Source: Golubevia sp. BC0850
Lineage: Eukaryota; Basidiomycota; Exobasidiomycetes; Golubeviales; Golubeviaceae
NCBI GenBank assembly: GCA_012976225.1
Contig: JAAVVG010000024.1
Span: 186,001-250,000 of the forward strand
Direction of reading: 5' to 3'
Length of the DNA: 64,000 nucleotides
The translations under genes were made by a program, and so were the position numbers. Each line of letters opens with the position of its first letter. Within the stretch, counting starts at the first letter, position 1. Of this stretch, positions 1 through 64,000 are shown piece after piece. The notes under the pieces are model-generated. The model was given only the letters and a program-made list of their open reading frames with translations. It did not search any database and was not told the DNA's origin.

Positions 1-388
1 AAAAAGATGATTTCAGAAAAGAGGCTATCAAGTATTTAGAGGAGGTGATTAGTGGATAGAAGGTCTCTGTTTAATCTCATCATCCATTGTGTCGACTTTT
101 CTTCGATGTCATCTTTCTGTTCATTCTCTCGCTTTCATTTGAAACAACTTTTGATTTCTCTAGTTCATCTCAAGCTGATTCATCCAATCTCACTCTCAGC
201 AGCTTTAGTCAAAAAGACTGAAATTTTTGAGATTGCGACGTCTACTACCAGGCTCACACTGTACCCAAAACCCATGTCTGACCTCGCCTCGTTTCCAGAA
301 AGTTTGTGAATTCCTTTGATAAATTAAACACTGCTCATCCAAGTCCTGTACCTTTCTTTCAACAATTCATTCCTATTACCCCGCGCCC
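1..388. other. No gene recognised; 3' flank of the serine hydrolase gene
   Basis: Only short, composition-poor reading frames occur here and none resembles a known protein or joins to splice signals. It is most simply the downstream region of the minus-strand gene ending at 389. The window edge could hide the end of another gene. Confidence 0.5.
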
Positions 389-2083
389 TCAAAGCCTCCC
401 CTTCCCACCTGGCCCACCCTCAACTTTCTCTTTCTTCTTGGGAACTCCTGTATCAAGAGGTAAAGAATCTCCCGGCAACTTTCCCATCACCTGCTTCAAA
501 CTCTTCTCTCCAACTCCATTAACAGCTTTCAACCAATCACTTGACAATTCCATCCATTCCCCTTTCAAATAAACCTCATGATTCCCAGGGTGTACAGTAT
601 TGAATTCACTCTTAACGGTGTTTGCTAAACTTGCCATTAAGAATGTAGGAATGGCAGAATCTTTTGCACCCCAAGTTGAGAAGGAATGAACTTCCATCTG
701 CTTTGGAAGTCTATCGAAATTTCCAAGGATCTTGGGGTTTGGTTTGAGAGAGGTAAGGAGTTGAGGAGAGGTAGAAGAGATTGGAGGAAAGGATCGAATC
801 CATCTTGATGTGTTCTTTTCTGTGACTTCGATTCCGGAATAGGATAGGATGAAGGAGAAAGGAGGCTGAGAGGCTGGGAATGGGGCGAAGGAAGGGTTTC
901 CTGAGAGAGAACCTGTGTGAGTTAGAAGTGATTGAACACACCAGCCTAAGGATAGAGAATGGAGATGAGGTGGTCAGTATCTTGGAGAGCGATTGAAGTT
1001 TAGGATAGTGAGAGAAAGAGAGACTGACCGAATTGAGCTCCAGCGCTGAACCCAATGCAACCTTGGAACTGACCACGCCGACAAAGAAAAGGAACAAGGT
1101 CAGTGAATTGAGTTGAAGAGCTGCTTTTGACAATTGGGTTATCTCGAATTCCGGATGAGCCGGAGACCTTGTGGAAGATAGACAACCTCCTTCCTCGCAT
1201 GGTGATGAGACTTTCCCATGCCCCTCTAATGTTCCTAATTGGGTGTAGATTCCTATCCAGAGGTCCATCTTGAGGTATTGACCCTGCATTTCAATCCCTC
1301 TAGTTGGCCACACCTTCTCTCCACATCCGAGCACTCACGCTCCATGTCACTCACCGGACCTTGTTCATTCATCAACTCAGCCAACATAACGAAACTAATC
1401 CCATAACCAATCCATTCACCTTTGGCCTTCCAACTTTCACCTTGCATACTATAAGTTCTAGGAAACTTCCTTTTCCTTCCAGCCATCTTCTCCAATTGGT
1501 TCATGAAACTTTCAACATTCTTGACTTTCCCATTTCCCTTCCTCAATTCTTCTTCATATGCTTTCTTAATTTCTGGAGAATTGTTAATGAGGGGTTGAGA
1601 GGAGTTCAAGTAACCTTTCATGGTCTCGGACCATTTACCTTCTGACCATTGAGAAGGTCGTTGTGCATCTGCGTCGATCTCAGATTGAGCTGCTATTTGG
1701 ATTGAAACTGCTTGAACTGCTGATGATAAAATCTTTTGAGCTTCTTTGTCTGGAGTTGCACTTGGAGCTGGCGCTTGAGCTTTGGTAGTTGATTGAGATT
1801 GTGAAGTTGTGAGGTTTGAAACTTGACCTTGAGTCCCCATACTGCAGTAGAATCAAAGGAAAGCATTAGACAAGTCCAAAGATCAAAGGATCAATCCCTT
1901 ACAAACTCACTAAGCAAAGTCTCTCAAACCAGGCATAGCGTTTGGAGCGTCTGGAGCTACAAATTCCCAATCAGATGGTAGAGACTTGATGAGAGGTTCT
2001 AAAGATTTGAGCATCTGCTCTCCTGTTTGACCTAATCCATGAAGGCATAGAATCTTGACTGGCTTGTTAGAACTCATGCTCAT
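389..2083 (-). CDS. FSH1-family serine hydrolase, 4 exons
   Basis: Exons 2083-1911, 1841-1355, 1068-1029 and 945-389 join in phase to 418 residues. The start is the first of two close ATGs before KILCLHGLGQTGE, the usual N-terminal block of fungal FSH (DUF341) hydrolases. The nucleophile elbow GCIGFSAGA is made across the exon 2/3 junction (GP|FQGCIGFS), which fixes that border. The last exon carries ILSYSGIEV and the catalytic-His region TVHPGNHEV, where the family usually has H-x-GGH. The family is alpha/beta hydrolases, mostly cytosolic, with poorly defined ester substrates. At 418 residues it is longer than the yeast members (about 240-270); the excess lies in an insert between the first block and the elbow (exon 2, Gln/Ala-rich) and in a Lys-rich tail. 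Family assignment is firm; substrate is unknown. Confidence 0.85.
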
Positions 2084-2345
2084 GATTGGATGATGGTTTT
2101 GGGAAGAAGAAGTGGAAGGGACCAATGTGGGGTTGAAATAGATTGAGAGGTTTTTCGGCAACAAGAAACCGAAACCGTTGACGCCATCGCCACCTTCTGT
2201 GAATCTGTGATTCTGTGAGAGTGGACTATATGTCATCAGAAGCTTTCTCAATGTACACGTTGATCATCTTTAAAGATCTGAGAACAATTTTCCAAAATCA
2301 ACTTGCATCTTTCATTTCATTCAGAGAAGCACAAGACAAACGACT

Positions 2346-3719
2346 TCAGCGAGCCCCTTGAAGGGTAGCTTCAAGACTAAAAGTCGAGTCCAAGAGATCT
2401 GCGACAGATTCTTCAACAGACCTAAATTTGATTTCCAAATCTTTAGAACTTCTCTCCAGAGCTTCTTTATCGTAAGAAATGACTGGTGCGTCTGAGGCCT
2501 GTATGTGGGAAATTCGAACAGTGAGTAAGGGTGAAATACCTCGCATCCTTGGGTCGCTAGAATCAGAAGATTACTTACAAGAGGCTCAATGGGTACGATG
2601 GGATCAGCCCACAGAACTTTGTGATCAGGGAACCTTCTATGAGCGATGTCAATCAGTTGAGATGGGGAGGGCTGTGAAGAGTGAAGTCGAACTGACTTAG
2701 AGTCAGAGGTGAATTCAACCAAACGCTTCTTCAACTAGTCAGACTTACGTTTCCAGAATGAATGAGATATCTCTTCCCGTCTGAGACGTCCTTACGGATG
2801 AGAGCTTGCAGGTGAGCTTTGGCGACGTCGCGAACCTGAAGACGACGAGTGGATTGAAGAATGTCAGGCCTGACAAAAAGGGGAAAAGCTAATGGGACCC
2901 CTAGGTTCCTTGTCGATCTCTCAAGCAGACTTTTCCTTACACTCACATCAACAGCTCCAATAATCAAAGGGCCTTCCCCGTCGACAGAAAGAGCTTTCCA
3001 AAGCGTAGCGTTACTTCCAGAGATTGCGCATGGCAGGAGATGAGGTCCAACAGCCATAGTTGGATTCAAAGAAGTAAGAGCAAAGGCAGGAGAGTGTTTC
3101 TCCATGAAATCCCAAGCGGCTTTTTCTGCCAAAGTTGTTGCTGCGACGTAAGCTTGTCTATGAGTTTGACTTCTCAAAGCAGCTTCGTAGTCAACGGATC
3201 CCCAATCATTCTCGTCCAATTGAGATCTCTTAGTACCAATCATAGAAACGGCGGAAGAGAATAGAACTAGTTTCTTGACTGAAGGGGTCTTCTTCGCACT
3301 TTCCAGCATTCTCTCATTTCCTTTGATTGCGGGTTGTAAGAATTGAGACTCGACTTTGTCAGAAGAGTAATTCAAGTCGTGTAGTGGAGACGCAAGATGT
3401 ATGACGTAGTCCGCATCACCTGAAAAGGAAGGAGAACGAAACGAGGTCAGCTGGCGGCGACTTGAAAAGTGTTTTGCCACTTACCGATGACTTTGTCATA
3501 AGCTCCTGCCTTGGTCATATCCTTGACGAAAGCTACTTTAACCCTACCTCTACCCTCTAACTCTTTTCCGAAAGATTTCTTCAGCGCCTCTGCTGCACTT
3601 TGAGAGCGAATGATGGCCTTTACCATCAAATCCGTTTCATTGAGGACCTGGTCGATGACATGTTGACCAAGGAATCCGTTGGCTCCAGTGATGAGAACTG
3701 TACCTGAGAGTTTAGACAT
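2346..3719 (-). CDS. NAD(P)-dependent extended SDR (GRE2/dihydroflavonol-reductase-like), 5 exons
   Basis: Exons 3719-3485, 3419-2947, 2835-2749, 2671-2579 and 2498-2346 give 346 residues in phase. Rossmann motif TGANGFLGQH is at residues 9-18, followed by YVIHLASP, the active-site Ser in LFSSAVS, and GAVDVRDVAKAH, which is restored only when intron 2946-2836 is removed. The length and order are those of GRE2-type aldehyde/ketone reductases. The catalytic block reads YVAATTLAEK where relatives have YxxSKTxAEK, so the Lys four residues after the active Tyr is Thr; the enzyme may be impaired or use altered chemistry. It sits just downstream of, and on the same strand as, the PDR pump gene, so a detoxification role is possible but is inference. 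Confidence 0.87.
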
Positions 3720-3796
3720 TGTGTTTCGCTTTGAGGTCTGCTGAATGATTGGGGTCGAAATGGGAAGGGAAAGACTGAAAGAGGTAAATCACCTCT

Positions 3797-3803
3797 CTTA
3801 TAA
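3797..3803 (-). promoter_or_regulatory. TATA-like box of the reductase gene
   Basis: On the minus strand the sequence reads TTATAAG about 78 bp before the ATG at 3719, a reasonable TATA position. Sequence-only call. Confidence 0.35.
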
Positions 3804-4293
3804 CCGTTTCTTTGACAATCGAAACACACTCTATATCTAGGCTGATCACTTGTTAATTGCTCTATCTCGTGTATCTTTTGTGTCAGATCTCTCATTTAGG
3901 CTAGTCCAGCACGCAAGCACCGGGCTGAAGGAGTTAAGATGGAAGTCCGGAGGGTCTGTTACCAACATTTACAGGAGCTCTCGGTGAAGCAGCTCCGATG
4001 AAAAACGCATCAAGTTTCCTACATACTTCATGGCAGAGAGTGGCTTGGAGTTCAACTCGGAGTGGATCATTTGAGGTTCTATATATACACAAATTGATAC
4101 ATTAAGAGGCATGAGAGGTCAACTATGGGATGAAGGGTCGGGTGAACATGCTTAGACAAGACATGACTTCGTAAAGTTGAGATTGAGAGGGAAACAGGAC
4201 GACACAGGAGAGAAACTGTTCTATGGGTAAAAAGAGTAGGGACAACCAAAGCTCAGAGAAGAAAAGAAACCGAAAAGAAAACAAAGACATCCT

Positions 4294-7200
4294 CTATCTG
4301 TTGGCATACTTGATCCATTTACTAGCCATCAAGATGATGATAGCGTTGAAAGCACAGAAACCGATCATGATCCCTGAAGAAAGGAGAAAAATCAGGTGTA
4401 CATTAGCATTCCATCATTAGTCCAATTCTTAAGAAGGACTACTCACCTAAATCACGACCTCTGTTGCCAAAGTCCAATCCGAGAGCGGTGTATAACTCAT
4501 CTCCTACTGAGTATTGGCAGTATTCACAACCTTCAGTTGCATTTGGGCTGTTCAGGTATCCACCAGCTGCGTCGACGAAAGCTCCAGCGTAGCTTTGACA
4601 TGAATCTCCGGGTGGTGGATTGAATCTTGCGAATTCGGTAGACTTGCAAACGATTGGTAATTCGTGAAGCTCGTTGACGATGAGTCCTCCTACTAGACGC
4701 GTGAAAGGATCCCTGTTTGACGTGGAAGTTGGTTGAAGAGGCAAAGAGTCAGTAGTGGGCAAGACAAAGCCATGTCGACGAACAGCATGAACTCACAACT
4801 GATACATCCAAGATCTCCAGAAGTATGGCATGTTAGCTGCTGGAATGGTGACTCCACAGAACAAGGACATGATGATGATGAACTGTTTGAGACATGGGAC
4901 GTGAGATGGGAGAGGAAAACGTCAGTCAAGGGAATCGAGTGCTGAGCTTTTTCGGACTCATCTTAATTGAGAGCATCCCACAGTCCTTATCAGCACTCAC
5001 GAAAGGGTTTACCAATGAAGCTGCGTGAGAGGAAGGGAGAGAACAAAAGAGGAAAAGTCAGAAACGGAAAGTGAGCCTCGACGCGCTTTCTCCCACCTGA
5101 TACTTACCGATGTAGATGGAGGGAGAAAGAGCAGCGATGGCTTGACCTGAGATGAAGAAAGGGAAATGGCAGAGAAAACGAGATCGGTCAGAGAAGCTTG
5201 TTAGAGTCTAAGTTTTTTATTTGACTCACCTAGTGTAATCGCGAAGACTTCAGTTACCATAACCATGGCGAAGAAGTATCCTGCACGGTTACTATCGTAT
5301 TGGAAACCGATTGGGAAGTAGAACAACAAGAACTGCAGAGAGAAGAAAACGTTAGTAAAGTCTCGCGATCATCGTCTCCAGAAATTGATTTCGAACTCAC
5401 GTAAATGACACCACAGGCGATACCGTAAGGGATTTCTGATAAGAATTGAGCCAAAGCAAATACGGTTCCTGATAGTAGCAAAAAGGAGGGAGAACCAGGA
5501 AAAGGTCAACACTTTGATTCGGTTCGACATTTTGTTCGAACGACTTACCAGAATACATCTTCGAACTATCTTCACGGATGAAGGTGTTTCTTGCCATGAT
5601 GAAGAAAGGTTCAATTTGAGCAAGAATGATAGCCTGTGATTAATGAAAGATAAAAAATGAGACATAGGAGGAGAGAATGAGCGAGGGTACGCACATTGGA
5701 GTAAAGAGAATCCATCTCATTTGCAACACGGTCGCTGGACCGATGCCCGAACACGACGACCATCTTTCATGTATAACTCAGTACCTTCCTTGCCTTCCCT
5801 CAATCTATGCCATACTTCCGTGTCACATCATTCCATTGTTTACTCACTGGAGCGATGGTCAAGATGAAGATCCCGAAAATTCTGAATTGAAGAGTGTCGA
5901 CACTGTTACCGAGTTGAAGGAAAGTCAAAGAGGTGATCAAGGCAATCGATGCTTGTTGGAAGAGTCTAGTAAATTGGTAATCCGGTTGTCTCCACGAAGC
6001 CAAAAAAGTGCGATGAAGGACAGTCTTGACTTGGAATCCAAAGCTAGTTGCGTATTCTCTGATTTCCTTGGTACTCTCTGGTCGAGCCAGGCACTCCTTC
6101 TTGATCTCTTCGATAGTACGCAAGTTCTGTTGGAAGAGTTCGCTTTCGCGGTAGACTTCGCACCAAGGTTTTGGTCCTACTCTCTTCTGAGATCCAGCTC
6201 CAATGGCGTCCAACATGTACTGTTGAGGAGAGAAGGAAATAAGGGATCAGCGAGATCCGTAGAGACTGTCGACTAGTTTTGCCCAAGCCCCTTGCCAAAC
6301 TAAACGTCGATCTGATTCTGCTACCCACCTCGGCTGGGTTCACGTCAGATGGGCATTGAGCTCCATTATCAGCAAAGTACTTGACGATGTGCTTTGAGTC
6401 CGGTCCGATATCTCCAAAGTAGACTGTTTCACCACCTCTCTCAAGGAGGAGAAGTCTGTCGAACTGTTCGAAGAGTAGAGAAGAAGGTTGATGGATGGCT
6501 GAAACCGAAAAGAGAGAAAGACAAGATCAGGATGCTGTAGAGAAGAGAAGCAACGGTTTTCTGAACTCACTGCAAAGAATAGCTTGACCCTAACAGTGGT
6601 CGAGAGCAGTGGAGATAGAATTAAGGAGGGTCAGAAGTCTGGGCGAGGAGAACTAGAGAACTCTCCGCACGGGACTGATTACTCACAGCATTCGCTAGCT
6701 TCTTGAGGAAACGAACTACGTTGTACGCGGTTTGTCCATCTAGACCACTGGTAGGTTCATCGACTGTGGAGAAGGGATGGAGAAGAGACCAAATGAAGAT
6801 CAGCAAGAAGGTACGTGGTTCGAGATGAAAATCGACTTTCGCTGCTACTCACGGAAAAGAAGAAGATCTGGTTTGGCCGCGAGTTCGACACCTGTTCGAC
6901 AGTTGAGCCAGAGGGAAGAAGCAGTTTAGCAAGTGTTTCTGCAGTCAGACTGAAATATTACTGAGATACTCACCAATAGTTGCTCTTTTTCTATCTCCAA
7001 CCCCTAGTCCGAATACCTCCCAACCGATCATGGACTGAGCGATGTCTTCCATTTCGAGTAGACTGATGCACTCTTCCACCCAAGCATCCTTCTCTTCCTT
7101 AGAAACTGAAGCTGGTTGTCGAAGGTAAGCAGAGAACCTCATGGCTTCGCGAACAGTAGCGGTAGGCTCGTGAAGATCTTGCTGCTCGGCATAACCACAT

Positions 7201-10200
7201 CCACGTTGGAACGATTGATCAACAGGTCGGCCATTGACGAGACGATCACCACTTATGACTCCAATCGACTTCCTGTCTGCGAGAACGTCCAGAAGAGTCG
7301 TCTTACCAGCCCCTGAAGTAGTGAGGGAGTAGAAATGAGAAAGGGTCAGAAGATCGATACGCCAGATGTAGAACAGGCGACTAGTACATTTTAGACTCAC
7401 CAGAGGCTCCCTGAAGTAAAGAGCGGAGTAGAAATGAGGGGACGTCAGATCAGGCTAAAAGAAGAAGAGGTGTCGATGTTCTATACTCACCATCAAAGCT
7501 GTCAAAGTTCCAGGTTTGCAGTATCCGTAAACGTCATGAAGAAGTCTTCTGTCTCCTCCTTTGACTGGTACCGTGTAGTTGAGCTTCTCCCAGGTGAAAG
7601 AGCAGCTGTTGACTTCCAAAGCAGTCTCCTCAGTCTCACCCTTTTCTTCCCTAAGAGCGCGACGAGCCTTGAGAGCTTCGTCTAACTTGAGCTCCTCAGC
7701 GTTAGGCTTCTTTCCTACTTTCAAGGCTGAAGAGTGAGCACCGTGTTGAGTGACTTCGATGAAGAAAGCAGTCAAGAGAGTGAGACCAGCGAAGAAGATG
7801 CAGACGATTCCGAAGTTCAACCAAAGATCATCTCTCTGATAGCCGAAGGAAGCGTTGAGGTAGTCCATTCCCGGAACGAATTGTTGACCGGTTGTGGCAC
7901 CTGGGAGCGTACAACTTTGGAAGTCGCCAACGCTGTTAGAGTATTGAGGTAGATTTCCGTTGACGTTCCTAGGAGTGATGTAAGAACCAACACATTCTAG
8001 CTGTAGATCTTTAAATTCGTTAATCATGATAGCACTAAATCCATAGTAGAGCGGAGAGAGGTAGGACAACTGGAAGACGTCGTAGAGAGAGAGACGGAAA
8101 GGGAGGGCAGAAAGAGATTTAGCCTAGAATCGGCTTTCTCGAGCGTTAGATAGAAAGGACTTACCCAGAAGAGCCATCTAGGCATAGCATCTGGCAAAGT
8201 TTAAAAGAAATGGCATGGTGAGAGAGGTCAGTGGCAAGACATCGACACCTCTTCTCTACTCGATACTTACCACGGGGAAGGATGTAGCCAGCATACATCA
8301 TCAGGATGATGATAATGATGGCTGCCTGTAAAGCGTGAAAAAGAAAGCGATGTCGATAAGTCTTCGCGTCATCATCAAAACGTAGAAACGTAGGGTGCTC
8401 ACCAATCTAGCTGCCAGATCGTAACTGCGACAGACGGTACCAAAGATCTTGAAGAGAGCACTTAGAGCCAGGAAGGTAACGTAAATCACGATAAAGAACG
8501 TGAAGAAAGTACCAGCCGCCGAGACCAATCCAGACATGAAGTAGATGATCAGTGAGAAGATCAAGACACGTAAGAAGGAGAAAGGGAGATCTGCGAAGAG
8601 ACCAGAGATGGCGAGAGCTGATGGACGGTACATTGCGAAGCTTGCTGATTGACGGAACAGGATTGGACGACCTGAAGAAGATGGGAGAAAAGGAAACGTC
8701 AGTCAATACGTCGCCGTCGCTTGAGAACGCGTCGAGGCTTTTACTCACCTCCCATCTGGGTTGGAAGTTCTGAGAAAGAAGTAAGAGCGTTGAACAAGAG
8801 ACCTAAGAAGAGAACTCCACCGCGAGTGAAGGCATCGGCTGCGGTTTCAGGCAGTTGGAGATAACATGATCCGATGATAAGAGAGATGGCGATGGTCGTA
8901 GAGTAAGAGACGGCGATGTCGAGCTTATCACCCATAATGATTTGCATCTGAAGAAGGGGTCGATAGAAACAAGTCTGGTAAGCTTACTTTCCATGAGAAC
9001 TCGATTGAACTTTCTGACTCTCAACTCACCTGACGGATCCAAAGAGCGTAAACTTGAGTGAAGAAGGGAACTTGGAAGTTAGATTTCCTTCCGACTCCAC
9101 GATTTTTTGACTCAAGAACTGCTTGTCTGAATTCTTCTTCGATTGACTTCTCTTTCTCCACATAAGCTTTATACGCTTGAAGTTCTTGATCCATTTTAGT
9201 TCTGATCTCACTTTTTTGATAAGCTTCTTCCATAGCTTCTGGGGTGGCTGGAACGTTCGAAGGGTTTCTGCCTTCTTGGAAACGAAACTCAGGATTCAAG
9301 TTCGGATCAGTAATTCCACAGAGCCAATCTCCAGAAGTAGAACGAGGAAGATCCTTGAAACCAAGACTGATAAAGTAACCTCTAGCTTCGTCACGAGGTC
9401 CGTAGTAGACACAGCGACCCTCGTTGATTAGAAGAACCTTGTCAAACTGATTGTAGATCCCTTCTCCAGCTTGGTAGAGACTGACGAATGAAGTAGTTTG
9501 AGTGACGTTGGTCAAGACTCTGATGGATTTGGCGTAGTCGAGAGCGGTGGAGGCATCCAATCCACGAGTACTGGAGAAAGGAGAAAACAAAAGTAAGTTT
9601 GGGTTGAGATGCTGAAGCTGCCTACTCTCGCTCGTCTCAGTCAAAGAATATCTACCTGTTGTCCCAACTCTGGATGGAACTGGAACAGCAAAGCTGTTCA
9701 GCAATAGAGACTCTCTTTCTTTCTCCTCCAGAGACTCCACGAACAAAGGTGTTGCCTACCAACGTGTCGATGGTATGAGAAATTCCGAGCATCTTGAGGG
9801 TAGTCTCTAGAACGCTCTGTCTAAAAGAGGCCTTGGTTTCGTCTGGAAGCATTTTTCCAGGGGTCTTCAATCTCAAGGCGAAGTCGATGGTTTGACGGAC
9901 GCTGAGTGTAGGATGATGTTGGTCGGCCTCTTCATTGTAAACAACTTCTCCACGATATCTCTTGGTGATCTCCTTGTGATCAATACCTCCATACTTGATG
10001 TCTCCGTTGACAGCTAGGAATCCTCCGTGTTGGGCGGCGATTGTCTTGAGGAAATTCGAGCAACCAGCTCCTGGACGTCCTAAAACGAAGACCATCTCAC
10101 CAGGCTTGGCAGATCCTAAAGAATAGAGTGAAAAACATAGAAGAGAGGTCAGAAGAGTCAAGAAGAAAAGAAGACCTGTTCTAGCCCAGAATATAACAAC

Positions 10201-10886
10201 GACAAGACGGAGAAGAATCACTCACCTGAGAAGTTGGCCAAAAGCTCTTTCTTTCCCATATCAAAAGCTCCACACTTCATAGCGATCTGAATAGGAGCCC
10301 ATAAGAAGAACTGTAACAAGGTGTCTTGGAAAGTTCTGATGTTCAAAGAGATTCCAGAGTTGGCAATGACTGAGACGTTCTCCCAAACGACTCCAAGTCT
10401 CTTGTGTTTGATTCCAGCTTCGTCAGAAGCAGCTTGATTTGAACGTAGATATTCTCCTAGATCGAATCCATCTTCGGAATCTGCTTTCTCATAATCCTTG
10501 TCGGAGGTGGCTCCACGATGACTGCGGGGTGGAAGAGATTCGAGGGAGAGGGTCAGGAGACAACGCGTCTGAATCAGTGATCTAATTCCCCCATTTGGCT
10601 TTAACAAATCGAGTCTGGGAAATGAGAAAGGACAGGCACGAATTGAGGGATTCTACAGAGTCGTGTACACTCACGCTGAGGATTGACGAGAGACTTGTTT
10701 GGAGAGCTGATTCCACTGATTCTGAGCTTCTTCTACATTGACGTGATCTCCTGAAGATTCAGAAGTAGATTCAAGTTCATGCAGTTGTTGGGTAGTTCCA
10801 TCAGGTCGGTTCTCTTCGGTTTGTTCTGGAACTTGCACTTTGGTTGGGCCAACCCCGGATGGGACAGCCTTTTCAAAGGTCGACAT
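4294..10886 (-). CDS. Full-size PDR-type ABC transporter (ABCG), more than 20 introns
   Basis: This plasma-membrane pump has the reverse PDR layout NBD1-TMD1-NBD2-TMD2. The ATG at 10886 opens exon 1 (to 10675), which joins in phase to [17 protein letters not shown]1 shows the degenerate Walker [10 protein letters not shown] (Cys for Lys), signature [25 protein letters not shown] and the Tyr H-loop VSLYQAGEG, all normal for fungal PDR pumps. NBD2 shows the regular Walker [11 protein letters not shown] (near 7310-7280), divergent signature [12 protein letters not shown], Walker B before [12 protein letters not shown] and H-loop [13 protein letters not shown]. Hydrophobic TMD blocks lie at about 8950-7900 and 6000-4300, with a Cys-rich extracellular loop near 4650-4460 ([15 protein letters not shown]). 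The last exon ends KWIKYANR at the stop 4296-4294. Family members export drugs, azoles or sterols; the substrate here is unknown. No interruption noticed, but I did not phase every exon. Confidence 0.9.
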
Positions 10887-11300
10887 TCAGGAGGAGGATG
10901 AGTAGGTTGATGAAGATTAGGGTATTGGAGATAAAAGGTAGGGGAAGGAAGAGCAAGGGAAGGAGGACGAGGGAAACTTTCGAGAGAAGAGGTGCTCATC
11001 CTCCTCCTCTTGTACTTCTACTCCTAGTCATTTCTCCTACGGAAAACTGACATCTTTCGACTGGGACACCCCCTTCTTTTGCGGATGGGAGCTCCCGCTC
11101 GAACCAAGATCAGGCGAGAAAGGTGCGTTGGAAGATATCCGCTGAGAGGATGATCCAACGGAAGATCCATTTTGGGAGAAATTGAACTCCAGCCTCAAAA
11201 TCCAACCACCCCCTTTTCTTGAGTTTCCTTCCTTGTTTGATTCACATTTATCTCCTTCCTCTGGGCTGATGTTGATAGCCGGGCGCCTCCTTTTCATCCT
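10887..11300. other. Upstream region of the ABC transporter gene; no gene seen
   Basis: The stretch lies between the transporter ATG and the stop of the small minus-strand gene. A frame at 11037-11297 on the minus strand is open but low-complexity and has no splice-phase partner, so I treat the region as promoter and 5' leader of the pump. Confidence 0.4.
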
Positions 11301-11801
11301 TTAGAAGGTCGAATAGTCACTCGAAGGATCGTGTAATTGTGAAGCCAGGCGGCGCAGCCCATCTATGACATCATCGAACAGTCGGTGATACGCATGAATC
11401 TGAGACTGCTGGATGAGGAAACTCAAGATCTGCTAGACCAGTCTCGCTGTCAGCAATCAGCTGGACGGAAGTAGAAGAGGGATTGCGAGACTGGCAGCGG
11501 ATTCAAATTTCAACCGCGTCTTGTCTTTCCCTCTCATCTTCTTCCCTCTGCTAGCGGCGAGCCCTTTGCTGTATTGGGTGAGAAGTACATGTTCCTCCGG
11601 GTAGTCGAGTATAGTGTTGGAAACCCTTGAGCAGTGAGTTGCAGAGCACCAGAATCTGCAGGATATCTGGAAGGAAAGAAAGAGTGGAGCACCTCTCCAT
11701 TGCAGCTTGTAATCGGTTACAAACCATCTGACAAGAAAGAAAGCTGAAGGAAAAAGATTGGATGTTTGACACACTCGAGTGATTTCGATTAGACGTAGCA
11801 T
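11301..11801 (-). CDS. Small hypothetical protein, several short introns (boundaries uncertain)
   Basis: Not recognised. Three in-phase pieces suggest a real gene. One ends SNTILDYPEEH before a GT at about 11588. A short acidic exon follows, with REEDERERQDA, between a TAG acceptor and a GTTGAA donor. A final exon encodes ILSFLIQQSQIHAYHRLFDD and ends SSDYSTF at the stop 11303-11301. All three junctions are phase 0, and the last exon looks like an amphipathic helix typical of small complex subunits. The 5' exon and start (an ATG at 11801 is possible) are unsure, as one frame stays open through the first putative intron. It is divergent from the RRM gene and shares its upstream region. Confidence 0.4.
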
Positions 11802-12107
11802 CGACACCGACTCACCTCATCAGCCGGCCATGTTAGCCTATCCACACCTTACCTCCCTCTACCCCTCCAACTCTCTATTTTAACGTTAACGATTTAACGA
11901 TTCAACGAAAACCTTTCAACCTTCTCTCAGTCCGCAACCCCTTCCTTAACGTTTTCACTTGCATCCTTCAACTTTCTACCATCCTCAACTCTCTCTTTCG
12001 CAGCATCGCCATCCATCAACTCGTCAACCTCTCTTCAACCTCCGCAACTTTCTCTACCTTCAACTTCCTTTCTCTCAACTTCAGCTAAAGTTACCCGATT
12101 CTTCAAG

Positions 12108-14786
12108 ATGAGCAACGATGCTAATCACTTAGATTCTCGTTTTGGCTCAATCAACTTAGGTGGACAGAGTCAGCAGCAGCAGAATCAACAAGAATCTCAA
12201 CAATCAGTTTCAGCAAGATTTGAAAGGTTTTTCAATTCAGGTGGTTCACCTCCACCACCTAATTCCAACAATCAACAGCAGCAACAGCCATATTCATCTG
12301 GTTTACCATCTTCAGCAGCAGGTGGACCATTTGGTTCATTCGGTCATTCTCATTCCTCATTGAATCATAATCATAATCACAATCCAATGGGTGGTCCAAT
12401 GGGTAGTATAGGTTCAAATACAGGTTCAGGTTTCAAATCAAATAACAGCAACTTTGGTTCAACAGGTTATAATCAGAATTCCTCCTCTCTTCGTAATAAG
12501 GGTTCCAATCTCAGATCAGGTTTACCTACTAATTGGGGAAATGAAACCACTTCTCCTGATTCTCCCAATATGAATAACAATCTTAACTTTGGCAATGGAA
12601 GTGGCAATGGAGGTCAGAGTAATCCTGGGTCTAGGTTTTTGAATCACAACAGTGGTGGGAACAATCCTCTGCCTGCTCCTCTGGGAGGTGGTGTGGGTTT
12701 GAATGATGATGATATTATTCCTACTGCTATTGTGGTCAAGAATATTCCTTTCAGTGTTACTCAGGAACAGTTGTTGCAGATTATTGTGAGTTGACGTAAA
12801 GTGATTGAGGAATGAGAAAGCGAGCGAGCGAGCGAAGTGGCTTTGGGTTCCGGAAGGCAGTGATTCTGCTATCCTAGCAAGCATTGCGGGAATTCAACTT
12901 GATTCTGCTCAAGGGGCATTGGTTGGCTTTTCGGATACGGGAAGAAGGAGCTGCCCTCTTGCCCCTTTCCTCTGCCTCAAGCTAATCTCCCCCTCCCTCT
13001 CATATCCCCAACTTTCCAGGAAGATCTCTCGATCCCAATGCCCTACGCTTTCAACTATCACTACGATCAAGGACAATTCAGAGGTCTAGCTTTCGCCAAT
13101 TTCCGTTCTCCAGAAGAAGCCGACGCAGTGGTAGCGGCCTTAAACGGATTCGACGTTTCAGGTAGAAAGCTTCGAGTAGAATACAAAAAGGTTTTGCAAG
13201 CTGGTGAAAAGGAGAGGATCGAAAAGGAAAAGGCTATCAAGAGGATGCAGAGCATGCAATTGGAGAAAGAGAGAGAAAGGAGAAGGAATGAGGAGAATGG
13301 TGGAGGAGGTGGATCTTCTGCCGCTCCACCCATGCCTGAAGGAATGGGAGCTTATAATCCTTATGGTTTAGCACTTCAAGCTGGACAGGGTCAAGGACAA
13401 GGACAGGGAAATGGAGCAAGTTATCCTTCCCCTTCAATGGTTGGTGGGAATTCGAATTCTTACGATGCTTTCGCAGCTGCTTCTGGAGCTACTCATAACG
13501 ATGGAATCAATCACGGATCTTCTCAAGTTCAAAATTCCAATCTTTATCATCAAGATAACGTACCTGCTCCAGTGCCTCTCACTGCTGATACGCTGAGAGC
13601 AGTTCAAACTGGACCTGAAGAAAACGATTCCTCAAATTTGCTCTCTTCAAACAACGTAGGAGGTGGTGCTAGATCTGAGAGATCAGGTGGTGGAACTAAT
13701 ACCTCTAAGAAAGAAGAGTTGGATTTAAATGACGCTTCAACTTTGGAGATCTATTCTAGAGTTTTACTTTTCAAAGATGATAGAATGAGAGATGAGCTTA
13801 GTTTCTCAAAATCCTTATCTCCTTTAGAAAGAAGAACTGTTCATTTAGTTTCACAAAAATTAGGAATGTTTCATTATTCAAGAGGTGAAGGAGATGAAAG
13901 GTTTGTAGTGGTTTGTAAAAACGAAGCACCACAAATGAATCATCAAAGACCTTTAAGAAGTCAAGCTTCAACGATTGGTAGAAGTTCTAGAAGAACTTTA
14001 AATCAATCGGAAGGGATTGGTGGAAATTCTAGTTTTGGTTATAATTCTAACAATGGACTCTTAAGTCCTGGTGGTACTAATGCTAGTGGAGCAAGTACTA
14101 CTGGTAGAGCTGGTCTTAGAATGAAGAAATCTGCACCGGATATGAAAAGGAATTATGGGGATATTAGTGGTAGAAATACTCAATCTGATGCTTTTGGATT
14201 TGGTCAACCTCCTTTACCTTCGACGAATGGAATGTTAACTCCAAGTCCCAATTCTAATTCTCTGGCGGGTGGAAGGAGAAGTAATACCAATTTGAGAGAA
14301 GGTTATTCTAGTACTATGGGTAGAAGAGGTCAAGCTGGTGGAATTGGTGGTGCAGCTGGTTTGCAGGTGAGTTAAGAAATTTGATTGAATGAAACAACAA
14401 TTTTCTCTAATTCTTGTTCGCTAACACTTCTCTAACCCTCTCTTCCTTAGTCTCTATTCTCCTCTCCCTTTGACGTACCTCCAGTTCCATCTCTCAACTC
14501 GGCTCATAACGATGGTTCTTCTTCACCTATAGGTCAATCTTCATCTTTACTTCGTCAACCAAGAGGTCCTCCAACTCCAGGAGGTCCAGCTGAAGCTGCT
14601 CGCAATTTCGCTCCAAGATCTAGAGTCACCGTAGCCAAAAATGGAAACAATGATGGATCTTCTAATCATTTGACTTTGGGAGGCGATCTTCAAACTTCTT
14701 TTGATCAACAAAATCAACATCTTCAACAACAACAACAACAATTGGGAGAAATGGACGTTAGGAGTCATGAACCTTTGGAGATTTAA
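12108..14786 (+). CDS. RNA-binding protein with RRM and R3H domains (Cip2/Pin4-like)
   Basis: Exons 12108-12785, 13020-14366 and 14451-14786 give 786 residues in phase. Residues 1-200 are a low-complexity Gln/Asn/Ser/Gly region. The RRM spans about 201-285: the RNP2-like IVVKNIPFS is in exon 1 and the RNP1-like FRGLAFANF in exon 2, so the first intron splits the fold. A charged helix (EKERIEKEKAIKRM) and Gly/Gln-rich linker follow. An R3H domain at about 462-530 carries EIYSRVLLFKDD, SPLERRTVHLVSQKLG and the GEGDERFVVV core. RRM plus R3H in this order is the pattern of fission-yeast Cip2-type post-transcriptional regulators, related to Pin4. The Ser/Gly/Asn/Gln-rich C-terminus ends with a CAA-encoded Gln run. 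Probable role: mRNA stability or translation under stress, inferred from the family. Confidence 0.85.
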
Positions 14787-15522
14787 TATCCCTGTGGATT
14801 TCCTCTTTGAAAGATACCTTGAAACATTGTTTTTATTCTTTCGTTCCCCCTTTTTTATGCTCTTGTTAAGGATCTAGGTCTCTTTTTTCTCTCTTTCTTG
14901 TTTATTGCTTTGAGGTGTAGGGTTGGAAGTGGGGCAAGGGTGAAGGAACAAATTGATTTGGAAGAAAGAAAAAAGAAGGACAAGTGAATTCGACAAACAA
15001 ATGCCCCCCAAACTCAAAAATTACTCTTGTCTTTCTTTCCCTTCACATAAATACAATCAATTCAAATGACAAAAACATGATGTTGCCTTTCTTATGAGAG
15101 AAAGTCGTGCACATGATGAAGCGTGCTTGCCGAGTTCAGGGAGCTGGCAGTGCGCCACAGTTTCGGCTCCACAGCATGGTGCTGGAAACTTTAAGACATG
15201 CTGGCATTTTAGAAAGACAGAAACAAATTATCTGCAAGGGCAAGATTGGACGTGAACTGACGATCACGAGGGCGTTTTGGGATGCCGCTGCCAAGTTGAT
15301 ATCAGATTTGTTCCTTCTCCTTCTTCTTCTCTTCTTCTCCTCTCTCCCAAACCATCTTCTCTCTCTTTCTCTCTTTTCTTTCGGTTACATATTCAGCAAT
15401 CTTCTCACTTCCAAGTAGAACTTCTAACAAGTTCCAAACCAGACTTTCTTTTCCACAATCCCTTTCCAAGGAACGAACGGACCCTTCCTCTTCTTCCAAA
15501 AACCTTCTCTTTCACCTCAAAC
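14787..15522. other. Intergenic: 3' flank of RRM gene and promoter of the DPBB gene
   Basis: T-rich 3' sequence after 14786 is followed by CT-rich leader sequence before the ATG at 15523. Open frames at 15107-15418 and 15277-15522 have no protein character and belong to the pyrimidine-rich leader. Nothing else recognised. Confidence 0.4.
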
Positions 15523-16927
15523 ATGAAGCTCTCCTTCTATTTCTCCTTCTCAATCTTGGCAGTCAGTCTTGGATTGGTAGCTGCTACTGTTCCTTCTGAT
15601 TCTCCTCCTCAACATCATATCGTTGCTAGAGGTCCTCTTAGGCATCACGCTCGTCTCCTCGAGGCAAGAAATCAAGATGGAACTATGAAGAAGATGTACA
15701 AGAGAAAGAGGTGAGCTTTTCCATCCCTTTCCAAATCTGATTATCTTGATATCATTCGAAATGCCCCATGTATTTCACCGTCACCTTCTATCCTCCAACT
15801 TCTAAAAAAACGAAGGTCGAAGGTAGCGTGGGCGGCATGGGACAACAATCGTCGGCACGAAGAGTCCCTCCTTTCTGACCTCCCCCTTTCTTTCCTTTGC
15901 TTTATTTTCTGAACCCAGTTGCAAAGCAAAAACCTCTTCTTCCTCATCATCGGCCAAGTCTAACAAATCTGCTGGTTCGAATTCGACTTCCACTTCGGCA
16001 GCTGCCACCGCCACCCAGAACGCAAAGAATGCCGCTGCTCAAGAATCCTCTTCTTCTTCCAAGAAAAAGTCCACCAAGACTAGTTCTTCATCTAGTGCTG
16101 CTGCTAAGAGCACCTCTTCGTCTTCTTCAAGCTCTGGATCTTCATCTGATTCTGGAATCGTCGCTGCCGTTAAGGATCTAGTTGATATCGTCAGAAATGG
16201 TGACGGAACTTTCTTCACTCCAGGTGAGTGTTCTCCCTCAAGCATTTCTTCTAGCCTCGTTTTTATTTTTGAGAAAAGGCAAGGAAGCAAGGGACTTCCC
16301 AGACCGTTCAAGGCACATTTCGTTGGCTAATCCTCGTCTATGGCATCTCTCCTCAGATACTGGAGCTTGTGGAAACGTCAATACTAGCGAAGACTACATC
16401 GTTGCCATTAGTCACACTCTTTACGACCAGGTGAGTGTGAACGATCCCCCCCCCCTCTCTCTCTCTTTTCTTCTCCTCCGAGCCGGTTCTTTATCTCTCA
16501 GCAATGCCAATCTGACCTATGGATCAACCCTTGACATTCTATCTCTTCTATCTCATCTAAAGTACACCAAAAATGGAAACTCGAACGACAACTCTCTTTG
16601 TGGACGTCAGATTAAAGCCTCGTACCAAGGAAAGAGCGTACTCGCAACCATTCAAGACAGGTATGTTATGAGTCTGTAGCTATGCTTTTGTCCGAAATCT
16701 ACTAACGCTTTTCCTTTCTTTCGTACAGGTGTGAGGGTTGCTCAGAATGGGATCTGGACTTTGTGAGTCTCTTTAGCTTGCGTACTCCAGCTTCAGATTT
16801 CCTCCTCTTACCCCGTCATCTCTTGTTCTCTCCCTCCTTCTCTCTTCAGACTTCCTCTGCATTCAAAAAACTGGCCGATGAATCCGTTGGTAGAATGAGC
16901 ATCACTTGGGAGTTCACCGGAAAGTGA
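15523..16927 (+). CDS. Secreted RlpA-like double-psi beta-barrel (DPBB) protein, 6 exons
   Basis: Exons 15523-15710, 15919-16223, 16357-16430, 16563-16660, 16729-16762 and 16850-16927 give 258 residues in phase. The N-terminus MKLSFYFSFSILAVSLGLVA is a signal peptide. A basic YKRKR at the exon 1/2 border could be a Kex2-type processing site. A Ser/Ala/Lys-rich linker (about residues 65-145) leads to the barrel: DGTFFTPGDTGACGN, then SLCGRQIKASYQGKS, then CEGCSEWDLDF and SAFKKLADESVGRMSITWEF. These are the usual fungal DPBB/barwin-expansin-like landmarks, with paired Cys and an Asp in the DLDF block. Such proteins are cell-wall associated or secreted and usually have no proven enzyme activity. 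The C-terminus ends right after the last barrel strand. Confidence 0.85.
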
Positions 16928-17451
16928 ACCAAATGATCTCTTCTCTAATAGAAGGTGAACAGGTTTCATCTTCAGACGTCTGTGTTCTTATTCTCGACCA
17001 CTTTCAAAGCTCGTTTTGCCCTTTATTGCTCCCTGCCCTCTCTACCCCTTACGCTGGTCGTCTCGCAAAGAACCCGGATATGATTCAAGCTTCTCACATT
17101 TTTGTCGTTACGATTCATGTCGAGTACTTGGGTTTTGTTTCAATTTAACAGCAAGTGGGTGTTGATCACCCGCTTTTCTGATCTCTCAAACTGTCTTGAA
17201 CTCGTGTTCTGAAGTGAAGCCTTCAGAGAGGTCGAGTCAAACGAATAGACTGCAAATCTGACGAAGAAGAGAAGAGAATATGAATTGCGGTTCAAAGAAA
17301 GTGGAACAAAAAGAAGATGACAACTTCTTAGTCAAGATTGACTCCCGCTGGACTATTTTGTCTGGTTAGATGATTAAGAAGGATCGAAAAGAAGGGATCG
17401 GGATGGAGTCAGCTCGCTTCCATGAAGTCGTCGATGATTAGATTTGGAGAC
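16928..17451. other. Convergent intergenic region
   Basis: The region lies between the stops of the DPBB gene (+) and the FAD oxidase gene (-). It holds 3' flanking sequence of both; no reading frame here looks coding. Confidence 0.45.
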
Positions 17452-19810
17452 TCACTTATAGCATTGGAAGTTCTCGCTCTCTGGACCTTCCCAACCGATT
17501 CCTTGCCAAACTTGGAAGAAGTTCAACGGACTGGTAAAAGGAGGTAAACAAGAGCGGACCAAGTCAGCAAATCCTCCATATGAATTGCCTCCTCTAGAAG
17601 CTTCTCCAGCAGACTTGGTCTTCTCAACTTCAGAGGTGAGTTGTTTCTTCCCACCTCCGTCGACACTAGAAACTCACTCTACCTCCTTCTTGATGCTCGA
17701 AAGACGATCATAGTTCGCTTGACCCCAGAAGTCCTGGATGTGATTGTTTTGATAGACGTCCACCTCGTTCTGATAACAGCCAGAATCGGGATTGAAGGCG
17801 CGGAGAACTTCACCTGCCTCATGTACTCCCGCAGTAATGCGCTGTTGCTCAGCTGCAGAAGTGTCGCCTGACCACATACCAGTAAGAATGATGTGCCAAA
17901 GCGAGTTGTACCAGTGAGGACTCTGTTGGAGAGAGAAAGGAGGGATCAGGGAAACTTTCGACGCCTCCCAAGTCATTTCAGCTCTATACTCACGACGGAA
18001 GTGTTCTTCGAGTTGTTGGGAGCAGTGGTTGGACCAGCGATCAAGATCTGAATAGGGTTCTTGATGGCTTGACCAGGAGCTAACTTGTTCTTAGCATCAA
18101 TCAAAGCTTTTGCCACCGCCTTTGGATCGTCAAATTTGTCTCTTGTAAGCAATCGAGAAGAGATCGTGGCGGGGATTCCTACTGGCTCGTTGATTGGACC
18201 GATGGTAGCCTTGTATAGCTCGTAGTAGGAAGAGAAAGTGGTGTAGAGAGCTGGTTGAAGTGTGAAAGTAAGCCCATCGATGGCGATGAGATGTTTCAAG
18301 ACCGGTTCGAACGCTGGGAGATGGAGGAAGGAAGGGGCGTCAGGTAAGACTTTCTGGTAACCACACAACAAAGGGTCGACTAACCTTTTTTGATATCCTC
18401 TTTAGATCCACCAGGTAAGGTGCCCAGTAAGAAGAGACCGACAGGTGAAATGAAGACGACTCCTCCCCCGCCAATGTCTGCCAGCTTGGGAGCAGATTCA
18501 GCTAGTCTCTCGATGACCTTTTGAATGGCGTTCTCGCTCAACGATAAACCAGTAGCTACGCTCAAGACGCTGTTGATTGGAACCGAGTCGTGGGCTTTGT
18601 AGGTGACTCTGGTGGCGACACCCCAAGTTCCACCTCCTCCACCACGAACAGCGAAGAAGAGATCTGGGTTGGAGCATTCCGAGATGGTCTGCAGCTGTCC
18701 GTCTGCAGTGACGATGTCCATCTCCAAGAGATTGTCGACTCCGAGTCCATAGTAAGGCGAATTGAAGGAGTGTCCTCCCCCTTGAAGCCAGCCTCCAGCA
18801 GCTCCGACGAATCCAGCATCTCCTCCAACGAGAAGCTTTCCGACAGAATCAGCGAATTCGTAAGCTGTCTTCCAGACTACTCCAGCTCCCAAGGTGATGG
18901 CGTCTTGAGGATCGACGCTGCATCCCTTTGCGACGAATCCAGATTTGTTCGTTGTCTCCTGAAGCTTGTGAGTCCAGACTGCGAAACCGTCTTTACCTGT
19001 AGATCTTCCTTTGTAGTCGTGACCGGTGTTCTGAGAATCGAGGAAGTGTTTGAGGATAGATAGGATTTCTGGTCAGCTAACCCGATGTGTGGTCCAAAGT
19101 TGACATCACTATTTCAAGCAGACTCACCTTGACTACGATCTGGAAGTTCATTGGGGAAGAGATGGAGACAAAGTAGGTCTCAGTCAGAACTAGAGGTTTA
19201 CTAAAAGCATATCGGAGAGGGTTCGTAGCTCGTCACCGAATCTCACCTTCAGGTTGTGCTTGGTGGCGAATTGAACGTATTTGACGACGTCGGCATCAGT
19301 CTCAGCGTGAACGGCATAGTTGGGCACCGATCCTTGACCGCATGTTCCGAGAAAGTTCGAAGAGAGACAAGAATCATCAACGCCACAGGTCTCCCCTAGA
19401 AAAGTCGGATTTGAAAGTTTTTTAGAAAGAGTTCAGCGCTCTCCCAAAGTAGCACGGGTTGCATCGAACACTCAGGGTTGCATCGAACACTCACAATTAG
19501 TCTGATGAACGCTTGCGAAGTGATCATGAATCCACTCATCGTTCTCTTTGTTGGACTTGTAGTCATGACATCTGGAAAGGGAGAAGAGAGGGTCTTTCGC
19601 AAAACACACAGCTTCCACTGGTCTTTCGGCAAACAACCGACCACTGATAGTTGAGTTGAAATCCGAAAGAACTTGCTGGGATGGGAAGCAGCTTTGACCA
19701 GGTTTGCATCGAGAGGAAGCTCGAGGAGTAGGAGTGGCGTTGGAGAGAGTCGAAAGACTTGAAGTCAATAGAAGAAGGAACGTGGGGGAAAGAGAGGCTA
19801 AGTTGAGCAT
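17452..19810 (-). CDS. Secreted FAD-linked oxidase (PCMH-type FAD domain, BBE C-terminus), 7 exons
   Basis: Exons 19810-19495, 19395-19247, 19139-19128 (12 nt), 19030-18385, 18313-17994, 17922-17683 and 17622-17452 give 617 residues in phase. The N-terminus is a signal peptide (SPTFLLLLTSSLSTLS). The FAD domain begins PNYAVHAETDADVVKYVQFA; the microexon supplies IVVK just before NTGHDYKGRSTG, whose His is the usual covalent flavin attachment residue. GGWLQGGGHS, NPDLFFAVRGGGGGTWGV and the BBE block FFQVWQGIGWEG near the end follow family order. Homologues oxidise sugars, oligosaccharides or alkaloid-type substrates and release hydrogen peroxide outside the cell. The donor of the penultimate intron (17682) is a GTAGAG chosen for phase; a nearby GTGAGT gives a frame that does not close. 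Confidence 0.87.
19456..19493. repeat. Perfect 19-bp tandem duplication inside intron 1 of the FAD oxidase
   Basis: Two identical adjacent 19-bp units (19456-19474, 19475-19493; unit begins GGGTTGCATCG) abut the 5' splice site. The second unit on the minus strand reproduces TGAGTG but is preceded by C, so it does not create a second GT donor. Confidence 0.85.
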
Positions 19811-19900
19811 TTGAGTACTTCTTCTTAAGGAGAAAGGGGTAAGAATGGGGAGAGGGGAAAGGAAATGGGAGGGAAGAAAATAGAGAAAGGGGCGACCGAC

Positions 19901-19914
19901 TTTTTATACGTCAC
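19901..19914 (-). promoter_or_regulatory. TATA box and adjacent CRE-like site of the FAD oxidase gene
   Basis: The minus strand reads TATAAAAA at 19908-19901, about 95 bp before the ATG. Immediately upstream is GTGACGTA (19914-19907), a CRE/ATF-type half-site arrangement. Inference from sequence only. Confidence 0.45.
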
Positions 19915-20398
19915 ATCGTCACAGAGAGAAGGGCTGCCGACCACCGAAGAAGTTAGATCTAGGTTCGTTTTGGGTGACCGAAGTTAGGCGAGTAGATGAG
20001 ATCAAGAAATCAAAATCTTTTGGAGCGGATCAACGGAAGGAGAAAAAGGTGGGGGAATAGGGTGGTCCCCTGATCGACGTTAGTGTCTTCTCCCTCGCTC
20101 GTGAGAATCAAGTCGTGCGTGTCAGCCAGCCGCGACGCGTAAAGATTTCAGCTGTTAGATAGTTCGAACTGGTTACGCTCGTCGAATCGACTTATGCAGA
20201 TCTTGGGGGAGCGAACCTTCTGAAGGAGGGAGAATGTTAGCGTCTTACAGCAGGCGAAGCGAGACTTTAAGACGAAAGCTGTTGCAGCTGAAGAATTGAG
20301 ATGTTACATTTGCGTTGGAAGAGTCACAGAATACAGTGAGAACCAAGGCTCTGATTTTTTTGAATAAGCTGGAAGTAAGTTAGCTCTTGAGGTTGACG
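19915..20398. other. Intergenic: upstream of FAD oxidase, downstream of LYR-like gene
   Basis: No coding character. Apart from the TATA/CRE-like site beside it I recognise no element. Confidence 0.4.
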
Positions 20399-22137
20399 TT
20401 AATAAGAGCCATCTTTTAGAATCTTCATCTCCTCTTCGCTGACCTGCAGTAGTTCCTTCTGAGATTCCAACTGATCCTTTGCATACTCCGAAGTGGCAGG
20501 ATGTAACGCATACTTAGAATAGACAAGGTCTATCCTATTTGATTTAGGTTTTGGTTTTAATCTCGAATAATTAGTTGATGGAGATGAAGATTTGAAAGAG
20601 AGAGGAAGTTGAATCGGATTGGGGTTGTTTACCTCGTCTATAAGTTCTGCTATTGATTTTGCTTCGAAAGGAGATTTTGATGAATTGAACTTGAGAGTAG
20701 TCGGAGAATTAGAGAGGGGAGACAGAGTTGATAAAGTTCCGATCTTTTGGTTCGATGATGAAATGCCAGAATGTTCGACTGCCAGGGATGTTGATGCACC
20801 TTCTTCCCTTGATTTGAGCTTGATCTCTTCGACAACAGGTATCCTGGCTAGAAGACTCCCGTACTTCCGCCTCCTGGCTCTGCCATTCTTTCTGTAATCG
20901 ACCGTAGAGTACTTCCATCCCTCGTTCCTCAACTTTCTCGGGGTCGAGAATTGATACCCTACCGGCTCCTCTTCTTGATCGAGAGTTTCCATTCTAGGAT
21001 TCTTCTCCGAAAGGGTTTGTTGCGATGGGTTTGATGGTAGAAGAGCCGAAGAAACGAATCTGGGGGTACCGAACTCTTCAGCCTCCTTGAAAGCTCTCAG
21101 TGAGATTGGAGTGCTCAAAGTTTTCTGATACTCCATGGAGCTCCCAGACATCGGAAAGCTTTCGGAGCTAAGAGTCTCCAGATGTCGTATGATCAGACCT
21201 TGATTTTTGAAGATGTTCCTTTGATCCAGTTCCGATGACTCTTTCACTTTTCTCCCAACTGCCTTTCCTTTCGAAGCACCGCTTTCTCCAGCTACTACTC
21301 CATCTCTCAAGCAAAGAGGACCTCTAATCTTCTCGAAAGCATTCTCTAACCACCTCCATCTTCCGTTAGCTTCTCTTCTCTTGCTGAGTCTCTTCTCTTC
21401 TCCTAAAGCTTGTTTGATAGGATCATCTTCGAGTGGGACTGGAAGAAATGAGATCGGAGGATATTCTAGATGAGATGGTTGTATCTTTGCACTTTTAGAG
21501 GACCTGGCTGGATGAGACAACAGAAATAACCTCAAAGATGGGAAAATTAATGGATGTTGAAGTCGGAATTTGGACCGCGGTGCTTGCGGTAGAGGTCTCT
21601 GAGGTTCGAATGGCTGAAAGAACAGGAAAAGTCAGATCAGATTTTGTTGTCAGTGAATGGTGGATATGGGGAGAGGAAAGAGCAGAAGTATCTTTTACTC
21701 ACAGCTAGAAGCTCATGCTTAAGCTTTCCTCTTCTCCCGTAAGCTTGATCTAAGCATCTATCAAAACTATGAGAATATCCTAAATTAGCAGAGCTCAGAC
21801 TTTTGAGGTGATCTTCTACTCTAGCTCTCTTCCTTTTATCCCTGGCTTCGATCGAAGTTTCAAAGCCCAAAGATTGAAGTTCTAAGTCGGTGTCCGATAG
21901 CTTCTTCTTCTTGTTCTCGACTCTGTTCTGCTGATTATTGATAGAGTTTGATTGATGAGATTGTGAAGTGGCCAGGTTTGGAGTGAAGGAGAATTGAAGT
22001 CTTGCAAGGTAAGAATGAGAATGGAACAGAATTGGATCTTGAAAGATGAGAGAGAGTAACTTGGCTTGACGCAGAATCTTGATGTACAGTCGTTTATCTG
22101 TTAGCTGTGATATCTTGACTAGTCTAACCTCGACCAT
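20399..22137 (-). CDS. LYR-motif-like (complex I LYR family) protein with long C-terminal extension
   Basis: Two exons, 22137-21703 and 21613-20399, join in phase 0 to 549 residues. Near the N-terminus KRLYIKILRQAKLL resembles the LYR motif, although the third residue is Ile, not Arg. Further on, EARDKRKRARVEDHLKSLSSAN and QAYGRRGKLKHELL match the end of fungal LYR-type domains, where a helix is followed by YGRRGK. The rest (exon 2) is Ser/Lys/Arg-rich with KNGRARRRKYGSLLARIPVV as its most conserved-looking patch. LYR proteins act in mitochondria in Fe-S delivery or complex assembly. The assignment rests on these patches only, so it is moderate. Head-to-head with the cyclase gene, 92 bp between ATGs. 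Confidence 0.55.
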
Positions 22138-22229
22138 TGGGAAGTGATAGTAAGAGAGGTAAAGGGGGTCTATCTATCTTCGCTTTCATCACCTCTTTCT
22201 TCTCCCAGTAACTCCACTCCACTGTCACC
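22138..22229. promoter_or_regulatory. 92-bp bidirectional promoter region
   Basis: Only 92 bp separate the ATG of the LYR-like gene (-) from that of the cyclase gene (+), so the two must share control sequence or have overlapping 5' leaders. No TATA box is evident. Confidence 0.55.
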
Positions 22230-24301
22230 ATGTCTTCCTCCGATTCTCATCTACGCTCAGATTCTTCTCGACGTAGATTAGCAGCCATAGCGGGTCAACT
22301 CTCAACTCCTTTAACCAAATCAGTTTCAACTATCAGAAATGCACCACCTCTTAAACCAGCGAGGCCAAACGCGAAGAATGATTGGAAGAACCTACCAAAA
22401 TACAAAGATTTACCAAAAGAAGGTGGTTTTCGACATGCCTGGAAAGTTTGGGGAGATGGAGATCAATTGGGAACTGTCAATTTATTGACTGATGAATGTA
22501 TAAGAGTCAGCGCTGCCGAGGAGATTAGAGTGAGTATCAGTACAAGGTGCGGATCAGAGAGATGAGATGAGAGGAGCCTTCAGGATTGGGCTTGGACTTG
22601 GGCTAGCAAACGAGAAGATAAGGATAATATTTCTTCAAAAGATCGGCAGCAGTCTGGTTTGATAGACAGAGAAGACTCTTTCTTAACATCTCCCGCTACC
22701 CCGGATTTTGTGTATTTCTCCCCTCTCCTCTCCTTCAGACTGGTCATTGCATCTCTTTGAACTGGCCAATGCATCTACCTTTAGAACCTTTCTTCAATCG
22801 TCATGCTTTAGAACACAAGCTCATCGCAAAGAAAGGAGCTTGGTATGGTCAAACTCGAGACGCAGCTAACAAGTTCGCTAGAGAGGAGAAGAAGATTCAA
22901 TTGGAAGATAGACAAGAAAGGGGTCAAGATACCAATGGAATGGGTAAGTTGCGTAGTGTCTTTTTCATAACAAGAAGAAAAAGAGTAGATGAGGCACAAA
23001 GGAAAGACAGCCTCTGATGGTCATCTTTCTTTCTTCCTTCTTACAGACAACCCAGTTCCAGTTTCAGACGACGAATTAATAATCAACACTCAATCTGGAA
23101 CTCAATGGGATTCTTTTAGACATTTTGGGCAGTGAGTTTCTCACCCCGTCTTCCCTCACCTCCCAAACTTCTCACCCTAACCCTCTCCCCAACTTCTCTC
23201 AGCATCGGTCTAAACTGTTTCTACCAAGGTATCCCTCGTTCAACCATTCAAGATCACTTCTCACATCATCAAGAAAACCTGAGGCATTTCTCTCCAGATC
23301 CAAAAAGAGCTCCACCAGCAGAAAGAGAAGCCAATCAACTCGGAATCCAAAATTGGGCCCAACATGGAATTTGCGGAAGAGCTGTGCTTTTGGATGTTTA
23401 TGGTTATTTGGCTAGGAAGTTGAATCATAGAGATCAGAGGAGTAGACCTTATGATCCTATGACTTCTTATGCTATCACGCTCGAGACTGTGAAGGAAGTC
23501 GCTAGAGCTCAGGGAGTTCATTTTAGGAAGGTTAGTGTGAAGTCGTTGATTTAGGTTTAGAAGGACCCGCTTCAAATCGATGGGCAACGATGGAATTGTT
23601 TGCTGATCTTTACCCTTTCCTTCGTTCTTCACTTCCATCGTCTGTTCTTTCAGGGAGACATTCTTCTTATCAGGTCCGGATTCATTCATCGTTATCAGAA
23701 CAGTACAGCTTCTGAAAGGAGAGGTTGGTCAAAGCGAAAGGTAGCTCAAAACGCTGGTTTAGAACAAGGTGAACATGTACTTCAATTCCTTTGGGACAAT
23801 CATTTCGGTGCTGTTGCTTCTGATTCTCCAACTTTCGAAGTTTGGGGAAGGCAGATTGAAGATGGAAAGGGGTTGCTTCGTGAGTATTCTCGTCAGGGTC
23901 GATTATTCAACAACCCGGAATTGAAAGTGCCCGAGAAGAGAGAGAGAGAGGACCATCTCGTTGCCACCTTGCACTGACTTTCGCTCCTTTTCTTCTTGCA
24001 ACAATGACTGTGTCAAACTATCTCGTTTCCCAGATGAAGGATTGCTGGCTCTTTTAGGATCTCCGATTGGAGAGATGTTCGATCTTGAGGCTCTGACAAA
24101 ACATTGCATCGCTTCTAAGAGATGGACTTTCCACTTCACCTCCTGGCCTTTGGCTCTGCATGGAGGTGCGGCATCTCCTGCAGTGAGTATGCAAGAAGAG
24201 TTCTTGAACTTCAATTGGAAGGATCGGAGTCAGGCTCGAGAGCTATCTTCACTGACCATAGCTTTTCTCTCTCCTTTCAGAATGCCGCCGCTTTCTTCTA
24301 G
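22230..24301 (+). CDS. Cyclase-family (kynurenine-formamidase-like fold) protein, 7 exons
   Basis: Exons 22230-22529, 22739-22943, 23047-23131, 23203-23530, 23654-23879, 24034-24182 and 24281-24301 give 437 residues in phase. Landmarks in family order are: FRHAWKVWGDGDQLGTVNLL; GHCISLNWPMHLP; SGTQWDSFRHFG, the segment that in fungal Cyclase (PF04199) proteins replaces the HxGTHxDxPxH metal motif; WAQHGICGRAVLLDVYGYL; GDILLIRSGFIHRY; and GSPIGEMFDLEAL. The last exon is only seven codons (NAAAFF and stop), completing the usual PNAxAI-like end. Fungal members are metal-dependent hydrolases of uncertain substrate, presumably cytosolic. Intron phases vary but all close. Confidence 0.88.
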
Positions 24302-25194
24302 AGGGAAAACACGCCTTAGATCATCGAAAATGACTTCAATCTTCTACATATACCTCACTCAAACTCTCTCGTTCTTTCTCTGTTGTTGTAAATGCCCGTC
24401 ATGCCCGCCGTAGTTTTCATGCTTGTTTGCTGAATCGGATCTCTTTTGTGTTACTTTACTTTCAAATTCTCTGTCAAAAGAACAGCCTAAAGTTCTCGGC
24501 AGTTTCTAAATCGTAAGATAAAAAGGGTGAGGTCAGCAGAACACAGAGGAGAGGCACGGGAAGGGGTAGATGTTGAACCTTTGTCCTCTTCCCGAGGATC
24601 TTCTCCTTCCTACATACACACTTCCTTCGGCAGTCCAGACGCTTGAATCAGCGAGATTCAGGCGTCGATAAAAGAACCTAGACTAGCGGCAAGTATGAAC
24701 CGAAATTTGAAGGGGAGGCTGAGATCACGTGGAATGGTCAAGACCGTTATCCCCTCCTCCAAGTGAGACAGCAATCCTCGAAAAATGAGGTCATCCCGCA
24801 TACTAGCCGATTCCAGATTTTCGTTTTTCAGTCAACACTTGAACCTTTAAAACAAAGACCTGTCGAAAGATTTTCCTTTCTTTCCCTTTCCTACCAACCC
24901 ACTTCTCTTCTACCTCTTCGCCTGCTACTTTTGCTTACTCTGTCCTCTCGTCGACTGGTTCGACATCTTCCATTCTCAATTGCTCAGGAGCAACAAACAA
25001 AGAAACAAGCAAGTCTTGGAACTCTTCAATCTCAGGGGCCCATCCTTTCGCCAAGTCGAATCATCAAACATTGAAAGAGAAATCTAGTTCATCCAGTAAC
25101 TACTCCTCTCTCTCTCTCTCTCTCTCTCTCTATTCTTCAATCCAATTCTTCATCCTTCAAACTTCAAACTTCACTCTCCGCTCATCAACTTTCA
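24302..25194. other. Intergenic with CT-rich leader of the PRM10-like gene
   Basis: A 26-bp CT dinucleotide run lies at 25106-25131, 64 bp before the ATG. An open frame at 24763-25074 has no convincing protein features and ends before the CT run. Nothing else identified. Confidence 0.45.
25106..25131 (+). repeat. CT microsatellite
   Basis: Thirteen CT units in the 5' leader of the PRM10-like gene; such pyrimidine tracts are common in fungal leaders. Confidence 0.9.
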
Positions 25195-28100
25195 ATGTCT
25201 AACCGCCCTCGCTCAAACACCGCCGGATCTTCAAGAGGGGTTCGTTTCAGTGAAGACAACTCTTCACCTGGGATCGACTACGACCTGATGCGCGCTGCAT
25301 TCGCAGACCAAGCTGCTGTTCAAAGTCAACAGCAACCTCAAAAGCAACACCAGCAACAACGTCAGTCTCACCAAGCTCCTCCTCCTCCCACCTTCAACGC
25401 TTCGATCACTCCTCCAGACGGTGAGACCTTCCCTTTTTCACCTGGCTACTCTCTCTCCGCTCCAGCCAGTGCCGAGAATGCTCGTCGAGCTCAACTAGCC
25501 GTCGAAGTCAGTCCTTTGGAGCCATCACCATCATCTTCTCGTGGAAGCAACCAACGTCGTGCTCAAGTCCAAGACGAAGACGAGGATTACAACGACGACG
25601 ATGTTCAATTCCATCTCAAGTCTCCAAAAGGAAGGAGGTCAACCGCTGGAAACATTCAGAACCCTTTCGGAATCCAGGACTCGGAGGATGAAGAGACCGA
25701 CGTTGAGGACAACGAACCAAGGAGTCTCGGAGAGAACGCTGGGCTAGGATCGAGAGCAGCTGCTGCGCCCCACAAGGGGAAAGCACCAGGTCAAGGAGAC
25801 TCGTCTGTATCGTCATCTTCCTCTCGCTCCAAGGCTCCTCCTGTTCCAAAGGATGAGGTCGTCTTACAGAGAGAGCAGGACGAGATCGATGAAGAGGAGG
25901 GAGGACCAAGAAGTCTAAGTGAGAACTCCAGCCTCGGTTCAAGATCCGCAAGTGCTCCAATGAAAGGAATGGGATTCGAGGCTCATCGCTCTGCTTCCAA
26001 CAAGTTCAACCAGATGCCTTCGAGGCCTGAACCTGTCGCCGTTCCAGGTAGCACTCACAGAGGATACAATTCTGGAGCTTCCCCCTTCTCTCCACAATCG
26101 AACCAACAAGCTTTCTCTCCTAGGATGCCAACCTCTCCCTTCTCTCCTCAACAACGTCAGCAATTCAGTGGTCAATTCACGGTCCCATCATCTCCAAAGG
26201 TACCTCACATTCAGACCTACGATCCAACTTCCTCCCCATCCATGGTCGTGCCTTTCTCTCCAAAGGTCACCGCCTCAGGTTCTATCATGTCGCCTTCTCT
26301 CAAGCCATCCTTGGTCCGCAGAGATGTTTCAGTAGAGAACTTCAAGTTGGACGATGGAGACTCTTGCGAGAGAGGAGTGGTCAGGAGAGGTGAAGCCGAA
26401 GACGTCAAGAAGACTTGGGGTGGAGAGAGTGGAAGTGGAATGATGAAGTCACTGGTCGGTCTTTACAGAGGAGCTACCAGTCCGGAGGACAGCTACTCTT
26501 CTGGAAACAAAACTGCAGGTCTAGGATTCAGCGCTCCAGGTCTGCGTCATCAACCGAGCGACAACAGTTTGGACGGTGCAACTCTCAACGAAGGTCAATC
26601 TGGACACACCTACAACAAGGATTCTCAACCTCAACCAACCTACCCTCACTCTTTCTCTCAACAAGCTCCTTTCCCAAGCAAGAACTTTGATCAAGATCAA
26701 GACGCTCCAGACTACAAGCCACCAATTGCTCGTTCCTACACTCAACGTCGTCAGAGCATGGCCTTCATGTTAGGACAAGACGAAGAAGTCATGGACGAGT
26801 ATCATCCGGCTTTTACTGGAACCATCAGAAAGAGCATGCAAGCCAAGAGAGACCGTCAATTCCAACATCGTCGCTCTAGTTGGAGTTCGGAGACTGGGGA
26901 TCCAGAAGTTCCATTCCGTCAACGTCGCAAGTCCACCTCTGCTCGTAGAGCCAGCGTTTCTAGTGCGAAACCTGATGATGACGATGAGGACGAAAAGTAC
27001 ACTCAACCTCGTCGCAAGTCCTTCGATCGTCGTAAGAGTGCCACCACCATCACCAACCACGTCTCTCACGTTCTCTCACGTCAAAAGTTTATTCTCAAGC
27101 TGGCCAAAGCTCTCATGACTTTCGGAGCTCCTTCTCATCGTATTGAGTCTCAGCTCAACGCAACTGCCAACGTCTTGGAAGTGGATGCTCAATTCATTCA
27201 TTTCCCAGGAATGGTCATCGCAGCCTTCGGAGACATCGACAAGCACACTTCGGAAACTCATTTCGTGAAGAGTAGTGGTGGTCTCACTCTTGGACGTCTC
27301 CACGATGTTCACACCGTCTATCGTAAGGTAGTCCACGACGAGATCGGAGTCGCTGAAGGTTCGGAGGAATTGGATATGATGCTCAAAGCCAAGCCTTGCT
27401 ACAACAAATGGCAAAGAATCATCTTGGCTGGTCTTACCTGCTTCGTCATTGCTCCTCTATCATTTGGAGGTTCTTTGATTGATGCTTGTATTGCAGCCTG
27501 TTACGGATGTGGTCTCACTTTCCTTCAGCTCCACGCTGCGAAGAAGAATGCCATGTACTCCAACGTCTTTGAGATCTCAGTAGCCATCATCATCTCTTTC
27601 ATCTCGAGAGCTTTGAGTACTACTGGAATCTTCTGCTACCAAGCCATCGCTTCTTCCGGAGTCATTTTGGTCCTTCCAGGTTACATCATTCGTGAGTATC
27701 ATTTGAGTTGACTACCGCGCTCGAATGTAGTTTAGATTCGCTTCCGTTCTCTTATTGACCCTCTTCGTATCTTCTATCTGTCTTCTCTCATCAGTTTGTG
27801 GATCTCTCGAGTTGGCTTCCAAGAACATGATCGCTGGATCCGTTCGAATGGTCTACGCCATCATCTACTCGCTCTTCTTAGGTTTCGGAATCGCCATTGG
27901 ATCCGATCTCTACTTCGTCTTGGATCCTCACGCCAGAGCTGAACAATGGGTTCCACTCGACTCTGCTACCGAAGTCAAAGGAGCTTTCACCATGTCCAAC
28001 GAAACGATGCCTCTGTGGGAAGGAACCTTCTCCTTCTCTAACGGAACCAAAAACAAGCTCAACACCGGATCCATCAACTGTGAAAGAGAAGCCGACTGGC

Positions 28101-28591
28101 CTTGGTACAGACAGGAGATTTCACCTTGGTTCAACTTCCTCTTCGTACCTTTGTTCTCGATCCTACTCTGCTTCAACAACCTTCAACCTTGGAAATCTCG
28201 TCACTTGCCAGTCATGGTCTTCATCGCCTGTGTGGGTTACGTAGCCAACATGACCGCCAACCACTACGTCTTCAACCGTTCCGATGTCGTCTCGGCCATT
28301 GGATCCTTCGTCATTGGTGTCTTGGGTAACGCCTACTCGAGAATCTTCAGGGGAACTGCTTTCACTGCCATGGCTGTCGCCGTCCTCTTCTTGGTCCCTT
28401 CTGGTATGGCCATGGCTGGAGGTTTGGCTATGACTTACAAGAACTCGGATGGAGATCTTTACTCGAACGGTTTGACCATTGGTTTCAGAATGGTGGAAGT
28501 CGCCATCGGTATTACTGTGGGACTCTTCGGTTCTGCTCTAGTGGTTTACAGTTTCGGAAGAAGAAAGGGAGCTGCTCTCTTCGCTTTCTAA
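25195..28591 (+). CDS. PRM10/ThrE-family multipass membrane protein (DUF1212)
   Basis: Exons 25195-27691 and 27795-28591 give 1097 residues in phase. The first 620 residues are a polar, Ser/Gln/Pro-rich, probably disordered region with several RRKS-type basic-Ser sites that could be kinase targets. From about residue 625 comes the ThrE-type domain: FILKLAKALMTFGAPSHRIE, LGRLHDVHTVYRKV, then a run of about ten hydrophobic segments across the intron, ending LFGSALVVYSFGRRKG. The two ThrE halves (cytosolic helical lead and membrane core) are in the order of fungal pheromone-regulated membrane protein 10. By homology with bacterial ThrE it may export amino acids, most likely at the vacuole or plasma membrane; that is inference. 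Convergent with the phosphodiesterase gene. Confidence 0.88.
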
Positions 28592-29228
28592 ACATTCTCT
28601 CTTCCCATCACCTTTTCTCTTTCTCTCCGTTTTCTGTTCATCACTTCATCCTAGCAAGACTTCATTCGTCTCTCCCACTCATACGTACACCATTCTGTCG
28701 ACATCTTTTCTCTTTTGTTGGAACTCATACCTCCCTGCAAAAAAAATCACGCTCTTTCTTTGTAATTTAGCACTTTACACTTTCCTATTCAGAGTAGCAA
28801 CTCCCTCTAGTAGTATCACTTTCCTTTTAATCTCATTTTTCAAGATTCGCTGTGCGACATCTTTATTTTCCCTTCGTTTTCGCAGCCACACACACTTCAG
28901 TAAAGAGAAGGTTGTTAACGAATGCGATTGGGATTGCGACACGAAGACAAGATTGATTTTTATACCTATAGAATACAAGAGAGAGAGACAAGAGACCTGT
29001 GAGAAGAGGAGTGGGGGCTGAGAGGGAGGCTTGGTTTGAAGATTAATGAGAAACCTGATTGTTTTGTTAAGAGATGAGGAGAAAGGAAGAGAAGAGAGAG
29101 AAGAGCCCTTGGAGATTGAAACCGGAATTAGAGATATTTGAGACTTTCGGAAGATATTCAGAAACAGAGCGATTGAGAACTAATGCAAAACCGAAGAGAC
29201 CAGCGACCGAGCATAAACCGCTTCTTAA
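28592..29228. other. Convergent intergenic region
   Basis: 3' flanks of the PRM10-like (+) and phosphodiesterase (-) genes. The poly-A stretch at 28739-28746 and AT-rich sequence after it are in keeping with 3' ends. No coding frame supported. Confidence 0.45.
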
Positions 29229-32041
29229 TTAACACTCTGCGAGAAGGAGGAAACCAGTGAAGTAGAACGAAGTCAGTGAAGGGTCTCTTTCGCACCTCTT
29301 TACTTCTCTCGAGAACTTCGAGAACACTCACCGATTCGCATTCCTTGTTCTGCCATTTCAAATCTGACACCCAATCCACCTTCAGGATCCGCCTCGACCT
29401 CCCTCAATTCCTGTAAGATTCTATCTTGCATAGATCTTGGATCCACGGCTCTGGCATTGTCGTCATTTTTGCTGTTGATGCTGCTGGTCGTGGAGTCTTT
29501 CCTTCCAGAAGTAGACGAGTTGGAAGTGTTGGGAGGTCGAGCGTAGCTTGGGAACAAAGCGGTCTTGACGTGGATGATAACCACAGCCAATCCTTTCAGA
29601 GTTGAGAGCATCTCTTCGTCCGAGATCCCAGCTCCAGCCCCACCTCTGACCACCGCCATTGGAGAAGGAGGGATGGTCAGGAGGTTGTTCCCATTCTTCT
29701 GAAGAGATCTTCTTTTCTCTAGAATGACGTATCTTGCCAGAGTCCGAAGCTCTTGATAAAGATGAGTGACCGAGAGATGGCCGTAGAGAAATTCGGTAGG
29801 GTGAGAAGCCTGGATGGAGAGGTGAGAGGAAGAAGAAAACTTCAGAAGAGTGTTTACGAAGGGGACAAAACGATAGAATCATCTCTACTCACAGGAAAAC
29901 TGCACTCTAGGAAAACAGTGTTGAGCTTTCCTTGGACGAATCGCTTCGCAGCATGTTGCCAAACGATGTGGTTTCGAGGAGATTGAGAAATACAATCTGG
30001 CTCGACGTCTCCAAAGAACTGAAGGGGGGGAGGGGAAGAGAGAAAACATCGTATCGGCGTCAGAGAGAAGAAATCTGGCTTGAAGAACTTTGCAAGTATG
30101 CTCACCAAGACCTCTTTCCCAGTCCTTTCATGCCTGATGAAGAAGGCTGTCGAGTCTAAAGCTGGAGGACTCTTATCCACGCTGACTCTTCGGCGCATTC
30201 CACCAGGTTTGTGAGAAGGTGTCCCTGCTTCCTCCAAGGGACCAGCCCCAGGCTTTGAGAGGTTCCCGATTGCAGCTTTCTCGGATCCTTGCGCGGTGCG
30301 AGGTCGCCTAGTCTTGCGTGTAGCAGTTGGTGGATTAGCAGAGCTGGACTTGACTCTTGGAGTTTGGAAAGAAGAAGTAGGAGGAGCTGAAGCTAAAGGC
30401 GTTGGAGGTAAAGAAGGCAAGCTTCCTCCATGTTCGTCTTCTGAACCAGGGTTCGTACTTGGACTTGGAGACGTGCCTCTTTCGGTTTCCGCTGGGGTTC
30501 CAGAAGTAGAAGAAGGTTCCAAAGTAGCAGATGGGGCGAAGGGACTAGTAAAGACAGGCCTCTCGCCAGGTGGAAGAAGGGAAGAAGTTGAGGGCCCAAT
30601 CGGTCCACCAAAAGAGTTTCCAGATCCATTCGACGATCTTCTTTCGGGCTCGTCTGAGCTACTTCCCATCCTGAACATTTGCTGAGCTGAAATAGCGCCA
30701 CTGAGAGGCAGAGAGTAGCGTTTGCTGAAGTAGGCTGCTTCAGGGCTGGAGGTTGGGTAACTTGGGGTTGGAGTCGGCGGAGCAGGAGGAACAGCTGGAT
30801 TCAAACCATGCGATAGAGCGAATGGTAGGACTGTCAATACTTCTGACAACGAAGTTGGCCGCTGAGCTTCGAGACTGAAAAGAGAAGAATCGGGCGGGAA
30901 GAAGGCCGAGAGGGTTCAGCTTCAATTCAACCAGGTCGAGCGATATAGACTTCAGAAACAAGGAGGTAGCTTACCTTCGCATGTGATAGACCGTATGTGG
31001 CTCATCTTCTTTCCAACTAGCCAGCTTGGGCCAAATTTTTCCATTGAACAGATCCATGATGTTCTCCAAAGTGGGAGTCAATCCATAGACGGATCTCTTG
31101 CCGGGAAGGCTTGCAGAAGAGAGAACGAGTCCTAGGATATGATCCAAATGAGCATGAGAGATCAGGAAAGACTTGGCAAAAGAACCTATCAGACCTGCTC
31201 TCAGAGCTGGAGAATCCAAATCGCGAGGGAAGTCGAAGTCATGAAAGGCAGAGTTGGGACCTGTCCTCTCGCAGACATGCTTCAAGGCGCCGAGCCAGGA
31301 TCCTGAGGGAATAAAGGAGGGGGAAAGTTAGTATAAGATATCGACTCTCACAGAGCCATTTGGCAGAAAGACAAAGGCCTCGGGGATGGAGAGGTCTCTG
31401 ACTTGACCCTGCTCTATCTCTCCTTCCTCTATCTGTGACCCCAGCCATCCTCTCTCTCTCCCCTCTCGATGCTACTCACCACCTTCGACTACTACAGTAC
31501 CAGCTTGCCAAGGCATGTCTGCAGGTTTCACTAGATAACAAGAGCAATCGCCTTCCAAAGGGCCACCTCCCACTCCCAAGCAAACGAAGGTGAAGCTTGG
31601 CTTCTGATATTGAGGTTGTAGTTGAAGATGAACTGGACCATCGTTGGCAGAGATTGGAGAGAAGTTCAAGTTAGATTGTTGAGGAGGAGAAGAAGGAAAA
31701 GAATTGAAAGAATTCGAGTTGGAGTTGTTGGATGAGGAAGAGGAGGATTGGATTGGATGAAGGTTCTGCATTGAAGGAGGAGATCCTGGTAACCTCGTTG
31801 ACTTTGAAGTTGGAGTGTTAGTCGCAGTGCTTGGGCCTGTGCTTGTGCTTGCGTTCGTTGGACTTATGGGAATCGAATGATTAGAAGAAACGAAAGGTTG
31901 ATTCGGGGAAGTGTAAGAGGGTAGGTAACTGGAAGAGTGCTGCTGCTGATAAGCTTGCTCGGCTCGAGGGACAGGCTGCTGCTGTTGCTGCTTTGAAGAG
32001 CTGTTGCTGGTCTTTCGATTAGAGAATGGATTGGAAACCAT
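29229..32041 (-). CDS. PDE1: Class II (PDE1-type) 3',5'-cyclic-nucleotide phosphodiesterase, 6 exons
   Basis: Exons 32041-31480, 31302-30975, 30874-30106, 30018-29893, 29809-29332 and 29236-29229 give 756 residues in phase. The first 150 residues are Gln/Ser/Asn-rich. The metallo-beta-lactamase-fold core begins FTFVCLGVGGGPLEGDCSCYL and contains the class II signature SHAHLDHILGL (metal-binding His and Asp). FFGDVEPD, LNTVFLECSFP and FLYGHLSVTHLYQEL follow, as in fungal PDE1, which hydrolyses cAMP and tunes PKA signalling. A long Ser/Pro-rich insert (about 30850-30200) separates the two halves. The last exon is eight nucleotides (completing GMRIEC). The first 503 coding bases lie inside the 2,089-bp inverted duplication, and a second, truncated copy of them is at 47774-48276. 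Confidence 0.9.
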
Positions 32042-33627
32042 GGCAGAGCTCTGTCCTTGATTCCTTTGACCTCTTTTGAAGATGGGATGGGTTGAAAGAC
32101 AGAGGAGGAGGAGGAGTCTCTCGATCTCTCTCTGGGCTTGTGCTGCTGCAGCTCGTGGGCTCCGCTCAAGAACTTCGGTGCTCAATATCGATTTTCATCG
32201 ACTTGATCCTCGCTCTCTCTAAGAGCAAAGTAAGAGTAAATCATCCGAATTGGCTAGTAGGTAGTGAGAGTCTATTTCTTTATTTCATGTCGATTCGTTT
32301 TGTTATTTACAGGTACAGCACTCGCGATTCTCTCCCCTCTTTCCACTCCCAATCTTATCTAATAAGCATCTTACAACGAACAGAAACCAAGTTGGACCAA
32401 ACTAATAGAGGAAAGCATGACAGATGAGGAATAAAGAGGAACGAGGAACGGGAAAGAGGCGACGAGACCAAGGGGGTTCGTTCTGAGAACCGCCTTCTCC
32501 TTTTTTGATGTTTTTTTTGGATTTTATTTTTTTCATTTTTTTGACTTTTTGAAGAACGGAAGTCTATCTCTATCTGGAACGAGAAGGTATAGGTGAAGGA
32601 GAAAGGAGAGAGAGAAGGTTGCGAGATAGTCTCTTGCTCGCAATGGAATCGGTTCCTCTGGGAGGTCGATCAGGCTGCGGAAGCAGTCAACTCCTTTTTG
32701 GTTGAGGCAGTGTTGACTGGTAGATGACGAGGAAGTAGAGAAGGCCAGGATGGTCAGTTTCAATTCGAATACACAGGGGAGGTGTCCTAGGTCTTCTTAC
32801 TCACAATTTCGAGTCTTGATCCCTCCAGTCTTTGGAAGTAAAGTTGACCCCTGAAGTTCAGCATCAATCTCACTAGCACAAGCTCTACCTTCTTGGATTC
32901 CCCACACTACTAAAGATTGACCGCGACGACAGTCTCCAGCGGCCCAGACCTTGTCGACGCTGGTACGATAAGGGCGAGATCCCTTGAGATCGTCAGCCTT
33001 GATGTTGGATCGTCCGTCCTGTTTGAAGGAAATTCAGAGGAAGAAAAAAGGTCAGAGATTGACTTTGGTTAGGATCAACCACCAACAAGGAACAGGTGGT
33101 TGTGAAGGAGACAACGAATCTCATCTTCATGTGAACTGACCTGTTCGATTCCCATAGTCTTGAGAGCAGCGTCCTCTGGTCCGAGGAAACCCAGACACAA
33201 GAAGCAGAGCTCGGCAGGGTAGAACTCTTCCGAACCTGGAACCTTGTTCATGGACCACCTGGAGGAGAAGGGGGAAGGCGAGGGAGAGAGGGGTCAGAAA
33301 GAGATTCCACTTGATTATCATACGATCAATCACTCAAAAAGTAACGACAGCTGATGATCAGAACACTCACTTTCCACTGGCATCCTTGTCCCACTGAACA
33401 CGAACGGTGTTGAGACCCTTGAGGTTTCCTTCTTCGTCCTTCTCGAAAGAGGTCGTGGAGATCTGGAACTCTCTTGGATCCTTTCCGAACTTGTCCTCGA
33501 CTTCGTTGTGACCGTAATCACGACGGAAGATACGAGGCCATTGAGGCCAAGGATTGTCCTTGGCACGAGACTCAGGTGGCTGAGGAAGCAGCTCGAAGTT
33601 GACGACCGACTTGGCTCCGTGACGAAC
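31539..33627 (-). repeat. Inverted duplication, left copy (2,089 bp)
   Basis: Read on the minus strand, this segment is the same sequence as 46188-48276 on the plus strand. Both copies are exactly 2,089 bp. I compared coding, intron and intergenic stretches spread over the copies and saw no difference. The left copy contains the GLT1 3' end, the GLT1-PDE1 spacer and the first 503 coding bases of the intact PDE1. Confidence 0.95.
32670..33627 (-). pseudogene. GLT1 3' fragment (about codons 1947-2157), promoterless
   Basis: The fragment carries the end of GLT1 exon 5 (33627-33371), exon 6 (33258-33141), exon 7 (33018-32805) and the proposed last exon (32716-32670), with intact introns. It encodes part of the C-terminal FAD/NAD(P)-binding region, starting in [14 protein letters not shown]. 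There is no upstream exon and no recognisable start, so it cannot make glutamate synthase. Beyond 33627 homology to GLT1 stops abruptly. It is a by-product of the inverted duplication, not an independent decayed gene. Confidence 0.9.
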
Positions 33628-33656
33628 CATCTAGGACACACTACAGCAGTTCTTGT

Positions 33657-33676
33657 GACCCCCGTTCTGGGGGGTC
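33657..33676. repeat. GC-rich hairpin, arms GACCCCC/GGGGGTC
   Basis: Perfect 7-bp arms with a 6-base loop, preceded by TTGT. It starts 30 bp outside the end of the left duplication copy. Confidence 0.7.
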
Positions 33677-34951
33677 GATGAGCTCTGGTTCGGGGTGTTG
33701 GGGCTCTTTCTAGCAACTTTGACAGGTCCCACTAGAAAAACGATATAACCCAAGATTCAGAAGAAAAGTTTGAAGGCTAGTTTGCCCCATCAGAATCACG
33801 TTGAGTTGCATCTTACTCTATTGATTTTGGAGCGGTCACACCTACTCTTTATGAGGCTAATTTCGGCGTCTAGCTTCAATTTTTGCCTTTAGTTTTTTCA
33901 GTATGATACAAACAAAACTTGAGAACCACTATTGGAAGTTGGTAGATCCATGTGTTCCAGAAGATCCATAGGGTTTCCATTTGGGACTTTCTTCGGAATA
34001 GCGTCTGAAACGGAGAAAAAGATTCATCTCCAATCTTCAACATTTCCATGAATATTTAAAAGAGCATCTTGAATTTCAAAGTCTGCCGTCAAAAGCCGTT
34101 TTGGAGGCTGAGTAATTTCACAGCCTGGACTGGAAGTTGAGCCTTTGGTGGCGTAGGCTCTGCAGAGTGGCAAAACGTCAAAAGACAGGCACTCAACCTT
34201 TCGTGCCTTGGTCGGATCTTACTCAAGACCGATTAGACAGAAGTTAATCATTTGTTGCTTGGTTTCAGAGAATTTGGAAAGTTTTAGAACACAGAGGGTA
34301 CCTCTCTCGGCTCAAGCTTTAGAGATCCTCACCAGGCCACGGGTGCAGCCACTGTTACCGACACCTCACATTCTCGAGAGGTTGCTTGAGCATCTCACAT
34401 GTATTCTAAGAGACTTCTCATCATTCAATGACTAAAGAAGACCGTCAACAATAGAAACAAGATGCCATGGATGTTGCTTGTCCCCGTCTTTCCCCTGTGA
34501 CGGAAACAATTCCCACTCTCTCGGAACAGTCATTTCTAATGTCAGCATGGAGCTGGTGTAGCTCTCCTCCTAAATATCTTATCATCTACATAGAGTGATC
34601 TGTGATATTGTGAGACTTGCCTAGGAACAAGACGCCAGAGAAAGCACTCTGCATGGGCCTCAACTTTGGAGTTGAAGCCTTGATGAAGGGAGCCCAAAGT
34701 ACAAATCCTTGGGTTCCGTTTGGTCTAACTGGCAAGGAATCTTTTTTCAAGATGTAGGTAATGTTGTGAGGCAATTTGCGAATTTCACATCCGATCGAAA
34801 GGGTTAGTGTGTCAGTCCTAAGATACACAGCTCTCTCGAATCGAGAGTGACAAGATCTATTGGAAAAACAGAGAAGCATGGGTGCTAAACCCATTCATTC
34901 CAGAATTTGGAACATTTGATCGCTGCGAGGCGATCTATTAGACTAAGGCTA

Positions 34952-35300
34952 CTCTCAGTCGATTTCGAAGCAGCAAATTGACTCAGAGCTCCCAAACTGT
35001 CCCCTGACTGACCCCTCTCACTCCACTCGATATTTCAGAATTGAATCAGAGATCCAAGGGCTGGCTGTTGACCTAGGCTCTCTCACGCGATTTAGACTTT
35101 CAGATTGACTCAGCTCATTTGGACTGTGAGACTGTCTCTCGATTTGGAGGTTCAAAGTCGACTGAGAACCGTACGCTCTAAAGACTGTGACCTCTCTCAC
35201 TCAAATTTACTGCTTTGAGATCAACTGAGAGCCCTCAAGCTTCTTCTGATCATCGAGGGTCTCTCACTCGATTTCATGGTTCTAGAATCGACTGAGAGCT
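34952..35300. repeat. Array of six degenerate palindromic repeats
   Basis: Six units begin near 34952, 35014, 35078, 35135, 35192 and 35260. Each runs from a CTCTCACTCGATTT-like left arm to an ATCGACTGAGAGC-like right arm, so each unit is an imperfect inverted repeat of about 38-45 bp; the period is about 55-68 bp. The sixth unit is the cleanest; the others differ by substitutions and small length changes. Confidence 0.7.
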
Positions 35301-35425
35301 CGGATTTCCACCTCTTCTTTTCTGAAAGCATCGTATTTAAAGCAAAAAGTTGACGATGGAGCCGAAGTTTCGAGGCAGCTTTATAAGTAGAATCATCTCA
35401 AAGGTTCTCCCCGCAGGAGTCTGTG

Positions 35426-35444
35426 ACCCCCTACGTAGGGGGGT
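35426..35444. repeat. GC-rich palindrome CCCCCTACGTAGGGGG
   Basis: A 16-bp perfect palindrome (35427-35442) flanked by A and by GT, preceded by CTGTG. It shares the TGTGACCCCC...GGGGGG form with the hairpin at 33657-33676. Confidence 0.75.
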
Positions 35445-35664
35445 GTATAATTCCGACGTTGAAATCGAGGCTGTGAAGTAAAAGAGTGACAGTGAGAGAC
35501 CAACGAATGAATGAAGAGGAGAAACAATGCGTCCGACCATGAAGGGGAGCGGGAACGGAGAAGGGACAAAGAGGCCGGAGGGAAAGTAGTAAAAGAAAAG
35601 GGTTGAAACGAAACCGACAAGACTTAGGAAGAGAACTTGTGCACAAACTTATCAGAAACGTCGT

Positions 35665-37679
35665 CTAAGGGAAAGATTCCTTCTCCGGTTCGTGAAACAG
35701 AGCTAGTGTTGTACATCCTCTGAGAGTTTCGTAACCTGATTTCTCGAGGGCCACGAACAAGCCATAATTTGAATCTGGAGGTGCGTAAGAGAAAAGTTCT
35801 AAATCAACGAGACCTCCATCACGTTGAGCCCAGCGTGGGTTGAGATTGAACGAGTCCGTTGCTCCGATAGGTGAGATGTCGGAATGAGAATTTGGCTGGA
35901 AAGAGTCGAGATTCCAGCTGAAGGTTTGCGAATGGTTTGAGGCGGAAGTAGAGGGTGATGAAATCGAAGCTCCTGCTAGCCCTACGTAGGAGAACTGTGC
36001 AGTACGGACATCGTTGTTCTCGAAGTCGATGCCACGATCATGATTGAGTCTCTGTAGAGCCAAAAAAAAATGGACAGGAGAAAGAAATCAGGATCAGAAG
36101 GTCCATTAGTCAAACCTACCTCTTTCAGTCTTTCTCTATCTCTTCCACCTCCCTTTCCTTCACAGCCAAGCCATTTTGAAACTCACCCAAAAGTTAGATG
36201 GCTGAAGGGAGAAACCTATCTGGAAGTTTCCAGAAGCACCAGCATCCTTGACTAGGAAAACTTTGGAAACCGAAGCTGAACTTGGAGAGAAGAACCCATT
36301 TCCACCATTTCAAGGTCTCCGAAGTGGGTCCCATCAAACTTTCTGTCTGCTCTAACCACTCCAGTTCGGGCTAGAACGACGACAGTAGTAGCAGAGACCA
36401 GGTTCGTAGTAGAGTAGCTCGTCTGAGTCGAGGTGGCGACTCGAACAGTCTCCGTAACCGTGAGACTTTCAGTCAAGGTTGTGGTTCCAACAACCTCGAT
36501 TTTTTCATCAGGAGCTACAGTGTTGCTGATGTCAGAGAGAGCATGCCGAAAATGGGAACGTTGGAGATGAACGGGGAAAGAAAGATCAGTCGACAAGTCG
36601 ACAAAAGGAAAAGCGAACAGACACTCACATGAGTCTCAACTTTTCCGTTCTTACACTTGCAGCGAAGATTGGAAGAGTCGTACTTGAGGCCATCCTTGGT
36701 CTTCTTGCAAGTCTCAGTCTTGGCAGAAGATTTGACTCACGAGCACTGACGATCGCAAGCAGAGGCGTTTTTTTTGCAGAAGGTGGATTTGGAGTTCGCT
36801 CTCTTGTTGATGACGTCCTGGAAGACAGTTGGGAAAGGGAGAGTGAGAATGGTCAGATGAAGACTCTCAATCCGAGATGAAGAAGCTGCAATGGCCTATA
36901 CTAACCTTGGCGACTTGAACTTGAATCAAAGGAACCTCCTCGACGACTTCGAGTTCCTTGACTTTGACTCCATTGACAGTGTATTGAGTCACTGTAGCTA
37001 CGGTAGAGATTGATTCGGTCTCGAAGGTGGTGGCGATGGTGGTAGGTTCGGTGACGGTCGTCTTGTCGGTTACGGCTGAGGTGACGATGGAGCTCTGTAG
37101 GTTGGAGAAGAAAGCGAGAAGTCGGTCAGATCGACCAAGAGCAAGATCCACCAGACCTCAAGATACAACACTCCCCTTGGTAGAGGTAGTAGTAGCAGGG
37201 TGAGCACTAGAGACCTTTTTCAAGGCGGCTACGAAGGGAAGAAAATGAGCCGACGGTGAGAACTAGGAGCAGCAGAGAAAGACAACACCGCAGTCGGCAT
37301 TCACTTTGAGCTTTGTCCTTTCCATTACAATGGCATCCGAAATGATAGATTCTGTTCTTTGGAGGGACCTGGGAAAGGATAGGTGGGGCGAGGTGGTTAG
37401 AAAACATGTTGCAAATCTGGACTTCGACCTCTCCTCTCACTCAACTGACCTTAGAACAAACGTAAGGGATGATTTGTCTTCCAGTCTTGTTCTTCAACAA
37501 GTGTCCGCACAGGCACGATCAAAGCTACCGCAGAAGGCGTCTATCTCCTTGGGTGGTTTAGGATTGGGAGCTCCAGCTCCTCCGGCTGAACCATCTGGAA
37601 TGGAAGCGATGACTTGAGTACCCAGGAGGGTGACGGCTGAGATTCCAACGAGGAAGAGAGAGAATCTCAAGCGAACCAT
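35665..37679 (-). CDS. Secreted Cys-rich protein with two similar Cys blocks; frame apparently interrupted
   Basis: The ATG at 37679 opens a signal peptide (MVRLRFSLFLVGISAVTLLG). Block 1 reads FCGSFDRACADTC, then, in another frame, KNKTGRQIIPYVCSK, spliced to VPPKNRIYHFGCHCNGKD. A Thr/Val-rich stretch follows (36900-37095), then block 2: FCKKNASACDRQC, ETCKKTKDG and LRCKCKNGK. A second Thr-rich exon (TLTESLTVTETVRV) and a C-terminal domain ending at 35665 complete it. The two blocks share spacing F-C-x5-A-C-x3-C...C...C-x-C. Frame continuity fails after the third Cys of each block: a one-base shift in block 1 near 37490 and an in-frame TGA near 36715 in block 2. A GTGAGT there could be spliced to 36575 in phase, skipping half of block 2. 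It may be a decaying or alternatively spliced gene. Function unknown. Confidence 0.5.
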
Positions 37680-39732
37680 GAAGGGAGAGTAGGGAGTGGA
37701 AAGAAAGGGGATTGGGAGCAGTGAGGTTGAGGAGAGTGGTTCTTGAGGTGGGAGAGAGAGGGAGAGAGAAGGGGGGTTGGGGAGGAGGGGTGGGGAAGTG
37801 AAGAGGAGGAAGAAAGAGAGAACGATTAGATCTTCACCTTCACTACTGATCCTCTTTTCCTTTTCGCATTCCGACCCAGCGACGTAGTCTGCCCTCTTCT
37901 CGCCCCTCCTCCTTCCTTTTCTATTCTTAGTCTTGGGATCCCGTTCTACTGTACCTGCATCTCGGATCCGCAAGCAAAGATGAGAATGACAATTGAACCA
38001 TTCCGTATGTGAGGGGGCGGTAAGTGAAGACCCGCCGCAGTTGGAAGGAGGACGGAGCGAGGTGAGTTGGACCGTTACCCCTTCATTTTAACCAAAAGAC
38101 GGGACCTCCCCTCTCCCTCTTTCATTTACTTCTCAGGCACATTTTCTCGGGTCAGTAAGTTCCTTGGAAAAATTCGGGAGTCCCGTTAATCGTCAACAGC
38201 GACCCTTGGACTGAACAGAAGTTATTGCTTTCGAGGCTGTCTTCAATCACCTTCGTCCGCATTTGGAACAGAAGTGGCTTCGATCCCTGCGAGAGAAGAA
38301 ATCTCTTCTCACTGAGAATCCGAGATTCTTCAAAGATTAGAGATGAGACCTCATTCCAGATTTAGTTTAAATGAAAGATCTTGGAGGCAAAGCTTGAGGA
38401 CTTGGAACGCACAGTTTTCAGCTTCTCTCATCCCACCCTCCAAGTTCTGTCTTCCAATTTGCACTAATCAGATATTCCGATACCTCTGATCCCATTCTAA
38501 AGTATCCAGGGAATGAAACTTAACGAGAGTCGACTTCACACACAGAAATGAGGTCGAAAGAGAGCCTGACTTTGGAAGGGCTGATGAAGTTGGTGGCAAA
38601 GCATCTTTTGAAGCAACGAGAGAGGAAAAAGAAGGCATAAGATTTGAAAGTCTGATTTCTCTCATTCACTCTCAGTGTGTTGACATCGAGTCATTAAGGA
38701 GGTCAACTCAGAGCGAAAGAGAAGGGAACGTTTAACAGCTAACTTGTTCGAGACCAGAAAGCTCACGAAATGGACTTGTCGAATTTGTTAGAATTCGTTT
38801 CTTACATACTGAGTAATATGGTATACCAGTACTGTGAGTTGAGCTGCATTATCGACCAATAGAGATGTCGAGACTGGAGATAGCAGGGATTAATACGCCG
38901 TGTGTACGTGTCTTCTGAAAAGCGGGGAGGAACTGATAAGAAGATAGAAAGACGGGGATCCATAATGATGTCGCTGGAGGTTATTGAGTGTGGATGTTGA
39001 TCTTAATGAGATCAAAAGAAGGCCGATATTTATAAGGGGGAGCTTATTGGATTAAGTACATGTGTGTACTTGAGCAGTCAATGGGAGAAGCCGGATCAAC
39101 GAAATAGGCTCAGTGCGATTCTTCAATGAGCAAATGGGAGAGTCGCGATTACGAGAAGATCTTTTCCCTCTCCTTCCCAACTAGACCAGGCATCACAACC
39201 ATTAAGGATTACCCTACTTTGTTAACAAACAGGTCATCCAATAATGTAAGTTATCAATTCCACCTGATGACCGCATTTTATCCAACTGAGGGAGCGCAGC
39301 CAGCTGACCTTGTACATCTGTTTTCTTCTCATTCCTTCTTCTTCCCTTCCCACCACTCAAAAGCTCTTTGCCTCTTCTTCTTCCTCCTCTCTCTTCTCTT
39401 CCTTCAAATATCAAAACTCAAATAGTCCCTACGACTTCAATCAGCCCCAGATACAGGCATCGAAAACTGTCTTGCGTTGGTGAGTTTTCAAGAGATTGAT
39501 AGATGTTGGAGCAGCTTGGTAATCGGGAAGTATCATCAATTCAATCCAATCCAATCTCTCCTCTTCCTCTTCCTCTTCCAAATCTTATTCTAATCATCTC
39601 TATTCATTCTTTCTATTCCCTTCATCTCACTCTCGCAGAACGTAGTAATCCCATCCAACCACTCAGACTTCATCCACTCAATTCCCCCGAACCTTGCTCT
39701 TCTTCCAAATCAATCCTCAACCTTCCATCAAT
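37680..39732. other. Intergenic, shared upstream region of the Cys-rich gene (-) and GLT1 (+)
   Basis: Two kilobases between divergent starts. A TATAAG lies at 39031-39036, far (about 700 bp) from the GLT1 ATG, and pyrimidine-rich sequence (39340-39400, 39550-39600) precedes GLT1. Scattered frames (38468-38665, 39126-39425) lack protein character. No RNA gene recognised. Confidence 0.4.
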
Positions 39733-42700
39733 ATGTCTACCTCAGCTCAACGTCGTGAACTCCACCAACAGCTCAACATGGACATGCAAAACGAAGAAGC
39801 TACCACCTATGTCGACCTAGATGTAAATGGCGCCTCCGAGGTAGAGAGAGATGCTTCCTCTTGGGCTGGTAACCTTCCTGCCGCTCAAGGTCTCTACGAT
39901 CCAGACAACGAAAAGGACTCCTGTGGAGTAGGTTTCATGTGTCAAATCAAAGGAAAACCAGCTCACAAGATCGTCAGTGACGCAAAGCAGTTGCTCTGCA
40001 ACATGACTCACAGAGGAGCTGTGGGAGCAGATGCCAGAGATGGAGATGGAGCTGGAGTCATGACAGGTCTTCCAGATACTTTCTTCCGTAGAGAAGTTGA
40101 AAGAGACTTACAGTGTCAACTACCAAAGCTAGGAGAATACGCTGTTGGTAACGTTTTCTTCGATCCAAAGGATGAGAAGGCAAGAGCTGAGCACATGAAC
40201 ATCTTCGAGCAACTAGCTTTGGATCTTCACCTCAGAGTCTTAGGATGGAGAGAAGTTCCAGTCGATAACACTATCTTAGGACCTTCTTCACTATCTAAGG
40301 AACCAAAGATCCTTCAACCCTTCGTAGTCTTGGCTGACTCTTATGGAAGAGACACCTCTGCTCCGAAGGAATCTTCTACTCCATTCGACTCTCAGTACTT
40401 CTCTCGTCAACTCTACGTTTTGAGAAAATCTGCAACTCACAAGATCGGTTTACCTAAGTGGTTCTACATTTGTTCCCTTTCAAACACCAACATCGTTTAC
40501 AAGGGTCAACTCTCTCCAGTTCAGGTTTACAACTACTTCTACGATCTTAACAATGCTCATTATGCTTCTCACTTCGCTTTGGTTCATTCAAGGTTCTCTA
40601 CCAACACTTTCCCTTCTTGGGACAGAGCTCAGCCAATGAGATGGGCTGCTCACAATGGTGAGTAATCGATTTGGAAAGAGGGAGGAAGGAAGGGAGGCAG
40701 CAAGGAGGACATCGGGAGCGGGAAACGGTCTGGTGCTCGCTGGAAGGATGGGGTATGCTACCTTTTCTCTCAAGCAGCAACGTCACTGCTTAACAAAGCT
40801 TTCATAGAGAGGTGCTCTGGCTTCCTTTGAGAGGAAATTTTCTCCTCGAGAGCAGCATTACCCAAGCTTCTCGCCACTCAAACAATTTGCTTAGATAACT
40901 TCTCTTACTAATCCCTCGCCCTTCCCTCTCATCTTCCACCCCTTCTCTTAGGTGAAATCAACACCATCAGAGGAAACAAGAACTGGATGCGCGCTCGTGA
41001 GGGTCAGCTCCGTTCCGAGACCTTCAAGGACGAGCTCGACATGCTCTACCCAATCATCGAGAATGGAGGATCCGATTCTGCCGCTTTCGACAACGTTCTC
41101 GAACTTCTAGTAGTCAACAACGTCCTTACTCTACCTCAAGCAGTCATGATGATGATTCCAGAAGCTTGGCAAGGAAACGAGGACCAGATGGAGCCAGAGA
41201 AGGTCGCTTTCTACAAGTGGGCCGCCTGTCTGATGGAGCCTTGGGACGGACCTGCTCTCTTCACCTTCTCTGACGGAAGGTACTGTGGAGCTAACTTGGA
41301 TCGTAATGGTCTACGTCCATGTCGTTACATCATCACCGACGACGACATCATGATCTGCGCTTCCGAAGTCGGAACCATCTACATTGACCCAATCAAGGTT
41401 CTCGAGAAAGGTCGTCTCCAGCCAGGAAAGATGCTTCTCGTAGACACTGTCGAAGGAAGAGTCGTAGACGACAGAGAGCTCAAGATGTCTACTGCTCAGA
41501 GAGCCGACTTCGCAGCTTGGTTGGACAACCAGATGCTTCGTCTTCCAGAGATCGCAGACACCATCCGTCGTCTCACCAACAACGACATCGCTCCAAAGCT
41601 GGATGATGAGCGGCTCAGCACTGACCCAAAGCTTCTCGCTTTCGGTTACACTTCAGAGCAGATCTCTCTCCTCATGCTTCCTATGGTTTCGGAAGGAAAG
41701 GAATCTCTAGGATCCATGGGTAACGACGCTCCCCTAGCTTGTCTAGCCAACGCTCCTCGTCTCATCTACGAGTACTTCCGTCAGCTCTTCGCTCAAGTCA
41801 CCAACCCTCCTATCGATCCGATCCGTGAATCCGTCGTCATGTCTCTAGAGCAGTACGTCGGACCAGAAGGAAATCTCCTCGAGATGGACCCAACTCAGTG
41901 TCATCGTTTGATGCTTCCAAGTCCTATCCTCACCATCGACGAGATGAACGCCCTCAAGAAGCTCGACACTGTCCACGCCGACTGGCCAACCAAGGTCATC
42001 GACATCACCTTCGACAAAGGAGCTGGTCTCGACGGATACGAGAAGGCTCTCGACAGAATCTGCTCAGAGACCTCTCAAGCCATTCGTGACGGATGTCGTA
42101 TCGTCGTTCTATCCGACAGGAACGTCGACAAGGACAGAGTTGCCATCTCTTCTCTCGTCGCCTGTGGAGGAGTTCACCATTACTTGGTCCGTAACAAGGA
42201 ACGTAGCAAGATCGCTCTTATGATCGAATCTGGAGAAGCTCGTGAGGTTCACCATATGTGTGTTCTATTGGGTTACGGAGCTGACGCTGTCTGCCCTTGG
42301 CTAGCCATGGAGGCCATGCTCAAGGTCTCCAGAGAAGGTCTTCTCAAGCAAGAGATCTCCAACGACAAGGTCATCGGAAACTGGAAGACTGCCGTCGATG
42401 CTGGAATCTTAAAGGTCATGTCCAAGATGGGAATCTCTACTCTTCAATCTTACAAGGGAGCTCAGATCTTCGAAGCTCTTGGATTGGCCGACTCTGTCAT
42501 CGAGAGATGTTTCGCTGGAACCGCTTCTCGTATCCAAGGATCCGACTTCCACCTCTTGGCTATGGACGCTCTAGAGTTCCACGACCGTGGATACCCATCT
42601 CGTGACACTGTCACCGTTCCAGGTCTTCCAGAATCCGGAGAGTACCATTGGCGTGATGGAGGAGAGGCTCACGTCAATGATCCAGTCTCCATCGCCAACC

Positions 42701-45700
42701 TTCAAGACGCTGCTCGTGAGAAGAACCAAGGAGCTTGGGATGCTTACTCCAAAGCTTCTCACAACTCTGTTAAGGCTACCGCTCTTCGTGGAATGCTAGA
42801 GTTCTCCTTCGAGAAGGCTAGACCTATCCCAGTCGATCAGGTCGAGCCATGGACTGAGATCGTTCAACGTTTCTGTACTGGAGCTATGTCTTACGGATCT
42901 ATCTCTATGGAAGCTCACTCTGCTTTAGCTATCGCTATGAATCGTCTAGGAGGAAAGTCCAACACTGGAGAAGGAGGAGAAGACGCTGAACGTTCGATCC
43001 CTCTTCCAAACGGAGACTCTCTTCGTTCCAAGATCAAGCAAATCGCCTCTGGTCGTTTCGGAGTTACTTCCAACTACCTCGCTGACTCTGATGAGCTTCA
43101 AATCAAGATGGCTCAAGGAGCCAAGCCTGGTGAGGGAGGAGAACTTCCAGGACACAAGGTCTCTGCTTCCATCGCTCGTACTCGTCACTCTACTGCCGGC
43201 GTAGGTCTTATCTCTCCACCTCCTCATCACGATATTTACAGGTTAGTACCGCTTGAGAAACAGCTCTTCTCCTCTACTCTCCGACAAGTGGAACGTTTTC
43301 TTAACCTTCTCTCTTCTCCCCCTTTTCTCTCTCTCTTTTCTTTTTTCTCCTGACAGTATCGAAGATCTTAAGCAGCTCATCTACGACTTGAAGTGTGCCA
43401 ATCCTCGTTCTCGTGTCTCCGTCAAGCTCGTCTCAGAGGTCGGTGTAGGTATCGTTGCCTCAGGAGTAGCCAAGGCCAAGGCCGACCACATCCTCATCTC
43501 TGGTCACGACGGAGGTACTGGAGCTTCTCGTTGGACCGGAATTAAGTACGCTGGTCTTCCATGGGAGTTGGGTCTTGCTGAGACTCATCAGACTCTGGTT
43601 CTCAACGATCTTCGTGGACGTGTTACCGTCCAGACTGATGGTCAATTGAGAACTGGAAGAGATGTCGCCATCGCTTGTCTTCTCGGAGCTGAAGAGTTTG
43701 GTTTCGCCACCACCGCTCTTATCGCTATGGGTTGTATCATGATGCGTAAGGTGGGTATCCGAAATAGACGAACATTGAAGGGAAGCTTTGATTCTCGAAC
43801 TCGAGCGAGATCGCTGACTTTCTCTTCCCCTTTCCCCACCTTTCTCTTTCTTCAGTGTCACTTGAACACCTGTCCAGTCGGTATCGCTACTCAAGACCCA
43901 GAACTTCGTGAGAAGTTCGCCGGTCAACCAGAGCACGTCATCAACTTCTTCTACTACCTCTCTGAGGAGCTTCGTGGTATCATGGCCAAGCTAGGTCTTC
44001 GTACTATCAACGAGATGGTTGGACGTTCTGATCTCCTGAAGGTCAACGAGAGTCTTCGTACTCCAAAGACCAAGAACCTCGATCTCGGTCCTCTGCTCAA
44101 GGCTGCTCACCAGATGCGTCCAGGAGCTGCCACCTACAAGGTTCGTCAACAAGATCACAAGCTCTACATTCGTCTCGACAACAAGTTCATCGACGAAGCT
44201 GAGCCAGCTCTTACCGAAGGTCTTCCAGTCCAAATCGACTGTGACGTAGTCAACACCGATCGTGCCCTTGGAACCACTCTTTCTTACAGAGTCTCCAAGC
44301 TCTACGGAGAGGAAGGTCTTCCTCGCGATACCATTCACATCAACGCCAAGGGAAGTGCTGGTCAATCCTGTGGAGCCTTTTTGGCTCCTGGAATTACCAT
44401 CGAGCTCGAAGGAGATGCCAACGATTACGTCGGAAAGGGAATGTCTGGAGGTCGTTTGATCGTCTACCCACCCAAGGTCTCTTCCTTCAAGGCCGAGGAG
44501 AACATCATCGTCGGTAACGTTTGTCTCTACGGAGCCACCACTGGAAACGCCTACTTCCGTGGTATCGCTGCTGAGCGTTTCGCCGTTCGTAACTCTGGAG
44601 CTCACGCTGTTGTCGAAGGAGTTGGTGATCACGGATGTGAATACATGACTGGAGGTCGTGTCGTCATTCTAGGATCCACTGGTCGTAACTTCGCCGCTGG
44701 TATGTCTGGAGGAATCGCTTACGTCTTGGACATGAACAGAGACTTCCACAGCAAGTGTAACACCGAGATGGTGGAGCTAGGACCAGTCAAGGATCCACAC
44801 GACATTGCTGAGCTTCGTAACCTCGTCGAGAACCACCGTCACTACACTGGTTCTACCGTCGCCGACCACGTCATTCACGAGTTCCACCACCTTCTCCCAC
44901 GTTTCGTCAGAGTCATGCCTCTCGATTACAAGCGTGTTCTAGAGGAGGAAGCTGCCAAAGCTGCCGCCGAGAAGAAGCGCTCCAGTCACGTCGATCTGCG
45001 TGGAACTCTCTCTCGTCATGGTTCTCAAGCTGACGTCACTATCGCTGATGATGCCAAGTCAGTCAAGAGCGACGCTGGAGACGAACCTCACGTCCATCGT
45101 TCTGAGCCAGCTGTCGTCGATGTCGAAGACTCTATGGTCGACGACGAGACTGCCAAAGCTCGTCTCAACAAGCTAGACAAGACTCGTGGCTTCATGAAGT
45201 ACAAGCGTCTAGGTGAACACTACCGTACTCCAGGTAAACGTGTCAAGGACTTCAAGGAGCTCTCTACTCGTCTCTCTGAGGCCGAGCTCAAGTACCAGAC
45301 CGCTCGTTGTATGGACTGTGGAGTTCCTTTCTGTCAATCCGACACTGGTTGTCCGATCTCCAACGTTATTCCTAAGTGGAACGACCTCGTCTTCAAGGGA
45401 CAGTGGAAGGATGCCGCCAACGCTTTGCTCATGACTAACAACTTCGGAGAGTTCACTGGTGAGTACGCTTTCTTTTGTTTCCTTTCTGTTTGTGTTCCTC
45501 TACAGCTCGCTTTGAGACTTGTCGCTGATTCACTTCTGTTCTTTCCTTCTCTCTTCTCCAGGTCGTGTCTGTCCAGCTCCTTGTGAGGGTGCTTGTGTTC
45601 TCGGAATCACCGAGCAACCAGTCGGAATCAAGACTGTCGAAGCTGCCATCATGGACAAAGCTTGGGCTGAAGGTTGGATGGTCCCTCGTCCACCTGATCG

Positions 45701-47145
45701 TCGAACAGGACGTACTGTCGCTGTCGTAGGATCTGGACCAGCTGGTCTCGCCTGTGCTGATCAATTGAACAGAGCTGGTCACTCCGTCACCGTCTACGAG
45801 CGTCAAGATGCCATCGGAGGTCTTCTTTATTACGGAATCCCAAACATGAAGCTCGACAAGAACGTCGTCTCTCGTCGCGTCAAGCTCATGGAGGACGAAG
45901 GAATCAAGTTCGTCACCAACGCCGCTGTCGGTGTCAACGTCGATGGAAACGAGCTTCGAGCTCAGAACGATGCTGTCGTCCTGGCTACTGGAGCTACCTG
46001 GCCTCGTGATCTCAAGGTTCCAGGTCGTGAGGCCAACGGAGTTCACTTCGCTATGGACTTCTTGACCAAGAACACCTCCAGTCTAGTCAAGTCTGGTCTC
46101 GAAGACAAGAATTACATCGATGCCAAAGGCAAGAACGTCATTGTCATCGGAGGAGGAGATACTGGAAACGATTGTATCGGAACCTCAGTTCGTCACGGAG
46201 CCAAGTCGGTCGTCAACTTCGAGCTGCTTCCTCAGCCACCTGAGTCTCGTGCCAAGGACAATCCTTGGCCTCAATGGCCTCGTATCTTCCGTCGTGATTA
46301 CGGTCACAACGAAGTCGAGGACAAGTTCGGAAAGGATCCAAGAGAGTTCCAGATCTCCACGACCTCTTTCGAGAAGGACGAAGAAGGAAACCTCAAGGGT
46401 CTCAACACCGTTCGTGTTCAGTGGGACAAGGATGCCAGTGGAAAGTGAGTGTTCTGATCATCAGCTGTCGTTACTTTTTGAGTGATTGATCGTATGATAA
46501 TCAAGTGGAATCTCTTTCTGACCCCTCTCTCCCTCGCCTTCCCCCTTCTCCTCCAGGTGGTCCATGAACAAGGTTCCAGGTTCGGAAGAGTTCTACCCTG
46601 CCGAGCTCTGCTTCTTGTGTCTGGGTTTCCTCGGACCAGAGGACGCTGCTCTCAAGACTATGGGAATCGAACAGGTCAGTTCACATGAAGATGAGATTCG
46701 TTGTCTCCTTCACAACCACCTGTTCCTTGTTGGTGGTTGATCCTAACCAAAGTCAATCTCTGACCTTTTTTCTTCCTCTGAATTTCCTTCAAACAGGACG
46801 GACGATCCAACATCAAGGCTGACGATCTCAAGGGATCTCGCCCTTATCGTACCAGCGTCGACAAGGTCTGGGCCGCTGGAGACTGTCGTCGCGGTCAATC
46901 TTTAGTAGTGTGGGGAATCCAAGAAGGTAGAGCTTGTGCTAGTGAGATTGATGCTGAACTTCAGGGGTCAACTTTACTTCCAAAGACTGGAGGGATCAAG
47001 ACTCGAAATTGTGAGTAAGAAGACCTAGGACACCTCCCCTGTGTATTCGAATTGAAACTGACCATCCTGGCCTTCTCTACTTCCTCGTCATCTACCAGTC
47101 AACACTGCCTCAACCAAAAAGGAGTTGACTGCTTCCGCAGCCTGA
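39733..47145 (+). CDS. GLT1: NADH-dependent glutamate synthase (GOGAT), single-chain, 8 exons
   Basis: Exons 39733-40657, 40952-43241, 43357-43750, 43856-45458, 45562-46444, 46557-46674, 46797-47010 and 47099-47145 give 2157 residues, close to yeast GLT1. After a 63-residue propeptide, DSCGVGF supplies the N-terminal nucleophile Cys64 of the class II glutaminase domain. The FMN/2-oxoglutarate domain includes [33 protein letters not shown] carries 3Fe-4S cysteines split by an intron. The beta part has [16 protein letters not shown] and [13 protein letters not shown] (4Fe-4S) and [17 protein letters not shown] and [13 protein letters not shown] (dinucleotide sites). It makes two glutamates from glutamine and 2-oxoglutarate. 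Without the last intron the stop would be 47018 (2144 aa); I prefer the spliced end for its GTGAGT donor and in-phase tail. Its last about 210 codons are duplicated at 33627-32670. Confidence 0.95.
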
Positions 47146-48276
47146 TCGACCTCCCAGAGGAACCGATTCCATTGCGAGCAAGAGACTATCTCGCAACCTT
47201 CTCTCTCTCCTTTCTCCTTCACCTATACCTTCTCGTTCCAGATAGAGATAGACTTCCGTTCTTCAAAAAGTCAAAAAAATGAAAAAAATAAAATCCAAAA
47301 AAAACATCAAAAAAGGAGAAGGCGGTTCTCAGAACGAACCCCCTTGGTCTCGTCGCCTCTTTCCCGTTCCTCGTTCCTCTTTATTCCTCATCTGTCATGC
47401 TTTCCTCTATTAGTTTGGTCCAACTTGGTTTCTGTTCGTTGTAAGATGCTTATTAGATAAGATTGGGAGTGGAAAGAGGGGAGAGAATCGCGAGTGCTGT
47501 ACCTGTAAATAACAAAACGAATCGACATGAAATAAAGAAATAGACTCTCACTACCTACTAGCCAATTCGGATGATTTACTCTTACTTTGCTCTTAGAGAG
47601 AGCGAGGATCAAGTCGATGAAAATCGATATTGAGCACCGAAGTTCTTGAGCGGAGCCCACGAGCTGCAGCAGCACAAGCCCAGAGAGAGATCGAGAGACT
47701 CCTCCTCCTCCTCTGTCTTTCAACCCATCCCATCTTCAAAAGAGGTCAAAGGAATCAAGGACAGAGCTCTGCCATGGTTTCCAATCCATTCTCTAATCGA
47801 AAGACCAGCAACAGCTCTTCAAAGCAGCAACAGCAGCAGCCTGTCCCTCGAGCCGAGCAAGCTTATCAGCAGCAGCACTCTTCCAGTTACCTACCCTCTT
47901 ACACTTCCCCGAATCAACCTTTCGTTTCTTCTAATCATTCGATTCCCATAAGTCCAACGAACGCAAGCACAAGCACAGGCCCAAGCACTGCGACTAACAC
48001 TCCAACTTCAAAGTCAACGAGGTTACCAGGATCTCCTCCTTCAATGCAGAACCTTCATCCAATCCAATCCTCCTCTTCCTCATCCAACAACTCCAACTCG
48101 AATTCTTTCAATTCTTTTCCTTCTTCTCCTCCTCAACAATCTAACTTGAACTTCTCTCCAATCTCTGCCAACGATGGTCCAGTTCATCTTCAACTACAAC
48201 CTCAATATCAGAAGCCAAGCTTCACCTTCGTTTGCTTGGGAGTGGGAGGTGGCCCTTTGGAAGGCGATTGCTCTTG
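46188..48276 (+). repeat. Inverted duplication, right copy (2,089 bp)
   Basis: Partner of 31539-33627. It starts inside GLT1 exon 5 (at GTTCGTCACGG) and ends inside PDE1 exon 1 (at GCTCTTG). Left of it the intact GLT1 continues; right of it the sequence is unrelated to PDE1. Confidence 0.95.
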
Positions 48277-48403
48277 CTATCTCTCACGAAGGTCCAAACG
48301 AAAGCTACTTATGCAAGCAAGACAAGAGAGTTTCAAGACTGGCTACGAGCATGAAACAATCGATCAGCATCGAAAGAAGTCGCAAAGAGAAGATGTTGAT
48401 TGA
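47774..48403 (+). pseudogene. Truncated PDE1 5' copy fused to unrelated sequence (209-codon frame)
   Basis: The first 167 codons are those of PDE1, including the Gln/Ser-rich region and the start of the core (FTFVCLGVGGGPLEGDCSCY). After base 48276 the frame runs into 42 unrelated codons (SRRSKRKLLMQARQ...) and stops at 48401-48403. The metal-binding HxHLDH motif is absent, so no phosphodiesterase activity is possible. The upstream 628 bp after GLT1, which includes whatever promoter PDE1 uses, is present, so the fragment could be transcribed and yield a chimeric low-complexity protein. Confidence 0.8.
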
Positions 48404-48491
48404 TATCGGAGCAGAAACGAGAAAACAAAATTCATGACATAGCAAATCATCTCGCTTGCTGGTCCAATTCCCACCCGCTGACAACAATTTC

Positions 48492-49840
48492 TTAAGTGAA
48501 AACCTTGACGCTGTTCACAGCGAAGTAGGCCTCTCCGTATGAGTCACCGTTGTTGCTGACTTGACTTTGACAGCTTCCGAATTGTGGAATACACTGTCCG
48601 TTGGTGGCGTAAAGTCTGGAGTGGAAGAAAAGTAAAGGACGCAGAGAGAGAGAAGTCAGAGAAAAAGCCTCTCGATGTTTGCCTGCACTGAAGCAAGGAA
48701 CTCACCCGTCATCCCTAACAGCATCACCACATAGGGTAATGTCGAAGATGATGTTGTGGTTTCCGAAGTCTTGTGGGCAAGGGTTTCCGAAATTGGCTCC
48801 AGGGGTTGGGAAAGTAGAGGTGTCGACAGAGCCACCTCCAACGTATTGGGCTTTCTCACTTGGGTTGAAGTACCAGACCTTGATTCCAGCTCCGGAAAGA
48901 TCTCTCTCCATGACGAAAGCTCCTCCTCCTTGATTGTTCATTCCACTTGGGGAAGGGTTGGCGGTGAGCTGAACTCCACAACCTAGATTGTTGGAGTCAG
49001 CGACACAGTTGGTGGAATCAGTGTTAGTTCCGGTTTGACCAGAAAGCGGGCTTGGGACGGTACATCCTGGATTTGTGTGTAGAGTAGCTTGATCGAAGTT
49101 GAAGGCGTCAGAGAAAGCTTCGAAGATGTCGATTTCTCCTCCGGCTGGGTAAGGCCCGTTGCTTGGCTCAGCTAGAGTCCACCAAGCTGGGGAGAGATAC
49201 AATTAGAGAAGATCAGAATGTCGAAGTGTCAGAAGCTGGACTTCTACGTTTCCTGGTATCAATTCGGGTGGTCTACTCACCTGGCCAGACGGAGCATCCG
49301 GTGGGTAGATGGTTGAAGTCCAAGACGTAAACACCATCCCCGAAAGCTTGGGTAGAGCTGATACGAACACTGTTACGGTGAGCACCGACCTGTGGAGCTG
49401 TGTCGACCTTCATGTGGAAAGATCCGTCACTAGCGATCGTAGCGAGTTGTTGGTCTTGGGCAGCTTGCAATCCTTGGAAGTTAACGAATCCGTGAGTTGG
49501 ATCGCCTTGAGTGAAGTAGCTCCATTGGTTGCCGTCCTGGATAAATCAAATAGAAAAGAGATTTAGAACAGAGTCAGCGGGGAGGAAGCAGGGGAATACT
49601 TGTAAGACATGGAGGCGATGAGAGATTCTCGAAGGCAAGAACACGTGTTCTAGATGGCGACAAGATTGCCACTCTAAGCTGAGTTTCTTCCCTTCCGGTC
49701 GGACTTTTACGATTTCGGTTGAAGTGTAAACTCACCAAGAAAGATTGTGGGTCATATTCCTTGTTAAGGTTGTAAGATCTGGCTGAAACGGCAGCGGCAG
49801 ATAAAAGAGAGACGGTGGCGAGAGAAGCTAGGCGGTTCAT
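48492..49840 (-). CDS. Secreted GH16 endo-1,3(4)-beta-glucanase-like protein, 4 exons
   Basis: Exons 49840-49736, 49536-49281, 49186-48706 and 48615-48492 give 321 residues in phase. The N-terminus (MNRLASLATVSLLSAAAVSA) is a signal peptide. The lichenase-type core shows DGNQWSYFTQGDPTHGFVNF, GAHRNSVRISST, AWWTLAEPSNGPYPAGGEID and the catalytic motif GEIDIFEAF (nucleophile and acid/base Glu). NNQGGGAFVMERD, IKVWYFNP and NIIFDITLCGD complete the sandwich. Length and order are those of fungal GH16 glucanases acting on cell-wall beta-glucans or mixed-linkage glucans. No GPI signal: the protein ends in NSVKVFT. It lies directly beyond the right end of the duplication. Confidence 0.92.
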
Positions 49841-49934
49841 TTTGGTTGATTGCTTGTAGATTTTGGTTGGTTGGAAGAAGAGTTTTAGATGAAATATTGT
49901 ATGGGGATCTGGTGAAAGAAGAGAAGAGGGGTGC

Positions 49935-49942
49935 CTTTTATA
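49935..49942 (-). promoter_or_regulatory. TATA box of the GH16 gene
   Basis: The minus strand reads TATAAAAG, 95-102 bp before the ATG at 49840, a canonical position. Confidence 0.5.
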
Positions 49943-50677
49943 CCTGTTTCGAGTTAATAGTCAGCAGGAATGATAGAGTTCGATGCCTGAATTTGGCGAA
50001 GGTTAGTGCAGAACTCTCGCTATTCGTGAACCCTCCTGGCAAGATTGGAAGTCAATTTCTGAGAATCTGAGCCGATTGAAAGACAGTGGCAAGTGCAGGA
50101 AGGTTTTTGCATGAAAGGGAAGGGAGGACAGAGTTCGTTCCTGCCAACTCTCGACGCCAGACGCCAACTCGACTCGGAAGTTTTCCTTCCTCCTCACCGA
50201 CACCCATCCAACTGAATGATGCGATCGATACGATGACAGATTGATGATTTTAATCTTGTTCAGTTCTCAGTGATCTCAGCACCGCTCGAACTTCATTTCG
50301 TCCAAGTCGAGGGAGGCACGACGCCAAGTATTGCTCTTTACCTTTGAATTTTGATTCTGTATAGTTCAATATTTCGACATGATCTCCAAAGAATTTTCAA
50401 GGCCAATTCTGGTAAGACCAGAGCGCAACAAGGGTCCTTCGTTCAGAGGTTCCCAGATTTTCGACTCTCGCAGGAGCAGGAAATGACGAACAATCTACAC
50501 TCGCAAATCCGTCGTGCAAGAGTAGGCATCGAATGAGACAATGTAAACGTTGGGCTGAGCTGAAGCTCGTTCAAAAACACAATGCACAGGCGGCATCTAA
50601 CTCCACAGGAAGAGAAGGCTTGACTCCAAAAGATTCATGAAGAGGATGATTGTACAGTATCAGCAAGAACGTGATGC
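49943..50677. other. Intergenic: upstream of GH16, downstream of cyclin gene
   Basis: No coding frame supported. A frame at 50351-50536 is short and featureless. Confidence 0.4.
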
Positions 50678-52215
50678 TTACTTTTTGGCTTCCACCGCTT
50701 TTCCCCATCTATCGATCCATTCCTTAACACCTTTCTTGTCTGCAAGTTCTGCGAGACCTCCCCATTCCTCCCTGACTTTAGCAGCCAGTCCATTTTCGTC
50801 ATCGTAGAGTCTGAGTAGATGAGCGCAGACAGCTCTCAGCTCTGCTCGAGTAGCATCGAAGAGAATATACCAAGGAGCCGGAGACATAGGAAGTGAAATA
50901 GGTTTGAAGGTCGGGGAAGAATCCGAACGTTCGAGAGTGCAGAGGTAGATCGAGGTGCAAGCCAAGATGTGAGGTGGGAAAAGACAGTAGACTGGAGTTT
51001 GAAGACTAAGAAAGAGGATCAGATGACGGAGTGGAGGAGAGGTTAGGATTTTCAGAGACGAACTTCGATTAGATCAAGGGAAAAAAAAGATGGTTGGACT
51101 CACGCATCGTTGAGATAACCCCAGGCTTTTTGAGCCACTCCTGGATGATCCTCCGAGTTGGTCAATCCAAGTAGCTGAAGATAGTTGACCATAGTTGCAT
51201 AAGGAAGATTGACTTGAACGTTGAAACCCAATCGTTTAAGAATTTGCATCTCAGCTATCACCAAGGCGTCCTTCGCGTCATAGAAAGATTGAGCAAAGTA
51301 AGATTGAGCTACGTATTTGAAGGGAGGGATCGATTTAGATTTTGAGGTTGATCGCGGAGGTTTTGACGAAGAGGAATAAGGAGAAGAGTCCTCTCGAGTT
51401 GAAGATCCAGAAGAAGAAGAAGAAGGATGAGAGGATTGATGTCGTTTGTTGGCAGTGTCCTCGTCTGGCTGAGCTCCATTTCCGTTTGCCTGTTCCTTCC
51501 TCTTTCCAAGTGAGACTTCACTCGATCCCTCATTCACAGCACTTCCTATGAGAGAACTGGAGCTGACGGAAGGGTTGGCTAGACCTTTCCTTTCTAGAGC
51601 TCGTGGACCGGGAGAATGGTTTGAAGCGTGAAGAGATCTTTGAATGAGAAAGTCATAGACATTAACCAGATCTCTGATGCTTAGAGGGGATTCCTCAAGC
51701 TTAGAGGCTAGGAAGAGAGCTCCTGCTCCAATGTCCTGATAAAGAAAAGAGAAGATGTGAGCACAACGAGCTTGCTTTAGGGATGACTGGAGGCTCATGT
51801 GCTCACTTTGATTGAGAAGTGTTTCATAGAAGTAACATACCAGAATCTTTGGAAGAGAACTTGAGCTGTTGCCATAGCTACTTGGGGTCTAAGAGAGATA
51901 GGGTGATCGAAGAAGCTCACTTTCCATCAGCTCTCTCGAAGCTCTTCTTCTTCTTCTTGCCCCCTCCCTTTGATATCAAGAGATTCTTTTCCTTCTTTCC
52001 TGTTTCACCTGCTATCTGTCCAACCATCAGTCGCGTCTAGTTAGGTTGTATCTCTGAGTAGCTACTCACAATTTGAGCAAGATTCCAGCTTGCTGAATCA
52101 ATTGACACCCATAAACTCTCAATTCATCCTCCAGATCTGACGGAATCCCATCTTTTCTTGAAGGCGTTTCTGCTATTTGATCTGCTGAAACTAGTGGATT
52201 GAGCAAGATTGGCAT
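50678..52215 (-). CDS. Cyclin-L-like transcription/splicing cyclin, 4 exons
   Basis: Exons 52215-52070, 51888-51807, 51735-51104 and 51005-50678 give 395 residues in phase. The cyclin box opens with DELRVYGCQLIQQAGILLKL, then PQVAMATAQVLFQRFWYVTS and IGAGALFLASKLEESPLSIR, close to cyclin L (and more distantly cyclin T/K/Pch1). A Ser-rich insert of about 90 residues (51640-51330) lies inside the first fold, before FKYVAQSYFAQSFYDAKDAL. The second fold holds GFNVQVNLPYATMVNYLQLL and PVYCLFPPHILACTSIYLC. Family partners are CDK11/CDK9-type kinases in the nucleus. There is no RS-rich tail, unlike animal cyclin L. The ATG is 3 bp from the divergent neighbour's ATG. Confidence 0.88.
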
Positions 52216-52218
52216 CGA

Positions 52219-54046
52219 ATGGCGGCTGTCAGGTTTGTCGAGAAGAAGTTAAAGCTCCTTCTTTCTGACCTGCCTCGCACTCAAAACCAAATGTCCAGGA
52301 AGCAGAAGAAGAATTGATCAAAAGCAAATTAGAAAGTCTGCCAGAAGATGTAGCAGTTCAAGTTGTTCAATTCGTCAGAAGTTGGACAGAGGAGGACGAG
52401 GACGAGGGTGAGAAAGAGAGGCAACTCGGAAAAAGGTGAGCAGCAATTCTGAAGCTTTGTCCTTCTCTTTGACTCTCCTTCTTCTGTGTCTCTCTATTAG
52501 TTTTTACTTCTTTCACACTCTTGAATGACAGGCTTAGAGACTTGACGCTGAGCGCCTTGAGCAGGACGTCCAGAGACGCTCGCGGCCTCTTTCTCTCGTT
52601 TCTCTCGAAGAACATCACCATCTCATCTCGTCATCTGGCTTCTCTCGATCAACTTTTCAGCAACAATCCTGATATAGTGGCACTGGTCGGCACTCTTCAA
52701 GTCTCAACTTGGGATGAGGAGAAGGGAGAGTCCCCCTCCTCCGAAGACTTGGAGGAGTTGTCCAGAGCAACTAATGGAGCTTATGAGAATCTCCCATCGG
52801 AGAAAACAAGGATTTGTCAAGAACTTCATAGTCAAAGGAAGGTAGAGCTTCTTCTGGGTCAGATGAAAAATCTAAAGACTCTAGTCATCTACTCCAATCG
52901 GTTAACTTCAACCTCGTGTCGAGAGTAGGAGGAAGGGATGTTCATCTAGCTTTTCTTACCAACTCTCTTAAAGATTACAGATATCAGGAACTGGATTGAA
53001 TTCCAAGGAAACGTCTCTATCAGCTAAGAAGGCGGTGTGGGTACTATGCTTCGCCCCTTCACTTCAACAAGCCATCCTCGAAATCTCCTGTTCAACTGCC
53101 GATGCGGAATTTCTTTCTGAATATACCGACACTTTCAAAAGTCTATCAAACGTCAAAGATTTGGCTGTTACCATTCTATTCAGCTGGGACGATTCAGATC
53201 GAAGTACATGATGGGGATTGGGGTGGGAATCAAAGATTAAGGGGGAACATGGTAGCAGAAGGTCTGAGGCATTGTTTCATTTTCTCAACGTGACGAACAA
53301 ATTAAAAGCCTGCGAGATTGACATCAAGAAATCATTCAGAAGAGGTGACAATCATTACCCTGCACACTCACCAAGTCTTCTAGGTCTCAAAGCTTCGTCA
53401 GCAACCCTTCAACATCTAAGAATTTTCGGTTTTATGGATGAACAGGACAACGGTGTGGGTGCTGCCATAGACTTTAGTATCTTGAGTGACCTCAAGTACT
53501 TATCCGTCGATGCATTCTCATTATGGATTTTGGCCAGATTTACAGGTCAAGGTCAAGATGTTCCGCTACCTCTCAGTCTTCATACTTTTCGCTTGGGCTT
53601 ATACACATGTGATTCTTTACGTCCAGAACATTGCCCAAGTCAAGATCGGATGCTGGGTATCGTGCTGGCGCACATGGGGTCGTCGCAAAGTGGTTTAGCC
53701 AACTTGACGATTGTAGTTCCGCAAGACCCAATTAAGGAAGATCATCTCTCCATCACCAACCCAGAATACCTCAAGCAATGGAACATAAGTAGAACAAATC
53801 TTAAGATCTCGCCTGTCTTCAAGGAGTGGAAACTAATTCTTCGATTGCTGAAGCCAGGAGAGATTCGTGAGTAGAGTACCGAGATCACATTGCTCCTTTG
53901 AGATCGAGACTGACTCATGGACTTGAGGATCTACCTAACCTCTCTTTCTTCTTCTACGTCGTTTAAATTTCATCTCAGTCGGAGATGTCTCAAAAGGAGA
54001 AGGCTGCCTCTCGCATCTCTCTCGTGTTTCTCCCTTCCAGACTTGA
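52219..54046 (+). CDS. Hypothetical protein, possibly F-box/leucine-rich-repeat-like
   Basis: Not recognised with certainty. The proposed start is a 9-nt exon (ATG GCG GCT, 52219-52227) spliced to 52299-52435, which reads EAEEELIKSKLESLPEDVAV, then to an exon from 52532 (LRDLTLSALSRTSRDARGLF). SLPEDVAVQVVQFVRSW resembles the start of an F-box-type helix; later parts (LKTLVIYSNRL, NVKDLAVTILFSWDD, LQHLRIFGFMD, LKYLSVDAF) look like irregular leucine-rich repeats. The last intron (donor at about 53867) joins in phase to a short exon ending at the TGA 54044-54046. Junctions around 52900-52985 and 53200-53260 could not be phased by eye, so internal structure is incomplete. Possible substrate-recognition protein; inference. 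Confidence 0.5.
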
Positions 54047-54474
54047 ATCAAGGCTGTTTGAGCGGTGTCTTTTTGTAGATGAGAGCTAAGAAGGTGCACA
54101 GACTCCGATTACTTTTACAGGTTTTCTGTAATTCAATTTAAGAGAACTGAAGGCTGAACTTGAGAGAAGGAGAGGGGGGCAGATTCCTCTCGAGCTGCAG
54201 CACCGACATTCAAATCGAGAGTTCCATGACAATTAGATGATGTGTCAAATCGATTTTTCAGAAAGGCAAATAAGAGCAAAGGTATGTAGACAGGTTGAAG
54301 TTGAGGGTGCATATTCTTAAACGAGACGAAAAGCAGTATTAAGGTATCTAAGCAAGCGCAAATTCTATCCCTCCGACTTGTGTATCCGGACTTGAAACAG
54401 TGATCCATTAGAATAAATAGCGAAAACGGCTGTAGGTATAAGGAGAGGGTATCTTTCCAAGTCAAAGAGTCGAC
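54047..54474. other. Convergent intergenic region
   Basis: 3' flanks of the unknown plus-strand gene and the HAM1-like gene. An open frame on the minus strand (54133-54465) has no upstream exon or motif. Confidence 0.4.
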
Positions 54475-57400
54475 TTATTCCAGCTTTTCCTTCTTCTTCT
54501 TTCCAAAGAGTCTACCAATAGTACCTCCTTTCTTCTGACTAGAAGCCTTTCCATTCTTTTCTAAATCTTTGTCTAGTCTATCTTCAATCTTCTCAGCTTG
54601 TTTTCCAGCATCTCCTGGATTCTCCTTAATTGCAGTCGATCCGATCTTTGATTCCATATCTTGTGGTTTAATCTTTTCTTCTTCTTTCATTTCCTTCTCA
54701 GCTTGAACTAGATCCTTTTCGGCTCTCTTAACAGTTTCAGAAGTAGTAGGCTCAGTTTTCCCTTGAGCAAAGGCTTCAGCAGGAGATTCAGATTCAGGGT
54801 TCCCATCTGCAGGTCTATGGTCGTTTGGATCCAACTTATCAACTTGAGTTTCAGGTAAATTTTCGACTTCTGCTGGAGGTTCAAAAGACAATTCATCAGT
54901 TGCATCAAAAGCATTGCTTCTCCATTGATTTCTGACAATGTCTTTCTTAGCAGTTCTTTCCAATTGATCCTTGACGTATTTGATAGCATGAGCATCTTCC
55001 CAACGTTTTACATTTTCAGGATCTTCTTCTCTAGTGAAATCGATTTCCAAAGTTCCAGCTTGTTCTCTGTATTTAGCTAAAAGATCTCTCAAAGCTGCAA
55101 TTCGTTTTTGGACTTCTTCAAAAGTCAAATCTTCTGTTTCTTGACCTCTGTTGAGTTTGGCTTCCATTAGAACTAGATCTAGTTGTTTGAGTCCTAAAGA
55201 AACACCATAGGAGATGAAGTGCTTGAGGATTAACTTGGTCAGGAAACTATCAACCAGAGAACTTGCTAAGGCGTGAAGGATTCTGTGATTACTTTGTCGA
55301 ACTTTGATGGAAAGAGTTTTGAGTTTCGTCTTGACTTTACGAACTTCGAAGAAATGAAGACCAGGGTTCTTTGGAACGTCGATGTAGATGCTGAGACCAA
55401 AACCTCCGATAAGCTGAGAGAAGAGAGGGAGGGAGCGAGAGGTCAGTGTCAGCGTGTCAGAACTCGACAGGACTGCCCAAGGAGGAGGCTACCTGCTTTT
55501 TTACTACTCTCGCAGATGGAACATTAGCCAAATGAGTCAACTCACCACGTCAGCGATTCCCTTATCATAGATGTTCAACCCTTTAGGAGCGAACTTGGAG
55601 GTAAAAGCGAAAGCGAGCTTATGAACTCTGAGACTCATTCCCTTCACCTTAATCTTTAATCTATGAGAGTGAGTTGATTCTTTAATCCTCTCGAAATCCA
55701 AATGAACGTCATTATCGAACTTGATATCCAACATGTTCGGAAGAAGATGTTTAAGTTGAAGTGCAATATTCTCAATGACCAATTCGAAATCTGGATGTTT
55801 ATAAACGATTCTAGGAATTGGAAGAACTCCAAGTCTATCAAAAAGACCTTTCAGAATCAGTTGAGCATCTGAAAGTAAAGCTTTGTTTCTAAACCATTTA
55901 CCATCTGAAGAAACTAAAACATGTTTACCAATATCCTTTCCATTCTTTGTAAGTCTCTTCAAGAGAGAATCTTCTTTGATTGCTAAAGCAAAGGAAGCTG
56001 ATTGACTGATCAAGTTTGCAACGTCCTCTTTGTATTGCTGATTCAATTTCTTGAATCTTTGAAAAAGTTCTTTTCCTTCTGTTTCACATTGAGGTTTGAT
56101 TGCGAAACCAGGTTCTAAAAGACATTTTCTAATAAATGTATCAGTATCTTTCCAAAAACCTCGAATGCTTGGATCATCTTTAGCTCCAACTGAAAGAGAT
56201 TTTGCGAGAGTTAAGATTGATTTGAGATCTCTTCCATCAGAGAAATTCTCGATTAATTTGACTAGAGGTTCAGAAGCTTCCGATAAAGACTTGTCTAATT
56301 TGATTGAAGGTTTTCCAATATTATCCTGAACTGAAGTAGCAGCACTTTCAATCTTTGAGATGAACCAAAGGAGAGCTTCTGAATATTCTTCATTCCTTTG
56401 ACAATCTACGCAGAGCTTTCTCATCCTAGAAATCAATTTCCTTTTTCTCTCATCATTCCAAGACTCTTTAGAATTTTTCTCCAGAGTTTTCACAGATTGT
56501 TTTCCTAGTCTCTTCAATCTTTCTTTCTCCAAAAGATGAGTTCCATCATTTGCTACCGCCCCAAGCTGAGCTACGTCCAAAAGTTTAGCTGCATTCAAAT
56601 CATTTGCTGAATCTCCATCTTTAGCTGAAATGATAGGTCTTGAAACTCCTTCTCTAAGACTTTGCATCAATTCAGGATTCTTGAGATGAGTCTTTAGTTT
56701 ACTTGGATCTTGAAGTAAAGATTCCAGAGCTTTTGGATCCTTAGCTAGAGCTGTTCCATTCTCCATTAGTTTAGATTGAAGGCCTGAAAGAGTGCCCTTG
56801 AGGACATCAGGGGAAGTACTTTCATCCAATTGAGTCTTGAGTGCTTGAACGTCTGTTGAGACTGATTCTGCCTTGGCTAGCGTTTGCGCTTTCAAAGCCT
56901 CCAGGCTCTCGTTCTTAGCAGGTGAAGTTCCTTCTTTACTGGCATCCATCTTTGAAGTTGCATTGCTGACTGCATTGTTGACTGCCGTTTCGACTGAAGA
57001 GGCTAGCAAGTTTGCTTGTTGAGGATCTTTGGAAGTTGTGGCAGTTGAAGAAGAGGCGGTTGCTTCTGCTTCTGCTTGACCTTCAAAAGTTGAGCCTTCC
57101 TGCATGATTTCTTGATCGGTCTTCTTCAGAGTTTCTTTGCCTTCCACTTGGAAGTTTCCGGTAGTGGTAGAAACCTGACCTAAATCGTCCTGGATCATAG
57201 GTAAAGTTTCACTCAGAGTTCCTTCTACGATTTCAGCGGCTAGGAAACCAAGATCGGCGATTATGTGACGTAATTCTGGTTGGATGAGGACTAGTCTAGC
57301 CAAAGTTTTAAGATGGTGAAGAGCTGCAAGGTGAGGAGATAGGGTGAGAGTTTGGGGAGGCATGAGATTCAGCTTCCACTCAGTTGCGATAAAGACTGGA

Positions 57401-57960
57401 TCGATAAGCATGGGACTTAATTGTATCAACTCTTTCAAGAGTGAGGTTCAACTAGGGTACCATCGCAAACTACCATGTCCTGAGAGTCCGACTAACTCAC
57501 CCTGATTGCCATCCTGTTTGACTTTTACCAATTTACTCTTCTTTCCTTCACTCTTCTTTTCCAATTCTTTCAATTCTTTCTCTTTCTGTTCTTTCTTTCC
57601 CTTTCTAGTCAAAGTCAATTTCTTTCCACCTTCTTCCTTAACTTTGAGTAGACTACCTCTAGTTCTCCACAAAAAGGTTTGAAGCTCCTCATCTCCATTT
57701 CTCTCTTTGATCAATTCCTGAACTGTTGAGAGTAGTCCATGAAAATCTTGAGCTAAAGTCTTTGTTGAATTTGACAGTTCATCTGAATTGATTGAATTTG
57801 GATCTGCAGGAGTTGAAGTTGAGTTGGAGGGATCGGAAGTGGAATAGGTACTTGGATTCAACGTCTTTGAAGACTGAATTCTAGACAAGAAATCTGTTAA
57901 TTGATTATTAGTTGGAAGGGACCCTTCCTCTAGAGCTGCTACCACATCAATGATTGTCAT
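54475..57960 (-). CDS. HAM1-like fungal protein (DUF5923-type), 3 exons
   Basis: Exons 57960-57501, 57431-55546 and 55413-54475 give 1094 residues in phase. The ATG at 57960 (MTIIDVVAALEEGSLPTNNQ) opens a helical N-terminal part. Coiled, Glu/Lys-rich stretches and an Ala/Ser/Thr-rich linker follow. The C-terminal half contains LGVLPIPRIVYKHPDFELVI, KGMSLRVHKLAFAFTSKFAP, GLSIYIDVPKNPGLHFFEVR and TKLKTLSIKVRQSNHRILHA, a repeated beta-rich pattern like the BPI/lipid-binding-type fold proposed for fungal HAM1-like proteins. It ends with an acidic tail and a strongly basic terminus (GRLFGKKKKEKLE). Molecular function is not established; a membrane or lipid role is inferred. The assignment comes from overall pattern, so subfamily is uncertain. 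Confidence 0.65.
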
Positions 57961-58375
57961 CGAACGAGCCAAGTGGAAGTGTTCAGGATGTTGATGGAGA
58001 TGGATATGGGAGGTGGAGTCGAAAGTTCAAAGTGAATCTATTTTGGAACTCATTGGTCGCGTCACAAACAAACTTTTCTGGACTTCACGATTAAGAGATC
58101 AAAGTGATTCAGACATCAGAGAGTGTTTGGTGAAGATTTTGAGAGAGAATCTTCATGAAGTTCACTACGATATCCTACACAGCTACTGAAGCCAGCTCTT
58201 CCCCGAACTTCTTCTATCCTTCTTCTTTCTCCCCTCTCCCCATACACATTTCTATTAAAGAGTTCTCAGTCCTCCCTTCTTTTCCGATTCCTTTCAAGAT
58301 CGCTCAGCGGAAGAGGATCTGAGATCCAAATCCAGTCCTTGACTTGCTTCTCGGAGCTCTGCAGATGGAAGTTGC
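57961..58375. other. Intergenic, upstream of the HAM1-like gene
   Basis: Promoter region of the minus-strand HAM1-like gene and 3' flank of the next gene. Pyrimidine-rich in the middle; no gene seen. Confidence 0.4.
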
Positions 58376-59687
58376 TCAGAGGTTTATTCTTGTCCAAATA
58401 GATTCTTGATCCAGGAGTTTGCAGCTTGATTTGAGTATGATACTAACAGTGCAGTCACTTGAGGTCCCGGTAGAGGTCGTGGCTCTCGAGACTTTGAGGT
58501 GAGAGTGAAAGATGACAGTGACGATAGAATTTTGGAGGGAGAAACTTGAGAAGTCAGTCCTTGTCTTGAAGGTCATCTTTGAATTTTGCCATTCTATCGC
58601 TTGCAATTTGGTGGACCGCTAGATGAAGAGCAAAATGAGAAATCTGGAGGTTCATCGTTTCGTTTAGAGGCTTTTCAGCTCTGGTTGGCGGTGACTGAGA
58701 CTTTGATAATGAATTGATCTGCATCCTTGACGAGTTGATTTCCATAGAAGACTGTATCTCTTTTCGAAAACTGAGCCCATCTGCCAATTGTGAAGCGTAG
58801 AGAACATGCCGATAGGTGTGAGACTGTGCTCATGCGATGTCCAACTTCCAGTTCTCAGCAATTTGACTCACCCCCAATTCAGAGTGATAGAGGAAAATGT
58901 GTGATTTCCAGCCTCTGTAGAGAAGATTGAGACCGAGAAGAAGTCAGCAAGTCGAAAAGGCAAGCTCAATTCGAGTCCATTCAATATGACCCCTCTCTTC
59001 CTCACCTTTCGTTGCAAGAACTTTGCTCTTATCGGGAGTTTGAATAGTGAAAGTGAAATTGTAGGTTCCTTCTCTAGACCAAGAGTCTTTCGTTTCATCT
59101 GTTCCCTTCAGCTCATCCTCACGAGGCAGAGCCGTGAGATACAAGGAGCAGAACTGGAAGACAGAGTAATGATGTAGAGCTCGATATCAGCGATCTGATA
59201 TTGTATTCTTCTCCAATTCTGACCCACTTGAAGCTCCACGATCTTCACCTCCCCTGCTGGTGCTACTCCATCATCTCTTGGTTCTCATCCTCCCGCAACT
59301 GCCTCTGTAGTACCTCACTTACTTGATCGTAACCACTCTGAGCATAGAAGAAGGCAACCCATCTACCATCTCCAAATGTTTCACTCTTGATCAGTTCTGA
59401 CTTTTTGTCCGCCTCGGAGGCTTCGAAGAGGGCCCTTAATCCAGAAAGACGCTGTCAGAGACGAGGTGAAGGGTCAATTGGGAGCACATTGGGTGGACTT
59501 GAAATTGAGAGCTCATTTGGAGCTTGTAGACTTACCCATTCTAGGACGTCTAAGTAGAACAAGTGAATGGAAGAAGGAGAGGAGTAAGTGAAAGGTGAGC
59601 GGAGATGTAGAATGAGCAATCTCTGAATCCTTCGAGGAAGCTCCTTTGCTTGTTTTACTGACCTGCCTTAGTCTCTGTAGCAGTCAT
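58376..59687 (-). CDS. Hypothetical protein with MATH/TRAF-like features, many short exons
   Basis: The proposed start at 59687 (MTATETKA, exon to 59663) joins in phase to a tiny exon, DVLEW, then to RLSGLRALFEASEADKKSEL, SETFGDGRWVAFFYAQSGYD, SLYLTALPREDELKGTDETK, REGTYNFTFTIQTPDKSKVL and AGNHTFSSITLNWG, and ends with SSFSLQNSIVTVIFHSHLKV and a TGA at 58378-58376. The run of W/F-centred strands, especially FGDGRWVAFFY followed by LYL and YNFTFTI, is reminiscent of MATH domains, but no diagnostic motif is complete. I did not phase all exons. Unknown function. Confidence 0.45.
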
Positions 59688-59919
59688 TATGATGACAGAG
59701 CCGAGATGACAATTTGAGGAGTATTACTTGTCGTGGAAGTGAAAGAAAAGTGTTGATCTTCTCATGCTATCGTTCTTTCACTAAAAGTCCTCGAGAATCT
59801 TGCCTTTTCTAAGCCCTTTCTAATCTTCAATAAGAAAGTTAGGATTTATGAATGAATTTTGAATGTTTGAGAACCGATCTTGCAAGGTGTCAAATTTACA
59901 GAGGAATGAGAGAGACTCC

Positions 59920-61129
59920 CTACTGAATTCCCTTCTCGTACATGTTCTTCTTTCCCTTCTCTTTACCCTCTGAGGTCTCCTTCGATTCTCCGTTCTCCAT
60001 CTCTTGCTTTGTTATCGTCATAGTTCTACTCCCTCCTCCGCCTCCAGATCCAGCTCCCCTAGCAGGTTTGCCTTTCTTCTCCTTCTTCGCCTTTCCCTCG
60101 CCTTCATCCGTCCGCTCCGAGCTTTTTGACTTTGATTTTGATCTTGAAGATTTATGATGATGATGATGATGATGGTGGTGGTGATGATGAGTGGCATGAT
60201 CTGGGATTTCGTCATGTTCATGTGAATGATTTCCATCACATTCATGACCTTCCTCTAGATGACCATCCTCAGAATTCGAGATAGCTTGCCCTTTTCCCTT
60301 TGAACTTGTATTTTCCTTCTCTATCTGTAGCTTCTTCTTCAATTTGGAGCTCAGCCTAGCTCCATCATCCGAATCGTCTGAATTCTCTTCCTCAGATCCA
60401 GCTTCAGAGGAATTGGATGCTGAGGAATCAGAACCTGACTTTCTCGATTTGGAATACTTGCGAAGATTGGACTTTGAGGTTCCTAGACTTTCAACTCTTG
60501 GAGGAGAAGAGGTCGAAGAACCTGAATCCGAATCGGAATTGGAGGAGGAAGAACCAGATGAGGAGGACCCTGAAGAGGAGGATTCGTCGAAGGCTCTTGG
60601 TTTGTGGTAGATACAGCAGACTGGAAGAAGAACAGAATGTTGGAAGGTAGAAAGAAGAAGGTGAGTTAGGATGAACAGAGAGATGTTGAGGATGGTTGAA
60701 CTGAGCTGCTTCTCAGCAGCTCCTCCTTGTACTTCTCCCATGGATCTGGAGCATTCATCCACTCAAAACTACTAGTGAATTCCAATAGCAACTATACTGG
60801 ATAGAACAGCCCAACAGCGCACCCTCGATGACCCTCGCAGTCAATCCAACACTCAGAGCTGCATCATGCTCTCATTACTCACTCTTGCTCTTCTTTCTTC
60901 CCATACCTTCGTTATCTACTGTCTCATCAGTCCAAACTACTCTTCTGCTGTCCAGATTTCCACCTCTCAATCTTAGGACGGACTGCTCTCTGCCATTCTG
61001 ACCTGCTTGACCTCCTGCTCCTGAACCATCATCTCCCTCTCCCTCTGGGGTTGGTGTCTCATGGATCGTTAGAGTTCTTGAAGCGTATGTTCCTGCTGCA
61101 GTTTGACCAGGTCTGCGACGAGTAGCCAT
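59920..61129 (-). CDS. YPI1: Type 1 phosphatase regulator YPI1 (PPP1R11/inhibitor-3 homologue), extended
   Basis: Exons 61129-60883 and 60620-59920 give 315 residues in phase. The conserved core crosses the splice junction: VVWTDETVDNEGMGRKKSK then ICCIYHKPRAFDE, the PP1-binding VxW-type motif and the CCIYHKPR signature of the family. SVLRLRGG lies just upstream. The usual proteins are about 125-155 residues; here about 180 residues are added after the core, very rich in Ser, Glu and Lys, with a run of 12 His (60151-60186) preceded by ATHHHH-type sequence and with basic RSKSKSKSS. The protein binds PP1 in the nucleus and modulates its activity. The His run is imperfect at codon level, so it is not a fresh simple-repeat expansion. 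Confidence 0.92.
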
Positions 61130-61920
61130 TCTGTAGTCGATGGTTGATATGACTTGTCTTGTTGGGAGAGAGAGAGAAGTTGCGACCTGCGTCGGATTTG
61201 CTTTCTCATCTCTCTTTTGGGAGACGCTTTCACTTCATTTCGAGATTTCGAATTTCACAACTAGTACTCACAGTGTTGAGAAACTCTCAGAGAGATACGA
61301 AGTCGCGCTTAGATCGTGATGGCAGAGACATTCGAGGCAAAGGTGAGGCGGTGAGGGCAGATCACCCTCGAATCGCAAGGAGAGGAACCCTGGTCTTGGT
61401 CTGAGATATGTATAGTAGATTATGAGAATGAGTTATTGAAATGGGAAACTGGGAAACAGTGTTTGAGAGTGAGATTTGAGGCTCGACGCTTGACGCTTGA
61501 CGGAAGGATCCTCGCCCCCTAAGGCATGCGGCATCCCTGAAAAAAACCAAATTTCTTCCTCGAGTTTCCCGCGATGTCTTTCCGCTTGCTCTTGCTTTCC
61601 TGCGATAATTCACTTTCAGCTGGCTAGAAAAACAGGATTGAAACCTTCTTCGAGGGGAGATACAAGGTCAAGGTTCCCTCCGTCTGACTCTATCCTGTTC
61701 GATTCGAGATCAATTTAATGCCCACTCCAAGTAAGGTCTATGGGTCGGAGTGTTCTTTTCCAGTCAAGGATTAGTTATGGAGACCTCCGTCCGCGGTTAC
61801 ATCGTCCATTACTATGTCAAGCCCCTGATATGAATCCACTCTCCAGTCTCCGTCTACGTCTACTATACCTTCTTCAACGTCCTTCACCTTTTGAGGTTTC
61901 AAAGCTGTCGAATCGGGACT
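61130..61920. other. Intergenic upstream of YPI1; no gene seen
   Basis: Divergent promoter region. Frames at 61159-61404, 61362-61613 and 61497-61718 are short, overlap on opposite strands and show no motif. Confidence 0.4.
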
Positions 61921-62316
61921 ATGTCGCTACTGTTCAGATCACTTCAACAAGAAAGACAGAAAAGACTTCGCGGCGTCTACATTTCCAAGATGGTAAACGA
62001 TCGATGGAACACCTCTGGATCTACAACGTTCTCTCAAATCACTTCAATCCGTTACTTATATCAACGTCGTTTCTCTTGAAGTTCAACCAATTTATCCCAT
62101 CAAGATTTCTATTCAAACTTCGCTCCAGCCTACTCCTACATTCAAACGTTTCTTTCCAATCCTTCTTTCGAGCTACTACATCTTATGTCCTTTCAGATCC
62201 TATTCTTAATCATGGTAGTCACATACGCATCTCAATTCGAAGACCAAAAAGTCCTTATCCTCCTGTTCGTCGTTCAGTGCCCTCTCGCTCTCATAGAAGG
62301 ACGTTGTGATGACTGA
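61921..62316 (+). CDS. Doubtful small hypothetical protein with hydrophobic C-terminus
   Basis: From an ATG at 61921 the frame reads MSLLFRSLQQERQKRLRGVY to about 62078, where a TGA interrupts. The same frame then continues YSNFAPAYSYIQTF and FQILFLIMVVTYASQFEDQK, a plausible membrane segment, to a stop at 62314-62316. A 45-nt intron (GTCGTT...CAAG, about 62062-62106) would join the parts in phase but has a weak donor. Another frame (61740-62309) is open for 189 codons, less protein-like. Low confidence: it may be leader or promoter sequence of HSP70. Confidence 0.25.
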
Positions 62317-62323
62317 AGAATCG

Positions 62324-62338
62324 AGAATGTTGTAGAAC
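62324..62338 (+). promoter_or_regulatory. Heat-shock-element-like site of the HSP70 gene
   Basis: Three alternating 5-bp units with exact spacing: GAA at 62325, TTG (expected TTC) at 62330 and GAA at 62335. One mismatch to nGAAnnTTCnnGAAn. It is 180 bp upstream of the ATG and about 56 bp upstream of a TATA-like box. Confidence 0.55.
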
Positions 62339-62393
62339 AACAAAAGTGGAGCTAAAAAATGTTCTCGACGCTTCTATTGGAAACCTTGAGAAA

Positions 62394-62400
62394 ATATAAG
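62394..62400 (+). promoter_or_regulatory. TATA-like box of the HSP70 gene
   Basis: ATATAAG, 118 bp before the ATG, in the right position downstream of the heat-shock-element-like site. Confidence 0.5.
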
Positions 62401-62517
62401 AGCGCGCTGGACATCTCTTTTCTTCTTATCCTCAACCCTGACCATTCGAATTTCCAAAAGGTCCAAATTCACATCCAAACTACTCAAACTTACATTACAT
62501 CAAACTCGCTTGAAATC

Positions 62518-64000
62518 ATGGTAAAAGCTGTCGGAATTGATTTGGGTAAGTGCGGTTATGCTCGAATGTTTTGAGTGGTGTTGTCATTCGCTGCCTTCCC
62601 CTCCTTCAGGTTCTAATCTTTTTCTCTTTCCTTTCTTTCTTATTTCCTACAGGAACCACTTACTCCTGTGCAGGTAAGTCTATCTATCCTGTAATGCTCC
62701 ACCTTCGACTCACTGCTGACCCTCGCTTCCTTCTCCCTCCCCTCTTCCCCCTCCTCTCTCTCTCTCTCTCTCTCTCCCCCTCCCTCCTGCCTCTCTTTCT
62801 TTAACGTGAAAGCTGTCTGGCAAAACGATAGAGTAGAGGTGAGTTATTGCAATTTTGAGATTCTTTTGTGTTGGAAGGGGGGATCTTGACTTTTTGGTGT
62901 CACATTTGGGTTGGGGGAGTCCTGAATTTTGAATTTGGGAATGTTGGGAGACGATCGGTCTTAGATTTCGGACGCTGACGTCCAACTGAGTGTGGAGATC
63001 GAGATTGGAAAGGTGTAGGATTGAGGGTCTGGAAGGTGTTAGTGGAGGCATGATGGATGTTGGAAAACTGGTTGTGAGATGTTGTAGATGATGAAAACTG
63101 AGGGAGGAAAGATGAAGATGATTTTGGTGTGGAAGATTGGAGGGGGAAAATTGGAGAGGAGAAGGCTGGATGAAGGTTGGAGGAAGATATGGAAGACATC
63201 TTGTCTTTTGTAAAGTCTCTCCCCGTCTCTCTCTCCTTTTCACTAGATCTCTCCAAATCCCCTCTCCTTTATCTCAGAATCATTCCCTCGCTGTCATCAA
63301 AGCATGAGGAGCTTGGCTTTGCATCAGATCAGTCTGACACTCTTCTTCTTCCTACTCACCTCTCTCCTTTCTCATCTAGGTCATCGCTAACGACCAAGGA
63401 AACAGAACCACTCCTTCTTATGGTGAGTACGAATTCGAGAGAGCCAGCCTATCCCCACGATTTCAGCTCTCATCCTCTTTCTTCCTCCCTCTCTACTTAT
63501 CACAGTCGCCTTCACTGATTCTGAACGTCTCATTGGAGATGCCGCCAAGAACCAAGTGGCCATGAACCCACACAACACAGGTGAGTTTCACATTCGTTTG
63601 AATGCTGGGATGGGGTAAGGCGACTCAGAGGAAAGAGAGCTGTCGAGAGCCATTGAGAGGATCTTCTTTTGGTCCACCTCATCCTCTAACCCACCTCCTG
63701 ACCATTCTGTCCATCTCTCCCCCCAGTCTTCGATGCCAAGCGTCTCATCGGACGCAAGTTCTCGGACGCTGATGTGCAAAGCGACATGAAACATTGGCCA
63801 TTCACTGTCATCGATGCCGCTGGAAAACCTCAAATCAAGGTCGAATACAAGGGAGAGGACAAGATCTTCACTCCAGAAGAGATCTCTTCCATGGTTCTCC
63901 TCAAGATGAGAGAGACCGCTGAAGCCTACCTCGGAGGAACTGTCAAGGACGCTGTCGTCACTGTCCCAGCCTACTTCAACGATTCTCAACGTCAAGCCAC
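62518..64000 (+). CDS. Cytosolic HSP70 (SSA-type), 5' part; runs off the window
   Basis: Exons 62518-62545, 62653-62673, 62813-62838, 63380-63422, 63506-63580 and 63727 onward read in phase for the first 155 residues: [71 protein letters not shown]. The phosphate-1 motif GIDLGTTYSC and FNDSQRQAT place it as a cytosolic, constitutive or heat-inducible Hsp70 with no signal or transit peptide. Five introns interrupt the first 70 codons, two of the exons being only 21 and 26 nt. Intron 3 (62839-63379) is 541 bp, by far the longest I resolved in the window. Chaperone for folding and translocation. Confidence 0.95.
62754..62776 (+). repeat. CT microsatellite in HSP70 intron 2
   Basis: About 11 CT units forming part of the polypyrimidine tract before the acceptor at 62812. 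Confidence 0.85.

What the first reader, a model, noticed from the sequence alone, without database searches (positions are those of the whole stretch)
31539..48276. Identical 2,089-bp inverted duplication joining GLT1 and PDE1 ends
The minus strand of 31539-33627 equals the plus strand of 46188-48276. Lengths match to the base, and exons, introns and spacers that I compared show no difference. The unit is the GLT1 3' end plus the PDE1 5' end, so GLT1 and PDE1 were once direct neighbours in tandem. Lack of divergence even in introns means a very recent event, ongoing gene conversion, or an assembly fold-back.
Basis: seen in the sequence. Interest (0 to 1): 0.85.

Follow-up and report, generated by a model that had tools for sequence, protein, structure and literature searches.

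The report
Inversion scar with duplicated gene ends
In a fungal genome, a 12.6-kb piece of chromosome carrying most of a glutamate synthase gene appears to have been flipped recently; the break made a second, perfectly identical copy of 2,089 bases spanning the ends of two neighbouring genes, which spared both genes, a kind of scar best known from fruit flies.

Summary
The unit (D) holds the last 958 bp of GLT1, the 628-bp GLT1-PDE1 spacer and the first 503 bp of PDE1. GLT1 is complete only through the right copy (39733-47145) and PDE1 only through the left copy (32041-29229); each copy also carries the other gene's stump. The ancestor therefore probably had GLT1-D-PDE1 once, and the 12,560 bp between the copies has changed orientation. 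An inversion with D doubled at one breakpoint, as in the 'staggered-break' inversions of Drosophila, explains this in one event. A simple assembly fold-back fits poorly, because two separate false joins would be needed, but reads could not be examined. No related genome was available, so the ancestral order is deduced, not observed. New member of a known kind; modest interest.

The parts
31539..33627 (-). Left copy of D: GLT1 3' stump (from inside exon 5), GLT1-PDE1 spacer, PDE1 5' end running on into intact PDE1
   Evidence: Identical to 46188-48276; gene models
46188..48276 (+). Right copy of D: 3' end of intact GLT1 (958 bp), spacer (628 bp), truncated start of PDE1 exon 1 (503 bp)
33628..46187 (.). 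12,560-bp segment between the copies (S), inferred to have inverted: dispersed repeat, a secreted-protein-like gene remnant, and all of GLT1 outside D
39733..47145 (+). GLT1, glutamate synthase, intact, 8 exons, 2,157 aa; exons 39733-40657, 40952-43241, 43357-43750, 43856-45458, 45562-46444, 46557-46674, 46797-47010, 47099-47145
   Evidence: Spliced by hand, no internal stop; GATase_2, Glu_syn_central, Glu_synthase, GXGXG, Fer4_20, Pyr_redox_2
29229..32041 (-). PDE1, class-II cAMP phosphodiesterase, intact, 6 exons, 756 aa
   Evidence: Spliced by hand; PF02112 at 2.5e-36; 33 relatives at E <= 1e-3
32670..33630 (-). GLT1 3' stump in the left copy: 212-codon frame whose in-frame ATG is the last 3 bases outside D; GLT1's own upstream region is absent
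   Evidence: partial Pyr_redox_2
47774..48403 (+). PDE1 5' stump in the right copy: whole spacer upstream, then a 209-codon frame whose last 41 codons (and one straddling codon) come from flanking DNA; no Pfam family at E <= 1e-3
33628..35454 (-). Low-copy hairpin-bearing repeat (relatives on C3 and C6); its apparent terminus abuts D at 33627/33628; no stop-to-stop frame of 150 aa or more
   Evidence: the 35454 edge is by eye
48277..48700 (+). Right flank that truncates the PDE1 stump; only one placement found in the assembly

Best explanation
A recent small chromosomal inversion with its breakpoint duplication still intact. Ancestral order, reading along the present minus strand from GLT1: GLT1 body - D - PDE1 body, D being single. 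Two breaks occurred: one spread over D (two nicks or breaks about 2.1 kb apart, at GLT1 exon 5 and PDE1 exon 1, on opposite strands or on sister chromatids), the other at the outer end of a dispersed hairpin-bearing repeat about 12.6 kb away. The segment between was rejoined backwards and the overhangs were filled in (or the sister copy supplied the second D), so each end of it now carries one D. GLT1 took one D and PDE1 the other, so both genes kept their coding sequence, and the whole spacer (GLT1 3' region, PDE1 upstream region) is present at each; the by-products are a GLT1 stump without its promoter and a PDE1 stump fused to unrelated DNA. Shown: the identity, the edges, the intact/stump arrangement, and the junction at the apparent repeat terminus. 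Inferred: the ancestral order, the single event, and the way the breaks formed. Total identity means recency and/or gene conversion; the present inverted copies could also let the segment flip again without damage to either gene, since by the identity of D both orientations would contain one full GLT1 and one full PDE1.
For: Perfect inverted D copies at both ends of the segment. GLT1 and PDE1 are each complete through a different D copy and truncated at the other. 2 full D copies among 6 matches in the assembly; 10 of 10 GLT1 protein matches lie at this locus. The GLT1 stump is joined to sequence resembling a repeat whose C3 and C6 copies stop resembling each other within 1-2 bp of the same place. 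The ligation points carry little microhomology (2 bp, TG, between D's end and the repeat's end), as in end joining. The same anatomy, including a duplicated fragment from only one of the two breakpoints and truncated gene copies, is described for Drosophila inversions (PMC5080602 and PMC3355041, passages read).
Against: No uninverted relative could be examined, so the ancestral junction (repeat terminus next to 48277) is unobserved. A 2.1-kb overhang is long for opposite-strand nicks on one molecule; the Drosophila literature raises the same objection (PMC7584159, passages). Repair copying followed by a flip leaves the same pattern. The likeness of the window's repeat terminus to C6 is modest (80% over 54-55 bp, E 8.9e-5, 1.7e-7) and only three places are known. 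Reads were not available.
Confidence: 0.62

Rival explanations
1. Templated insertion, then flip. A break at the end of the dispersed repeat was repaired by copying D from the nearby GLT1-PDE1 junction (synthesis-dependent or microhomology-mediated template switching), inserting an inverted D between repeat and right flank. Later recombination between the two inverted D copies flipped the segment.
For: In the un-flipped order D would sit exactly between a repeat terminus and flanking DNA, like a filler insertion. PDE1 beyond D and the right flank share 5 of 6 bases. Pieces of D's non-coding DNA, in the same order, occur on C18 at about 80-86%, while the adjacent 3,088 bp of GLT1 and 2,639 bp of PDE1 found only themselves, so this region may have been copied before.
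Against: Needs two events instead of one. The C18 pieces are only about 80-100 and 227 bp, and GLT1 intron 7 also has a stray relative on C10, so short intron-like sequences may spread by another route.
Confidence: 0.18
2. Assembly artefact: the genome has one D and the assembly falsely joined it twice.
For: Zero divergence; reads and assembly method not seen; the two junctions are known from one assembly only.
Against: Two separate false joins would have to occur, one of them at an apparent repeat terminus; a fold-back would put the arms side by side instead of 12,560 bp apart. The locus lies inside a 349-kb contig, and the outer flanks had one placement each (right; left).
Confidence: 0.12
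3. Transposition-driven event: a transposase acting on the repeat's terminus joined it directly into GLT1 exon 5 (alternative or one-ended transposition), with host DNA duplicated during resolution.
For: The breakpoint coincides with the repeat's apparent terminus within 1-2 bp. Transposon-caused inversions with junctions precisely at the element's ends are documented in maize, and that paper cites rearrangements by non-standard transposition of impala in Fusarium (PMC8225341, passages).
Against: Those maize inversions carry 8-bp target-site duplications and element ends at the junctions; here 2,089 bp of host DNA are duplicated, the right flank showed no repeat, and the repeat holds no stop-to-stop frame of 150 aa or more (smaller frames were not scanned for transposase).
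Confidence: 0.06

Closest known systems
Staggered-break inversions of Drosophila (D. subobscura O8, PMC5080602; D. mojavensis 2h and 2q, PMC3355041; the models are credited in PMC7584159 to Kehrer-Sawatzki 2005, Matzkin 2005 and Ranz 2007); passages read
   Same: [quoted passage not shown] the fragment may come from one breakpoint only; one copy keeps the gene, the other may hold a truncated or decayed piece
   Different: A fungus; the segment is small (12.6 kb); the copies are perfectly identical; the other breakpoint lies at an apparent repeat terminus; no uninverted relative has been compared
Inversions flanked by large inverted duplications attributed to non-allelic recombination (Atlantic herring, PMC11499932; passages read)
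   Same: Inverted duplicates at both ends; possibility of repeated flipping ('inversion toggling')
   Different: There recombination between inverted duplications is held to have caused the inversions, and the copies are 85-99% identical; here D spans two gene ends, so a pre-existing second D would already have had to be a gene-end fragment
Alternative-transposition inversions (maize Ac/fAc, PMC8225341; passages read)
   Same: A junction at a repeat terminus
   Different: No short target-site duplication pair was seen, only one of the two junctions involves the repeat, and kilobases of host DNA are duplicated

Membership tests
Staggered-break (duplicating) inversion | Inverted copies of formerly single-copy DNA at both ends of one segment | tested here: met
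   single-copy origin deduced from the split of GLT1 and PDE1
Staggered-break (duplicating) inversion | Segment between the copies inverted relative to the ancestral order | tested here: inconclusive
   Follows from GLT1 and PDE1 being completed by opposite copies; no relative examined
Staggered-break (duplicating) inversion | Uninverted relatives carry a single copy | not testable with these tools
   The tool states that the assembly has no relatives in the collection
Non-allelic recombination between older inverted repeats | Repeats older than the inversion and present in both arrangements | not testable with these tools
   Only one arrangement is available
Alternative transposition | Element termini at both junctions with matching short target-site duplications | tested here: not met
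   Repeat at the left junction only; right flank found once in the assembly
Assembly fold-back | Inverted arms meeting at one false join with little or no spacer | tested here: not met
   12,560-bp spacer, two distinct junctions
Assembly error of any kind | Junctions absent from single reads; read depth over D not doubled | not testable with these tools
   No reads held

The most novel reading that the evidence does not exclude
The identical copies are kept so by ongoing recombination, and the 12.6-kb GLT1 segment toggles between two orientations in the population without harm, while the GLT1-PDE1 junction is a recurrent donor of copied DNA (an older, decayed partial copy lies on contig C18).
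Probability: 0.1. Interest if true: 0.5.

Novelty: new member of a known kind. Interest (0 to 1): 0.3.

Why it matters
If real, it is an undecayed scar of a duplicating inversion in a fungus. Both edges can still be read to the base, so the debate over how such duplications form (staggered nicks, sister-chromatid breaks, or repair copying) could be tested by sequencing sibling strains. It also shows how a break inside two genes can leave both intact, because the broken stretch is copied. It remains a single-locus case of a known pattern.

Tried and rejected
Assembly fold-back: disfavoured, see rivals. Transposition unit carrying D (host DNA captured by the repeat): the C3 and C6 copies of the repeat end in other DNA, not D, so not adopted. 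Strong folding at the breakpoints as cause: four breakpoint stretches folded as single-stranded DNA were not clearly more stable than shuffles (z 0.74, -0.53, 1.42, 0.72; 153, 50, 186 and 151 of 200 shuffles folded at least as well), although a hairpin with a 7-bp stem (33657-33676) shows in the centroid fold of the first. Microhomology as driver: 2 bp at one ligation point and 5 of 6 bases beyond the D/PDE1 edge; weak.

Searching C18 for a larger paralogous segment: in the 8,001-bp stretch L017, besides the two D pieces, matches to the secreted-protein-like family at 35.5-37.4 kb and one weak 57-bp match (E 0.002) inside GLT1 were found; no GLT1 or PDE1 protein match at E <= 1 there.

Paper searches: 9 of 10 used. 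Those aimed at this locus or at fungi (7, 23, 29, 33, 47) listed 0, 0, 5, 0 and 4 papers; none shows a fungal inversion of this type by its title or the start of its abstract. That is a statement about these searches only. The wheat-pathogen study PMC8192914 (passages) counts inverted duplications and inversions as separate classes (380 and 6 new ones in a pedigree) and finds inverted duplications enriched near crossovers.

Full report
Observation. The reverse complement of 31539-33627 and the plus strand of 46188-48276 are both 2,089 bp and identical at every base; outside these limits the sequences part at once, except for 5 of 6 shared bases after the 31539/48276 edge. The only other BLASTN self-match in the window at E <= 1e-5 is a 26-bp direct repeat. 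A search of the 25.77-Mb, 64-contig assembly with the left copy plus 100 bp on each side gave 6 matches: the 2 full copies and 4 short ones of 42-227 bp.

What the unit contains. Hand-spliced gene models give an intact GLT1 on the plus strand (39733-47145, 8 exons, 2,157 aa; GATase_2, Glu_syn_central, Glu_synthase, GXGXG, Fer4_20 and Pyr_redox_2 domains) and an intact PDE1 on the minus strand (32041-29229, 6 exons, 756 aa, PDEase_II). D holds 958 bp of GLT1 from inside exon 5 to the stop codon, all 628 bp between the genes, and 503 bp of PDE1 exon 1; 1,139 bp are coding and 950 are not. The right copy completes GLT1 and ends in a PDE1 stump frame of 209 codons, the last 41 of them (and one straddling codon) from the flank. 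The left copy completes PDE1 and begins with a GLT1 stump of 212 codons whose in-frame ATG happens to be the last three bases outside D.

Deduction. Because one copy of D is continuous with the GLT1 body and the other with the PDE1 body, in opposite orientations, an ancestor with a single D between the two genes is the simplest source, and the 12,560 bp between the copies must have changed orientation relative to one side. One inversion whose break was spread over D does this in a single step and leaves D doubled. Both genes survive because the broken stretch was doubled: a clean cut anywhere in D outside the 628-bp spacer would have cut one of them (inference).

The second breakpoint. The GLT1 stump is joined at 33627/33628 to sequence that recurs on contigs C3 and C6. 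The last 54-55 bp are 80% identical to C6 (E 8.9e-5, 1.7e-7), and other parts of 33628-35454 are 85-93% identical to C3 and C6. A search with 111 bp of the C6 hairpin-pair end found 3 matches, at C6, C3 and the window; the window match in that call is the 35.4-kb hairpin, not the terminus. The exact 13-mer GGGGGTCACAGAC occurs 4 times, at these same three loci; with one mismatch allowed there are 19 places, against 9 for the reversed control pattern. Such counts are lower bounds by the tool's own note. Aligned, all three copies share the stretch through TAGA(T/A)GG; C3 and C6 then differ within 1-2 bp of the place where the window copy meets D. So the break fell at the apparent terminus of the repeat. 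In C3 and C6 two short hairpins lie side by side, in the window they lie at opposite ends of the repeat, so the repeat itself differs by rearrangement. The other flank, 48277 onwards, was found once in the assembly.

Mechanism and rivals. In Drosophila, inversions with inverted duplications of single-copy DNA at both ends are ascribed to staggered breaks; I read passages of PMC5080602, PMC3355041 and PMC7584159. PMC5080602 describes a duplicated fragment that belongs to only one of the two breakpoints, as here. [quoted passage not shown] at 2.1 kb that applies here too. I therefore put the single duplicating inversion first (0.62) and templated insertion followed by a flip second (0.18). Folding of the four breakpoint stretches as single strands gave nothing clearly beyond shuffles (4 of 4).

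Age. With 0 of 2,089 differences the divergence is below about 0.14% (95% limit). This cannot separate a recent event from gene conversion between the copies. The inverted copies could also allow later flips; by the identity of D either orientation would hold one complete GLT1 and one complete PDE1, so a flip should spare both genes (inference, not tested).

Artefact. A fold-back would put the arms next to each other; here two different junctions 12.6 kb apart must both be false. The outer flanks had one placement each. I hold the artefact at 0.12 because reads and assembly method are unknown.

A lead. Two pieces of D's non-coding DNA, 80-100 bp from GLT1 intron 6 and 227 bp from the spacer, lie in the same order and orientation on C18 at about 80-86% identity, 8 bp apart and adjoining under the more sensitive settings, upstream of another gene-like frame. 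Two control stretches next to D (PDE1 remainder, 2,639 bp; GLT1 body, 3,088 bp of it) found only themselves. GLT1 intron 7 also resembles a stretch on C10 at 85% that ends in AG like an intron. These may be traces of earlier copying from the same junction or of intron-like mobile sequences; not resolved.

Organism. PDE1 has 33 relatives at E <= 1e-3 in the protein collection (7,991 candidates scored); the best-scoring is 48% identical over 82% of the query, and higher identities (68%, 75%) occur only over 31% and 25% of it. The named fungal rows (Violaceomyces, Testicularia, Kalmanozyma, Sporisorium, Exobasidium, Tilletia and others) belong, from my own knowledge, to the smut subphylum Ustilaginomycotina; one named row is a fern record, probably contamination. 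So a close relative is probably not represented there.

Noticed in passing
window 33628-35454; C3:546178-547811 (L015); C6:22295-22525 (L016): Low-copy repeat with two short GC-rich hairpins, side by side in C3 and C6 but at opposite ends in the window; no stop-to-stop frame of 150 aa or more in the window copy.
   Followed up: partly
C18:110821-111135 (L017 1317-1636): Decayed copy of two non-coding pieces of D (GLT1 intron 6 and the GLT1-PDE1 spacer), about 80-86% identical, in the same order, upstream of another gene-like frame.
   Followed up: partly
window 32717-32784 and C10:631028-631095 (L019 1029-1096): GLT1 intron 7 is 85% identical to a stretch on C10 that also ends like an intron; possible introner-like spread of introns.
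   Followed up: partly
window about 35478-37720, minus strand: Secreted-protein-like gene remnant with an interrupted frame by eye; partial relatives at two places on C18 (73-84%), one on C22 (76-79%) and a short match on C8; one of the C18 ones lies about 5 kb from the D pieces.
   Followed up: partly
window 25103-25128 and 62751-62776: Perfect 26-bp direct repeat, the only other BLASTN self-match in the window at E <= 1e-5.
   Followed up: no
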